From Granulicella sp. (lineage in GTDB: Bacteria > Acidobacteriota > Terriglobia > Terriglobales > Acidobacteriaceae), in the NCBI GenBank assembly GCA_003138795.1, contig PLHC01000066.1, positions 87,453-139,116 of the forward strand: DNA of 51,664 nucleotides, read 5' to 3'. The notes beneath the pieces are model-generated. The model saw only the letters and a list, made by a program, of their open reading frames with translations, made no database searches and was not told the origin of the DNA. A program made the position numbers and the translations under genes. Positions 1-51,664 of the stretch are shown piece after piece (position 1 is the stretch's first letter; each line of letters begins with the position of its first letter).

Positions 1-96
1 ATTCTTACACCCGGAGAGGCTTCGGTGTCAGCCAAACCTCTTCGAGGCATGATCCCAGCGAGGATGCTATGTCCCTCACACGATCAAAGCATCGAA

Positions 97-1143
97 TTAG
101 CTCTGCGCTTGCATGAGTTCTGCCAAAACTTCGCGGCTGGGGCGCACGCGATCCGCAGACAAGGTCGACAGAGGATCGTCGACCATGTTGAGCCGTGACG
201 CGAAGTCCAGTTCTTGCGTGTTGACATAGAAGACGCCCGTAAGAACCTCCCCCTTCTCATGCGTCTCCATCAACATATTCACGGCGCCTGCCTTGTCGGT
301 GGGAGTATAGTCTTCATGCAGTTTGCGGAGTCGCAAGTGAGAGCCGTCATGCAGTTGAACGTCGACAGTGGTGTTGGGATCGTACTCGACTGCGATGTCC
401 TCATGAGAAGCGATAAAGCCAGTTTCATTGACTAGTTCGTCATGCTCCTTCATGTACTTGTAGCTCTTGGTTGACCCGTCGTGGTCGTTGAATGTGACAC
501 AGGGTGAGATAATGTCGAGCAAGACGGTACCTTTATGGGCGATGGCGGCCTTCAACATAGCCGAAAGCTGCTTCTTGTCTCCGGAGAAAGAGCGGCCAAC
601 GAAAGTCGCCCCCATCTGGATTGCAAGCGCACAGACATCGATCGGTGGCAGATCATTTACAACGCCGGTCTTTAACTTCGATCCAATATCGGCAGTTGCG
701 GAAAACTGTCCCTTGGTCAGCCCGTAAACACCATTGTCTTCAAGGATGTAAATCATGGGGACATTGCGTCGGAGCAGATGAACAAACTGGCCCATTCCTA
801 TCGATGCAGTATCTCCATCCCCGCTGACGCCGATGGCCCGCATGGTCTTATTGGCAAGCAAGGCACCCGTGGCCACCGAAGGCATACGTCCGTGCACAGA
901 GTTGAAGCTGAAGGAGCGGGACATGAAGTAGGCTAGCGATTTGGAGGAGCAGCCAATACCACTGATCTTCATGATGCGTTCCGGTTGAACGCCCATCTCA
1001 TAAAAAGCTTCGAGGAGACGTTCCGCGACAGCATTGTGTCCGCAGCCGGCGCAAAGTGTTGACTTGCTGCCGCGGTAATCCAAAATCTGGAGTCCAATGC
1101 TATTTGTTTTGGCTGGTGCTGAACTAACTGGTGTGGTCGACAT
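97..1143 (-). CDS. korB: 2-oxoacid:ferredoxin oxidoreductase, beta (TPP-binding) subunit
   Basis: The product (348 aa) is the thiamine-diphosphate subunit of a two-subunit 2-oxoacid:ferredoxin oxidoreductase. It decarboxylates a 2-oxoacid such as 2-oxoglutarate with CoA and passes electrons to ferredoxin in the cytoplasm. Visible signatures are the N-terminal LCAGCGHNAV segment, GIGCSSK with its conserved Cys, and the TPP/Mg motif SGDGDTASIG followed by EDNGVYGLTKGQ. Length fits the KorB family. The ATG at 1143 lies 2 nt after the korA stop, so the two genes form one unit. Exact substrate (2-oxoglutarate, pyruvate or branched-chain oxoacid) cannot be decided by eye; I favour 2-oxoglutarate because a separate pyruvate enzyme (nifJ) sits next door. 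Confidence 0.9.
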   Translation of the reverse strand: MSTTPVSSAPAKTNSIGLQILDYRGSKSTLCAGCGHNAVAERLLEAFYEMGVQPERIMKISGIGCSSKSLAYFMSRSFSFNSVHGRMPSVATGALLANKTMRAIGVSGDGDTASIGMGQFVHLLRRNVPMIYILEDNGVYGLTKGQFSATADIGSKLKTGVVNDLPPIDVCALAIQMGATFVGRSFSGDKKQLSAMLKAAIAHKGTVLLDIISPCVTFNDHDGSTKSYKYMKEHDELVNETGFIASHEDIAVEYDPNTTVDVQLHDGSHLRLRKLHEDYTPTDKAGAVNMLMETHEKGEVLTGVFYVNTQELDFASRLNMVDDPLSTLSADRVRPSREVLAELMQAQS

Positions 1144-1145
1144 GA

Positions 1146-2999
1146 TTATTTGTTTGCTCCTTCGTGTGAGGCGATTGCCTTGGTAACTGAGCGTGCGTCG
1201 ATGGGTAGCCCATTGTAGTGTGTGATGGAATGCAGCTTTGTAGCATAGGCTGGATCGAGATCGATCTTCAGCAGATTTAGAAGCTGACCGTCGCGGTTCT
1301 GCTCGACGACATAGACCGTCTCGTGCCGGGCGACAAACTCATCCACCTCCTGCGTAAACGGGTAAGCGCGGACGCGGAGGTAATCGGTTGCAATCTTCGA
1401 TTCACGCTCCAACTGGTCACGGCTCTCGAGCACTGCGCAGTCGCTGGTGCCATATGCGATGATGCCGATCTTCTGTTTGCCACTGCCGTCCAGGATGGGT
1501 TTGGGAACCAGAGTCTTTGCGGTTTCGAACTTGCGAACCAGCCGCTCCATGTTGTCCTGGTACACTTCCGGCCGCTCGGAGTAGAGCGCCTTCTCGTTCT
1601 TGCCGGTGCCGCGGGTGAAGTAGGCGGCGGAGGGATGATCCGTGCCGGGGATGGTGCGATATGCAATCCCGTCACCGTCAACGTCCTTGTACCGCGAGAA
1701 TCCACCGAGTTCCTCGAGTTGTTTGGCGTTGAGGACCTTACCACGGTTGATTGGCTTCTCGGGATAGACGAAAGGCTCCGACATCCAGTTGTTCATACCG
1801 AGATCGAGGTCCAGGAGAACGAAGATCGGGGTTTGCAGTTGCTCCGCAAGGTCGAAGGCCTGAATTCCGAACTCAAAGCACTCCTTGACCGATCCCGGAA
1901 GCAGAAGGACGTGTTTCGTATCCCCATGGGAGAGTCCTGCGATAGACCTGATATCGCCCTGCGCGGTGCGAGTGGGTAGTCCCGTGGAGGGACCGGTCCG
2001 CTGGACATCGAAGATGACGCCAGGGATCTCGGCGAAGTAGCCGAGGCCGGCGAACTCCGCCATAAGGGATATTCCGGGCCCTGAGGTCGCGGTCATTGAC
2101 CGGGCACCAGCCCATCCAGCACCGAGCACCATGCCAATTGCGGCAAGTTCATCTTCGGCCTGTACGACTGCGAAGCTCGCCTTGCCATCTTTCTCGACAC
2201 GGTACTGCTTCAGGTACTTGATGAGGTCTTCGACAATACTAGTCGACGGTGTGATGGGGTACCAGCCAACGACAGTGACACCGGCGAACAGTGCACCCAT
2301 GGCGGCAGCGGCATTGCCATCGATGATGATCTTGCCCTGTGTGGCATTCATTGGCTCGACAACAAGCGGATCCTGCTTGGTCAACGTACTGGCGGCATAG
2401 TCGAAACCAAGCTGGACAGCATTCCAGTTCAGATCGGCTACTGCGGTCTTTTTAGAAAATTGCTTGCGGACGATACTCTCTAGGCCCTTGAGGTCGATCG
2501 ACAGCAGTTGAGCAGCAACACCTACATAGACCATGTTCTTGATCAGCTTGCGAACCTTCATCTCCGCGCCCGTGGCCGCGACCAACCGGTCGAAAGGAAC
2601 TGGATAATAGGTCAGATCGGAGCGCAGATCGGTGAGATTGAAAGCTTCGTCATAGATGACTGACCCACCGGTCGGCAGCGTACGGATGTCCTCCTCCACG
2701 CTCTCAAGATTTATGGCGATCAAGAGATCGATCTCGTTCTTGCGTGCCACCCATCCGTGACGGTTGACACGAATGACGAACCAGGTAGGCATTCCAGCGA
2801 TATTAGAAGGAAAAAGATTCTTGCCCGATACAGGTACGCCCATGTTGAAGATGCTGCGGAGAAGAATGCTATTGGCGGATTGTGAACCTGAGCCGTTGAC
2901 AGTTGCAATTTGGATCGAGAAATCGTTCACGATTTTCTTCGAGTGAGCCAAAGAGTCTGCGATTGGCTGGCTCTGAACAGCGAGAGTACTGGTAACCAT
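1146..2999 (-). CDS. korA: 2-oxoacid:ferredoxin oxidoreductase, fused gamma-alpha subunit
   Basis: The product (617 aa) is the partner of the downstream beta subunit. The N-terminal third (to about residue 200) resembles the gamma domain of the family, with the SGSQSANSILLR segment typical of gamma domains. From about residue 225 comes the pyrimidine-binding alpha domain with GNAAAAMGALFAGV, WYPITPSTSI and the EDELAAIGMVLGAGWAGAR segment that shapes the active site. The ATG at 2999 has a GGAAGGA ribosome site about 8 nt upstream. Gamma-alpha fusion is normal in bacterial KorA. The alpha/beta pair without its own ferredoxin subunit implies a separate soluble ferredoxin as acceptor; FdxB and FdxN in the nif operons are candidates (inference). 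Confidence 0.9.
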   Translation of the reverse strand: MVTSTLAVQSQPIADSLAHSKKIVNDFSIQIATVNGSGSQSANSILLRSIFNMGVPVSGKNLFPSNIAGMPTWFVIRVNRHGWVARKNEIDLLIAINLESVEEDIRTLPTGGSVIYDEAFNLTDLRSDLTYYPVPFDRLVAATGAEMKVRKLIKNMVYVGVAAQLLSIDLKGLESIVRKQFSKKTAVADLNWNAVQLGFDYAASTLTKQDPLVVEPMNATQGKIIIDGNAAAAMGALFAGVTVVGWYPITPSTSIVEDLIKYLKQYRVEKDGKASFAVVQAEDELAAIGMVLGAGWAGARSMTATSGPGISLMAEFAGLGYFAEIPGVIFDVQRTGPSTGLPTRTAQGDIRSIAGLSHGDTKHVLLLPGSVKECFEFGIQAFDLAEQLQTPIFVLLDLDLGMNNWMSEPFVYPEKPINRGKVLNAKQLEELGGFSRYKDVDGDGIAYRTIPGTDHPSAAYFTRGTGKNEKALYSERPEVYQDNMERLVRKFETAKTLVPKPILDGSGKQKIGIIAYGTSDCAVLESRDQLERESKIATDYLRVRAYPFTQEVDEFVARHETVYVVEQNRDGQLLNLLKIDLDPAYATKLHSITHYNGLPIDARSVTKAIASHEGANK

Positions 3000-3386
3000 T
3001 TAAAAATCCTTCCATCATCCATTTTATTTTGATAGAGTTCAGCGGAATGTCAGGCGAGATAATTGCTGGCTTACAGCCCCAATATTCCCGCGGTCGCTTG
3101 GCGGCCGTCCATCTAATTCACGTCATTAGAATTGTAGTCCACCCGCATGACCGTCTGCCACAGAGGATAGGCGCTAATCGCCTTAATATCGTTACACCGA
3201 TCAACGCCGGATGCATCCGCAATAAACCAGCGATTGAGACTGCGATGCATCTCTTGGATCGAGCAACGCTCGCGTTCGCCCATCCAAGCGGACCAAGTCC
3301 ATCTTCTCGGTCGTAAGATATGGGATGCGATGGGTTAAAAGGGCCGAAACGCTTCAGATTGAAATAGTTGGCGCCCACTTCGCTGA
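3000..3386. other. Intergenic gap between korA and nifJ, no gene recognised
   Basis: This 387-bp gap separates the nifJ stop from the korA start, both on the minus strand. It holds overlapping short open frames on both strands, none with a recognisable product. The only clear element is the korA ribosome site next to 2999. I found no -24/-12 promoter of the GCAA-N8-CCA type (minus strand) and no strong hairpin. A gap this long between co-oriented genes suggests that korAB has its own promoter here. Confidence 0.6.
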
Positions 3387-6300
3387 TCATTCGGCGCCTC
3401 TTGTTCCCACAAGCAGGGCATCCCCCACCGGTTCCGGCGGGGTTATATGCCGAGATTCGAAGCGTCCCGCAATAGCGGCCCGGTCAAAGTACACCCGCCA
3501 CTCACGCTCAACATCGTTTTGGGCTTCGTCTAGAAGTTTTTTGGCGGCATCAGGATCGCTGCGCGCCAACATGGTGTAACGAGCCTCGTGATAGCGGTAT
3601 TCCTCAAGCGAAATGGACGGCGCTTTGGAGTCGAGTTGAAAGGGATTCTTGCCTTGATCCCGGAGCGCTGGATTGTATCGCATTAACGGCCAGTAGCCCG
3701 AAAGCACAGCATTTTTCTGCTGCTCCATGCCCTGGGCGAGATCATACCCATGGGCGATGCAGTGACTGTAGGCAATGATGAGCGCAGGACCGTTGTACGC
3801 CTCGGCCTCCTGAAATGCCTTGATGGTCTGCATGTCGCCGCCGCCCATGGCAACGCGTGCGACATACACCGAACCGTAGCTGACGGCCTCCATCGCAAGA
3901 TCTTTCTTGCTGGTAAGCTTGCCTCCTGCGGCGAACTTGGCGACCGCGCCCCGCGGCGTTGCCTTGGACATCTGACCACCGGTGTTGGAATAGGTCTCGG
4001 TATCGAGCACCAGGACCTTGACGTTTTTGCCGGAACCAAGCACATGGTCGAGTCCACCGAAACCAATGTCATAGGCCCAGCCATCACCACCCACGAGCCA
4101 GACGCTCTTGCGCACCAGGGAGTCGGCCACCGTTAGCAAAGTGCGGGCCTGCGTTGAGTCCACACCGGTCAATTTGCCCCGGACGAGCAGCACGCGCTCG
4201 CGTTGTGCATCGATCCCACCCTCGCTGGATTGGTCGGCGGATAGGATGGCAGTCACGAGATCGTCACCAACCCTTGGCGCAAGTTGCCGTAGCAGTTCCT
4301 CTGCGTACTCCTTCTGCTGGTCGAGCGCCAACCGCATGCCCAAACCGAACTCCGCATTGTCTTCAAAGAGAGAGTTCGACCACGTCGGTCCGCGTCCGCT
4401 CTTGTTCGCGGTGTAGGGAGTGGTAGGAAGGTTGCCACCATAGATCGAAGAGCAGCCTGTGGCATTCGCAATAAAGAGCCGATCGCCAAAGAGTTGCGTG
4501 AGCAGTTTGATGTAAGGTGTTTCGCCGCAGCCTGCGCAGGCGCCAGAGAACTCAAAGAGAGGATCGAGGAGTTGAATGTCCTTAACTTGGGTGTGAGACA
4601 GCCGTTTGCGGTCTACCGAAGGCAAGGACTCGAAGAAGCTCCAGTTCTTCGCTTCAGTCTCACGTAGAGGAGCCTGCATCTCCATATTGAGCGCCTTGTG
4701 GTTCGGTTCGCTCTTGCTCGTTACGGGGCAGATCTCCACGCAAATATGGCAGCCGGTGCAGTCCTCGGGTGCGACCTGTAGCGTGTAGAGCTCCTCCTCC
4801 ATGCCACGCCATCTGGGCTTGGCGCTCTTGAATGTCTCTGGCGCGCCGGACAGTAGCGCAGAATCATAGACCTTGGCGCGGATAACCGCATGGGGGCAAA
4901 CCAGCACGCACTTTCCGCACTGGATGCACAGATCCCTGTCCCAGACGGGAATTATCTGGGCGATATTGCGCTTCTCCCAATGCGCGGTTCCGGTGGGAAA
5001 CGTTCCTCCGGGCGGCAACGCGCTCACTGGCAGCAAATCCCCACGGCCTGCCGCCATCTCACCCAGAACATCGTGGACGAAGCTGGGCGCCTCCATGGGA
5101 AACATGGGAAGAATGTCAAAGGTGGCGCTGACCTGCTCCGGCAGCTTTACTGGATGCAGACGGGCAAGGGCCGCATCGACAGCTGCAAAGTTCTGCATCA
5201 CCACGTCGCCACGTTTGCCGTAAGTCTTTTTAATGGCCTTCTTGATCTGCTCAATCGCTTCGTCGCGCGGCAACACGCCGCTAATGGCGAAGAAGCAGGT
5301 CTGCATGATGGTGTTGATGCGGTTGCCCATCCCCGTTTCACGAGCTACGGAATCGCCATCGATGACGTAGAACTGGAGCTTCTTTGCGAGAATCGTCGCC
5401 TGCGTCGTTCGCGGCAGATGCGACCACACCTCGTCCGGTCCGTAGGGCGAGTTCAGTAGAAAGATAGCTCCCGGAGCGGCCGCAGTGAGAATATCCATGC
5501 GCTCCAGGAAGGAAAACTGATGGCAAGCCACAAAATTGGCCTTGCTGATGAGGTACGTCGAACGAATGGGCTCTGGGCCAAAGCGCAGATGGGATGTCGT
5601 GACCGAACCGGACTTCTTCGAGTCGTAGACGAAGTAGCCCTGGACATAGTTCGACGTCTCCGAACCGATGATTTTGATGGAGTTCTTGTTGGCCCCTACC
5701 GTCCCATCTGAGCCCAGGCCGTAGAACATGGCGCGCACAGTGCGCGGATCTTCCGTGGAAAAGTCAGGATCGTAATCCAGGCTGGTGTGGGTCACGTCGT
5801 CCTGAATCCCGATGGTGAAATGATTCTTCGGGCGCGACTTTTTCAACTCATCAAAGATCCCCTTGACCATGGCCGGAGTGAACTCTTTGGAAGAAAGTCC
5901 ATACCGTCCACCCACAACCCGCGGATGTTGTGCAAACCGCGGCGAGTCCCCGAAGAATGACTCACTCAACGCAGCGACGACATCCTGGTAGAGCGGCTCG
6001 CCGAGTGCGCCCGGCTCCTTGGTTCGGTCAAGTACCGCAATTGACTTTACGGTGTCCGGAAGTGCTGCAACAAAAGCATCGGCAGCAAAGGGTCGGTAAA
6101 GACGGACCTTGAGCAAGCCAAGCTTTTCCCCCTGCGCATTGAGGCTGCTAATCGCTTCTTCTGCCGCCCCCGCGCCCGATCCCATCAGAACAAGGACGCG
6201 CTCAGCATCAGCAGCGCCAACATAATCGAACAGATGATAGGCCCGTCCAGTCAGGCTCGCAAATCGGTCCATCGCCGTCTGAACAATCGCTGGGCAAGCC

Positions 6301-7013
6301 CGATAAAAGGGGTTGCAGGCCTCGCGTGCCTGAAAAAAGACGTCCGGATTCTGGGCCGTGCCACGCAGAATGGGGTAGTCGGAGCTGAGGGCACGCTCGC
6401 GATGGGCTAGAACAAACTTCTCCTCGAGCAGAGCTCGAATGGTCTCATCCGAGATCGCGATCGCCTTGTTGATCTCGTGCGACGTGCGGAAGCCGTCGAA
6501 AAAATGCATGAAGGGAATGCGCGCCTCAAGCGTGGCGATGTGGGCAATCAGGGCAAGGTCGCCAGCCTCCTGCACCGAGTTGGATGCGAGCATCGCATAC
6601 CCTGTCGACCTGCAGGCCATGACATCCGAGTGGTCGCCAAATATGGACAGCGCATGCGTGGCAATGGACCTTGCTGTGACATGAATGACGTTGGACGTTA
6701 GTTCCCCCGCTATCTTGAACAAATTGGGGATCATCAGCAGCAAGCCTTGCGATGCCGTAAACGTAGTACTGAAGGCACCAGCCTGAAGGGCTCCGTGCAT
6801 GGCGCCAGCCGCCCCGCCTTCACTCTCCATTTCGGCGATCAGCGGTACAGTACCCCAAATATTCTTCCGCCCCGTCTGCTGCCACTCGTCTGCCCACTCC
6901 GCCATCGTGGATGATGGGGTGATAGGGTAGATTGCGATGACTTGCGCAAGCCGGTAAGCCACCGAAGCCACTGCTTCATTACCGTCAAGGATCACCGTTT
7001 GTTGATCGTCCAT
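3387..7013 (-). CDS. nifJ: Pyruvate:ferredoxin (flavodoxin) oxidoreductase
   Basis: This single-chain homodimeric enzyme (1208 aa from the chosen start) converts pyruvate and CoA to acetyl-CoA and CO2 while reducing ferredoxin or flavodoxin. Domains in order: pyrimidine domain with DGNEAVASVAYRLAQ and IYPITPSS at the N terminus; gamma domain around residues 430-620 with FYGLGSDGTVGANKNSIKI; a two-cluster ferredoxin domain with CIQCGKCVLVCP and CTGCHICVEICP; and a C-terminal TPP domain with CAGCGETPYIK and GGDGWAYDIGFGG. A GTG start at 7079 is possible, but the ATG at 7013 has a good AGGTGA ribosome site and matches where family members begin. It is divergent from nuoA across about 107 bp. In several diazotrophs NifJ feeds electrons to nitrogenase; no sigma54 promoter is visible here. 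Confidence 0.95.
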   Translation of the reverse strand: MDDQQTVILDGNEAVASVAYRLAQVIAIYPITPSSTMAEWADEWQQTGRKNIWGTVPLIAEMESEGGAAGAMHGALQAGAFSTTFTASQGLLLMIPNLFKIAGELTSNVIHVTARSIATHALSIFGDHSDVMACRSTGYAMLASNSVQEAGDLALIAHIATLEARIPFMHFFDGFRTSHEINKAIAISDETIRALLEEKFVLAHRERALSSDYPILRGTAQNPDVFFQAREACNPFYRACPAIVQTAMDRFASLTGRAYHLFDYVGAADAERVLVLMGSGAGAAEEAISSLNAQGEKLGLLKVRLYRPFAADAFVAALPDTVKSIAVLDRTKEPGALGEPLYQDVVAALSESFFGDSPRFAQHPRVVGGRYGLSSKEFTPAMVKGIFDELKKSRPKNHFTIGIQDDVTHTSLDYDPDFSTEDPRTVRAMFYGLGSDGTVGANKNSIKIIGSETSNYVQGYFVYDSKKSGSVTTSHLRFGPEPIRSTYLISKANFVACHQFSFLERMDILTAAAPGAIFLLNSPYGPDEVWSHLPRTTQATILAKKLQFYVIDGDSVARETGMGNRINTIMQTCFFAISGVLPRDEAIEQIKKAIKKTYGKRGDVVMQNFAAVDAALARLHPVKLPEQVSATFDILPMFPMEAPSFVHDVLGEMAAGRGDLLPVSALPPGGTFPTGTAHWEKRNIAQIIPVWDRDLCIQCGKCVLVCPHAVIRAKVYDSALLSGAPETFKSAKPRWRGMEEELYTLQVAPEDCTGCHICVEICPVTSKSEPNHKALNMEMQAPLRETEAKNWSFFESLPSVDRKRLSHTQVKDIQLLDPLFEFSGACAGCGETPYIKLLTQLFGDRLFIANATGCSSIYGGNLPTTPYTANKSGRGPTWSNSLFEDNAEFGLGMRLALDQQKEYAEELLRQLAPRVGDDLVTAILSADQSSEGGIDAQRERVLLVRGKLTGVDSTQARTLLTVADSLVRKSVWLVGGDGWAYDIGFGGLDHVLGSGKNVKVLVLDTETYSNTGGQMSKATPRGAVAKFAAGGKLTSKKDLAMEAVSYGSVYVARVAMGGGDMQTIKAFQEAEAYNGPALIIAYSHCIAHGYDLAQGMEQQKNAVLSGYWPLMRYNPALRDQGKNPFQLDSKAPSISLEEYRYHEARYTMLARSDPDAAKKLLDEAQNDVEREWRVYFDRAAIAGRFESRHITPPEPVGDALLVGTRGAE

Positions 7014-7063
7014 ACAGTCACCTGTCAACTGTCTGCCATTTTCAGCCAGTGGGCGATCATCGG

Positions 7064-7081
7064 TTGTGACGTTCGTCACAA
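7064..7081. promoter_or_regulatory. Near-perfect palindrome in the nifJ/nuoA divergent promoter region
   Basis: The 18-bp sequence TTGTGACGTTCGTCACAA has 8-bp perfect arms around a TT centre. Its core matches the CRP-type consensus TGTGA-N6-TCACA and, equally, the NifA upstream site TGT-N10-ACA. It lies between the divergent nifJ and nuoA starts. The same 7-bp arms (TGTGACG and CGTCACA) recur at 11920-11935. No -24/-12 promoter lies at the right distance, so a CRP/FNR-family dimer is the likelier ligand (inference). Confidence 0.65.
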
Positions 7082-7120
7082 GTCATTTTTTTGCCATCTG
7101 GTAATGTTGTACACAGAACT

Positions 7121-7492
7121 ATGACAAACCATCTCTATCTGCCTGTTATCGTGCTGTTGATCGGAGGCGCCGGCTTCGCTATCGGGCCTATAGTGCTGGC
7201 GTGGATCTGGGCGAAGAAGTTCTCTCCGCAGAAATCCGGACCAAGCAAGAATGCCATCTATGAGTGCGGGCTGGAATCTACCGGGGACGCCTGGATTAAA
7301 TTCAAAACGGGCTATTACATCTATGCGATCATCTTTCTGGTCTTCGACGTGGAAGCAGTCTTTCTTCTGCCGTTTGCTGTAGCGTTTGGCGGTTTCACTG
7401 CAGCAGAATCCATCGACATGCTGGTTTTTCTACTCTTGCTGGTTGGAGGCCTTGTCTGGGCCTGCCAGAAGAACGTGTTGAGCTGGACCTAA
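7121..7492 (+). CDS. nuoA: NADH-quinone-oxidoreductase-type complex I subunit A
   Basis: The product (123 aa) is a small three-helix membrane subunit at the junction between the peripheral and membrane arms of complex I. It shows the family pattern: a first helix (VIVLLIGGAGFAI), then the cytoplasmic loop with YECGLESTGDAW, then helices with FLVFDVEAVFLLP. The ATG at 7121 was chosen over an upstream TTG at 7091 because family members begin just before helix 1. It is the first gene of a 12-gene operon with two NuoM-type subunits and no nuoEFG. Confidence 0.92.
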   Translation: MTNHLYLPVIVLLIGGAGFAIGPIVLAWIWAKKFSPQKSGPSKNAIYECGLESTGDAWIKFKTGYYIYAIIFLVFDVEAVFLLPFAVAFGGFTAAESIDMLVFLLLLVGGLVWACQKNVLSWT

Positions 7493-7568
7493 CCGTAGCG
7501 CGGATAAACTCTTTAGTGCACCGGCGCGATAAACCGATTGAGCGTTGACTTTAGAAGGCTTTGAGTAC

Positions 7569-8210
7569 ATGGATGAACAACTAAAGAGCGAGTTGGGACG
7601 GCAGGGAGTTGTTGCCACGTCTCTTCAGGAACTCTACAACTGGGGTCGCAAATGTTCTGTGTGGCCGCTGAACTTCGGCCTTGCCTGCTGCGCCATCGAG
7701 ATGATAGCCGCGACCATGGCGCGCTATGACCTCGCCCGCTTCGGCGCCGAGGTCTTCCGCCCCTCTCCCCGGCAGGCGGATCTAATGATTGTTGCCGGCA
7801 CGGTGACCAAAAAAATGGCGCCACAAGTCGTGCGGCTCTATAACCAGATGGCGGAGCCGAAATATGTGATCTCCATGGGCGCATGTGCCATCTCCGGTGG
7901 CCCATTCAAGCAGGGTTACAATGTGCTCAAAGGAATCGACCGTTACATCCCTGTGGATGTCTACATTCCTGGATGTCCGCCGCGGCCAGAGGCGCTGATC
8001 GACGCGTTTCTGCTGTTGCAGAAGATGATCGACGAACAGCGCCTGACCGGACCGAACAGGCCGCGTCATTTGAATGCCGATTTACCAAGTGAATTTATCG
8101 TGCCGGAGTTTGGAGCGCACGATCTCGTACCGCCGCAAAATCCCGAAGTATGGAAAGTTCCTCTCGTCAACATTTCAATTGCAGGCAAGAATGAATCTGG
8201 AAGAGATTAA
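7569..8210 (+). CDS. nuoB: Complex I subunit B (N2 cluster)
   Basis: The product (213 aa) carries the terminal 4Fe-4S cluster N2 that reduces quinone. Ligands are visible as the tandem cysteines in [11 protein letters not shown], the Cys in MGACAISGG and the Cys in [10 protein letters not shown]. The ATG at 7569 has an AGAAGG ribosome site about 10 nt upstream, so an upstream TTG at 7545 is less likely. The C-terminal tail of roughly 45 residues after the core ([15 protein letters not shown]) is longer than in many NuoB proteins. The gene overlaps nuoC by 20 nt, which points to translational coupling. Confidence 0.93.
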
Positions 8211-8823
8211 GTCCGAAATCGAGGCTAACGTTCCCGGCTGCTCGCTGGAGATCATTCCCAACGGTAGCCCATCTGGTCAGCATTCCCTGCTGGTCGACCC
8301 CGATCACGCGTTTGCGGTGGCTGGCTTCCTGCGGGACGCTGCAAATCTGCGGCTCGATTACTGCTCTAACGTCACTGGCGTCGATTGGCCGGCCAAAGAG
8401 GTCTCCACAAAGGTCAAGACGAAGAAGGTCGTCGATGGTGTGGAACAAGAGGTCGACGAGGTTCTAAAGACCCAGTCTGGCGGGTATTTGGAAGCGGTAT
8501 ACCACCTTTTCTCCGTCGAGCAACGGCAGGGACCAGTGGTTCTTAGGATGCGAACTGAAGACCGCGCTGACCGTGTTCATCTGCCTTCCCTAACCCCGGT
8601 CTGGCGGAGTGCGGATTATCAGGAGCGCGAAATATTTGACCTGTTTGGAATCATCTTCGACGGTCATCCGGATCTGCGTCGACTCCTCATGTGGGAGGGG
8701 TTTGAAGACCATCCGATGCGCAGAGATTACGTCGACCCTGACGATTACGAATATGAGCCAACGGCCCACGATGAAGTGCTGAAGCGGGCCAAGGAGCACC
8801 TTAGTGCGGAGGGAGGGCTATGA
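8191..8823 (+). CDS. nuoC: Complex I subunit C (30 kDa type)
   Basis: The product (210 aa) is the 30-kDa-type peripheral subunit that packs against NuoD at the quinone site. It has the family segment [18 protein letters not shown] and the C-terminal [17 protein letters not shown]. An acidic/lysine-rich insert ([16 protein letters not shown], about residues 75-92) interrupts the core. I chose the ATG at 8191, inside the end of nuoB, because a longer frame starting at 8074 would overlap nuoB extensively and adds no conserved sequence. The stop overlaps the nuoD start (ATGA). NuoC and NuoD are separate, not fused as in E. coli. Confidence 0.9.
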
Positions 8824-9980
8824 GCGTCTTGACAGAGGCCCCTGTAGATTTGACCCCAAGCCAATCCGATGATCGCACCGACAGCCAACTGCTGGAAGTT
8901 TCGATGGGGCCGCAGCATCCCTCCACGCACGGCGTCTTTCGCATGGATGTCGCCTTGGACGGTGAGCGGGTCGTCAAGCTGAAGCCGGTGTTCGGCTACC
9001 TGCATCGCAATCACGAAAAGATTGCCGAGACTGAAAGCTATCTCGGTTGTATGCCCTACACCGACCGGCTCGACTACATCTGCTCCATCACCAACAACTG
9101 GGCCTACGCTCTTGCCGTCGAAAAGCTGGCGGGCATACAGGTACCGGAACGCGCCGAGTACCTTCGGGTTATTACGGGCGAATTGACCCGGCTGCAGAAC
9201 CATGCCGGCCTGGTCGGATTCCTGATGCAGGACATGGGTGCAAGCGGAACCCCCCTGATGTACGCCTTCCGCGAGCGCGAGAAAATTCTGGACCTGTTTG
9301 AGGCGCTGACCGGGGCCCGCATGATGTGCAATTACATGCGCTTCGGCGGCTGCCGCGTGGACGCGCCCGCCGGCTGGCTGCAGCAGGCACAAAAAGTCAT
9401 AGACGCGTTCCCGCGGTTTCTCGACGAATTTGAACGGCTCCTCGTGAGCAATGAAATTCTCATGGCGCGCACCCAGGGAGTTGGGGTGGTCTCCAGGGAG
9501 CAGGCGGTGAATGCCGGCATCAGCGGGCCAATGGCAAGAGCTTCCGGGGTGAACTATGACCTTCGCAAAGTAGACAAGTATGGCATCTACGATCGCTTCT
9601 CTTTCAGGGTTCCCTTGGGTGAGAACGGCGACGTGTATGACCGGTACATGCTTCGTGTGCTGGAGATGCGGGAGTCGGTCGAGATTCTGAAGCAGGCTAT
9701 GCGCGACGTTCCTTCCGGTCCAATCATGGACCCGAACACGAAGACCCGCGGGTTCCGTCCAAAAGCAGGCGAAGCGTACGGGCGAATCGAAGGACCGAAG
9801 GGTGAGCTTGGCTTTTACCTGATCAGCGATGGATCTTCAAATCCCTATCGCTTTCGCGTGCGTCCTCCGAGCCTGATCAACCTGACACTCTTGGAAGACA
9901 TGTGCCTGGGCCAGAACGTAGCAGACATCGTTATCATTCTGGGCAGCGTAGATATTGTTTTGGGTGAGGTGGATCGTTGA
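8820..9980 (+). CDS. nuoD: Complex I subunit D (49 kDa type)
   Basis: The product (386 aa) forms the quinone-binding cavity with NuoB. It shows the family hallmarks [11 protein letters not shown] (with the quinone-site His), [19 protein letters not shown] and the C-terminal [13 protein letters not shown]. The length is typical. It is translationally coupled to nuoC. In canonical operons nuoE, nuoF and nuoG would follow, but here nuoI comes next after a short gap, so the NADH-oxidising module is missing from this operon. Confidence 0.95.
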
Positions 9981-10067
9981 GTTCGAGTACTAGGTATAAA
10001 GTTATCGGCTTGGGCGATCGCCTTTCGGCGGCTACGCCGTCATGTTGTGACATCGGGGGGGCGACCT
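9981..10067 (+). promoter_or_regulatory. nuoD-nuoI spacer with small hairpin
   Basis: This 87-bp spacer sits where nuoEFG would be in a canonical operon. It contains the palindrome GGCGATCGCC (10013-10022) and a hairpin CGGCG-GCTA-CGCCG (10026-10039), followed by a G-run acting as ribosome site for nuoI. There is no T-tract, so this is not an obvious terminator. No remnant of nuoE, F or G is recognisable. Confidence 0.4.
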
Positions 10068-10685
10068 GTGATAGGTGAAGGTATTCTGAAGGGTCTGGCC
10101 GAGACTGCGCGCAATTTCTTTGGCAGCTACGTCAACAAGGATCGACTGACAACTGTTCAATTTCCAGAGGAACGCCTTCCACAAATTGAGGCGACACGTG
10201 ACTTTCCGTTCCTGGTCTATGACGGCACGGACTGGCAACAGGGCCTGCGGTGTGTCTCTTGTCAAATCTGCGAGAAGGAGTGCCCGCCCAAATGCATCTA
10301 CATCGAAAAGAGCAAGGACAAGAAGCCGGATGCAACGGGGAAACCACAGTCTTATCCAACGACCTTCAATATCGATATCTCCGTCTGTATGAGTTGCCAG
10401 ATCTGCGTCGAGGTCTGCCCGTTTGATGCCATTAAGATGGACGTAGCATTCGAGCTAAGCACGGATGACCGTTTTGGCGGTCTGCTGTTGAATAGGGAGC
10501 AGTTAGCCAAATCCAACGAATATTACAACAAAATTCATCCCACCGAAGCGGCGGCCGTGGATGCGGCATTCGCTGAGGAACGTGCCAAAGCAGAGGCGAA
10601 GGCACGGCAAGCTGCGGAGGCCAAAGCTGCCGCAGCCGCGCAAACTCTCACCCCCGGTGCCGGAGAAACGACGAGGGTACAGTGA
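10068..10685 (+). CDS. nuoI: Complex I subunit I (two 4Fe-4S clusters)
   Basis: The product (205 aa) is the 8Fe ferredoxin-like subunit that wires electrons to NuoB. Two cluster motifs are plain: CVSCQICEKECP and CMSCQICVEVCP. The GTG at 10068 (reading V-I-G-E-G-I-L-K-G-L) was chosen over a GTG at 10047 because it sits behind a G-rich ribosome site and at the family start. The C-terminal 40 residues are an Ala/Lys/Glu-rich tail that is unusual and probably disordered. Since nuoEFG are absent, NuoI is the outermost Fe-S subunit encoded here and a plausible docking site for ferredoxin (inference). Confidence 0.92.
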   Translation: MIGEGILKGLAETARNFFGSYVNKDRLTTVQFPEERLPQIEATRDFPFLVYDGTDWQQGLRCVSCQICEKECPPKCIYIEKSKDKKPDATGKPQSYPTTFNIDISVCMSCQICVEVCPFDAIKMDVAFELSTDDRFGGLLLNREQLAKSNEYYNKIHPTEAAAVDAAFAEERAKAEAKARQAAEAKAAAAAQTLTPGAGETTRVQ

Positions 10686-10740
10686 CGATCTCGGTGGCCG
10701 ATAACAAATTACGGATTCTTGTGGCGGACGGTACGGACTT

Positions 10741-11916
10741 ATGCCTGAAATAATCGATCAGATCTTTGTGTTGTCGAAGCACTGGCTCCTGGGCTATGTG
10801 CCCGCTGGACTCCAGCCGGTGTTCTCTGCCCTGCTTTCCGTCGTGCCTGTCCTGATCGCCTTCCCACTGTTATTCGCGATCACCACAGTGCTCGAACGTA
10901 AAGGCCTGGGAAGAATGCAGAACCGCTACGGTCCTAACCGTACAGGCCCATTTGGCATTCTGCAGCCCATGGCTGATGGGATCAAATCGCTGACTAAGGA
11001 AGATATCATTCCGCGCACCGCGGACCATCTGGTTCATCTTCTGGCGCCGCTGCTGCTCGTAACTGCTTCCTTTCTCGTCTATGCGGTCCTGCCTATCGGC
11101 AGAAATATGGTAATCGCCAATCTGAATGCCGGCGTGCTGTTTTTCTTCGCGGTCGGCTCCATGGTGGAGCTTGCCGTCTTCATGGCCGGCTGGTCCAGCC
11201 GGAGTAAGTATTCCCTGCTCGGTGCGATGCGCGCCATTGCACAAATGATCAGCTATGAAATGCCCTTGGTTCTGGCATCAGTAGTCGTCATCATGGCAGC
11301 CGGATCGTTATCAACCGTGGCCATTGTGAATATGCAGGCGAGTTACACAGGAATCTGGCCACACTGGTACGTATTCACTCCGTGGGGGCTGACCGGATTT
11401 GTTATCTTCCTGATTGCCGCGACCGCGGAATCCAATCGTTGCCCGTTCGATCTGCCGGAAGGAGAATCGGAGATCATTGCCGGCTACTACATTGAATACT
11501 CGGGCTTCAAGTTTGCCCTATTCTTCCTGGGTGAATACCTTGGCATGTTTGCCACCAGCGCAATGGCGATTACGCTCTTCCTCGGTGGCTGGGCCGCTCC
11601 CTTTTCGTTCCTGACATGGATTCCGTCCTACGTTTGGTTCTTCACAAAATTACTTACCTTGATCCTAGTATTCATCTGGATTCGCGGCACTCTTCCTCGC
11701 CTTCGAATGGATCAACTGATGAACTTTGCATGGAAATTCATGTTACCCCTGTCACTAATAAATATCTTTGGCGCCGGGGTTTGGCACTATATGCCCGCGG
11801 GACTTTTGCGGTGGTTGGTCGTTACCTTGCTAGTAGTTGTTTCCTGCATCTCGTTGAGCCGTGGACTAAGACGCGGCAAGTGGTTCCACGTACGCACATA
11901 TCGCTTTGCTGCTTAG
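10741..11916 (+). CDS. nuoH: Complex I subunit H
   Basis: The product (391 aa) is the membrane subunit that forms the quinone chamber and links it to the proton pumps. Conserved loops are present: ERKGLGRMQNRYGPNRTGP after helix 1, SYEMPLVLA, and AESNRCPFDLPEGESEI. Length is slightly above the usual 320-350 because of an extended N-terminal segment and tail. It follows nuoI by 55 bp and precedes nuoJ by 83 bp; the latter gap contains a palindrome. Confidence 0.94.
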   Translation: MPEIIDQIFVLSKHWLLGYVPAGLQPVFSALLSVVPVLIAFPLLFAITTVLERKGLGRMQNRYGPNRTGPFGILQPMADGIKSLTKEDIIPRTADHLVHLLAPLLLVTASFLVYAVLPIGRNMVIANLNAGVLFFFAVGSMVELAVFMAGWSSRSKYSLLGAMRAIAQMISYEMPLVLASVVVIMAAGSLSTVAIVNMQASYTGIWPHWYVFTPWGLTGFVIFLIAATAESNRCPFDLPEGESEIIAGYYIEYSGFKFALFFLGEYLGMFATSAMAITLFLGGWAAPFSFLTWIPSYVWFFTKLLTLILVFIWIRGTLPRLRMDQLMNFAWKFMLPLSLINIFGAGVWHYMPAGLLRWLVVTLLVVVSCISLSRGLRRGKWFHVRTYRFAA

Positions 11917-11919
11917 ACC

Positions 11920-11935
11920 TGTGACGGACGTCACA
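11920..11935. promoter_or_regulatory. Second copy of the TGTGACG-N2-CGTCACA palindrome (nuoH-nuoJ gap)
   Basis: The sequence TGTGACGGACGTCACA begins 4 nt after the nuoH stop. Its 7-bp arms are identical to those of the site at 7065-7080; only the two central bases differ. Two such matches in non-coding gaps of one operon are unlikely by chance and suggest one dimeric regulator. It fits the CRP-type TGTGA-N6-TCACA pattern and, formally, the NifA TGT-N10-ACA pattern. Confidence 0.6.
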
Positions 11936-11999
11936 AGGTTGTCGCGCTCAGTGTGTTCATCTGTATCTAATTACTTTGCATGGTCGGAATAGTTCCAAG

Positions 12000-12500
12000 A
12001 TGACAATTTCTTTTTTGCTACTCGCTGCAATTACGATCGCCGGAACCGCTGCCGCGATGAGCCTGAGGAATCTGGTGCACTGCGTCCTCGCGCTGACCCT
12101 TGGCTTAGTCGGATTAGCCGCACTGTATCTGCAGCTCGGTGCTCAATTCGTGGGATTCACGCAGATTCTTGTATATGTAGGTGCGGTAGCCATCCTTGCG
12201 GTGTTCGCCATCATGATGACCCGGAGTGCTGAGCCGACTGAGCCGCACGGCTCCTCTTCTTTCCAGTTATCAGGCGCTCTTATTGCCGGTATCGTGTTTG
12301 CGGTTCTGGCATGGGCCGTTTCCTCTGGAACAAAGGCGCTGCAAGTACAGACCCTGCAACCTGAGGCGTCTGTCAATCAGATCGGTGTTGCGCTGATGCA
12401 CGGATTTGTTCTGCCGCTCGAAGTGATCGGCCTGCTGCTAACCGCTGCACTCATTGGAGCAGGCGTACTCGCGATGGATGAAACTCGGGGGGCACGATGA
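12000..12500 (+). CDS. nuoJ: Complex I subunit J
   Basis: The product (166 aa) is the five-helix membrane subunit J. It shows LVHCVLALTLGLVGLAALYLQLGAQFVGFTQILVYVGAVAILAVFAIMM split over helices 2 and 3, with the pi-bulge helix pattern GFTQILVYVGAVAIL of the family. The ATG at 12000 is preferred to a TTG at 11976 because the first hydrophobic helix starts directly after it; its ribosome site is weak. Its last bases overlap the nuoK start (ATGA). Confidence 0.9.
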   Translation: MTISFLLLAAITIAGTAAAMSLRNLVHCVLALTLGLVGLAALYLQLGAQFVGFTQILVYVGAVAILAVFAIMMTRSAEPTEPHGSSSFQLSGALIAGIVFAVLAWAVSSGTKALQVQTLQPEASVNQIGVALMHGFVLPLEVIGLLLTAALIGAGVLAMDETRGAR

Positions 12501-12808
12501 GTCCGATGTCAGGCTATCTACTCTTGTCAGCCCTTCTCTTTTCCATCGGATTGGCCGGTGCGTTGACCCGACGCAATGCAATTCTCGTACTTATCGGAAT
12601 TGAACTGATGCTCAACGCTGCCAACCTGAACTTCATTGCCTTTTGGCGCTATGGTCCCAACCCCGAAGCATTGACCGGCGTAATGTTCGCCATTTTTTCC
12701 ATCAGCGTTGCCGCCGCAGAGGCTGCGGTCGGCTTGAGTATTATCCTTGCCGTCTACCGTCATTCTAAAACAACAAATTTGGACAAGATGAACTCGATGA
12801 AAGGCTAA
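12497..12808 (+). CDS. nuoK: Complex I subunit K
   Basis: The product (103 aa) is the three-helix subunit K. The family signature is clear: RRNAILVLIGIELMLNAANL with the helix-2 glutamate, then AAAEAAVGLSIILAVYR with the helix-3 glutamate; both take part in proton movement in known complex I. It is coupled to nuoJ by a 4-nt overlap and followed by a 111-bp gap before nuoL that contains a perfect palindrome. Confidence 0.94.
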   Translation: MSPMSGYLLLSALLFSIGLAGALTRRNAILVLIGIELMLNAANLNFIAFWRYGPNPEALTGVMFAIFSISVAAAEAAVGLSIILAVYRHSKTTNLDKMNSMKG

Positions 12809-12862
12809 GCAGCGCATGAAGAATGTACTATTTAGCAAAATCACATATTCCAGATACGCCTC

Positions 12863-12876
12863 CCTTGTATACAAGG
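12863..12876. promoter_or_regulatory. Perfect 14-bp palindrome in the nuoK-nuoL gap
   Basis: CCTTGTATACAAGG is fully self-complementary and sits about 44 bp before the nuoL start, in the longest gap of the nuo operon. The TTGTATACAA core resembles operators of FadR-type GntR regulators, but that link is only by similarity of pattern. It could mark an internal promoter for the pump genes nuoL-M-M2-N. Confidence 0.45.
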
Positions 12877-12919
12877 AACAGAGTCCTATCATTTACCTGA
12901 AACTATTTCCCGGCATTCA

Positions 12920-15031
12920 ATGAACTGGATCGTACAAAATCTCTGGCTGGTCCCCGCGTTGCCAATCTTGGCTGCGGGAATCAGTGCCCTCGCGAAGCGG
13001 AAGAGCCGCGTCCTCGCCGCGTCACTGGCCATCGGCTCTATGGCCATCTCCTTTCTACTGTCCCTATGGGCTTTTGCTCACGTGCTTTGGCTTCGAAATC
13101 ATGGTGAAGCTAGCCTGCAGATCTTCGATTTCCGCTGGTTTCAATTTGGCAATCAATGGTTATCGCTCGGCTGGGTATTGAATCCCCTGACCGCCGTGAT
13201 GCTGGTGATGGTTACATTCGTAGGCCTGCTGATCTTTATCTACAGCGTCGGGTATATGGCGCACGACGAGAACTTCACGCGCTTCTTTTGCTTCTTGGCG
13301 CTGTTCGCCGGTGCTATGCTCGGTGTTGTTATTGCAAACAGCCTGCTTCTGCTCTTCATGTGCTGGGAGATCGTAGGCCTCACTTCCTATCTGCTGATTG
13401 GATTCTGGTACAGCAATCCGAAAGCCGCAGCTGCTGGGAAAAAAGCCTTCATTGTGACCCGCATCGGAGATATTCCATTCTTCCTTGGAATGGTCTGGCT
13501 GTATGGGCAATCAGGCACCCTGCTCTTTTACAACGGAGGTGCGGGCTGCCTTGAACCTTCCGCAATCAACTATCTTGTGGCCCAGACCACCACAATAGGG
13601 ATCTGCGCTGCGACAGGCATTGCACTGCTGATCTTCTGTGGCGCAGTCGGCAAGTCGGGCCAATTTCCCCTGCACGTCTGGCTCCCCGACGCGATGGAGG
13701 GCCCGACACCCGTGAGTGCACTGATCCACGCCGCAACGATGGTGGCGGCCGGAGTATTTCTCGTCGCTCGAGTCTATCCGCTCATGAGCGCGCACGCAGG
13801 AATCGCTAGCGTCTTGACAACTTCCACTGCGCTGCAGGCAGTGACTTGGGTGGGCTCAATCACGGCCCTCTTTGGTGCCCTGATCGCCGTCGCACAGTAC
13901 GACATCAAACGAATTCTCGCTTACTCCACCGTCTCACAGCTGGGCTACATGATGATGGGCCTCGGAGTTGGTGGCGTCTCCGTCGGAATGTTCCATCTCA
14001 TCACCCACGCCTTCTTCAAGTCGCTATTGTTCCTCGGCGCAGGCTCCGTCATTCACGGCTGCTCAGGTGAGCAGGACATTCGACGCATGGGTGGCCTCGG
14101 AAGGCTCATGCCTGTCACTTTCGCTACGTATGCCGTGGGCATGCTGGCACTGTGCGGATTCCCATTGCTCTTCTCCGGGTTTTGGAGTAAGGACGAAATT
14201 CTTCACGCAGCGCACACGTGGAACATCTCGCAGGCGCCGTTTTATATGGGCGCATTCGCAGCCTTACTGACCGCGTTCTATATGTCCCGCCAGGTTTTTT
14301 ACGTCTTTGGCGGAAAGTCGCGCTTGGCTGAAGAAACCGCTGATCTATCTCATTCCCTTGCTTCTCCGGACACGACAAACCACCATGGCTCAAGCGCTCC
14401 GCATGAGAGTCCCGCAGTGATGACAATACCGCTCATGATTCTTTCGGTGTTTGCCCTCTTGCTAGGATTCCTTGGGACTCCAGCGTGGCCTTGGTTCCAA
14501 TCTTTCCTGGAAGATACACAGGCACCCCTAGACTTCTCAGCATTCTCCACTGGTGGCATGCTCCCGGTCATGCTGTCATCATCAGTCATCGTTCTACTTG
14601 GCCTTACCATCGGATGGTGGTTCTACGGCCGCAAACCAATCGAAAGTGTTGACGCTCCTGATAACGTCGGCAGGCTTTCACCTTCCATCTTCTCTGCACT
14701 GGGCAATGCGCTCTATTTCGACGCAATATACGGCGCGACGTTCGTAAAGCTGAATACTCAACTGTCAAAGATCTCCGATTGGCTCGACCGTTGGGTCTGG
14801 AATGGCGCGGTTCAGACGGTGACTCAAATCGTGTTTGGATTCGCATACCTAGACAACTTCCTTGACACACACGTTGTCAATTCTGGCTTTGATGGGGGCT
14901 GCCAGGGCGTATCGCGTAGCGGCCAGATATTGTCCTTGCTTCAGGCCGGCCGAATACAGAGATATCTGAAGATCGTTGCCGGCGCACTCATCGTGTTCAC
15001 GATACTACTGCTCTGGAAGGCCAAGATATGA
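12920..15031 (+). CDS. nuoL: Complex I subunit L with extended lateral helix
   Basis: The product (703 aa) is the distal antiporter-like proton pump. Key residues are present: Glu150 in FMCWEIVGLTSYLLIGFW and Lys245 in AVGKSGQFPLHVWLP. It is longer than E. coli NuoL (613). Part of the extra length is a His/Ser-rich loop near residues 475-500. Near the C terminus, in the region of the lateral amphipathic helix, DRWVWNG at 623-629 is echoed by DTHVVNSG at 649-656, exactly 26 residues later, which looks like an internal duplication lengthening the helix. Such an insertion is the known companion of a fourth pump subunit. The stop overlaps nuoM (ATGA). Confidence 0.93.
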   Translation: MNWIVQNLWLVPALPILAAGISALAKRKSRVLAASLAIGSMAISFLLSLWAFAHVLWLRNHGEASLQIFDFRWFQFGNQWLSLGWVLNPLTAVMLVMVTFVGLLIFIYSVGYMAHDENFTRFFCFLALFAGAMLGVVIANSLLLLFMCWEIVGLTSYLLIGFWYSNPKAAAAGKKAFIVTRIGDIPFFLGMVWLYGQSGTLLFYNGGAGCLEPSAINYLVAQTTTIGICAATGIALLIFCGAVGKSGQFPLHVWLPDAMEGPTPVSALIHAATMVAAGVFLVARVYPLMSAHAGIASVLTTSTALQAVTWVGSITALFGALIAVAQYDIKRILAYSTVSQLGYMMMGLGVGGVSVGMFHLITHAFFKSLLFLGAGSVIHGCSGEQDIRRMGGLGRLMPVTFATYAVGMLALCGFPLLFSGFWSKDEILHAAHTWNISQAPFYMGAFAALLTAFYMSRQVFYVFGGKSRLAEETADLSHSLASPDTTNHHGSSAPHESPAVMTIPLMILSVFALLLGFLGTPAWPWFQSFLEDTQAPLDFSAFSTGGMLPVMLSSSVIVLLGLTIGWWFYGRKPIESVDAPDNVGRLSPSIFSALGNALYFDAIYGATFVKLNTQLSKISDWLDRWVWNGAVQTVTQIVFGFAYLDNFLDTHVVNSGFDGGCQGVSRSGQILSLLQAGRIQRYLKIVAGALIVFTILLLWKAKI

Positions 15032-16587
15032 TCACTTTTCCGTGGATCACAACCTTGACCATGGTGCCAGTTGTCGGTGCAATTGTTTTGCTTGCGCTTG
15101 GTGGTCGCAACAAAGTTCTTGTGCGCTGGATCGCGCTAGCGTTTAGCCTCGTAGCGCTCATCCTGACCCTGGTTCTCTGGCACAAGTTCAATACTGTAGC
15201 CGACGGCTTTCAATTTCAGGAACTCCACACCTGGATTCCATCGCTCAATGCTGAATATCGAGTCGGAATCGATGGCCTCGGGCTTCTGATGTTGTTACTC
15301 ACCTCTATCGTTGTACCGATTGGTATGCTCGCATCATGGCAGATTCAGCAGCGGGTACCCCTCTATTTCTCACTCGTCCTCCTGCTACAGTCTTGCCTCT
15401 TTGGCACTTTTACGGCCTTGAACTTTTTCCACTGGTTCATCTTTTGGGAACTTAGCCTGATCCCAGCATTCTTCCTTATCAAGTTATGGGGTGGATCGAA
15501 GAGCGCCAAGGCTGCAATGCAGTTCCTGATATACACAATGGTCGGAAGCATCGCTATGCTGATGTCATTTCTGGCTATATATTTGGCAACGAAAACATTT
15601 GATTTCACTGAACTGGCGCACTTGGCACAGAGCGGACAACTGATGCCAGCCGTGGTTGGCAAACTCGGCTGGCACCTATTCACGCCGGAACACACTGCTA
15701 TGGTGATATTTCTGGGTGCTTTCCTTGGTTTCGCCGTCAAAGTACCGCTGATTCCCTTTCACACTTGGCTACCTTCGGCCTACTCTGAAGCGCCAACTGG
15801 CACAACGATCCTTTTGACTGGCGCAATGTCAAAGATGGGGCTTTACGGTTTCCTCCGCATTCTTCTTCCCCTGTTCGGCGTTCAGATGCAACAGGTTCTG
15901 ACGCCGCTTCTTTGGCTCGCGGTAGCAACCGTTATCTTGTCGGCATATGCAGCGCTTGCCCAAACTGATCTCAAGCGCATCTTTGCCTATTCCTCGATCA
16001 ATCATCTTGGCTACTGCATGCTTGGAATCTTCGCGGTCGTCAAATTCACCGGTGGGGACACAGCGCTTACCGCCCAGAAGTTTGCCGCGATGAACGGCGT
16101 CTTTCTCCAGATGTTCAACCACGGACTGACCGCCGCAACCATGTTCTGGTTCGTCGCAATGCTGGAAAAGCGGACCGGCGGTCTACGCGGGCTCAACGAC
16201 TTTGGTGGCTTGCGCAAAGTTGTGCCCGTCTTCACCGGCCTTATGGGGATCGTTCTCTTTTCTTCGCTGGGCCTGCCGGGGTTGAACGGGTTTATCGGTG
16301 AGTTCCTGATCTTCAAGGGCGCGTTACCTCTCGTCACGTGGGCCACTGCCCTGTCGGCAATTGGACTACTCATTACGGCAATCTTTATTCTCGGAATTCT
16401 GCAGCGTGTCTTTTATGGTCCGCTCGGAGAGAAGTGGGTTCACCTTCCCGATCTAACGATAGGCGAGCGTCTGACGCTCGTACCTGCAATTGGACTTATG
16501 TTTGCTCTGGGCCTATATCCCCAACTTATTCTCGGCGTCGTCAACCATACCGCCATACAGATGGCGCTAAATCTGCGGAATTTTTGA
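15028..16587 (+). CDS. nuoM: Complex I subunit M, first copy
   Basis: The product (519 aa) is an antiporter-like proton pump of the membrane arm. It keeps the canonical pumping residues: Glu141 in FWELSLIPAFFLI and Lys238 in GFAVKVPLIPFHTWLP. A 10-residue or so insertion (TGGDTALTAQKFAAMNG, about residues 340-357) is seen before the helix-11 region, as in other NuoM proteins of this class. It starts within the nuoL stop codon and is followed after 2 nt by the second NuoM-type gene. Confidence 0.93.
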   Translation: MITFPWITTLTMVPVVGAIVLLALGGRNKVLVRWIALAFSLVALILTLVLWHKFNTVADGFQFQELHTWIPSLNAEYRVGIDGLGLLMLLLTSIVVPIGMLASWQIQQRVPLYFSLVLLLQSCLFGTFTALNFFHWFIFWELSLIPAFFLIKLWGGSKSAKAAMQFLIYTMVGSIAMLMSFLAIYLATKTFDFTELAHLAQSGQLMPAVVGKLGWHLFTPEHTAMVIFLGAFLGFAVKVPLIPFHTWLPSAYSEAPTGTTILLTGAMSKMGLYGFLRILLPLFGVQMQQVLTPLLWLAVATVILSAYAALAQTDLKRIFAYSSINHLGYCMLGIFAVVKFTGGDTALTAQKFAAMNGVFLQMFNHGLTAATMFWFVAMLEKRTGGLRGLNDFGGLRKVVPVFTGLMGIVLFSSLGLPGLNGFIGEFLIFKGALPLVTWATALSAIGLLITAIFILGILQRVFYGPLGEKWVHLPDLTIGERLTLVPAIGLMFALGLYPQLILGVVNHTAIQMALNLRNF

Positions 16588-16589
16588 TT

Positions 16590-18098
16590 ATGCTTGCATG
16601 GACGATCTACATATCCTTTCTTGGGGCTCTGGCACTCTTCTTCTTGCCAAGTCGTAGGGCGGCTTGGGCACGCATCGTTGCGCTTCTGACAACTCTCGTC
16701 ACCTTTGCCATCACGCTGACCGCCTTTATCCAGCACCGGACTGGTGAGATGCTGACAGTTGTCAACGTGCCCTGGATCCCATCACTAGGCATCTCGTTCA
16801 ACCTCAAGGCAGATGGCATCAGTCTGACCCTGCTCTTGCTCACTGGAATCATCGGAGTTTGCGGGGTTCTTTTTTCCTGGAACATCGAGCAGCGGATAAA
16901 AGAATTCTTTGGATTCTATCTAGTGCTGATCGGCGCAGTGTACGGTGTATTTCTCAGCTATGATCTCTTTCTGCTCTTTGTCTTTTACGAAATCGTAGTG
17001 ATACCAAAATATTTCCTGATCGCCATATGGGGATCGACCCGCCGGGAATACGCCGCAATGAAGCTCGTGCTCTACTCGTTCATCGGTAGCGCAATGGTGC
17101 TTGTTGGCCTGCTCGCGGCCTACGTCCTTGCCGGCTCAAAGAGTATGGCTCTCGGATATCTTGCCGGGTATGCCTATCCACTTCACTTTCAGATGTGGGC
17201 CTTCCCACTTGTCTTCGTTGGCTTTGGAATCCTGGCGGGCCTGTGGCCTTTCCATACATGGGCTCCGACGGGTCACGTAGCTGCACCTACCGCTGCTTCC
17301 ATGCTGCTGGCTGGCGTCGTCATGAAGTTGGGAGCCTATGGATGTCTTCGCGTCGCGATGACGCTCTTCCCTCTTGGCATGAGTCCATGGGGCTTTCACG
17401 TCGTCGGCCTTGGTTCCTGGCGTGATGTCTTTGCGGTGCTCGCCGTCATCGGGATACTCTACGGTGCCCTGGTTGCACTGGTGCAGAAAGATTTCAAATT
17501 TGTCATTGGCTATTCGAGTATCAGCCACATGGGGTTCATCCTCCTGGGCTTGATGACCTTGAATCAAATTGGAATTTCTGGCGCAGTAGTTCAAATGGTG
17601 TCGCATGGCATTCTCGCCGGATTGCTTTTCGCTGTGGTCGGCCGCATGGTGTACTCCCGCACACACACTCGTGACCTGCCGGCGCTGGGACCGATGCATC
17701 TCAACAAGGTCATCCCATTTGCGGCTGTGACGTTTGTCATTGCTGGAATGGCAAGCATGGGTCTGCCAGGGTTCAGTGGATTCGTCGCGGAGTTGATGAT
17801 CGTGGTCGGTGTCTGGCGTTCCTATCCGTCGCTTATTGTCTTTGTAGGAATAGGGCTTGTGGCCGGTGTCGCCTATATATGGCGTGCCATGCAACAGGCA
17901 TTCTTTGCGGGAGCGGATACTGAGTCTACCGAACCACTTCCACCGCTTCCACCTATTTCATTTCCAGAACGCATTGGTGCGGCGATCCTAATCTGCGCGA
18001 GTGTGGTCGTCGGAACCTTCCCTCAACTATTTCTGAATGTGATTCATCCAGCGTTAGAATCTCCCCTCTTTCAGGGCTTACGTAAGGGGGGATGGTAA
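16590..18098 (+). CDS. nuoM2: Complex I subunit M, second copy (extra pump)
   Basis: The product (502 aa) is a second NuoM-family pump in the same operon, giving four antiporter-like subunits (L, M, M2, N). Glu134 (VFYEIVVIPKYFLIAIWG) and Lys246 (AGVVMKLGAYG) are conserved. The helix-7 lysine of NuoM is replaced: where the first copy has GFAVKVPL, this one has GFGILAGL, with Leu215 in the Lys position. The ATG at 16590 begins 2 nt after the nuoM stop; an upstream in-frame extension inside nuoM is spurious. The two copies are clearly diverged, so this is an old paralogue rather than a recent duplication. Confidence 0.93.
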   Translation: MLAWTIYISFLGALALFFLPSRRAAWARIVALLTTLVTFAITLTAFIQHRTGEMLTVVNVPWIPSLGISFNLKADGISLTLLLLTGIIGVCGVLFSWNIEQRIKEFFGFYLVLIGAVYGVFLSYDLFLLFVFYEIVVIPKYFLIAIWGSTRREYAAMKLVLYSFIGSAMVLVGLLAAYVLAGSKSMALGYLAGYAYPLHFQMWAFPLVFVGFGILAGLWPFHTWAPTGHVAAPTAASMLLAGVVMKLGAYGCLRVAMTLFPLGMSPWGFHVVGLGSWRDVFAVLAVIGILYGALVALVQKDFKFVIGYSSISHMGFILLGLMTLNQIGISGAVVQMVSHGILAGLLFAVVGRMVYSRTHTRDLPALGPMHLNKVIPFAAVTFVIAGMASMGLPGFSGFVAELMIVVGVWRSYPSLIVFVGIGLVAGVAYIWRAMQQAFFAGADTESTEPLPPLPPISFPERIGAAILICASVVVGTFPQLFLNVIHPALESPLFQGLRKGGW

Positions 18099-19594
18099 TG
18101 AACGTGACCAACTACGGACAATTGTTAGGGCTTGCTTGGCCGGAAATCATTGTTACCGTCACGGCGCTCCTCGTCGTGGCTGCCGATCTGACATTCTTCC
18201 GCAAATCCAGGATTCGCATCCGCTTTGCGGCCGCAGCGGCAATCGGATCCATTGGCTGCGCAGTTGCCATTCTCAAGCTGCTGCTCGCGTCGACTCAGGC
18301 CACCGTTCTAGATGGCGTACTCGTCGCGAATCCACTCACGCATCTGGTTCAAATTGCGCTGCTGACTCTGACCATCGTCACGCTGCTTCTCTCAGTGGAT
18401 TCGACCTTCACCGAGCATGTCAGCGAGTTTGTCCTGCTTCTCCTGTTAGCGACCGTCGGCATGATGTTCCTCGTTGGCTCGCAGGATCTGCTGGTCATCT
18501 TCATCTCCCTGGAACTTTTGAGCCTGTCGCTCTACATCCTTGCGGGCTTTGACAAGCGCAGTCCTCGATCGTCAGAGGCCGCCCTGAAATATTTTCTCTT
18601 CGGCGGAATGTCGGCAGCTTTCATGCTGTTTGGATTCAGCTTGCTTTACGGCTTCTCAAATTCCACCAGTCTTACGCACATAGCCAGCGCAATTCATGGC
18701 CAGCCGCTTAGCCCACTTCTGATCATCGCCATTGTGATGACTGTAATTGGCTTTGGCTTCAAGGTGGCAGCAGCACCCTTCCACTTCTGGGCCCCGGACG
18801 TATACCAGGGCGCACCACTTCCCAGTGCCGCATTCATCGCATCAGGATCAAAGGTCGCCAGCTTCTTCATCTTCTTTCAGGTGCTCGTGCTGGGCTTTGC
18901 AGGGGCGGAAGGCAGTGCCACCCTATTCCATTTTCAGAGCGGCTGGGTACCTGTTCTCGTCGTGGTCGCTGTCGTCTCCATGCTGCTGGGCAATCTTGTC
19001 GCCATCGTTCAGAGCAGCCTGAGACGGCTGCTCGCATACTCGGCGGTAGCCCATGCAGGGTATATGCTCCTTGCCTACGTCACGCATACGCAGCAGAGCC
19101 TTGCCGCCCTTCTGTATTACGTGGCGACATATTCCCTGGCGACTCTCGGAGTTCTTGGCGTTCTAGCCGTAACAGAGAAGCAACTTGGTAACGACAAGAT
19201 ATCTGATCTCGCCGGCCTTAGCAGACGAGCTCCCTTTATCTCCTTTTGCCTCGCCATCTTCCTTCTCTCTCTCGCGGGCATCCCGCCCCTCTCTGGGTTC
19301 TTCGCAAAATTCCTTCTGTTCACCGCTGTCCTTGCTGCGAGCCCTGGTTCAAAGCTCTTGCTATGGCTCGTGATCGTCGCCATAGCCATGAGTGCCGTAT
19401 CACTCTTCTACTACCTCCGGGTGCTCAAGAGCGTTTACGTCGCGGATCCAGCTGCCGAGATTAGCGAGATTCGATCACCTATTCTCGTGCAAGTCGTTGT
19501 TGGGCTACTTGCCGGCGGCGTAGTACTCCTCGGTTGCGCGCCCGACCTGCTATTAGCCCAGATTCTGAAAGTTATCCACGCCTCTGGTCTCTGA
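18098..19594 (+). CDS. nuoN: Complex I subunit N
   Basis: The product (498 aa) is the proximal antiporter-like pump of complex I. It shows ISLELLSLSLYILAGF with the conserved glutamate, the helix-7 segment GFGFKVAAAPFHFWAPDVYQGAP with its lysine, and the KRSPRSSEAALKYFLFG loop. I chose the ATG at 18098, which overlaps the nuoM2 stop (TAATG) and has AAGGGGGG about 6 nt upstream, over an ATG at 18092 that lies too close to that ribosome site. It is the last nuo gene; IS66 debris begins 6 bp after its stop and no clear terminator survives. Confidence 0.94.
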   Translation: MNVTNYGQLLGLAWPEIIVTVTALLVVAADLTFFRKSRIRIRFAAAAAIGSIGCAVAILKLLLASTQATVLDGVLVANPLTHLVQIALLTLTIVTLLLSVDSTFTEHVSEFVLLLLLATVGMMFLVGSQDLLVIFISLELLSLSLYILAGFDKRSPRSSEAALKYFLFGGMSAAFMLFGFSLLYGFSNSTSLTHIASAIHGQPLSPLLIIAIVMTVIGFGFKVAAAPFHFWAPDVYQGAPLPSAAFIASGSKVASFFIFFQVLVLGFAGAEGSATLFHFQSGWVPVLVVVAVVSMLLGNLVAIVQSSLRRLLAYSAVAHAGYMLLAYVTHTQQSLAALLYYVATYSLATLGVLGVLAVTEKQLGNDKISDLAGLSRRAPFISFCLAIFLLSLAGIPPLSGFFAKFLLFTAVLAASPGSKLLLWLVIVAIAMSAVSLFYYLRVLKSVYVADPAAEISEIRSPILVQVVVGLLAGGVVLLGCAPDLLLAQILKVIHASGL

Positions 19595-19600
19595 TTCTGT

Positions 19601-19711
19601 AAACACATGGCCGGAGAGCGGCACTTGTCGGTCACGCGTCGCGGCTTCACGGGGCTGAGCGCAGTGGTGCAGACGGCGCTGGAACAAGCGCCGCTCTCCG
19701 GCCATGTGTTT
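19601..19711. repeat. 22-bp inverted repeat at the broken edge of an IS66 remnant
   Basis: The 22 bases at 19601-19622 are the exact reverse complement of 19690-19711, and the match resumes for 6 more bases after one mismatch. The inner arm is genuine tnpB sequence (coding for LSGHVFAF and neighbours); the outer arm directly follows nuoN. So the outer arm looks like an inverted piece of tnpB created when the element's left end was lost. It could fold into a long stem and act as a makeshift terminator for nuo (inference). Confidence 0.75.
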
Positions 19712-19927
19712 GCGTTTCGCGGTCGTCGCGGCGACCTGATCAAGCTGCTCTGGTTCGATGGAGACGGCCTTTGCCTGTTCTCGAAGAAGCTCGAACGCGG
19801 GCGATTTGTGTGGCCACAGGCCGAGAGTGGCAAGGTCTGCTTGACCCGTGCACAGCTCTCGATGCTGCTCGAAGGGATCGATTGGCGGAGGCCGGAGAGG
19901 ACCTGGCAACCGGCGATGACCGTCTAA
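19623..19927 (+). pseudogene. tnpB: IS66-family TnpB accessory protein, 5'-truncated
   Basis: The frame encodes the C-terminal roughly 95 residues of IS66 TnpB, with the family hallmarks RRGFTGLSAVVQ, FRGRRGDLIKLLWFDGDGL and GKVCLTRAQLSMLLEGIDW. Intact TnpB has about 20 more N-terminal residues; here they are replaced by sequence from an inverted repeat. The open frame that begins at 19607 uses a Met inside that repeat, so it is unlikely to be a real product. The element is a decayed copy; no tnpA or left terminal repeat is seen. Confidence 0.8.
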
Positions 19928-20005
19928 GTCTCCAGGTGTGATTGATCCAGTGTTCACGCGGCTTTTATGCATAACTTAGCCCCGTATCCATGGCATACTA
20001 CGGGC

Positions 20006-20448
20006 ATGCGTGAGAAGCCTTTCCTGCTGCCGGATCTGGATGCTCTCGATCCCGCAGCCTTGAAGGCGATGATCTGTTTGCAGCACGCGGAGCTGGTCTC
20101 CCACAAGAGCCAGATCGAGCATCTGGAACTGCTGATCGCCAAGCTGCGGCGTATGCAGTTCGGGCGGAGCTCGGAGAAGGTCGAGCGGCAGATTGAACAG
20201 CTCGAGCTCCAGCTCGAAGAGCTTGAAGCCACCCGTGCCGAGATTCCACCGGAACCACCGGCAGAGCCTTCTGTCGCGGACCGTTCTCCCGCTCCCAGGA
20301 AGCGGCGGTCGCTGCCCGACCATCTGCCTCGTGAAGTGCATACCCATCTCCCCAGTGAAGAGAGCTGTTCCGAGTGCGGCGGCACGCTGAAGAAGCTCGG
20401 CGAAGATATCTCCGAGATGCTCGAGTACCTTCCGGCCAGCTTCAAGCC
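20006..20448 (+). pseudogene. tnpC: IS66-family transposase TnpC, N-terminal fragment
   Basis: From the ATG at 20006 the frame gives the typical IS66 transposase start: a coiled-coil region (ELVSHKSQIEHLELLIAKLR), the RMQFGRSSEKV motif, a proline-rich linker and the zinc-binding SCSECGGTLKKLGEDISEMLEY. IS66 similarity stops after EYLPASFK near 20448, at about residue 147 of a protein normally near 500 residues. Thereafter the sequence is unrelated up to a stop at 20542. The DDE catalytic domain is therefore missing and the element cannot move by itself. Confidence 0.85.
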
Positions 20449-20561
20449 GGGGTCCCCGCGGACAGCCTGCAGGGATCTGCGGGTACATGGGCGAAGATTT
20501 GTCCTATCTGTTGAGCTGAAATGTCCTACCTCCATGCATTAGCTCCCAGGCGACGCGCCCG
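20449..20561. mobile_element. Possible terminus of another insertion sequence next to nifW
   Basis: This short stretch between the broken tnpC and the nifW stop is neither IS66-like nor nif-like. It contains TTGTCCTATCTGTTGAGC followed by TGAAATGTCCTACC; read on the other strand these give GGACATTT and GGACAA motifs resembling the ends of IS21/IS481-type elements. I cannot confirm this by eye. It marks the left boundary of the nif island. Confidence 0.25.
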
Positions 20562-20891
20562 TTACCGAACATCCTGGCCCTTGCCCGGGACAGCCAGCGA
20601 GATCAGCGGCCGACTCTTCACCCGAACAGCATCTTTGAGAACCTTGAAGACCCGCTCGTTCAACGGCGAAGATCGTGCAAAGTCCTCGTACGCATGTTCG
20701 AGATGAGCCCGGAAGTGAGCGCGGGCCGTCTCTTCCTCCGGCGCGGCAGGCGAATCCCTCAGATACTCGCCCATGCGCCTCAGAATGTGGAGCCGCGCAA
20801 CATTCAGCACAGCCGGGTCATACGGAACATCGAGAAGATCAAAGAACTCTTCTGCGGAAGAAAGGTTTGAAAGCTGTTCCAGCACGCTCAT
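20562..20891 (-). CDS. nifW: Nitrogenase-stabilizing/protective protein NifW
   Basis: The product (109 aa) matches NifW, a small cytoplasmic protein that helps assemble or protect the MoFe protein, especially against oxygen. Family features are LSSAEEFFDLLDVPYDP, then RLHILRRMGEYL and the C-terminal SPLNERVFKVLKDA. The length is typical. The ATG at 20891 has a GGAGA ribosome site about 8 nt upstream and follows nifV by 29 bp. It is the last gene of the nifH operon, ending directly at IS debris. Confidence 0.9.
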   Translation of the reverse strand: MSVLEQLSNLSSAEEFFDLLDVPYDPAVLNVARLHILRRMGEYLRDSPAAPEEETARAHFRAHLEHAYEDFARSSPLNERVFKVLKDAVRVKSRPLISLAVPGKGQDVR

Positions 20892-20920
20892 ACTCTCATC
20901 TCCATTGGCGATTCCTTGCG

Positions 20921-22054
20921 TTAGGCTGCACCGCTCACTTGCGCGTAGAACTCGAGCAACTCCTCCGTGCTCACGGCACGCTTGGCCTGCATGGAGCGCT
21001 CCTGAATATGCACCAGCACCAGCCTTGTCTGGTGCTTATCCGCAGCCAGTCCCAACTCCTGCAGCGCGCCCGCAACCGACGCCATCCCCGAGTGCTTACC
21101 CAGCACAATCCGCCGATGACGCCCAAACATACTTGGCGACAAGGCCTCATAGGTCAATGGATCCTTCATCAACCCATCGACGTGAATGCCGGACTCGTGC
21201 GTGAATGCGTTCGCGCCCACGATGGCCTTTCCGGGAGGAATGGGATGGCGGGAGGCGGAGGCGACGATCTCGGCGAGCGGCAGAAGTTGCGAGAGATCGA
21301 CGCTGCTGGTGGTGCCGGGAAGGAGCCTCAATCCGGCGGCGACCTCTTCGAGCGCGGCGTTGCCGGCGCGTTCGCCCAGGCCGAGAACGCAGACGCTGGC
21401 ATGGGCGGCACCGCCGCGAAGCGCCGCAAGCGTGTTGGCGGTGGCCATTCCCAGATCGTCGTGGCCGTGAAATTCGAGTTCGAGGTCGAAGTGCGATCGC
21501 AGCTGGCGGAAGGTGTCGTAGACGGAGAATGGGTCCATGCTGCCGAGCGTGTCGGCGAAGCGGTAGCGATGCGCACCGGCTTTGGCCGCGGTCTCGGCGG
21601 CCGTGAGCACGAAGTCGAAGTCGGCGCGGCTGGAGTCCTCGCCTCCCAGTGCGACGCGCAGGCCGCAATCCACCGCGTAGGAGATGACCTCGCGGATCCG
21701 CCGGAGGACCTCTGGGCGGTCGGCCTTCAACTTGGCCGACATCTGGATGTCGGAGAGCGGAATGGAGAGGTTCACGCGCTGGAGCCCGGTCCGGATCGCG
21801 GCATCGACATCGGCCCGGGTCATGCGGCACCAGGCGATGGGCTCGGAGGTGCGCAGGACGCGGCCAATCTCGGCCAGCCCCTCGACCTCGGCGACGCCCA
21901 TGGCCGGAGTTCCCGCCTCGATCTCCTCGACCCCGGCGCGCTCCAGGGCCAGCGCGATGGCCAGCTTCTCGTCCAGCGTGAAGGAGACGCCCGGCGCCTG
22001 TTCGCCATCTCTCAGGGTGGAATCATTGATCACGATTTTTCTAAGCGTAGTCAC
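20921..22054 (-). CDS. nifV: Homocitrate synthase NifV
   Basis: The product (377 aa) condenses acetyl-CoA and 2-oxoglutarate to homocitrate, the organic ligand of FeMo-cofactor. It has the TIM-barrel signature INDSTLRDGEQAPGV, the metal-site FHGHDDLGMATANT and the downstream HESGIHVDGL segment shared with 2-isopropylmalate synthases. Its short length, without the regulatory LeuA C-terminal domain, and its position mark it as NifV. The start is a GTG at 22054 with a GGAGG ribosome site 8 nt upstream, inside the end of nifS (14-nt overlap). Confidence 0.93.
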   Translation of the reverse strand: MTTLRKIVINDSTLRDGEQAPGVSFTLDEKLAIALALERAGVEEIEAGTPAMGVAEVEGLAEIGRVLRTSEPIAWCRMTRADVDAAIRTGLQRVNLSIPLSDIQMSAKLKADRPEVLRRIREVISYAVDCGLRVALGGEDSSRADFDFVLTAAETAAKAGAHRYRFADTLGSMDPFSVYDTFRQLRSHFDLELEFHGHDDLGMATANTLAALRGGAAHASVCVLGLGERAGNAALEEVAAGLRLLPGTTSSVDLSQLLPLAEIVASASRHPIPPGKAIVGANAFTHESGIHVDGLMKDPLTYEALSPSMFGRHRRIVLGKHSGMASVAGALQELGLAADKHQTRLVLVHIQERSMQAKRAVSTEELLEFYAQVSGAA

Positions 22055-23240
22055 AGGCAGCCTCCAGAGGAACCATAGTGAGTCGAAGGTCTTTCACCAA
22101 TTGCGGCAGAACCTCCAGCACGCAATGGACATCGTCTTCAGAATTCTCACGCGAAAAGGAAAAGCGCACCGCACCGCGCAGATATGCGAAGGGCACCTTC
22201 ATAGCGCGCAATACGTGCGACGGCTCCATGGACCCGGAGCTGCAGGCCGACCCCGTGGAGGCGGCGATCGAAGCCCGGTTGAGCAGCATCAGAATGGAAT
22301 CGGACTCAACATCTTCAAAGGCTATGTTCAGCGTGTTCGGCAAGCGATTGTCCCTGCTGCCAATAACGATTGCTCCCGGGATGTTGCGCAGAATTCCCTG
22401 CTCCAGCCGGTCGCGCAACGCGGCAATCCGCGGCGTCTCGTACGGCAGTATTTGCGCCGCCAATTCTGCGGCTACGCCAAAGCCCACGATTGCGGCTGAG
22501 TTTTCCGTGCCGGCTCGTCGCCTGCGCTCCTGATGTCCGCCGTGAATCAGCGGCGCAACCCGGACGCCGTTGCGTATATAGAGAGCGCCCACACCTTTGG
22601 GCCCGTGCATCTTGTGCGCGGAGATCGAGAGCATGTCGATCTGGGTAGATTGCACCTGCAGGTCGAGTTTGCCAGCTGCCTGAACAGCATCGCAGTGGAA
22701 GATGGCTCCGTCCGCGTGTGCCATGGCCGCCAATCTCTCGACAGGAAACAGCGTGCCGGTCTCATTGTTGGCCCACTGTATTGAAACCAGCGCGGTGCTG
22801 GGACTCAGGACGCGCCGGTATGCATCCAGATCGAGCAGACCATCGCGATCAACTGGAATTCGATGGACTCTTGCTCGTCCAGTTCGCTCCAGATGGTCAC
22901 ACACGGAAAGGATTGCAGGATGTTCGACCGTGGAGGTAATAACCTCATCTCGACCCTGCTGGGTTTCGAGTGCCGAGAAGATTGCGGCGTTATTGGATTC
23001 GCTGCCACCGGATGTGAAAACGATCTCCTTGTCGAAGGCGGCTCCAATCAACGTTTGAACCTGGCGGCGTGCAACCTTTACCGCCTCGGCCACTGCTGTG
23101 CCCAGGGAATGCTCTGAAGATGGGTTGGCGAAGTGCTCGCGGAAGAATGGCAGCATTGCTTCCAGAACGCGAGAATCCACGCGGGTGGTTGCGTTGTTAT
23201 CCAGATAGACCCATGGACGGGCTGAACGCATCTCTGTCAT
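22041..23240 (-). CDS. nifS: Cysteine desulfurase NifS
   Basis: The product (399 aa) is a PLP enzyme that mobilises sulfur from cysteine for nitrogenase Fe-S clusters. It begins VYLDNNATTRVD, carries the PLP lysine in SISAHKMHGPKG and the catalytic cysteine loop in STGSACSSGSMEPSHVL. The ATG at 23240 has a perfect GGAGGAG ribosome site 7 nt upstream; a 100-residue upstream extension in the same frame is spurious. No nifU scaffold gene is found beside it; an IscA-type carrier lies immediately upstream instead. Confidence 0.93.
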   Translation of the reverse strand: MTEMRSARPWVYLDNNATTRVDSRVLEAMLPFFREHFANPSSEHSLGTAVAEAVKVARRQVQTLIGAAFDKEIVFTSGGSESNNAAIFSALETQQGRDEVITSTVEHPAILSVCDHLERTGRARVHRIPVDRDGLLDLDAYRRVLSPSTALVSIQWANNETGTLFPVERLAAMAHADGAIFHCDAVQAAGKLDLQVQSTQIDMLSISAHKMHGPKGVGALYIRNGVRVAPLIHGGHQERRRRAGTENSAAIVGFGVAAELAAQILPYETPRIAALRDRLEQGILRNIPGAIVIGSRDNRLPNTLNIAFEDVESDSILMLLNRASIAASTGSACSSGSMEPSHVLRAMKVPFAYLRGAVRFSFSRENSEDDVHCVLEVLPQLVKDLRLTMVPLEAACDYA

Positions 23241-23265
23241 TGTTTGTCTCCTCCGGCGTTTCCCA

Positions 23266-23586
23266 TCAGCAGAAGGACTTTCCACAGCCGCACGTGGACT
23301 TTGCGTTGGGATTGTCGAAGGAGAAGCCGGAACCCTCCAGACCATCGACAAAATCAATCGTGGTACCGGCGAGCAGAACAACACTGTCTGGGTCAATGAA
23401 GATGTTGAGTCCGCGCTTCTCGCAGGAGAAATCTCCGGGTTCGGCGCATTCCACCAACCCCATCTGATATTGATATCCGGAGCAACCACCGGCTTGGGCC
23501 GAAAGCCGAAGACCCACAACAGGCGTAGACGTGGTTTCAATCACAGATCGTAAGGCGTCAACCGCAGTTTCAGTCAATTCAATCAT
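23266..23586 (-). CDS. iscA: IscA/HesB-type Fe-S carrier of the nif cluster
   Basis: The product (106 aa) is an A-type iron-sulfur carrier. The three family cysteines are present: one in AQAGGCSGYQYQMG and two in STCGCGKSF near the C terminus. The ATG at 23586 follows a GGGAGGGG ribosome site; an in-frame extension upstream lacks similarity. It lies 25 bp before nifS, so it probably works with NifS in building or delivering clusters to nitrogenase proteins (inference from context). Often called IscA-nif or nif-associated HesB. Confidence 0.9.
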   Translation of the reverse strand: MIELTETAVDALRSVIETTSTPVVGLRLSAQAGGCSGYQYQMGLVECAEPGDFSCEKRGLNIFIDPDSVVLLAGTTIDFVDGLEGSGFSFDNPNAKSTCGCGKSFC

Positions 23587-23724
23587 CTGCCCCTCCCAAG
23601 TTCGGTTTAGCGAATAGGAGTGCAAGTTTCGCGCCAAATAGAATTCACTGAAAATACAGGGGTTACCCGCGCCGCAGCGGAGAATTGTGGGACATTGTCG
23701 TATTCCCGACCTGTTAGCTTTGCT

Positions 23725-24372
23725 TCATCCTGCAACAATCGAATCGACAGGGACCAATCCGGACGCCTCCAGATGCAGACGAACTTGAGCCAGCAGGCTC
23801 TCGCCGGATTCGTCGCCGAAGCAGACCTCGAAGTCGCTGCACTCCGAGCAGCATGGCGCGACACACATGCGGGAGTTTTCATCCCGGCAGATGATGCGAT
23901 AGAAGAACTTCTTCCACTTCATGTCCCCCTGGTTGCGCAGCGCCAGCGGAGCGAAGTGGCGCAGCATCAGCGCGGACAACTCGCCGCGGTTGACCAGACC
24001 GAGGTCCTGCCAGAGATGATTTGGCCGCGTTGCTCTGCGGGCAATCAGGACCGCAAAGACGGAGCTGATCGGAGCCGCAGTGGTGCGGGAGCGGAGCAGC
24101 AGCCTGCGCAGGGACTGCTCGTCGTCCGCGATCGTGAACTCGCGATCCAGACCGAAGGATTCGAGCATGTTGGCAGCGCCGGGAAAGTAGGTTGCGATGA
24201 TGCCCCGAAGCTCTTTGCCCGAGATACCCAGACCCTCCGCGAGAGAACCGCCGGAATCGAACTCCGCCGCAGTGATGGCAAAGATCGACGCCAGCACGTG
24301 CGCATCGAAGGAATCCCATGCGGAGGACACCTGCGATTGGCTCAGGCGCGTGTACAGTGCGATTGGTGTCAT
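23725..24372 (-). CDS. nifQ: Molybdenum donor protein NifQ
   Basis: The product (215 aa) matches NifQ, an Fe-S protein that delivers molybdenum to the NifEN/NifH step of FeMo-co synthesis. The C-terminal signature is clear: MKWKKFFYRIICRDE and then a C-x4-C-x2-C-x5-C cluster motif within CVAPCCSECSDFEVCF. The first two thirds are helical and poorly conserved, as usual. The ATG at 24372 has a GGAGA ribosome site. It sits 10 bp downstream of the fdxB stop and 138 bp before the iscA start. Confidence 0.9.
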   Translation of the reverse strand: MTPIALYTRLSQSQVSSAWDSFDAHVLASIFAITAAEFDSGGSLAEGLGISGKELRGIIATYFPGAANMLESFGLDREFTIADDEQSLRRLLLRSRTTAAPISSVFAVLIARRATRPNHLWQDLGLVNRGELSALMLRHFAPLALRNQGDMKWKKFFYRIICRDENSRMCVAPCCSECSDFEVCFGDESGESLLAQVRLHLEASGLVPVDSIVAG

Positions 24373-24382
24373 GGCGCGTCTC

Positions 24383-24682
24383 CTACGCTGCCCCGTGGGT
24401 CTGGCAGTTCTTCGGGCAGACCCGCGAACATGCCGCGCAGCCGATACACGCGCCGGTGTCCGCGACGGTCATGATCTTGCGCTCAACCTCTTCATCCTCA
24501 TCCAGAGAGACGATTTCGCCGTCCTCGGTGAGGCCCTGCAAGATCATCACCGACCGTCCGCAGACCTTGAAACAGCGGCCACAGCCGATGCAGACCTTCG
24601 GATCGATGTCGAGGAGATACGATGGCTCCCAGACTCGACCATCGCGCGATACTGCCTGCGTTGCTGTTTCCATCGCTTCCAT
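24383..24682 (-). CDS. fdxB: nif-specific ferredoxin III (two 4Fe-4S)
   Basis: The product (99 aa) is a bacterial-type ferredoxin with two cluster motifs, CIGCGRCFKVCG and CIGCAACSRVCP. The insert between them with an acidic stretch (LDEDEEVERKI) and its place after nifX/DUF269 match the nif-associated ferredoxin III (FdxB) family. It is a likely electron carrier to nitrogenase reductase or to cofactor synthesis. The ATG at 24682 has a GGGAG ribosome site; a second Met at 24673 is an alternative. Confidence 0.9.
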   Translation of the reverse strand: MEAMETATQAVSRDGRVWEPSYLLDIDPKVCIGCGRCFKVCGRSVMILQGLTEDGEIVSLDEDEEVERKIMTVADTGACIGCAACSRVCPKNCQTHGAA

Positions 24683-24734
24683 TTACGCTCCCTCAGCCTG
24701 CAAAGAATGGTTTGTTCGGTTGTACCTTCCTCCC

Positions 24735-25199
24735 TCAATAGCGGGCGACTTCCGGATACTTTTCGATCCATTCCACGCCAGCCGCTGCCAGTTTTTCGCC
24801 TTCGGCCTCCAGCTTTTCCAGGCTGTCAAAGCCAAAGCGGTGGACGTCGCGCAGGTTCTTGTTGAGGACGATCAGCCGCCCTGCGGTCAGCACTAGGCGT
24901 CCGAAACCCTCGTGGTGCAGCCGGAAGAGGGGCGAGACCATAACGCCGGTGGCGCGCTCAATGGTGAGGCCGACAGCGTTGTAGAACAGCTCCATGCGCC
25001 ACAGGGTCTCTGGATCGGGGTCGCTCATGATCGGAATCTCACGGCGCTTCTCCTTCGTCAGGATGTAGGGTTCGAGCAGATCGAGATCGCTCTTCTTGTC
25101 CCACGATCCATGCAGGTCCTGCGCGCGCCACTGCTTGATCAGTTCCTTAAGAAAGCCCTGCACGGCGGGTGCAGCGGTTTGATCTGTCGTCTCAACCAT
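24735..25199 (-). CDS. NifX-associated protein (DUF269 family)
   Basis: The product (154 aa) belongs to the DUF269 family that is almost always encoded next to nifX. Recognisable parts are the N-terminal [13 protein letters not shown], the central [14 protein letters not shown]-like segment (here [18 protein letters not shown]) and [27 protein letters not shown]. Its biochemical function is unknown. The ATG at 25199 overlaps the nifX stop by 8 nt. The usual small DUF683 partner is not found in the 52-bp gap that follows. Confidence 0.88.
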
Positions 25200-25602
25200 G
25201 GACCACCTCGTCTTCGAAATCCAGCGTGCGTTCTGTGTTCTTGTTGAGCGTCTTACGCAGCCACGGTGGTGGATTTCCGCTGAGCACCTTCTGGAGCCGC
25301 AGCAGAATTCCATCGATTGCTTCCGGCTCCGCAACCTTGATGGGGTGAATTTTTTTGGCCACGACCCGCGCCGCTCCCGAGCCGCCAATTGCGGCGACAT
25401 AGAGAATCGCGCAGTCCTCAATGGCTGCCAGCTTGGGACCAAGCTTGTCTTCGTTGCCATCCTCCTCCAGATTCCCATTGAACTCGAAGGTTGTAACGAA
25501 GTGAATATCATCGGGCGTGACATCGTAGACCGCGATATTCTTCGCCCATCCGAAGTGAGCATCCACGTTTTTCAAATCCTGTGTTGCAAATGCTATTTTC
25601 AT
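25192..25602 (-). CDS. nifX: Nitrogenase cofactor carrier NifX
   Basis: The product (136 aa) is a NifX-family protein that binds FeMo-co precursors (NifB-co, VK-cluster) during transfer to NifEN. It shows the domain start MKIAFATQD, the [16 protein letters not shown] segment and the [18 protein letters not shown] stretch. I took the ATG at 25602; a TTG 15 nt upstream would overlap the GGGAGGA ribosome site. It follows nifN by 27 bp. Confidence 0.9.
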
Positions 25603-25629
25603 CTTCCTCCCGAACAACTCGTGTGATGA

Positions 25630-26997
25630 CTATGGAACCTTGAGGGAAACCAGCGGGTTGGCTTCCTGCGCCGGCGGCAGCCAGGTCTCAGGCGTGGGTT
25701 CATGACCGTGCGCCAGAAAGAGATTTCCGACGCTGAAGATCAGATCGCGGGTGCCGCGATATCCCACCGTCACCTGATGGTTCGCGCCGAGGCGATCGAA
25801 TACTGGAATCCCGATGCGGAAGAATGGAATTCCGAGCCGCTCGGCAGCCTGGCGTCCGTGCGAGTGGGTCACGATGAGGTCCGCCCCCGCCGCCCGCAGT
25901 TCAAGGTCTTCCAGATCGCCGATAAGGACTTCTTCCGTGGGCAGGTGCTCGAGAACCGGCGAGGTGGTGGTGGTCACCGCCGCCTGGATCTCACAACCCA
26001 TCTCGTGCAGCCAGTGCGTGAGGGTCGCCAGCAGGTCGGGCTCGGCGGCAACGACGGCCTTCTTTCCGCCAAAATAGAAGTGCCCGTCGAGCATTGCATC
26101 CACTAACTGGCTGCGCAGACGGCGATACTTCCGCGGCACGGGAACACCGCTGATCTGCGACAGAAAACTCATCAGCTCATCGTTTGCGGCCAGGCCCGTG
26201 AGCCGGTCAAAGAGCTTGTAGGGAACGCCGGTGCGATGCTCCAGCGTGATGGCCGCTCCGCGCATCTGCTCGCCGATGGCCACGGTCCAGCAGGCCGAGC
26301 CCATTCTGCGGATATGCTCCAGGCTGATTCCGCCGAGGGTGGTGGGCGTGAACTCTGCCGGAATGTGGCCGTCGAGCGAGCCGGAGAGGTCGGGCAGGAA
26401 GAACGGATCCAGGCTGAAGGCCTCGAAGAGATCGCGCAGCTCGTCGAGATCGCCCGGCGTGAGATGGCAACCAGGAAGAACATTGACGCGGCGTGAAAAT
26501 CTTGTCTCGATCAACGGGACCTCGACCAGCTCTTCCACCATCCGGGTGACGGCAGCGGACCAGCCATCCTGAAATGCTCCGCGAAAATCCGGCGTGGATA
26601 CATCAACCAGAGCGATGTGGCCGAGCTCGGGGTGGCTGGCGCGGACCAGCTTGAGAAATCCTTTCAGGTCATCGCCCTTGACCTCGGAGACACCGGTTGT
26701 GCAGATGCCGATCACCGCTGGGTTGGAGCGATTGGCGATGTTGACGATGGCCTGTTCCACGTTGTCGAAGCCGCCCAGAACGGTGGCAACCTCGCTCATG
26801 GCCGTGGTCTGCATGGGAATGGCCTCGCGGAAGTGGCGCACGAACAAGACCAGCCCGAAGGACGTGCAGCCCTGCGCGCCGTGCAGCAGCGGCATCGAAC
26901 CCTCGATCCCCATGAAGGCTAGTGCCGCACCGATGGGCTGGCTCATCTTGAGCGGATTCACCGTGCAGCGCTTTTGACTGACAATCACCTTGGCCAT
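25630..26997 (-). CDS. nifN: FeMo-co scaffold beta subunit NifN
   Basis: The product (455 aa) is the beta-like half of the NifEN scaffold on which the FeMo-co precursor matures. It is similar to NifK, with KRCTVNPLKMSQPIGAALAF, the LLHGAQGCTSFGLVLFVRHF P-cluster-region motif and GICTTGVSEVKGDDL. The ATG at 26997 has an AGGGACAG ribosome site; an upstream extension to 27108 overlaps nifE and is rejected. It starts 10 bp after the nifE stop. Confidence 0.94.
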   Translation of the reverse strand: MAKVIVSQKRCTVNPLKMSQPIGAALAFMGIEGSMPLLHGAQGCTSFGLVLFVRHFREAIPMQTTAMSEVATVLGGFDNVEQAIVNIANRSNPAVIGICTTGVSEVKGDDLKGFLKLVRASHPELGHIALVDVSTPDFRGAFQDGWSAAVTRMVEELVEVPLIETRFSRRVNVLPGCHLTPGDLDELRDLFEAFSLDPFFLPDLSGSLDGHIPAEFTPTTLGGISLEHIRRMGSACWTVAIGEQMRGAAITLEHRTGVPYKLFDRLTGLAANDELMSFLSQISGVPVPRKYRRLRSQLVDAMLDGHFYFGGKKAVVAAEPDLLATLTHWLHEMGCEIQAAVTTTTSPVLEHLPTEEVLIGDLEDLELRAAGADLIVTHSHGRQAAERLGIPFFRIGIPVFDRLGANHQVTVGYRGTRDLIFSVGNLFLAHGHEPTPETWLPPAQEANPLVSLKVP

Positions 26998-27007
26998 TTG
27001 GCTGTCC

Positions 27008-28426
27008 CTATGCAATATGGATGGCAAGCTCATCATCCATGGCGGCGTGCTCCCACGGAGCGGGTTTACGAATCTGTTCCCAGATGGGATTGCAGAGCGC
27101 CTTCTCAATCTCGCGTACCAGCGTCACCATGCCCTCGTATCCGGCGTAGGCCTGATGCCGTTCCTGGTTGATGTCGAGCCACGGCATCCTGGCTTTGAGC
27201 GCAACGAACTGGCTGCGGCCGCCGGAGAGCATGATATCGGTCTGGGCCTCTTTCAGCATCCTGTACATCTCGCGCGGCTTCAGATCGTCGAACATGTGCG
27301 GATCTTCCTTCATCAGCTCCTTGATCCGCTCCTTGTCTCCCGGAGTGGACTTTTTCACGCTGGTCCCGGTGATGACCAGACCCGCCTCCTGCAGGGCCGC
27401 CACCACGGACCAGGACTTGACGCCGCCGGTGAAGAGCAGAACGCTTTTGCCCAGAAGCGCTGGCCGGTAGGGAGCAATGCGTTGCCAGGCTCGGCTCTCT
27501 TCGCGCGCGATGACAACCTCGGTGCGGGCTAGAAGCTCCGCCGGCGCTCCGCGGTCAACCAGTAGTTGGGCAATATTGCGGAGGGCATCGCTCATGTCGC
27601 CGATGCCGTAGAACGATCCCTCGAAGTACGGAATGCCGTAGCGCTCTTCCATCTTGCGCGCCACGTTGATCATCGCCTTGGAGCAGACCATCATCGCGGC
27701 GCGGGCACGGTGCGAGCGCGCCACCTCGTGGTACTTCGCGTCGCCGGAGATGCAGGCGAGGATGCGAATTCCAAGTTCGTCGAGCAGCGGCTTGACCTGC
27801 CACAGCTCGCCCGAGAGGTTGTACTCGCCGATGATGTTGATGTCGTAGGGAGTTGTCTCTTCCGGCTCCTCGGTCCCGATGACATGATCGAGCAGCACCT
27901 CGCCGGCGAGCTTGTTGCCGAGGTTCTTGGAGCCAACAAACCCGGGGACATTCACCGGAATGACCGGCTTGCCAAGCTTGGCTGCGGCGGCCTTGCAGAC
28001 GGCTTCGAGGTCGTCGCCGATCATCGCCGAGACACAGGTCTGGTAGACGAAGACCGCCGCTGGGTTGTACTTCCCGGCGATCTCCTGGATGGCCTTGTAG
28101 AGATGCTTCTCTCCGCCGAAGACAATGTCCTGCTCGGTCATGTCCGTGCTGAAGCTGGTGCGGTAGAGCTGCGAGCCGGAGGACTTCGACCCGCGCCCGT
28201 CCCAGGAGTTTCCTTCGCAGGCGATGGGCCCGTGGATGAGATGCGCCACATCGGTGATGGGCTGGAGCGCGATCTTGGCGCCGTCGAAGGCGCAGCCGCC
28301 CGCTGCCGCACCGGGAGCGAGCAACTGGTTGCAGCCCTTCTTGCGCTCGCGGGTGGGCTTCGCCTGGTTCGTGGCGCAGCCAGGCTCGTCAAAGACCTGC
28401 TGCACCTTCGCGTGGAGATCACTCAT
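27008..28426 (-). CDS. nifE: FeMo-co scaffold alpha subunit NifE
   Basis: The product (472 aa) is the alpha-like half of NifEN. Features include GGCAFDGAKIALQPI near residue 45, HLIHGPIACEGNSWDGRGS, CVSAMIGDDLEAVC and FTGGVKSWSVVAALQE. It resembles NifD, as expected. The ATG at 28426 has a GGAGGGG ribosome site, and it follows nifK by 33 bp. Together with NifN, NifB, NifX, NifQ and NifV it makes the cofactor pathway encoded here essentially complete for molybdenum. Confidence 0.94.
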   Translation of the reverse strand: MSDLHAKVQQVFDEPGCATNQAKPTRERKKGCNQLLAPGAAAGGCAFDGAKIALQPITDVAHLIHGPIACEGNSWDGRGSKSSGSQLYRTSFSTDMTEQDIVFGGEKHLYKAIQEIAGKYNPAAVFVYQTCVSAMIGDDLEAVCKAAAAKLGKPVIPVNVPGFVGSKNLGNKLAGEVLLDHVIGTEEPEETTPYDINIIGEYNLSGELWQVKPLLDELGIRILACISGDAKYHEVARSHRARAAMMVCSKAMINVARKMEERYGIPYFEGSFYGIGDMSDALRNIAQLLVDRGAPAELLARTEVVIAREESRAWQRIAPYRPALLGKSVLLFTGGVKSWSVVAALQEAGLVITGTSVKKSTPGDKERIKELMKEDPHMFDDLKPREMYRMLKEAQTDIMLSGGRSQFVALKARMPWLDINQERHQAYAGYEGMVTLVREIEKALCNPIWEQIRKPAPWEHAAMDDELAIHIA

Positions 28427-28459
28427 CGGCCCCTCCGTCTCACTCCGGGGTAACGTGCT

Positions 28460-30019
28460 TTAGCGGATGATGTCGAAGCTGTAGTCGTTCTTCGACACGT
28501 CGTTGGTGGTCGCATCCATGTGATCGAAGATCTTGTCCAGAATCGTCACCAGGACGTTGAGCCCGCCCTGATAGCCCCAGACCGGATAACGATGGTGGTG
28601 GTGACGATCAAAGATCGGAAAGCCAATGCGGATCAACGGCGTTTTTGTGTCGCGCTCCAAAAACTTCCCATAGGTGTTTCCAATCAGGAAGTCGACCGGC
28701 TCAGTGAAGAGCAGTGAGCGCATGTGCCATAGATCTTTCCCGGCGTACACATGGCAGTTCTTGCCGAAAGGCGAGCTCGCCAGTAGAGCCTCCACCTTTT
28801 GCGTCCACTCCTTGCCACCGTTGGTGGAGAGGATGTGCGTTGGCTCCGCGCCGAGCTCCAGCAGGAAGCCCGCCAGGCCGAGCGTCAGGTCCGGGTCTCC
28901 GTAGAGAGCGAACTTCTTGCCGTGGATGTGGGCGTTGGAATCGGCAATTGCATCAACAAGTCGTCCACGTTCTTTTGCGATGGAAGCAGGAATCGCTTTG
29001 CCGGTTAGGCGCGAGACCTCCATCAGAAAGCGGTCCGTGCCCTCCACCCCGATCGGATGATTGAAGGCGATGACCTCCTGCCCGCGGGCCTCGATCAGGT
29101 CCAGCGTCTTCTCGGTGCAGAACTCCTGCATGGAGATGGTTGCCTGCGCGTGCACCGCATTTGCTGCGTCTTCCAGCCTGGTGCCGCCGTCGTACATCCG
29201 GAATTCGCCATCGCTGGGCGTGTCCCAGACGTCGCTGTTGTCGCCCAGGATGGTGTACTCGACGCCCATGAGGTCAAAGAGCCGCTTGATCTCGCGCATG
29301 TTGCCGACCGTATAGCCGTCAAAGCCGCCGATAAAGTTCAGCTTGCCGTTGGGCTCGCGCTCCAGTCTGGGCGCCGTTCCGGCCTTGCCATTCCAGAAGT
29401 GCTCGATGATTCCCTTAAGCGCGTTGTCGTAGCCGGTCACATGGCTGCCGACGAAGGCCGGAGTGTGGGCAAAGGGAACATCAAAGTCCTGGGGGACCGA
29501 TCCCTTCTCCTTGGCGTTCTTGATGTACGCATTGAGATCGTCGCCGATGACCTCGGCCATGCAGGTCGTCGACACGGCAATCATCTTCGGCTTATAGAGA
29601 CTGAATGCGTTGGCCATTCCGTCAATGAGGTTGTTGAGGCCGCCGAAGACCGCTGCGTCCTCGGTCATCGAAGAAGATACGGCCGAGGTGGGCTCCTTGA
29701 AATGACGCGAGAAGTGGCTGCGGTAATAGGCAACGCATCCCTGCGATCCGTGAACGAATGGGAGTGTCCCCTCAAATCCCAATGCTGCAAAGACGGCACC
29801 GAGTGGCTGGCAGGCTTTGGCAGGATTGATGGTCAGAGCCTCGCGTGCGAAGTTCTTTTCGCGGTACTCCTGGCTCTTGGTCCACTCTGTCACCCGTGTC
29901 AACTCCTCGGGCAGAACAGGGTTTTCGAACATGCATTTCTTGTTCTCGAGCATCTCCGTGTACTCCGGCCCACGGAACAATTCGAAATGATCGATTACCT
30001 TCTCCGCATTTTGACTCAT
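28460..30019 (-). CDS. nifK: Nitrogenase MoFe protein beta chain NifK
   Basis: The product (519 aa) is the beta subunit of dinitrogenase. It carries the P-cluster ligands in [20 protein letters not shown] and [20 protein letters not shown] and the [17 protein letters not shown] motif. The N-terminal extension before residue 50 ([11 protein letters not shown]-like start) is of the long, A. vinelandii-like type. I prefer the ATG at 30019, which lies 9 nt after GAGGAGG, over the ATG at 30028, which abuts that ribosome site. It is 36 bp downstream of nifD. Confidence 0.96.
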
Positions 30020-30055
30020 GTCGCTCATCCTCCTCGAAGATATTTGGTTGGCTGA

Positions 30056-31507
30056 CTACCAGGGTGTCTTGGTCATCCGCCAAACCGGTGCATTAATTGC
30101 CATATCCATGTCACGGGCGAAGATGGCGAATCCATCGTAGCCGTGGTATGGGCCCGAGTAATCCCAGGAGTGCATCTGCCGAAAAGGAACACCCATCTTC
30201 TGGAAGATGTACTTCTCCTTGATCCCGGAGCCGACCAGGTCCGGCTGAATCTTCTCGACAAACTTCTCGAACTCAAAGCTGGTCACATCGTCGTAGATCA
30301 GCGTGCCGTCCTTGATGGAATGGGTGGTGCGCTGGTAGTCGTCGTTGTGCCCGAACTCATAGCCGGTGCCGACCACCTCCATGCCCAAGTCCTCGTAGGC
30401 CCCGATGACGTGGCGTGGGCGAAGGCCGCCGACGAACAGCATCACTTTCTTCCCTGCGAGGCGCGGACGATACTTCGCGATCGTCGCGTCGGTAAGTGCC
30501 TGATACTTGGCGATCACACGCTCTGCGCCCTCCTTGATCGTGTCGTCGAAGTGACCGGCGATCTCGCGCAGCGATTCGGCAGTCTTGGTTGGTCCGAAGA
30601 AGTTGTACTCCACCCATGGAATCCCGAACTTCTCCTCCATGTGACGCGAGATGTAACTCATCGAGCGGTAGCAGTGCAGGATGTTTAGCTTGGCCTTGGG
30701 CGTGGCTTCGAGCTCGGCGATGGTTCCGTCGCCCGACCATTGCGCGATGACGCGCAGGCCCATCTCCTCGAGCAGAATGCGGGAGGACCAGGCATCGCCG
30801 CCGATGTTGTAGTCGCCGATGATGGCCACATCGTAGGGCGTGCTCTCAAAACGTGCAGGCTTGTCTCCCAGCTTGTCGAGGACCCAGTCGCGAATGGAGT
30901 CGTTGGCGATATGATGGCCGAGTGACTGCGAAACTCCTCGAAAGCCTTCGCAGCGGACCGGCACAATCGTCTTGCCGTACTCCTTGCCCTTGGCCTTCGA
31001 GACCGCCTCGATATCGTCTCCGATGAGTCCGATCGGGCATTCGGACTGGATCGAGATTCCCTTGTTCAACGGAAAGAGCTCCTCGATCTCATCAATGATC
31101 TTGCTCAGTTTTTTGTCGCCACCGAAGACAATGTCCTTCTCCTGGAAATCCGAGGTGAACTGCATCGTCACAAAGGAGTCCACACCGGTGGTCCCGATGT
31201 AATAGTTGCGGCGGGCGGCCCAGGAGTACTGCCCGCAGCCAACCGGACCATGGCTGATGTGAACCATGTCCTTGATCGGACCCCAGACGACGCCCTTTGA
31301 CCCGGCATAGGCGCAGCCGCGAATCGTCATCACGCCGGGAATGGACTTGATGTTGGACTTGACTCCGCACTCGCCTTTGGCCTCGTCAAAGGAGGCAAGG
31401 TGCTTGGCGCGTCTCTTCGCGAACTTCTCGGGATAGGCCTCAAGGACTTCCCCAATAAGCTGTTCATTTCGCTCTCTGATCTCTTCAACGGTCACGTTTT
31501 CGCTCAC
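30056..31507 (-). CDS. nifD: Nitrogenase MoFe protein alpha chain NifD
   Basis: The product (483 aa) is the alpha subunit of molybdenum dinitrogenase. FeMo-co ligands are visible as the Cys in [12 protein letters not shown] and the His in [16 protein letters not shown]-cluster and pocket motifs are [28 protein letters not shown] and [13 protein letters not shown]. There is no delta-subunit gene (anfG/vnfG), and the sequence is of the Mo type. The start codon is GTG at 31507, with GAGG 8 nt upstream. The hairpin in the nifH-nifD gap may tune its expression relative to nifH. Confidence 0.97.
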
Positions 31508-31539
31508 GCCACACCTCGCTCACAATGGATTAGACAAAT

Positions 31540-31572
31540 CTGGCGCCGGTCCCATGTACAGCCCGACGCCAG
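31540..31572 (-). other. Stem-loop in the nifH-nifD intergenic region
   Basis: CTGGCG (31540-31545) pairs with CGCCAG (31567-31572), and inner bases extend the stem imperfectly around a roughly 12-nt loop. It lies directly downstream of the nifH stop. In other diazotrophs a stem-loop at this place stabilises nifH mRNA so that NifH is made in excess over NifDK; a similar role here is inference. Confidence 0.4.
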
Positions 31573-31588
31573 TTGAAAAGTATGCTTC

Positions 31589-32647
<1,059 letters not shown>

Positions 32648-32655
32648 TTACATGA

Positions 32656-32672
32656 AGCAATCACCGTGCCAA
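32656..32672 (-). promoter_or_regulatory. Sigma54 (-24/-12) promoter of the nifH operon
   Basis: On the minus strand the sequence reads TTGGCACGGTGATTGCT, a perfect match to the RpoN consensus TGGCAC-N5-TTGC. It lies about 185 bp upstream of the nifH start, leaving a 5' leader of roughly 170 nt. A NifA-type upstream site sits 65 bp further upstream. Confidence 0.92.
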
Positions 32673-32735
32673 ACTCGAAAAGCAGGAAACCCCTTTAGAT
32701 ATGGTGGATTTCAGCGTGTTGCTTGTCTGCTTCCC

Positions 32736-32751
32736 TGTGTCGAACCCTACA
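32736..32751. promoter_or_regulatory. NifA upstream activator site of nifH
   Basis: TGTGTCGAACCCTACA fits the NifA binding pattern TGT-N10-ACA. Its position, centred about 80 bp upstream of the -24/-12 element, is right for activation by DNA looping. Confidence 0.8.
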
Positions 32752-32770
32752 AAGTTGCGTGCGGTGTAGT

Positions 32771-32798
32771 GAATGCGACGAAGGTTGTCGTCGCATTC
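32771..32798. terminator. Hairpin between the sir2-like gene and the nifH promoter
   Basis: GAATGCGACGA (32771-32781) and TCGTCGCATTC (32788-32798) form a perfect 11-bp stem with a 6-nt loop, starting 2 bp after the stop of the minus-strand sir2-like gene. There is no T-tract on either side, so it may terminate the nifB operon weakly or simply protect its 3' end. Confidence 0.5.
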
Positions 32799-32800
32799 CA

Positions 32801-33646
32801 TCAGTGCACTAGCTGCCTTGTCTGGAAGGCGCTCACAAACTCGCTGAGCGGCATGGCGATGCGCTCGATGTTGAACTGCTCGAGGAAGTGCGCTTCATTG
32901 CGGGTCGGCTCCTCGGGCAGGACGGCCCAGTGCTTCTCCGACGAGCGCTTCATGATCTGGTGCGCAAACATGCGCTCCATCTGCGTCGAGAACCGGCATC
33001 CGAGAAAGACAAAGCTCCTTCCCTTGCGCAGTTGCTGCACCGACTCAGGAATCGGGGTCTGGATATCGATCTCGGTCAGCACCTCGACAAAGTCGGAGTC
33101 CGAGACCAGGAAGTTGCGCGCCGGCCACACGGAGCCAAGCGGCTGATAGAGCAGCGTCGTCCAGCTCTCATGCCCCGACGCCTCGACTCCGGCAAGTTTT
33201 CCGTCGGCTTCGAAGTAGTTGACCCAGTTGCCATAGTGCTCCGCCTGGCTCACACCCTGTGCCATGCCCCAGTCGCTGCGTGAGAGCAGCGCCTTCTGTG
33301 GAAGGTCGTCATACCAGGCATGGACCACCAGCGGCAGGTGCGGCAGGTTCATGAACAGAGTATGCAGGGCCGTAGGTTGCGCCTCCATATTGAAGGCTTC
33401 GGTCATGGCATTGTTCACGGTCTTGCGATGTTTGAAGTTCTCGATGAATTGCGCCGTTGCCGTCAGGTTGGTTCTGATCTTGTGCGGCACACTGGTCTTG
33501 GCCGTAAGGTGCCCTACCAAAGCGCTGTGGGAACCGGGCAGCTGCTGCCCAACCTTGCCCAAGGCAAGCACGCCTGGTCCAAGATAGGGGATGGCATTGC
33601 CCGCGGCCATGCTCTCAGAGATGGAATTGATCGCTGCTGTATTCAT
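32801..33646 (-). CDS. SIR2-like domain protein of the nif cluster
   Basis: The product (281 aa) resembles the SIR2-like proteins found in nif clusters of several diazotrophs; their role is unknown. Visible are an N-terminal nucleotide-binding-like start (AIPYLGPGVLALG, in place of the GAGIS of true sirtuins), HKIRTNLTATAQFIENFKHR, LPLVVHAWYDDLPQKAL and FVFLGCRFSTQMERMFAHQI near the C terminus. The zinc-finger cysteines of deacetylase sirtuins are not seen. The ATG at 33646 has GGAGA 8 nt upstream and lies 2 bp after the nifT stop, so it is the last gene of the nifB operon. Confidence 0.7.
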   Translation of the reverse strand: MNTAAINSISESMAAGNAIPYLGPGVLALGKVGQQLPGSHSALVGHLTAKTSVPHKIRTNLTATAQFIENFKHRKTVNNAMTEAFNMEAQPTALHTLFMNLPHLPLVVHAWYDDLPQKALLSRSDWGMAQGVSQAEHYGNWVNYFEADGKLAGVEASGHESWTTLLYQPLGSVWPARNFLVSDSDFVEVLTEIDIQTPIPESVQQLRKGRSFVFLGCRFSTQMERMFAHQIMKRSSEKHWAVLPEEPTRNEAHFLEQFNIERIAMPLSEFVSAFQTRQLVH

Positions 33647-33648
33647 GG

Positions 33649-33867
33649 TTATATCTCCATTTCCCCAAGCCTCCGTGCTTCCACGGTGATGGGCAGTACG
33701 GTTGTTGAATCCATTGCAGGCAGCGCCAGCCGCCAGCCATTTGCCAGTTTCACCAGACCGCCCCAAATCTCCGCCTTCTCCACCTCGACGATCGGTTCCT
33801 CAAGGTCCTTCTTGGCGATATATGCGGATAGAACACCGGCCTGGTTTCTGCGAATCATTACCTTCAT
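33649..33867 (-). CDS. nifT: NifT/FixU family protein
   Basis: The product (72 aa) is a small protein of unknown function commonly encoded in nif operons. The family pattern is clear: MKVMIRRN at the start, then AYIAKKDLEEPIVEVE, WGGLVKLANGWRL and PITVEARRL. The start overlaps the upstream nifZ stop by 4 nt. Confidence 0.92.
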   Translation of the reverse strand: MKVMIRRNQAGVLSAYIAKKDLEEPIVEVEKAEIWGGLVKLANGWRLALPAMDSTTVLPITVEARRLGEMEI

Positions 33868-34124
33868 CCTGCTGCTCCCATTGGTTCCAACGGCACCAAC
33901 TCTGCCTCAAAGCATCCGACCACTTTGTTCAATGCAAACTCGACCATGTAGACGATCGTTCCAGAGTCAACATGCTTGCCCACCTGCACGACCTCGCCCG
34001 TGTCTCCCTTGCGCACCAGCAGCGCGCCGGCTGGCTGCTCCGGATACGAGCCGTCGTTTAACAGGTCCTCGGTTGCCAGCACCTTCTGGCCCCAGTCGAA
34101 GCGTGGATCAATGGCTGCGCTCAT
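33864..34124 (-). CDS. nifZ: NifZ family protein, second copy
   Basis: The product (86 aa) is a NifZ-domain protein; NifZ helps mature the second P-cluster of the MoFe protein. It shows FDWGQKVLATEDLLNDGSYP, LLVRKGDTGEVVQVG and the FALNKVVGCFEAELV C terminus. It overlaps nifT by 4 nt and the first nifZ copy by 4 nt. Confidence 0.85.
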   Translation of the reverse strand: MSAAIDPRFDWGQKVLATEDLLNDGSYPEQPAGALLVRKGDTGEVVQVGKHVDSGTIVYMVEFALNKVVGCFEAELVPLEPMGAAG

Positions 34125-34417
34125 GCTGTCCCTCCGTTAGAAATAATCTCTACCAGCTCCAGTTCCTTGCGCTTCATGCCGACGCGGTATCCCGTTCCAA
34201 GAAACTCGACACCGTAGATGTAGAACTGCTGCAGAAAGGTCCCGATAGAGACCACATAACCAACCTCGCCTTTCTTGACGAGAACTTCGCCGATCTCCTT
34301 GCCCGGAAAGGTGCCATCATTGCGCACCACGTAACGCGAGCGAACCTTCGCTCCGTATTCGAAGAATGGCGGTCCATTCAGCTCCACAATCTCGCTGTCG
34401 CGAACGATAGTTGCCAT
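34121..34417 (-). CDS. nifZ: NifZ family protein, first copy
   Basis: The product (98 aa) is a second, diverged NifZ-domain protein directly upstream of the other. Shared pattern: FEYGAKVRSRYVVRNDGTFP, VLVKKGEVGYVVSIG, FYIYGVEFLGTGYRVGM. Diazotrophs often fuse or double this domain; here there are two separate short genes. Start ATG at 34417, 1 bp after the LRV-protein stop. Confidence 0.85.
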   Translation of the reverse strand: MATIVRDSEIVELNGPPFFEYGAKVRSRYVVRNDGTFPGKEIGEVLVKKGEVGYVVSIGTFLQQFYIYGVEFLGTGYRVGMKRKELELVEIISNGGTA

Positions 34418-34418
34418 C

Positions 34419-35231
34419 TCAGCGCCTCCCTTCCCACTTGGCTGGGTTCATCTCAATCACCAAATGTTCGCCCGCCGTTGCAGTGTGCTGCTGAGCCAGC
34501 CGTTCGAGGACGCGCTCTCGTACCATGGGGTCTTCGTCCTCCTGCATTGCGGCAAGAGCGCTGAGGGGAACCCTTCCGGCGGCCTCGTAACGAACACGGA
34601 AGTCGGAATGGAATCGCAGCGGCAACAACTGGGTTGGGGTGAGCCGTTCGGCAACCGCCAGCGTAACCGTCCCGTCTCGATCGTCGATGAGCTCCGGAAG
34701 CCACTCCACGGCGATTCGCTGCGCCACAACACGACGCACCTCGGGATCCGGGTCGTCCATCATGTGTTTCAGCAACGGAACCCCAATGCGTTGTGCCACC
34801 ACTTGGCGCACGTAGTAGTCGGGATCCGACATCATCGGCACCAGGTCTTCGCCTTCGACATGGGAGGCAACACGGACGCGTACTTCGCGATGTGGATCCT
34901 CGCGGAGCCGCAACAGAAAACGGCGTGGCAACCGAAGTGCTGCGTGCCAGCGAACAGTTTCATCGACATCGTTCAGTAACGAGGTGAGATAGAAGATATC
35001 TGCAAATTTGGCGGCTGCAGCACGTACTTCAAAATAAGGGTGGGTGAGGAACTCGTTGGCCAGGCAAGGATTGGTTTTGAAGAATTGCTCGATTCTCGAT
35101 GGCGAACGGTCCTGCACGCAGATGTGATTCTGCTGACAGCGTTGTTCATCCGCCAGTTCGTGATGAACGCATCCGTCGCAACAGACCTCGTACCCCTGCC
35201 AATCCAGAGCTTGTTCCGCATCATGAGTCAT
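34419..35231 (-). CDS. 4Fe-4S-binding leucine-rich-repeat-variant (LRV) protein
   Basis: The product (270 aa) matches the LRV protein first known from the Azotobacter vinelandii nif region. The N terminus has a cysteine cluster (CCDGCVHHELADEQRC and a further Cys in QNHICVQDRSP) expected to hold a 4Fe-4S centre. From about residue 60 a solenoid of roughly 24-residue repeats follows, with repeated phrases such as DPDYYVRQVVAQRIGV and DPDPEVRRVVAQRIAV. Function is unknown; a redox-linked or chaperone role with nitrogenase proteins is possible. The ATG at 35231 has GGAGG 7 nt upstream; a TTG at 35237 is discarded. Confidence 0.85.
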   Translation of the reverse strand: MTHDAEQALDWQGYEVCCDGCVHHELADEQRCQQNHICVQDRSPSRIEQFFKTNPCLANEFLTHPYFEVRAAAAKFADIFYLTSLLNDVDETVRWHAALRLPRRFLLRLREDPHREVRVRVASHVEGEDLVPMMSDPDYYVRQVVAQRIGVPLLKHMMDDPDPEVRRVVAQRIAVEWLPELIDDRDGTVTLAVAERLTPTQLLPLRFHSDFRVRYEAAGRVPLSALAAMQEDEDPMVRERVLERLAQQHTATAGEHLVIEMNPAKWEGRR

Positions 35232-35255
35232 CGTCAATCCTCCTTTCCGATTTCA

Positions 35256-35624
35256 TTAACGCCGCACCATCGATTCAATCGACACCAGTTGCGAGGTTGG
35301 CGCACATACCGCCGGAACTGCGCCCTGCGTCTTGATGACAAATCCCGTGTGCGAAAGCGTCTCGACAAAATCCACCGTCGCTCCATCCAGTAACCGATGG
35401 CTCTCGATGTCGAGGAAGATTCGCAGGCCCTCGTGCTCCCAGACAAAAGCGTCCGATCGAGGACCTCCGACAAGATCGAACTCCGCAGCAAAACCAGAAC
35501 ATCCGCCGGGCCTTACCTTGAACTCAAACCCAGCCTCCGGTCCCGCGGCAAACCGGTAGAGCCTGCGGATGAAGGACTCTGCCGATGGCGTCAATTGCGT
35601 ATTCACCTGGGTTGCCATGGCCAT
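35256..35624 (-). CDS. HesB/IscA-like protein with reduced cysteine set
   Basis: The product (122 aa) has the A-type carrier fold pattern: LTPSAESFIRRLYRFA, FKVRPGGCSGFAAEFDLV and FLDIESHRLLDGATVDFVETL. The first Cys is present, but the usual C-terminal CGCG pair is replaced by QGAVPAVCAPTS, which keeps a single Cys. So it may bind iron or clusters differently from the IscA encoded at 23.3 kb. The gene directly abuts fdxN. HesB-like genes at this place between nifB/fdxN and nifZ occur in other diazotrophs. Confidence 0.82.
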   Translation of the reverse strand: MAMATQVNTQLTPSAESFIRRLYRFAAGPEAGFEFKVRPGGCSGFAAEFDLVGGPRSDAFVWEHEGLRIFLDIESHRLLDGATVDFVETLSHTGFVIKTQGAVPAVCAPTSQLVSIESMVRR

Positions 35625-35849
35625 TTACACCGCCATCTGGAAACGCGGTACGTCCGGGTTGATGTGGATGGTTCTCGGGATTGGGCAAATCGCGACGCAC
35701 TGTGGTTCCGAGAAGAAGCCAATGCATTCGGTGCACTTCGTTGGGTCGATACTCAAGACAAAGTTCTTCTCAACGATCGCGTGATTGGGACACTGATCGT
35801 GACAGGCTGAGCAGCCCACGCAAGTAGATTCCTTAATCTTGTACGCCAT
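35625..35849 (-). CDS. fdxN: FdxN-type 2[4Fe-4S] ferredoxin
   Basis: The product (74 aa) is a small ferredoxin encoded right after nifB. Its motifs are CVGCSACHDQCP and the longer second motif CTECIGFFSEPQCVAICP, which is the pattern of nif-linked FdxN. These ferredoxins are known to support NifB activity and in some species to donate electrons to nitrogenase. The ATG at 35849 is 58 bp downstream of the nifB stop. Confidence 0.93.
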   Translation of the reverse strand: MAYKIKESTCVGCSACHDQCPNHAIVEKNFVLSIDPTKCTECIGFFSEPQCVAICPIPRTIHINPDVPRFQMAV

Positions 35850-35907
35850 GTCTGTTTCTCCTTCCGGTTGATAAGAATCCTGAATCTGGTGGGGCGCTCG
35901 TTGCCGA

Positions 35908-37452
35908 TCAGGCGATGAGCGCTCCCTGGCGAATGTCCGCATCTCCGCGCTGCTGGTGTTCCACCTCGCCGCTGCGGACGCGCTCCAGATACTCCCTGAA
36001 GTAGGCAATCGCGGACTGCTCGATGTACTCGAGGGCAAAACGATCGACGGGCTCGATTCCAGCGGCCTTGAGCCCTTCGCACGGGCAGCCTCCAATCCTC
36101 GCCACAAAGACGGCATGGCAGTCGTTGATGGCGCGGACTACGGTCTCGAGGCTGTCCTCCTCGGCGTAGCCGCCCTCGCAGTAGAGGTCGACCCTGCGGT
36201 GCCCGACGAACTTGCTGCCCGCCGTGCTGACCTCGTAGATCTGGAACTCCTTGGCGTGGCCGAAGTGTTCGTTGATGCGTCCGCCGCCCTTGGTGGCGAC
36301 CGCAATCAGGATGGAAATATCGCTGCGCTCGCCGGCCAGCGTGGCAAGCTCCACGTTTCTGGCGGCAACCACCGCCTGGCGCTTCACTTCCACCTTCTCC
36401 TGATAGGCCTGGCGGCTGGCAAGGTCGTAGTCCACCTCCATGGCCATGACCTTCTCGGTGCTGAACTCCGCGCTGCGGTCCTCGCCCAGCAGCCCAACCG
36501 CGTCGGCGCGGCACTGGCGGCAATGCCGCATCATGTTCATCTCTCCCTCGCAGGAGTCCTGCAGCAGCTTCAACTCCTGCGCCGTGGGGCCGGGCTGTCC
36601 GTTCAGCCCGAAGAATGTGCCATGCTCCGGCGCCGAGATCAGCGGCATGATGTTGTGCAGGAAGGCGCCGCGCGATTTGACCGCCTTGTTCACCGCAACC
36701 AGGTGATGGTCGTTGATGCCGGGAATCATCACCGAATTCACCTTGCAGAGAATGCCCCGCGTGGTCAGCATCTCCAGCCCAAGTAATTGCCTCTCGCTCA
36801 GGATCTGTGCTGCCTCAACGCCCGTGTAGCGATTGTGGTTGTAGAAGACCCAGGGATAGATCTTCGCTCCCACCTTCGGATCGATCATGTTGATCGTGAT
36901 GGTTACGTGATCGATGTTCATCGCGGCAATCCTGTCCACGTAGTCGGGCAGCATGAGCCCGTTAGTGGAGAGGCAGAGCTTGATGTCCGGGGCCGTCTTC
37001 GCAACGAGTTCAAAGGTCCTGAAGGTCTTCTCTGGATTGGCTAATGGATCACCAGGTCCAGCAATCCCCAGCACGGTCATCTGCGGAATCGTGGAGGCAA
37101 CGGCAAGCACCTTCTTTGCTGCCTGCTCGGGGGTCAGCCGCTCGCTCACCACGCCGGGTCGCGATTCGTTCGAGCAATCGTACTTGCGGTTGCAGTAATT
37201 GCACTGGATATTGCAGGCTGGAGCGACGGCCACATGCATCCGCGCATAGTGGTGATGCGCCTCTTCGCTATAGCATGGGTGGTTCTTGACCTTCTCCCAT
37301 ATTTCGGGAGAGAGATCGCCCTGTCCGGCGGAGGAACCGCAGCTCGACTTGCCTTTGGAGCCCTTGGAGCCGCAGCCCTTGCCGCCATTCTCCTGCCCTG
37401 CCGGTTGCATCACCCGCAACAGCGCGATCGTCTTTTGCTCGCCAGATTCCAT
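35908..37452 (-). CDS. nifB: Radical SAM FeMo-co synthase NifB with C-terminal NifX-like domain
   Basis: The product (514 aa) makes NifB-co, the Fe8S9C core of FeMo-co. The radical SAM motif is [14 protein letters not shown] near residue 80, preceded by a Gly/Lys/Cys-rich N-terminal region ([15 protein letters not shown]) and [16 protein letters not shown]. After about residue 400 a NifX/NafY-like domain follows ([20 protein letters not shown]). The ATG at 37452 was chosen because the predicted sigma54 transcription start (about 37492) falls at or after the other candidate codons. The ribosome site GGGGGAG lies very close to the ATG. Confidence 0.95.
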
Positions 37453-37502
37453 TGCTCCCCCGTGGTGGTTTGTTCCAACTGCGGGTAATGCCATGGCTGG
37501 AT

Positions 37503-37517
37503 GCAACCGGATAGCCA
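37503..37517 (-). promoter_or_regulatory. Sigma54 (-24/-12) promoter of the nifB operon
   Basis: On the minus strand the sequence reads TGGCTATCCGGTTGC, with TGG and TTGC at the exact spacing of RpoN promoters. The predicted start of transcription is about 40 bp before the nifB ATG at 37452. It drives nifB-fdxN-hesB-lrv-nifZ-nifZ-nifT-sir2. Confidence 0.82.
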
Positions 37518-37561
37518 AACCACAAAACGATGAAATATAGCGAGTTAGTGGAAACCGCTGC

Positions 37562-37577
37562 TGTCGAGATCACGACA
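37562..37577. promoter_or_regulatory. NifA upstream activator site of nifB
   Basis: TGTCGAGATCACGACA fits TGT-N10-ACA and has perfect 5-bp arms (TGTCG/CGACA). It lies about 50 bp upstream of the -24 element, rather close for a NifA site, and overlaps the left arm of a long hairpin. Confidence 0.75.
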
Positions 37578-37600
37578 CTCCGGCTCCGGCGTGTCGTGAT
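37569..37600. terminator. Long hairpin between nifA and the nifB promoter
   Basis: Bases 37569-37583 pair with 37586-37600 (14 of 15 pairs) around a tiny loop, for example ATCACGACAC against GTGTCGTGAT. It lies about 155 bp downstream of the nifA stop on the same strand, without a T-tract. It probably separates nifA transcription from the NifA-driven nifB promoter; because it overlaps the activator site it may instead be an operator. Confidence 0.5.
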
Positions 37601-37753
37601 TGTCTGAAAGCCGCCATCGAAGCTGCCCGACCGGCACACGCTCCCCATGCCCGTGGGAACGGGCGTAGGCGCCAGCGAACGGCGATGGCAAGGGGCTGGA
37701 ACGTTTGGGAGTGGAGAGCGCGGTACAGGGAAGAATCCTGAGTCGACGAAGGT

Positions 37754-39487
37754 TCAGAAGCGCTTGATTTCAATGCTGAACTTGCGCAAGGCATAGCCCA
37801 TCTGGCGCGACGTTAGCCCGAGCAGACGCGCTGCCTTTGCCTGCACCCATCCGGCCTGCTCCATGGCCTCCACCAGCCGCCTGCGCTCCTGCGAATCACT
37901 GGAACCCCCATCGAAGGCGTCCACTGTCTCCGTCTGTTGAGAAGGCTGCCCATTCTTCTCGAAAGCAGATCTGGGCAGCTCTACGGCGTTCCGCGGTGGC
38001 GCGGCGTGGGTGGCAGAGGATTTTAAAATCGGAAGCTCGAAGTAGCCCTTCTTGTGCATGCGACCATCATTCAGGCTCTTTCCCAGCACCATTGAGAGGC
38101 AGCTATCGTTGCTACAGGCGAAGTCCTCCGCCACAATGATCGAGCTCTTGGCTAGAGCTGCGGTGCGTCGTATGCAGCTTTCCAACTCGCGTACGTTGCC
38201 CGGGAAGTCGCAGGAACTAAGCACATCCGTTGCACGCTGTGACAATGTAAGCGAAAGACCATGCTCCTTGTTAAACCGGCGAAGGAATTCACGGGCCAGC
38301 AGTCCAACATCTTCGGGTCTCTCCCGCAAAGGCGGAAGGAAGATTGGCACCACACTGATGCGATAGTAGAGGTCGGAGCGGAAGTCGCCCGCGAGCACGG
38401 CCGCTTCGAGATTCCGGTTGGTGGCAGCCACCAGGCGCACATCCACTTTAATCGTGCGGTTGCCGCCGACGCGCTCGAACTCGCCTTCCTGCAAGACCCG
38501 CAGGAGCTTGGCTTGAAAGGCCGGCGAGATCTCACCAATCTCATCCAGAAACAGCGTGCCCCCGTCCGCCATTTCAAAACGCCCCTTGCGCAGTCCCACG
38601 GCGCCGGTGAAGGCTCCGCGCTCATGCCCGAAGAGTTCCGATTCCAGCACGGTCTCCGAGAGCGCGGCGCAGTTCAACCGGATATATGGCTGACTCTTGC
38701 GCGGAGAATACTCATGAATCGCGCGCGCAAACAGCTCCTTGCCAGTGCCCGACTCGCCACACAGCAGAACAGGCAGATTACAGCGAGCCACCTGCTGGAC
38801 CTTACCAATTACTTCACGGATTGCAGAACTCTCTCCGATAATCCAGGAGATTCCTTCATGCTTTGCATCGGCCCGCTGTTCCAACTCCTTTTCAAGACGA
38901 TAGTGTTCGGTCATTAGCCGTTCGCGATCCCTGGCTACCAGTGTCTGCAATGCCACCGCCTGGCCAACCAGGTTCGCAACCATGGTCAGAAAGCGTACAT
39001 CTTCATCCAGCGTATGGGGCGAATGCCCCACCCACCGCTCGATCATGATCGTCCCGATGGTGCGGTTCTCTCCCTTGATGGGAACACCGACAAAGGCCTT
39101 TGGCTCTCCCGCGGCTACGCCCTCGCTCCAATCCGTAAACAGAGGACTCTCTGCGAGGTTGCGCACGATCAACGGCATGCCGGAGACGACAATCTGCCCG
39201 ACGGCCTGTTCTGGAAGCCGTTCAAAATACTCCTTCGCGGTGGCTTCACTCCAGCCGGCTCCGACCACCGTTGTGGTTTCGCCCTCTTCATCCAGAAGCG
39301 CGATCAGACCATTGTTCATCTCCAGAAAACTGGCCAGAAGATTAATAACCTTGGAGAGCGCCATCTCCATTCGCGCGGGGCGCGTAAGTGCCTTCGATAT
39401 CTCGTAAATGCCGGTCAGGGCAGAGTGCGCGCGGCTGATTGATTGCGGGCTCGGTTCCTGCTGGGAGACTTCATCATCCTTCGACAT
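37754..39487 (-). CDS. nifA: Nitrogen-fixation transcriptional activator NifA, oxygen-sensitive type
   Basis: The product (577 aa) is a sigma54-dependent activator of nif operons. Domains: N-terminal GAF (about 25-185); AAA+ domain (about 212-450) with Walker A GESGTGKE (244-251), the sigma54 contact loop GAFTGA (291-296) and Walker B GTLFLDEIGE; and a C-terminal Fis-type helix-turn-helix (about 535-577, AARLLGLTSRQMGYALRKF). Cysteines 426, 438, 458 and 463 give exactly C-X11-C-X19-C-X4-C, the metal/redox motif of oxygen-sensitive rhizobial NifA. No nifL is adjacent. The ATG at 39487 has AAGGGGG upstream. No -24/-12 promoter was seen in front of nifA. Confidence 0.96.
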   Translation of the reverse strand: MSKDDEVSQQEPSPQSISRAHSALTGIYEISKALTRPARMEMALSKVINLLASFLEMNNGLIALLDEEGETTTVVGAGWSEATAKEYFERLPEQAVGQIVVSGMPLIVRNLAESPLFTDWSEGVAAGEPKAFVGVPIKGENRTIGTIMIERWVGHSPHTLDEDVRFLTMVANLVGQAVALQTLVARDRERLMTEHYRLEKELEQRADAKHEGISWIIGESSAIREVIGKVQQVARCNLPVLLCGESGTGKELFARAIHEYSPRKSQPYIRLNCAALSETVLESELFGHERGAFTGAVGLRKGRFEMADGGTLFLDEIGEISPAFQAKLLRVLQEGEFERVGGNRTIKVDVRLVAATNRNLEAAVLAGDFRSDLYYRISVVPIFLPPLRERPEDVGLLAREFLRRFNKEHGLSLTLSQRATDVLSSCDFPGNVRELESCIRRTAALAKSSIIVAEDFACSNDSCLSMVLGKSLNDGRMHKKGYFELPILKSSATHAAPPRNAVELPRSAFEKNGQPSQQTETVDAFDGGSSDSQERRRLVEAMEQAGWVQAKAARLLGLTSRQMGYALRKFSIEIKRF

Positions 39488-39874
39488 ATCATCCCCCTTT
39501 CCCGTACAGGCGGAAACATTCTCAAGGAACGGATAGGATCAGAGCTATCGAGCAGGCCCAATAGTGCTTCGGCATCGCAAGAGAGCTGGAGGTGGTCGTG
39601 CACTGCACAATGTGCAAAAACCCCAAGATTAGCATATTCTGACAGGTTTCAAAGATAGGGTCAATTTATTGGACTTGCTCGCACGCGAATGTCTCTCTGG
39701 CGAACTGCAGCATTGAGGCGCGCGCGCCATTACAATTGCGACACTGGACGCCGCTTGTTAGCGCTTTCGTTCCACAGACGTGCGCCATAGCGAGGTGGGT
39801 GATGAACAACAAGATGCCTGCCTGCGTTGCAGCACGAGAGACCGCTTGACGGCTCTCGAGAAAGAGAGAGAGAA
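39488..39874. promoter_or_regulatory. Divergent nifA / molbindin promoter region
   Basis: This 387-bp gap separates two divergent genes. It holds the palindrome TGCACAATGTGCA (39604-39616, 6-bp perfect arms around one A), about 117 bp before the nifA start, and the alternating palindrome GGCGCGCGCGCC (39717-39728). Either could bind a regulator. I found no TGT-N10-ACA site, no sigma54 promoter and no classical ModE box. Confidence 0.4.
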
Positions 39875-40297
39875 ATGAAAATCAGCGCGCGGAATGTGCT
39901 TGCAGGGAAGATCCAATCCATCACCAGGGGAGCTGTAAATGCCGAGGTTACTCTTATCCTGCAGGGCGGAGAAACGGTGACCTCGATCATCACCAATGGG
40001 AGCGTCGACTCGTTGGAATTGAAGGAAGGCCAACCGGCCTATGCCGTCATCAAGGCCTCCGAAGTCATGATTGGAAAAGGCGTGGAGGGGGTGAAGTTGA
40101 GCGCCCGGAATCAACTGGCCGGCAAGGTGACAAAGTTGCAAGCCGGTATGGTGAGCTGCGAGGTGGTGATCGAACTGCCGAGCGGTACGGCTGTCGTTGC
40201 GTCCATCACCAGGGACGGCGCCACGGAACTCGGGTTGAAGGATGGCGACATGGTCAGCGCCATTGTGAAGGCGTCCAGCGTGTTGATAGGCGTATAA
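39875..40297 (+). CDS. mop: Molbindin with two Mop domains
   Basis: The product (140 aa) is two tandem Mop (TOBE-like) domains: the first starts MKISARNVLAGKIQSI, the second KLSARNQLAGKVTKL near residue 72. Each has the molybdate-binding SARN-LAG start and an IKASEVMIG or VKASSVLIG end. Such molbindins (ModG/Mop) store molybdate or buffer it in the cytoplasm. Placement beside nifA suggests molybdenum supply for FeMo-co together with NifQ. The ATG at 39875 is preceded by a GA-rich ribosome site (AAAGAGAGAGAGAA). No modABC transporter is in the window. Confidence 0.9.
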   Translation: MKISARNVLAGKIQSITRGAVNAEVTLILQGGETVTSIITNGSVDSLELKEGQPAYAVIKASEVMIGKGVEGVKLSARNQLAGKVTKLQAGMVSCEVVIELPSGTAVVASITRDGATELGLKDGDMVSAIVKASSVLIGV

Positions 40298-40313
40298 ACT
40301 ACTTCCACTGGAG

Positions 40314-40638
40314 TTACATCAAGCGACGGCCTGTGATGGTAGTGTCGTATCCGCCGATGCGTTCCAACTCTCGTCGGAACGCGGCGAGAGCAAGTGTGTT
40401 AAACAGCGCTTGGACCTGTGGCAGATGCAAGTGGCGTCGATGCACCACGAGATCATAACGGCGGCTAACGAGCGGGATGAATCCCAGCCCCAGTATCCGC
40501 GCAACACATGATGTGGCGATGCAGCAATCGGCCTCTCCGGTCTGCACTCTGCGCGCGGCGGGCAAGTGCCCAAAAGCCGGCCGCACACAGACCATGCCCA
40601 TCGCGATCTTCTCTGCCGCGGAAATGTGCGAGGTGCCG
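40314..40638 (-). pseudogene. C-terminal fragment of a molybdate-binding (PBP-like) regulator
   Basis: The frame keeps about 105 residues resembling the end of the periplasmic-binding-like domain of helix-turn-helix molybdate regulators (COG1910 type): ARRVQTGEADCCIATSCVA, LGFIPLVSRRYDLVVHRRHL and LPQVQALFNTLALAAFRRELERIGGYD. The N-terminal DNA-binding part is gone; upstream comes a hairpin and then IS66 debris. It is therefore probably a pseudogene cut by insertion and deletion. It is convergent with mop, stops 17 bp away, and may once have regulated it. Confidence 0.6.
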
Positions 40639-40639
40639 C

Positions 40640-40673
40640 TGCCGTGCTGGATGCGGCCTCATCCAGCACGGCA
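40640..40673. repeat. 14-bp inverted repeat at the IS66/regulator junction
   Basis: GCCGTGCTGGATG (40641-40653) is followed after 6 nt by its exact complement CATCCAGCACGGC (40660-40672), with one further T-A pair outside. It lies exactly where the truncated regulator meets the IS66 remnant, so it is probably a by-product of the rearrangement, as at the other IS66 edge (19601-19711). Confidence 0.6.
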
Positions 40674-40845
40674 CATCCTGGGCTGTGCATGACGGATCAC
40701 CTTGAAGCTGGCAGGAAGGTACTCGAGCATCCCTGAGATATCTTGGCCAAGCTTCTTCGAGAACAGGCAAAGGCCGTCTCCATCGAACCAGAGCAGCTTG
40801 ATCAGGTCGCTGCGACGACCGCGAAACGGCCAGCGGTGCGATCCA
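40660..40845 (-). pseudogene. IS66-family remnant, internally deleted tnpB-tnpC fusion
   Basis: On the minus strand the frame reads first tnpB sequence (FRGRRSDLIKLLWFDGDGL then CLFSKKL) and then, without a stop, tnpC sequence (GQDISGMLEYLPASFK and VIRHAQPRMCRAG). In the other IS66 copy these segments are about 600 bp apart. The join falls on GAAGAAGCT, a word present in both tnpB (19793-19801) and tnpC (20389-20397) of that copy, so a deletion between short direct repeats explains it. It is not functional. Confidence 0.8.
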
Positions 40846-41047
40846 AGGTGCTTCCGGGCACCGCAGCCGAACGCGCCGAGGGGAGTGTGCCCTGTTGCGC
40901 GCTCTCCTGGCGGTGCTTCTGCCATCCAGAGCCCCCATCCAAGCCAGGCTAGCTATACACTCGCGTCATTGTGCTGGCCAGCCAGAGCTTCCAGGAAAAA
41001 GCCCTCACAGTACACACCGTATAAATAGATACAGGCAGGAGACATGC

Positions 41048-42331
41048 ATGGCTGTTGGAACCGCAGGAGATGCAAGCGCATCCGTTCGCAGCGAAGGGTC
41101 AGGGAGCTACGTGCTTCCAATGGTCCTGATGGTCGCGCTTTATTTCAGCATCGGCTTCATCACCGCGCTCAACGACATCCTCATCCCCCACTTTAAGGAC
41201 CTCTTCCATCTCACAAATGTGCTTGCACTTCTGGTGGACCTCTGCTTCTTCGGTGCATACTTCGTCATGTCTCTGCCATCGGGCTGGATCGTCGGTCGCA
41301 TCGGCTACAAGTCCGGAATCATCGCCGCTCTCTCGACCATGGGCCTCGGTCTGCTGCTCTTCGTCCCCGCGTCGATCGTCATCTCCTACCCTGTGTTCCT
41401 CTTCGCACTCTTCGTCGTCGGCAGTGGCCTCGCCCTCTTGCAGGTCGCGATCAACCCCTACGTCGGGGCCCTCGGCAAGCCCGAAACAGCAGCCTCACGC
41501 CTCAATCTTTGCGGAGGCTTGAACTCCCTCGCAACGACCATCGCGCCCAAAGTTGGTGCCGCATTCATATTCATCGCCGCTGGTGCGACGACAGCTGCGC
41601 TTGCCCGCTCCGTGCGCGTTCCCTACATCATCCTCGCCGTCTTCACCTTCCTCATCGCCATCGTCACTCGCTTTGTGCATCTTCCTGAAGTGATCGAGAA
41701 GCAGTCCAACACCTCCGCCGGCGAAGGCAACGCGTGGCAGTTTATGCATCTCCGCCTTGGCGCAGTCGCCATCTTCACCTACGTTGGCGTAGAGGTAGCC
41801 ATTGGCAGCATCCTCATCAACTTCCTCGGCCAGCCCTCCATGGGCAGCCTCTCCCACGCAGCGGCAGCCGCCTACGTCTCGCTCTACTGGGCAGGCGCGA
41901 TGGTCGGTCGCTTCATCGGCTCATTCGCGCTCATCTACATCCGCGCGCAACGAGCACTCACAGCGGTCGCCGTCTCCGCCCTGGTCCTCGTCACCGCAAC
42001 CATCTTCGGTCACGGCCACCTCGCCATGTGGGCCATCGTCTCCTGCGGTCTCTTTAACTCCGTCATGTGGCCCTGCATCTTCCCACTATCCCTCAAGGGA
42101 CTCGGCAAGTTCACCAGCCAAGGCTCGGGCATCCTGGTAATGATGGTCGTCGGCGGCGCCATCATCCCCGAGATCCAGGGTCTTCTCGCCGACAAGTTCG
42201 GCTATCAGCACAGCTTCATCATCGTTCTGCTCTGTTACGCCTACCTGCTCTACTTCGCACTCAGCGGCCACAAGATTCATCAGCCGCGCTTCGCCTCATT
42301 ACCCGGCTACATTCCACCCGTCGAGATCTAA
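41048..42331 (+). CDS. nagP: Sugar MFS permease, FucP/NagP type (probable N-acetylglucosamine importer)
   Basis: The product (427 aa) is a 12-helix inner-membrane symporter of the fucose/glucose/galactose family. The first helix has LYFSIGFITALNDILIPHFK, followed by FFGAYFVMSLPSGWIVGRIGYKSGI and the LNLCGGLNSLATTIAPKVG segment typical of FucP-like carriers. Neighbouring nagA, SIS deaminase and sugar kinase genes point to N-acetylglucosamine as substrate (inference). The ATG at 41048 has CAGGAGA about 7 nt upstream; a longer frame from 40895 runs into IS debris and is rejected. Confidence 0.85.
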   Translation: MAVGTAGDASASVRSEGSGSYVLPMVLMVALYFSIGFITALNDILIPHFKDLFHLTNVLALLVDLCFFGAYFVMSLPSGWIVGRIGYKSGIIAALSTMGLGLLLFVPASIVISYPVFLFALFVVGSGLALLQVAINPYVGALGKPETAASRLNLCGGLNSLATTIAPKVGAAFIFIAAGATTAALARSVRVPYIILAVFTFLIAIVTRFVHLPEVIEKQSNTSAGEGNAWQFMHLRLGAVAIFTYVGVEVAIGSILINFLGQPSMGSLSHAAAAAYVSLYWAGAMVGRFIGSFALIYIRAQRALTAVAVSALVLVTATIFGHGHLAMWAIVSCGLFNSVMWPCIFPLSLKGLGKFTSQGSGILVMMVVGGAIIPEIQGLLADKFGYQHSFIIVLLCYAYLLYFALSGHKIHQPRFASLPGYIPPVEI

Positions 42332-42356
42332 CCATCCAACACCGCCAAAAAGAATC

Positions 42357-42384
42357 GGCCCATCTCCTGCACCGGAGATGGGCC
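42357..42384. terminator. Bidirectional terminator between nagP and nagA
   Basis: GGCCCATCTCC (42357-42367) and GGAGATGGGCC (42374-42384) form a perfect 11-bp stem with a 6-nt loop between two convergent genes. On the minus strand the stem is followed by ATTCTTTTTGG, a good T-tract for ending the nagA transcript; the plus-strand side is weaker. Confidence 0.85.
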
Positions 42385-42427
42385 AAATACTTTGCGCAGC
42401 AACTGCATCGCTGTCTTTCACCAGCGA

Positions 42428-43564
42428 CTACTCGATCAGCCGCCCGTGGAAGATGCTTCCCGTACGATCTCCAGCCTCATCGAAAACATTGAAGTTGGCA
42501 GGAGTTCCCGGCGCCATCTCCGTGAGATGCGACATCCCCATCATGCGTGCGGGATTGCGCGAGGCTAATCGAACCGCAGTGCCGAGCGAGGTCCCAGTAA
42601 ATCGCTGCACATTCGCGACAGCCCGATCCATCGTCAACACGCTGCCGGCCAGCGTCTCTCCGGAGAGACACACACCGTCCTTCACGTCGACAGAAAAATC
42701 TCCAAGGGTGTACGTTCCGTTCGGCATCCCCGTCGCCGACATCCCGTCCGTCACCAGGATGGCCCGCTCTTCGCCCTTTACCTTGAGCCAGAGCCGAATG
42801 ATCGCAGGATGCACATGCACCCCATCGCAGATCGCCTCGGCATACACATCCTCACGATCCAGAATTGTTCCCACAATCCCGGGCTCGCGATGATCCAGCG
42901 CACGCATTGCGTTGAACAGATGCGTGGAACTCGTCGCTCCCGCAGCGATCGCTGCCAGCGTCTCGGCCGATGTTGCCGTGCTGTGCCCAATCGTTACGCG
43001 AACTCCGGCAGCCGTCACATACTCAATCAACTCCAGCGCATGCGGCAACTCGGGTGCAAGAGTCATCAATCGAATATTTCCACGCGCTGCCTGCTGGAAT
43101 CGGTCGAACAGTTCCACGTTCGGCTCGCGAATACTCGCCTCTGGATGCACACCTCGCTTTGCATGGGAAACAAACGGCCCTTCCAGATGAACGCCCACAG
43201 GAACTGCTACAGGAACCAGCGACTCTTGCCCCCGAGGGCGTTCGATCGCGTCTGCCAGAGTTTCCAGCGCCCGCAATGTCGGATCGATCGGCCCAGTCAC
43301 TGTCGTCGGAAGATAGTGCGCGACACCACGGCTGGCCAGAAACCGTCCCACCGCTGCAATCTCCACCGGAGTCGCCGCCATGAAGTCGTGCGAGCACGCA
43401 CCATGAACATGAATATCGAAGAAGGCCGCCGTCAACGTATCCGCCGATCCGTTGGGTGTTCCCCCCTCAACGCTGACAATCTTGCCATGCTCGATCGACA
43501 CTACGGGATAGTCAACCTGTCCAGTGTCAGTTAGTAATCTGCGTGCGGTGATTGTCGTAAGCAT
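42428..43564 (-). CDS. nagA: N-acetylglucosamine-6-phosphate deacetylase
   Basis: The product (378 aa) removes acetate from GlcNAc-6-P to give glucosamine-6-P. Amidohydrolase signatures are AAFFDIHVHGACSHDF, GVHLEGPFVSHAKRGVH (metal Glu), IGHSTATS and SSTHLFNAM (metal His) and VTDGMSATGMPNG with the catalytic Asp. The length is typical. It is divergent from the SIS gene across about 200 bp and convergent with the permease gene. Confidence 0.95.
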   Translation of the reverse strand: MLTTITARRLLTDTGQVDYPVVSIEHGKIVSVEGGTPNGSADTLTAAFFDIHVHGACSHDFMAATPVEIAAVGRFLASRGVAHYLPTTVTGPIDPTLRALETLADAIERPRGQESLVPVAVPVGVHLEGPFVSHAKRGVHPEASIREPNVELFDRFQQAARGNIRLMTLAPELPHALELIEYVTAAGVRVTIGHSTATSAETLAAIAAGATSSTHLFNAMRALDHREPGIVGTILDREDVYAEAICDGVHVHPAIIRLWLKVKGEERAILVTDGMSATGMPNGTYTLGDFSVDVKDGVCLSGETLAGSVLTMDRAVANVQRFTGTSLGTAVRLASRNPARMMGMSHLTEMAPGTPANFNVFDEAGDRTGSIFHGRLIE

Positions 43565-43732
43565 CGATTCCTATTCTTGCGGTCCTGGCCCTTCATAATG
43601 CGGTCGGTGCGTACATCAGTTTTGGTGGACATATGAATCGGATTCAGCCTGAGTGTAGCCCGCAAAGGACGATAACAGACAATTATTTCTCTTGCAGCAT
43701 CATTAAAAACGTACTCTATTCTGAGCACATCA

Positions 43733-43753
43733 CACTGAATGATCATTTCAGTG
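43733..43753. promoter_or_regulatory. Operator-like inverted repeat upstream of the SIS deaminase gene
   Basis: CACTGAA-N7-TTCAGTG has perfect 7-bp arms. It sits just upstream of the AGGAGAG ribosome site of the SIS gene, within the nagA/SIS divergent promoter region, a good place for a sugar-responsive repressor. The regulator is not encoded in the window. Confidence 0.55.
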
Positions 43754-43768
43754 AGGAGAGACCATTTC

Positions 43769-44905
43769 GTGTCCGCATCAAACAACCCAGCCCCTTTTCC
43801 TCACTGGATGTTGCGTGAGATCTATGAACAGCCCGCCACCCTTGCAGCGACCATTGAACGCTATATGGATGGCGAGGAATTCCGCATCGAGAACTGCGCC
43901 GCAGTCTTGGAATGGCTCAAGCGAGTGCAGACCAAGCTTGTGATTGCTGCAAGCGGTTCCAGTCGTCACGCAGGCCTGTTCGCAGAACTGGTTGTAGAGG
44001 ACCTGAGCGGCATCGCAGTCGATGTGGAGTACGCCAGCGAGTATTGCTACCGCTCAGAGAAATCACTGACCAACGCCGCAGTGCTGGTCGTGTCGCAGTC
44101 CGGCGAAACGGCAGATACCCTTGCAGCCCTGCGCAAGGCAAATCTGGTTGGACATGAGACCCTGGCCATCACGAATGTAGACGACTCGACCATGGAGCGC
44201 GAGGCCACGGTCTCCTTCCCTACCGCGGCCGGGCGCGAGCGAGCCATCCCAGCAACCAAGAGCTTCACAGCGCAGCTCTTGAACTTATATCTGCTCGCGC
44301 TGATGAGCGTGCTGTCACACGATACGCTGGATGCCTCAGAGCTCAAGCTCCGCCTCTCCGAGGTCGCACGGTTGCCCGGCCAGATTGAAGCGCAGCTAAA
44401 AGGCTGGGATGAGGCAATGCACCGCGTAGCCCACCACTATCGAGACGCCAAGAACTTCCTGTTTCTCGGCCGCGGAATTCACTATCCCATCGCACGCGAG
44501 GGCGCGCTGAAGCTCAAGGAATCGGCCTGCCTGCATGCGGAGGGTTATCCGAGCGGGGAGCTAAAGCACGGCCCAAATGCGCTCGTTGCAGAAGGAACGC
44601 CGCTGGTGATGATCGCCACCGTCGACCGCTCGGATGCCGACTCTGTCCAGCGTTATGAAAAGATTGTTCAACTGATGCGCGACATGCGAGAGCAAGATGC
44701 AAGTGTTCTTGCCATCGCGAATGTGGGAGACGAATTGATCGGCGAACTGGCAGACCACACCGTCTACTTCGCAGAGATGCGAGAGCCCTTGCTCGCGATC
44801 TGCGAGATAATTCCGCTGCAACTGCTCTCGTATTGGATGGCGATCAATAATGGAATTGACGTGGACCACCCGCGAAACTTGACCAAGGCTGTACTTGCGG
44901 AGTAA
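43769..44905 (+). CDS. SIS-domain sugar-phosphate enzyme, probable glucosamine-6-phosphate deaminase (NagB-II type)
   Basis: The product (378 aa) is a double-SIS-domain protein like the isomerase half of GlmS, without the glutaminase domain. It starts HWMLREIYEQPATLAATIERY, with the first SIS motif IAASGSSRHAGLF and SQSGETADTL, and the second around LFLGRGIHYPIAREGALKLKE plus the GELKHGPNALV loop. In N-acetylglucosamine clusters such proteins convert glucosamine-6-P to fructose-6-P and ammonia. I chose the GTG at 43769 because the ATG at 43739 lies within the operator-like repeat and before the ribosome site. The kinase gene follows 8 bp later. Confidence 0.87.
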   Translation: MSASNNPAPFPHWMLREIYEQPATLAATIERYMDGEEFRIENCAAVLEWLKRVQTKLVIAASGSSRHAGLFAELVVEDLSGIAVDVEYASEYCYRSEKSLTNAAVLVVSQSGETADTLAALRKANLVGHETLAITNVDDSTMEREATVSFPTAAGRERAIPATKSFTAQLLNLYLLALMSVLSHDTLDASELKLRLSEVARLPGQIEAQLKGWDEAMHRVAHHYRDAKNFLFLGRGIHYPIAREGALKLKESACLHAEGYPSGELKHGPNALVAEGTPLVMIATVDRSDADSVQRYEKIVQLMRDMREQDASVLAIANVGDELIGELADHTVYFAEMREPLLAICEIIPLQLLSYWMAINNGIDVDHPRNLTKAVLAE

Positions 44906-44913
44906 CTGAACGC

Positions 44914-45849
44914 ATGGCTTTTTTTCTGGCGCTTGATGTCGGTGGCACTAAAACGGATTACGTCCTGGCCGACGAGACACGCGAACTCGCAAGAGTACGC
45001 ACCGGCACGATCAAGCGTCTGCGCACGGACGCACAGACAGCTACGGCAAACCTCGAAGAGGCCCTTGCCGAGCTGAGCACGCGCAGCGGCGTCTCGATGG
45101 ACTCCATCACCCGCACCTGTGTTGGCGCCGCTGGTGAGACTGTTCCGCTGGTCAGCGACTGGCTCCGCGAATCCATCGCAGCCAGAGTCGCTGGGGATCT
45201 GATCCTCATCGGTGATGTCGAGATTGCTCTCGACGCCGCATTTCAAGGTGGAGCAGGCGTTCTGGTATTGGCCGGAACTGGTTCGAACGTCGCAGGCCGG
45301 ACGTCCGATGGAACATTAACGACAGCAGGCGGATGGGGGCCGGCGCTGGCGGATCAAGGTTCCGGACACAGGATTGGACTCGAAGGCCTGCGCGCAGCCT
45401 TTCTCGCAAGAGACGAAGGACGGTCGACGCTCCTGTTCGACGCTGTGCTCGAATTCTGGCAACTTGCCTCCCTGGATCTTCTGGTGGAGTACGCAAACCG
45501 CCATCCCGCACCCGACTTTTCCCGTCTGACCGAGGTGATTCTGAGCTGTGCAAACCGAGGTGATGAGGTCGCGGCTGCGGTCTTGCGGAAGCAGGGCGAG
45601 GACCTCGCGTGGCTCGTGCGGCTGGTCATCCGCCGCTTGCAATCGGCTTCCGCTGCGACCGGCTCCAGTGAGCAAAATACGCTGCCCTCCGTCGCATTTG
45701 CCGGCTCCATCATGGAGAAGGTTCAGCCTGTGCGTGACGCCTTGATCGCCACTGTACGCAAGGAATTCCCAGCGATCCAGCCCTTGGATGGCGTCATCGA
45801 TCCGATCGCCGGTGCCGTCTGGCGCGCACGAACCGGCGGCCGCTCCTGA
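44914..45849 (+). CDS. BadF/BadG/BcrA-type ATPase, probable N-acetylglucosamine kinase
   Basis: The product (311 aa) is an ASKHA-fold kinase. It shows the phosphate-1 motif FFLALDVGGTKTDYVLAD, DVEIALDAAF (phosphate-2 region) and GVLVLAGTGSNVAGR with the adenosine-side GGWGPALADQGSGH. In context it phosphorylates imported N-acetylglucosamine to GlcNAc-6-P, the NagA substrate, completing the route permease-kinase-NagA-deaminase. Specificity is inferred from neighbours. Confidence 0.85.
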   Translation: MAFFLALDVGGTKTDYVLADETRELARVRTGTIKRLRTDAQTATANLEEALAELSTRSGVSMDSITRTCVGAAGETVPLVSDWLRESIAARVAGDLILIGDVEIALDAAFQGGAGVLVLAGTGSNVAGRTSDGTLTTAGGWGPALADQGSGHRIGLEGLRAAFLARDEGRSTLLFDAVLEFWQLASLDLLVEYANRHPAPDFSRLTEVILSCANRGDEVAAAVLRKQGEDLAWLVRLVIRRLQSASAATGSSEQNTLPSVAFAGSIMEKVQPVRDALIATVRKEFPAIQPLDGVIDPIAGAVWRARTGGRS

Positions 45850-45899
45850 ATGAGCTCCCTTCACCGGTGCTCAAGCTTCAACAAATACAATATGAAGCA

Positions 45900-46961
45900 A
45901 TGAACCACGATAGGCTGAGGTCGCCGCGCTTACCCTTTCCGAAGAAGCAGCGTCTTCGATGGCAGCGACAGCGCCTTCAATGGCTTAGCTGGGCGACTCT
46001 GGCGTTCATCATCCTTCCAGCCACCCTCGCGGTTTCGGCGTATGCGCAAGGTGGCCCGCCCTTTCGCACCGACGACCCCGAGACACCTGGCAACCAGCAA
46101 TGGGAGATCAACCTCGGCTGGATAGGCGCGCGTAACCCCGCCTCGGGTGCCTATCAGGTGCCCGACTTTGACATCAACTACGGCCTCGGCGACCGGATCC
46201 AGCTCAAGTACGAGATCCCCATCGCCATTGAAGAGACCCGCCCACAGCCCGCCACTTCCACCGGGCCCGCAATACCCGGACAGGTCATCGGCGGCCTCGG
46301 CGAGAGTCAACCCGGCATCAAGTGGCGCTTCTATGAGCACCACCCTAACGATCCCTGGCTGAAAAATCGTTTCGGCACCGGCCTGCTTGGAGCCTTCGGC
46401 CATCATCACTCCGATCAGCCCCAGCCTGCATCGGTCCCCGATGACTCTCCCGCCGCCGAGCCCCTCATGAACCTCAGCGTGTCCACCTTTCCGCAGCTAT
46501 TCCTCGACAACCCCACCCGCGCCGTTCCCCGCGGACTCGTCGCCCCAGGCCCTAATTTCTACCTTCCGCTCGAGATCAACGGTCGAATCGGCCCCATCCG
46601 CCTTGACGGCGAAGTGGGCTACAACTTCGGCAATCATGCCCTGCCGCAAAGCTGGGGCCGCGGCCTGCTCATCGGCCACGAGTTCACTGACCGCACCGAG
46701 GCCTACCTCGAACTCTACGACCAGCAGGACGCCAACCGCATCCCTCCGGGTCAGGGCGTCGGACAGTTCGCCACCGGCTATCCCAAACAGCGTGAAACCA
46801 CGCTCGGGCTTGGCGGCCGCCAAGCCCTCAATAAAGCAAAAACGTTCAACCTGTTGCTGATGGGCAGTCGCAGCTTCCAGACGATTACCGCGACCAACAG
46901 CCAACCAAGTTGGATTGCTTATGTCGGCGTACAAGTCTTGCTCGGCCCTAAGAGCCCGTAA
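45900..46961 (+). CDS. Predicted outer-membrane beta-barrel protein of unknown function
   Basis: The product (353 aa) has a basic N terminus, a hydrophobic stretch (LSWATLAFIILPATLAVSAY) and a likely signal peptidase site after YAQ. The mature part alternates short beta-like strands (FRTDDPETPGNQQWEINLGW, RIQLKYEIPIAIEETR, IRLDGEVGYNFGNH) and ends in a strand with a C-terminal VGVQVLLGP, suggesting a small beta-barrel similar to MetA-pathway outer-membrane proteins. No specific function can be named. The start at 45900 (ATG) is chosen over a GTG at 45867; its ribosome site is weak. It may be cotranscribed with the kinase gene 51 bp upstream. Confidence 0.6.
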   Translation: MNHDRLRSPRLPFPKKQRLRWQRQRLQWLSWATLAFIILPATLAVSAYAQGGPPFRTDDPETPGNQQWEINLGWIGARNPASGAYQVPDFDINYGLGDRIQLKYEIPIAIEETRPQPATSTGPAIPGQVIGGLGESQPGIKWRFYEHHPNDPWLKNRFGTGLLGAFGHHHSDQPQPASVPDDSPAAEPLMNLSVSTFPQLFLDNPTRAVPRGLVAPGPNFYLPLEINGRIGPIRLDGEVGYNFGNHALPQSWGRGLLIGHEFTDRTEAYLELYDQQDANRIPPGQGVGQFATGYPKQRETTLGLGGRQALNKAKTFNLLLMGSRSFQTITATNSQPSWIAYVGVQVLLGPKSP

Positions 46962-46987
46962 CAACCCCCAGCCAGTATGCCGGAAGT

Positions 46988-48088
46988 TCAGTACGTCGGA
47001 ATCAAGGAGGAACGCTCCCGCGCGACGCTCCTGTATGCCGGCGTATAACCCAGGCTGCGAGCGAATGCGAGAATCTTGTCGAACTGCAGGTTGATCGTGG
47101 CCCCCGCCTTCTGCGTGACCTCGTCTTCGATCGGGAGATCGAAGTCGTCAGCCCCATACAGAAGACCTTCGAGCGCACGCTCGTTTTGCGTGAGAACCGA
47201 TGTGCGAATACGCGGTATGTTATCCAGATAAATCCGGCTCAGCGCCAGGTGACGCAGATACTCTGCCGTGCTGATCTCTATCCCACCAAGCTGGCTGCCG
47301 AGAGGAGTGAAGTACGGTTTAAACGTCCAGCAGAGAAAGCTTCCAAGCCCACCAACCTCATCCTGGAAATGACGCGTACGCTCTAAATGCTCGATCCGCT
47401 CCTCAATGCTCTCATCGAAACCGATCACCATCGTCGCGGAAGAGTTGAGGCCAGCCGCCACGATCGCTGCCTGGGCCTCGAAGTACTGAGCAACCGTGTA
47501 TTTGAACTTGCTATGGCGCCGCCGAAAATCCTCGGTGAGAATCTCCGATCCACCTCCGGTTATCCAGCGAACGCCTGCGTCCTTGAATCTCTGTGCCGTC
47601 GTGGCATAGTCGAGCTTTGCATGATCTGCAAGGTACATGAACTCGGCGATCGTTAGTGCGTAAAACTCCATTCGATCGCCATAGCGCGCACGCACCGCAG
47701 CGAACATCTCGCAGTAATACTCCAGCGGCAACTGCGGGTTGAAGCCCCCGTTGAAGCCCACAAGATCGCCGCCAAGTTCTAGTAACTCATCGATCTTCGC
47801 GAAGACCTGCGCCTCGCTCAGCACGTAGCCGCCTGCTTCTCCGGGAAGGGTATAAAAGGCGCAGTAGTCACACTGTGCCACGCACACATTGGTGTAGTTG
47901 ATGATGCGCATTAACATGTACGTGCAAGCGGTGGGCTCATGGAACCGCTTGCGCACGATCTGCGCAAGTTCACGCAGTTCGTCGTCGCCGGCATTCTTCC
48001 ATAGCCACAGGGCGTCGCCAGGCGTTATACGTTCTTTATTCTGGACCTTCAGGCGGATTTCATTGGACAACGATGCTGGAGCGCTCAC
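46988..48088 (-). CDS. MqnC-like radical SAM enzyme (cyclic dehypoxanthine futalosine synthase family)
   Basis: The product (366 aa) has the radical SAM motif in INYTNVCVAQCDYCAFY, followed by family segments VRWITGGGSEIL, KFKYTVAQYFEAQ, SSATMVIGFDESIEERIEHL and a C-terminal QKAGATINLQFD. This matches MqnC, which closes a ring in the futalosine route to menaquinone. However, the segment that is usually an LIQGGLHPDL-like motif reads LVGFNGGFNPQLPLEYY, so it may be a diverged paralogue with another substrate. The GTG at 48088 directly follows a GGAGAT ribosome site. No other mqn gene is nearby. Confidence 0.65.
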   Translation of the reverse strand: MSAPASLSNEIRLKVQNKERITPGDALWLWKNAGDDELRELAQIVRKRFHEPTACTYMLMRIINYTNVCVAQCDYCAFYTLPGEAGGYVLSEAQVFAKIDELLELGGDLVGFNGGFNPQLPLEYYCEMFAAVRARYGDRMEFYALTIAEFMYLADHAKLDYATTAQRFKDAGVRWITGGGSEILTEDFRRRHSKFKYTVAQYFEAQAAIVAAGLNSSATMVIGFDESIEERIEHLERTRHFQDEVGGLGSFLCWTFKPYFTPLGSQLGGIEISTAEYLRHLALSRIYLDNIPRIRTSVLTQNERALEGLLYGADDFDLPIEDEVTQKAGATINLQFDKILAFARSLGYTPAYRSVARERSSLIPTY

Positions 48089-48166
48089 ATCTCCAGTTTA
48101 TCCCTGAACCGGCTTTGCATACAGTAGTCTCATGGCTAGGCAGCCCATTCTTCCTGGCCTGCGAAA

Positions 48167-49609
48167 CTATTGCTCGAAAACAGGCAGCGTGAAGCTGAAC
48201 ACCGATCCTTCGCCCAACCGGCTCGTCACGGACAACATACCGCCGTGGGCCTCGATGATCGCCCGGCTTATCGCCAATCCCATCCCTGTTCCCCAGGTCT
48301 GCTGGCTTGGAACGCTGGCACGATAAAACCGCTCGAAGATCAAGCTCTGTTCAGAGAGATCGATACCGATGCCGCGGTCCGCCACGCTGACGCTGATCAT
48401 CTCGCCCCTGCGATCCGCGGATATAAAAATCGGGCTACCCGCGGGCGAGTACTTGGTAGCATTCTCGATCAGGTTGGTAAGCACCTTCGTAATGAAGTCC
48501 GCATCGGCCTTTACCGGCGGCAGCGGCGGCAGATCCACCTTCACCTCGCGGCCATCCAGCAGATTCGAGCAATCTCCCATCGCCTGCTTCACAAGCTCCT
48601 CCACCGACATCGGCCCGAACGTCATGTGGACCTCTTGCGTGTCGAGTTGGGCCATCTCGACCGCCTCTGACACTAGCTGATTTAATCGGTCGCTCTCCTC
48701 GTCAATCACCGTCAGTAGCTCGCGCTGCTCCTCTGGATTAAGTGCCTTCGGTAAGAGCAAAGTCGATGCCGCGGCCTTGATTGCGGTCAGCGGCGTCCGC
48801 AGTTCGTGCGTGATCGAATCGATCATCAGCGACCGCAACCGTTCGCTCTCCTTTGACGCCTCTCCGCGCGTCACATCTTCCAGTGCGCGCGCACGATCGA
48901 TCGAGACTGAAATCAGTCCACCTATCGCCTCCAGCGTTTCGGCGGACAGCGACACCCCGCTCATCAGCAACAGACCGCGCGGCCGAACGCCAACGCTGAG
49001 CGGCACGCGCGCCTCCAGTCCAACGCTGTCGGGAGCAGGCAGAGTCTGGGCCAACTGCCGCAAGCTAATGTCATCCATTTGGATTGCTGAGCTGTCTCCA
49101 GCCATGTAGCGCCGGTCTCCATCCAGCAGGTAGAGCACAACCGCATCGGCTCTTGTAACCAGCATGATCGCCGGACTGATTGCATTCAGCAAGCTCGCGA
49201 CGTTCTCCGTCTGCAAAAGTTGGCGGCTCAACCCATACAACACCTCGAGTTCCCGCTGCCGGCGCCGGGCGTCCTCTGCCTCCTCGCGCGCCCGTTCTGA
49301 GAGCCGGCTTCCCACCACCGAAACGGCTAGAAATGCAAAAATAGCAAGCCAATTTTGAGGATCGTTGATGGTAAACGTCCCGACAGGCGGCAAAAAGTAG
49401 TAGTTATAAGCAGCCGTTGCCACTACCGAAGTGGCAACGGCATAGCGCAGACCCCACTTTGCGGCCAGGAAGAGGACCAGCATAAGCAGTGTTAATGCCA
49501 CAGTTGTCTGGCTTGCGTGCAGACGGAGGTGATATACGGCTACAATTCCCGTCAGCATCACCGCAGCCGCTGACCACCGGAATATTGAGACAAAGCGCTG
49601 AGAGTTCAC
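48167..49609 (-). CDS. kdpD: KdpD-type histidine kinase (membrane and catalytic half)
   Basis: The product (about 480 aa) corresponds to the C-terminal half of KdpD: four closely spaced membrane helices of the DUF4118 type (from RWSAAAVMLTGIVAVYHL to WLAIFAFLAVSVVGSRL), a GAF-like region, then the kinase core. The H-box is DSITHELRTPLTAIKAA, the N-box NLIENATKYSPAG, and the ATP-lid motifs DRGIGID and GTGMGLAISRA. The N-terminal K-sensing/nucleotide domain is encoded separately and in the opposite direction. A TTG at 49648 or a GTG at 49609 could start it; neither has a clear ribosome site. Confidence 0.88.
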   Translation of the reverse strand: MNSQRFVSIFRWSAAAVMLTGIVAVYHLRLHASQTTVALTLLMLVLFLAAKWGLRYAVATSVVATAAYNYYFLPPVGTFTINDPQNWLAIFAFLAVSVVGSRLSERAREEAEDARRRQRELEVLYGLSRQLLQTENVASLLNAISPAIMLVTRADAVVLYLLDGDRRYMAGDSSAIQMDDISLRQLAQTLPAPDSVGLEARVPLSVGVRPRGLLLMSGVSLSAETLEAIGGLISVSIDRARALEDVTRGEASKESERLRSLMIDSITHELRTPLTAIKAAASTLLLPKALNPEEQRELLTVIDEESDRLNQLVSEAVEMAQLDTQEVHMTFGPMSVEELVKQAMGDCSNLLDGREVKVDLPPLPPVKADADFITKVLTNLIENATKYSPAGSPIFISADRRGEMISVSVADRGIGIDLSEQSLIFERFYRASVPSQQTWGTGMGLAISRAIIEAHGGMLSVTSRLGEGSVFSFTLPVFEQ

Positions 49610-49626
49610 ATGGAGATAGTACGACC

Positions 49627-50766
49627 TTGCCGACCGATTCCACACCAAGAAAACGCCCCGAGGACTGGTTAAGTGCTGCCGAGCCCGAAAAGACCCGCGG
49701 GCGATTCAAAGTCTTCCTCGGCTATGCTCCAGGCGTGGGCAAGACATTCAGCATGCTTAGCGAGGGCATTCGCCGCCGCCAGCGTGGCGAGGATGTAGTA
49801 ATTGGCGTCATCGAGACACACGGACGTAAGGGCACAGCCGAACTTGCTTCCAAGCTCGAACACGTCCCGCTCCGCGAGATCGATTACAAGGGCACGCTCT
49901 TTTCCGAGATGGACGTCGATGCCATTCTCGCGCGTAAACCCCAGGTGGTGCTGATCGACGAACTCGCTCACAGCAATATTGCCAGCAGCCGCACCACCAA
50001 GCGCTACGAAGATGTGTTGATCCTGCTGGACGCAAACATCGACGTGCTGAGCACGATTAACGTGCAGCACGTCGAGAGCCTCACGCCTCGCATCCAGAGC
50101 CTCACCGGAGTTCCAGTACGTGAAACCATTCCTGACTGGGTGCTCGACCGTGCCGACGAGATCGTCATCAGCGACCTCACGCCCGAAGCCCTTGTCACGC
50201 GCATGCGTCGTGGCGATATCTATCCCCTCGATCGTACCGAGCGCGCACTCGCCAACTTCTTTCGCCGTGGTAACCTCATCGCCCTCCGCGAGATGGCGCT
50301 GCATCGCGTCACCCGCGCCGTCGATCGCACCCTGGACGACTATGTCAAACGGAAGCAGCTCGGGCCACAGTGGTCTGTCACTGAAAAAGTTGCCGTCTTC
50401 ATCAGCGCCAGCGCGCAGGCTCGCGATCTCATCGCCCGCGGTGCACGGCTCGCCGAAGGTCTCGACGGGGAGCTTTATGTCCTCCACGTTCAAAGTAAGA
50501 GCGACGACGCCCCCGACCGCAAGCGCACCCTCGACGCCAGCCTTCAATTCGCTACTAATCTAGGAGCCCAGATCATCCATCTCACCGGGAAGAGCATCCC
50601 CTCGACCACCGCCGCCTATGTCTCCGAGCATCGGATCACTCAGGCCATCTTTGGTCACTCGGCACTCCACGGTTTGCGCAAATACCTTTATATCTTTGCC
50701 CTGCAGCGCTTTATGTCAGAGGCTCCGCATGTCGATCTCCACATCATCACCCACGAAAGCAGTTAG
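49627..50766 (+). CDS. KdpD N-terminal sensor protein with USP domain, no kinase
   Basis: The product (379 aa) comprises the KdpD N-terminal domain and a universal-stress-like domain only. The Walker A is GYAPGVGKTFSML, the Walker B region VVLIDELAHSN, and the family segment STINVQHVESLTPRIQSLTG is intact. The USP-like part (VAVFISASAQARDLIARGARLA to FGHSALHG) follows from about residue 250. It ends before the membrane region, so the kinase must act in trans. I propose the TTG at 49627, which has GGAG about 10 nt upstream; no in-frame ATG is near. kdpE follows after 1 nt. Confidence 0.88.
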   Translation: MPTDSTPRKRPEDWLSAAEPEKTRGRFKVFLGYAPGVGKTFSMLSEGIRRRQRGEDVVIGVIETHGRKGTAELASKLEHVPLREIDYKGTLFSEMDVDAILARKPQVVLIDELAHSNIASSRTTKRYEDVLILLDANIDVLSTINVQHVESLTPRIQSLTGVPVRETIPDWVLDRADEIVISDLTPEALVTRMRRGDIYPLDRTERALANFFRRGNLIALREMALHRVTRAVDRTLDDYVKRKQLGPQWSVTEKVAVFISASAQARDLIARGARLAEGLDGELYVLHVQSKSDDAPDRKRTLDASLQFATNLGAQIIHLTGKSIPSTTAAYVSEHRITQAIFGHSALHGLRKYLYIFALQRFMSEAPHVDLHIITHESS

Positions 50767-50767
50767 C

Positions 50768-51454
50768 ATGCGCATACTTGTCGTCGACGACGAGCGTCAG
50801 ATCACGCGCGTCTTGCGTACATCACTCCAGAGCAGCGGCTACGAGGTCACCGTAGCCAAAAACGGCCTCGAGGCCTACGATCTCTTCCGGTCCGTCTCTC
50901 CCGACCTCGTCATCACCGATCTCGCCATGCCCGAGATGGGCGGCATCGAGCTCACCCGCGCCATTCGCCGCATCGCCGATACCCCCATCATCGTGCTCTC
51001 CGTCCGCGAACAGGAGACCATGAAAGTGGCCGCACTCGACGAGGGCGCCGACGACTACGTCACCAAGCCCTTCAGCATGCCCGAACTCCTCGCACGCGTC
51101 CGCGCCAACCTGCGCAAGACCGCGCACGACGAACCCACTCCCGCTGAAATCTCCATCGGCGACGTATACATCGACACCTCCTCGCGCATCGTGCGCGTGC
51201 GCGGCGCCGAAATCCATCTCACCCCCAAGGAGTTCGATCTCCTGCTCATCTTCACCAACAACCCCAACCGCGTCCTCACCCACAAGTTCCTTCTGCGCCA
51301 GATTTGGGGACCTGCGGGCGAGGATCAGCCGGAGTATCTGCGCGTCCTCATCGCGCAGCTGCGCAAGAAGCTCGACAGCAGCGACAGCTCCCGCTACATC
51401 GAGAGCGAGCCGTGGGTCGGCTACCGCCTGCGCCACGAACTTACGATTTCTTAA
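50768..51454 (+). CDS. kdpE: KdpE-type response regulator (OmpR family)
   Basis: The product (228 aa) is a two-component regulator: receiver domain with LVVDDE, the phosphorylation Asp in DLVITDLAMPEMGG and the Lys in YVTKPFSMPELLARV, then a winged-helix domain with LTPKEFDLLLIFTNNPNRVL and a C-terminal RYIESEPWVGYRL. It is expected to activate the kdpFABC potassium-pump operon that probably starts just downstream. It begins 1 nt after the KdpD N-terminal gene. Confidence 0.93.
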   Translation: MRILVVDDERQITRVLRTSLQSSGYEVTVAKNGLEAYDLFRSVSPDLVITDLAMPEMGGIELTRAIRRIADTPIIVLSVREQETMKVAALDEGADDYVTKPFSMPELLARVRANLRKTAHDEPTPAEISIGDVYIDTSSRIVRVRGAEIHLTPKEFDLLLIFTNNPNRVLTHKFLLRQIWGPAGEDQPEYLRVLIAQLRKKLDSSDSSRYIESEPWVGYRLRHELTIS

Positions 51455-51582
51455 TACTTTCTCTACTGACTTCTCATAGCTCCCGGCTTTCTACTGAAAA
51501 ACGTCGGAGTTAAGTGTGTAGTGCCTTGCACGAACGCGATGTGTATAGGACTCTGCTAGCCTGCTTCGATCGGAGATCCTCC

Positions 51583-51664
51583 ATGGCCGACACCGTCGCC
51601 GTCTTTACCCTGCTCATACTCCTCGTCGCAGCCCTGCTCTACGTAAGCGGCTGCGACCGCCTGA
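51583..51664 (+). CDS. Small membrane protein at the window edge (partial), probably of the kdp operon
   Basis: From the ATG at 51583 the frame stays open to the end of the window (27 complete codons): a short start, one hydrophobic helix (VFTLLILLVAALLYV) and then SGCDRL. A GGAGATCC ribosome site precedes it. Its position after kdpE suggests a small protein preceding kdpF/kdpA; identity cannot be fixed because it is cut off. The 128-bp gap after kdpE probably carries the kdp pump promoter. Confidence 0.5.
   Translation, partial: MADTVAVFTLLILLVAALLYVSGCDRL

Follow-up and report, generated by a model that had tools for sequence, protein, structure and literature searches.

The stretch of DNA analysed here (the window, 51,664 nucleotides in full, from a genome whose closest named relatives are Granulicella, Acidobacteriaceae) carries on its forward strand a complex I operon, nuoA-B-C-D-I-H-J-K-L-M1-M2-N, that spans positions 7091-19594 and in which two nuoM genes follow one another. 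The order nuoA, B, C, D, I, H, J, K is the same in related loci. After nuoN lie two short frames on the + strand (19607-20542), which we take to resemble IS66-family transposition genes, the second being a fragment. The genes of the locus are the following.

97..2999, - strand: 2-oxoacid:acceptor oxidoreductase, alpha at 1146-2999 (above its profile cut-off) and beta at 97-1143 (best match TIGR02177, below cut-off)
3387..7079, - strand: pyruvate:ferredoxin (flavodoxin) oxidoreductase, divergent from nuoA (TIGR02176, 1782 bits, cut-off 911)
7091..12808, + strand: nuoA, B, C, D, I, H, J, K (open reading frames; profile matches for A, C, D and I; starts of A, B and C provisional)
12920..15031, + strand: nuoL, 703 aa, lateral helix lengthened (profile match, alignment)
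14828..14905, + strand: NuoL lateral-helix insertion, residues 637-662 (approximate; alignment)
15028..16587, + strand: nuoM1, with the ordinary helix-7 Lys, K238 (profile match)
16590..18098, + strand: nuoM2, Lys-less NuoM, 502 aa (TIGR01972 profile match, structure superposition)
18092..19594, + strand: nuoN (profile match)

NuoM2 starts at the ATG at 16590, the listed open reading frame from 16338 being a longer open frame. It scores 416.9 bits against the NuoM profile TIGR01972 (curated cut-off 263.8), and its predicted model superposes on solved NuoM, NdhD and ND4 chains with Z values of 47.1-49.2 over 465-484 residues among the top 14 matches. The mean pLDDT of this AlphaFold model is 85.9, with blocks at 43 and 54 within residues 221-240. 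No nuoE, nuoF or nuoG was seen among the open reading frames of the operon, and the NuoF family occurs in the window's genome only on contigs C27 and C162, the former of which also carries a second NuoL/NuoM set.

Complex I with two NuoM subunits (2M complex I) reportedly has its founding description in Chadwick et al. 2018; the accessible text of papers citing that study makes no mention of a missing helix-7 Lys. Two features of 2M complexes are present here, namely a pair of nuoM genes within one nuo operon, arranged L M1 M2 N in the window and in related loci, and additional residues in the lateral helix of NuoL, with a median of 27 (range 21-27) across 75 NuoL of 2M operons, compared with medians of 3 in 18 sequences of the 'ver' group, 1 in 10 of the 'bac' group and 3 in 41 from Lys-type complexes (range -6 to 37). 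Because the NuoL lateral helix is lengthened by a median of 27 residues, the sequences support well the view that the window encodes a complex with four antiporter-like subunits. A separate observation concerns locus L201 (genome G154), where NuoL has a 2M-like insertion though the stretch shows one NuoM, of the Lys type.

Papers cited by PMC number here and below are quoted from their accessible parts. In current descriptions of the antiporter-like subunits, a Glu on helix 5 and a Lys on helix 7 act together as a switch governing how high the barrier to proton transfer is (PMC10212512; PMC11496545), and the Lys residues of helices 7 and 12 have been termed absolutely conserved and essential (PMC7419157). 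Mutations in Paracoccus are reported to agree with this: K232Q, which removes the helix-7 Lys of NuoM, severely diminishes activity in membranes and leaves none in the purified enzyme, L242A, at the gate Leu, likewise yields an inactive purified enzyme, and H246F, at the His of the cytoplasmic proton entry, stops catalysis (PMC9802314). The corresponding positions of NuoM2, and others that line the same path, are listed below; fractions refer to 104 NuoM2 rows (the window, 89 orthologs and 14 from a further search, comprising 96 distinct sequences), and the controls are 146 sequences, 62 of ordinary NuoM and 84 of NuoM1.

16989..16991, + strand: Glu134, helix-5 Glu of the ion pair, kept (104/104)
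17007..17009, + strand: Lys140, helix 5, Glu134 + 6, new (104/104)
17076..17078, + strand: Ser163, helix 6, column 178, one turn from Ser167 (invariant, 104/104)
17088..17090, + strand: Ser167, helix 6, column 182, kept (Ser in 102/104)
17220..17249, + strand: helix-7 motif GFGILAGLWP, residues 211-220
17232..17234, + strand: Leu215 (CTG), in the place of the helix-7 Lys (E. coli NuoM K234; Leu 104/104, Lys 146/146 controls)
17262..17264, + strand: Ala225, in the place of the helix-7 gate Leu (E. coli 244, Paracoccus L242; Ala 104/104)
17274..17276, + strand: His229, helix-7 His of the cytoplasmic proton entry (column 248, Paracoccus H246), kept (104/104)
17325..17327, + strand: Lys246, helix-8 Lys, kept (104/104)
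17499..17501, + strand: Phe304, in the place of Arg/Lys, adjoining the conserved Lys303
17526..17528, + strand: His313, kept (invariant in 104 rows)
17604..17606, + strand: His339, kept (invariant in 104 rows)
17790..17792, + strand: Glu401, helix-12 Glu typical of NuoM, kept (104/104)

Where NuoM1 reads GFAVKVPLIP (residues 234-243, the Lys being K238), NuoM2 reads GFGILAGLWP, and the place of the Lys is taken by Leu215. This column is Leu in all 104 rows of the NuoM2 clade and Lys in all controls (62/62 ordinary NuoM and 84/84 NuoM1); in the window, NuoL, NuoM1 and NuoN all retain the Lys. An earlier note on this DNA, made from the letters alone, had proposed exactly this replacement, which the comparison bears out, as it does the retention of Glu134 and Lys246; its remark that pumping depends on this Lys in known antiporter-like subunits agrees with the Paracoccus K232Q result, and of the coordinates that it gave for the motif, 17220-17251, the start is right and the end lies two bases too far. 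From G211 to W224 the alignment runs without a gap, so that the register is certain, and the occurrence that the note had named as contrary to its claim, a different Lys filling this position of helix 7, was looked for in the alignment, where helix 7 shows none; the new Lys is on helix 5. Misalignment and sequencing error are excluded by the ungapped motif and by the agreement of 96 distinct sequences, both of which contradict an artefact as the explanation of the missing Lys and leave it a negligible probability.

Some points of sampling define these counts. Full NuoM1 sequences were obtained from 72 of 90 loci. Left out or set apart were locus L009, which is the window's own genome, NuoM1 copies cut by contig ends, and an MrpD-like frame (L142) that had been sorted as NuoM; the second NuoM of the window's genome, on contig C27, was counted apart and has the helix-7 Lys, being otherwise poorly aligned. 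Loci beyond the genus were chosen by similarity to NuoM2 and not randomly, so their shares per phylum are no estimates, and taxon labels are those of the database records (for example Rhodanobacteraceae for L048, "bacterium" for L091 and Proteobacteria for L093).

Several positions around the lost Lys have changed as well. The gate Leu (column 244) is present in 62/62 ordinary NuoM and 83/84 NuoM1 (145/146) and is Ala in NuoM2, the Pro two residues past the helix-7 Lys has become Gly, and the Trp preceding the helix-5 Glu has become Tyr, the last two each in 104/104 rows. Column 313 is Phe in NuoM2, Arg or Lys in ordinary NuoM (Ser in 7/62) and Arg/Lys in 84/84 NuoM1. The new Lys140 occupies column 150, which is Met in 62/62 ordinary NuoM, Ala or Val in 84/84 NuoM1 and Lys in 0/146 controls; since it is Met in every ordinary NuoM, we regard the site as constrained. 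Between Glu134 and Lys140 there is a step of six residues, which in an ideal helix would turn the two to different faces, and judging from helix rise and NuoM topology we take Lys140 to be about 9 Å nearer the cytoplasm. On helix 6, column 178 is Ser in NuoM2, Thr in Lys-type NuoM and Leu in the single Lys-less NuoM described below, and column 182 aligns with NuoL D178. The mouse ND4 and ND5 structures are reported to place a helix-6 residue between the Glu and the Lys, which is matched to column 182 via NuoL D178/ND5 D179 (PMC10396290); column 178, also considered for this residue in ND4, was rejected for the same alignment of column 182.

The features typical of an antiporter-like subunit are otherwise complete, with the helix-5 Glu, the helix-8 Lys and the helix-12 Glu/Lys each found in 104/104 rows, as against 0/104 for the helix-7 Lys. 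Column 259 on helix 8 is Leu in 104/104, so that the helix-8 His of the single-NuoM members is absent. As to the controls themselves, the helix-5 Glu is Asp in 12/62 ordinary NuoM. NuoM1 is odd among Lys-type NuoM: in 84/84 sequences it has Tyr in the entry-His column, with Lys and gate Leu retained, while column 150 is Ala or Val and column 264 is Ser.

In a tree of 70 of the 142 rows with NuoL and NuoN as outgroup, the Lys-less NuoM all fall into a single clade (SH-aLRT 94), to which NuoM2 belongs by common descent as well as by its helix-7 Leu, beside a group of Lys-type NuoM and NuoM1 (87). In an unrooted tree of 61 rows the split keeps a support of 99 after removal of 11 trait columns, and the changes needed on that tree are one for helix 7, one for Lys140 and three for the helix-8 His. 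A recent duplication of nuoM within the operon is excluded, NuoM1 and NuoM2 falling in different NuoM clades. In the NuoL tree the 2M complexes stand beside the 'ver' complexes (SH-aLRT 92), with the Lys-type complexes next to this pair (97) and the Bacteroidota and acidobacterial Lys-less groups outside; because the latter lie outside, the histories of NuoL and NuoM are not fully concordant. The NuoN tree does not separate the order of the groups. As the NuoL tree pairs 2M with the verrucomicrobial single-NuoM complexes, we tentatively read NuoM2 as the original subunit of the operon and the Lys-type NuoM1 as the later arrival, a hint that comes from one branch of one tree.

A Lys-less NuoM is also found as the sole NuoM of its operon, with Leu in the helix-7 column in 28/28 cases (6 Acidobacteriota, 19 Verrucomicrobiota and 3 Bacteroidota, the last recorded as Prevotella nigrescens, Phocaeicola massiliensis and Bacteroides finegoldii). 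All five of these proteins that were scanned exceed the TIGR01972 cut-off (two 'ver', one acidobacterial, one from genome G353 and one from Bacteroides). Each of the 28 has a new His on helix 8 (27 at E. coli column 259 and one, L139, at 263), which occurs in 0/146 Lys-type rows; column 178 is Leu, and the gate Leu has become Ser or Ala. The 'ver' group, 18 of the 28, further has a His preceding the helix-5 Glu and, at column 264, an additional helix-8 Lys that adjoins the usual one (both 18/18), with Tyr in the entry-His column (18/18) and Ala (13) or Ser (5) at column 182; in mouse ND4 the place of column 264 is L236, corresponding to the helix-8 Lys of ND2 (PMC10396290). In all the acidobacterial members (L100-L105) the loop leading into helix 6 is extended by roughly 19 inserted residues.

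A search of the 'ver' genomes with a Lys-type query returned no second NuoM at E<=1e-60 in 17/18, the exception being G440. A nuoF lies within 12 kb of the Lys-less NuoM in 13/19 genomes (the 18 'ver' and G353), and nuoE, F and G are all visible in 8/10 upstream stretches; judged by gene content, the verrucomicrobial single-NuoM operons look like ordinary NADH-oxidising complexes. In the six acidobacterial genomes a Lys-type NuoM is present elsewhere too (L168, L185-L189), and the Lys-less complex is one of two. For Bacteroides fragilis, deletion of nuo is reported to leave both NADH:quinone activity and mouse colonisation unchanged, which its authors attribute to the absence of nuoEFG and to low expression (PMC7002350). 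From the sequences, a working and pumping Lys-less complex I appears likely. Our literature search, which most subscription papers fell outside, returned no report of a Lys-less NuoM, no study in which the pumping of a Lys-less complex I was measured and no publication on Rhodothermus complex I; among viral contigs no relative was found, one search giving no match and another, of 22 stretches, giving 0 relatives.

Starting from what is directly established (the residues and their fixation, the clade, the operon and the NuoL insertion), we hold, with somewhat more confidence than doubt, that NuoM2 is a genuine antiporter-like subunit of 2M complex I, from an old clade and probably proton-translocating, in which the cation partnering the helix-5 Glu has been replaced by a titratable residue elsewhere. 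According to this proposal, the helix-7 switch Lys would have become Leu once, in an old NuoM clade, and the gate Leu would have been lost with it, leaving intact the entry His229 and a chain from Glu134 through Lys246 and His313/His339 to Glu401. The function of the helix-7 cation would have passed to a titratable residue in the N-terminal half, Lys140 in NuoM2 and the helix-8 His in the single-NuoM members, and the relocated cation would keep the switch working in an altered form, so that NuoM2 would still take part in proton translocation, by pumping or by relaying. The proposal is favoured by the invariance of Leu215, Lys140, Ser163, the other axis residues and the entry His229 in 104/104 rows, the last having a counterpart in Paracoccus on which catalysis depends. 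Also in its favour are the 28 loci with a Lys-less NuoM as sole NuoM, all with the extra helix-8 His, the ordinary look of the verrucomicrobial operons among them, the constraint on column 150 and the new helix-6 His beside Lys->Asn in the green complex I type described below. Several observations count against it: K232Q and L242A each stop catalysis in Paracoccus and NuoM2 lacks both residues, the B. fragilis deletion was without effect on NADH:quinone activity or colonisation, the single 'ver' NuoM in addition lack the entry His, each of the changes is a clade-level event, numbering one to three, six of the 28 loci, all acidobacterial, are in genomes with a Lys-type NuoM elsewhere, and Lys140 lies on a different ideal-helix face from Glu134.

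The earlier note had suggested that the extra subunit pumps by a modified path or acts as a spacer, and of these the modified path is the better supported, while the implied tie between the loss of the Lys and the extra subunit as such does not hold, a Lys-less NuoM being the sole NuoM in 28 other operons. A spacer would lengthen the arm and transmit an electrostatic signal and would itself move no proton; simulations of Thermus NuoM, in which the ion pair modulates the lateral barrier (PMC11496545), speak for it, as does the absence of two residues without which Paracoccus NuoM does not support catalysis, the switch Lys and the gate Leu, yet it leaves the invariance of the entry His and of the remaining pump residues (104/104) unaccounted for and makes little sense where the Lys-less NuoM is the only one, and we judge it improbable. 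The lengthening of the NuoL lateral helix is no help to it, as this speaks for an added module, pumping or silent alike. A module with a rebuilt switch is more likely than a spacer, both on account of the 28 operons in which a sole Lys-less NuoM has a new His and on account of the operons of green complex I type, in which a new His occurs as well.

One could also imagine that NuoM2 has no Glu-Lys switch and passes protons along the central axis in the direction of NuoL, as its chain from helix 8 to helix 12 is intact and models in which all protons leave at NuoL have been published (PMC10212512; PMC10396290). The 'domino' form of that model, however, assigns a Lys7/Glu5 switch to every subunit (PMC10212512), and a lateral relay leaves the invariant new Lys140 without explanation; we consider it unlikely, if slightly less so than the spacer. 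Antiporter-like subunits are kin to the Mrp Na+/H+ antiporters, and this kinship lends some plausibility to an adaptation of the Lys-less NuoM to another cation (Na+) or to a lower driving force, with the Lys dispensable, but NuoL, NuoM1 and NuoN of the same complex retain the Lys, and we hold such an adaptation to be very improbable.

If the switch has indeed been rebuilt, one could take a more general view, which we put forward tentatively and with more doubt than conviction: the helix-7 Lys may be dispensable in nature, whole lineages lacking both it and the gate Leu, and the switch may need a titratable cation near the helix-5 Glu whose place is not fixed (a Lys on helix 5, a His on helix 6 or a His on helix 8). 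Both four-antiporter complexes examined keep exactly three Glu-Lys pairs and rebuild the fourth, which might reflect an electrostatic limit on the number of identical modules per arm. A Lys-less NuoM contradicts a stated universal of antiporter-like subunits. How quinone chemistry is coupled to pumping some 200 angstroms away is an old dispute, and the helix-5 Glu/helix-7 Lys pair is the switch in the leading models; the Lys-less clade, with new titratable residues specific to its branches, offers ready evolutionary experiments that tell a need for this particular residue from a need for a charge somewhere in its surroundings. The question also bears on the energetics of soil and gut bacteria. 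As for the source of electrons in the window, the divergent oxidoreductase genes adjoining a nuo operon without E, F and G suggest that ferredoxin may be the donor.

Compared with known systems, the window resembles 2M complex I in its second NuoM adjoining the first and in its lengthened NuoL lateral helix. It differs from the 'clade 3' 2M complex of Nitrospira, which is described as having no nuoH, nuoE or nuoF and an enlarged nuoG (PMC6606698), in possessing nuoH; of nuoE, nuoF and nuoG none was seen in the operon of the window. With the canonical NuoM/ND4 of E. coli, Paracoccus, Thermus and mitochondria, NuoM2 shares the fold, the helix-5 Glu, the helix-7 entry His, the helix-8 Lys, the two His and the helix-12 Glu; it differs in lacking the helix-7 Lys, the Pro two residues on and the gate Leu, in the new Lys140 and in the change of Arg/Lys at column 313 to Phe. 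The single Lys-less NuoM belong to the same clade and have in common with it the helix-7 Leu, the loss of Pro and gate Leu and an uncharged column 313, but they combine a helix-8 His with Leu at column 178 where NuoM2 has Lys140 and Ser163. A further comparison is offered by green complex I, the name given to a complex I of rhizobia with two MrpD-like subunits (PMC9040806). The operons of this type that we examined, on a plasmid of Ensifer canadensis and at six Verrucomicrobiota loci (L123, L140-L145), encode an MrpD-like subunit of about 600 aa in which the helix-7 Lys is Asn and helix-6 column 178 is His (7/7); the other MrpD-like subunit, NuoM and NuoN retain the Lys. In the smaller MrpD-like subunit, of which six copies are complete, column 182 is Lys in all six. 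Green complex I resembles the complex of the window in having four antiporter-like subunits, one of which lacks the helix-7 Lys and has gained a titratable residue on a helix nearby. In green complex I, however, it is an MrpD-like subunit that has changed, from Lys to Asn, a His on helix 6 is the residue gained, and the Lys of NuoM is retained. Two four-antiporter complexes of different build therefore each contain one Lys-less module together with a new titratable residue.
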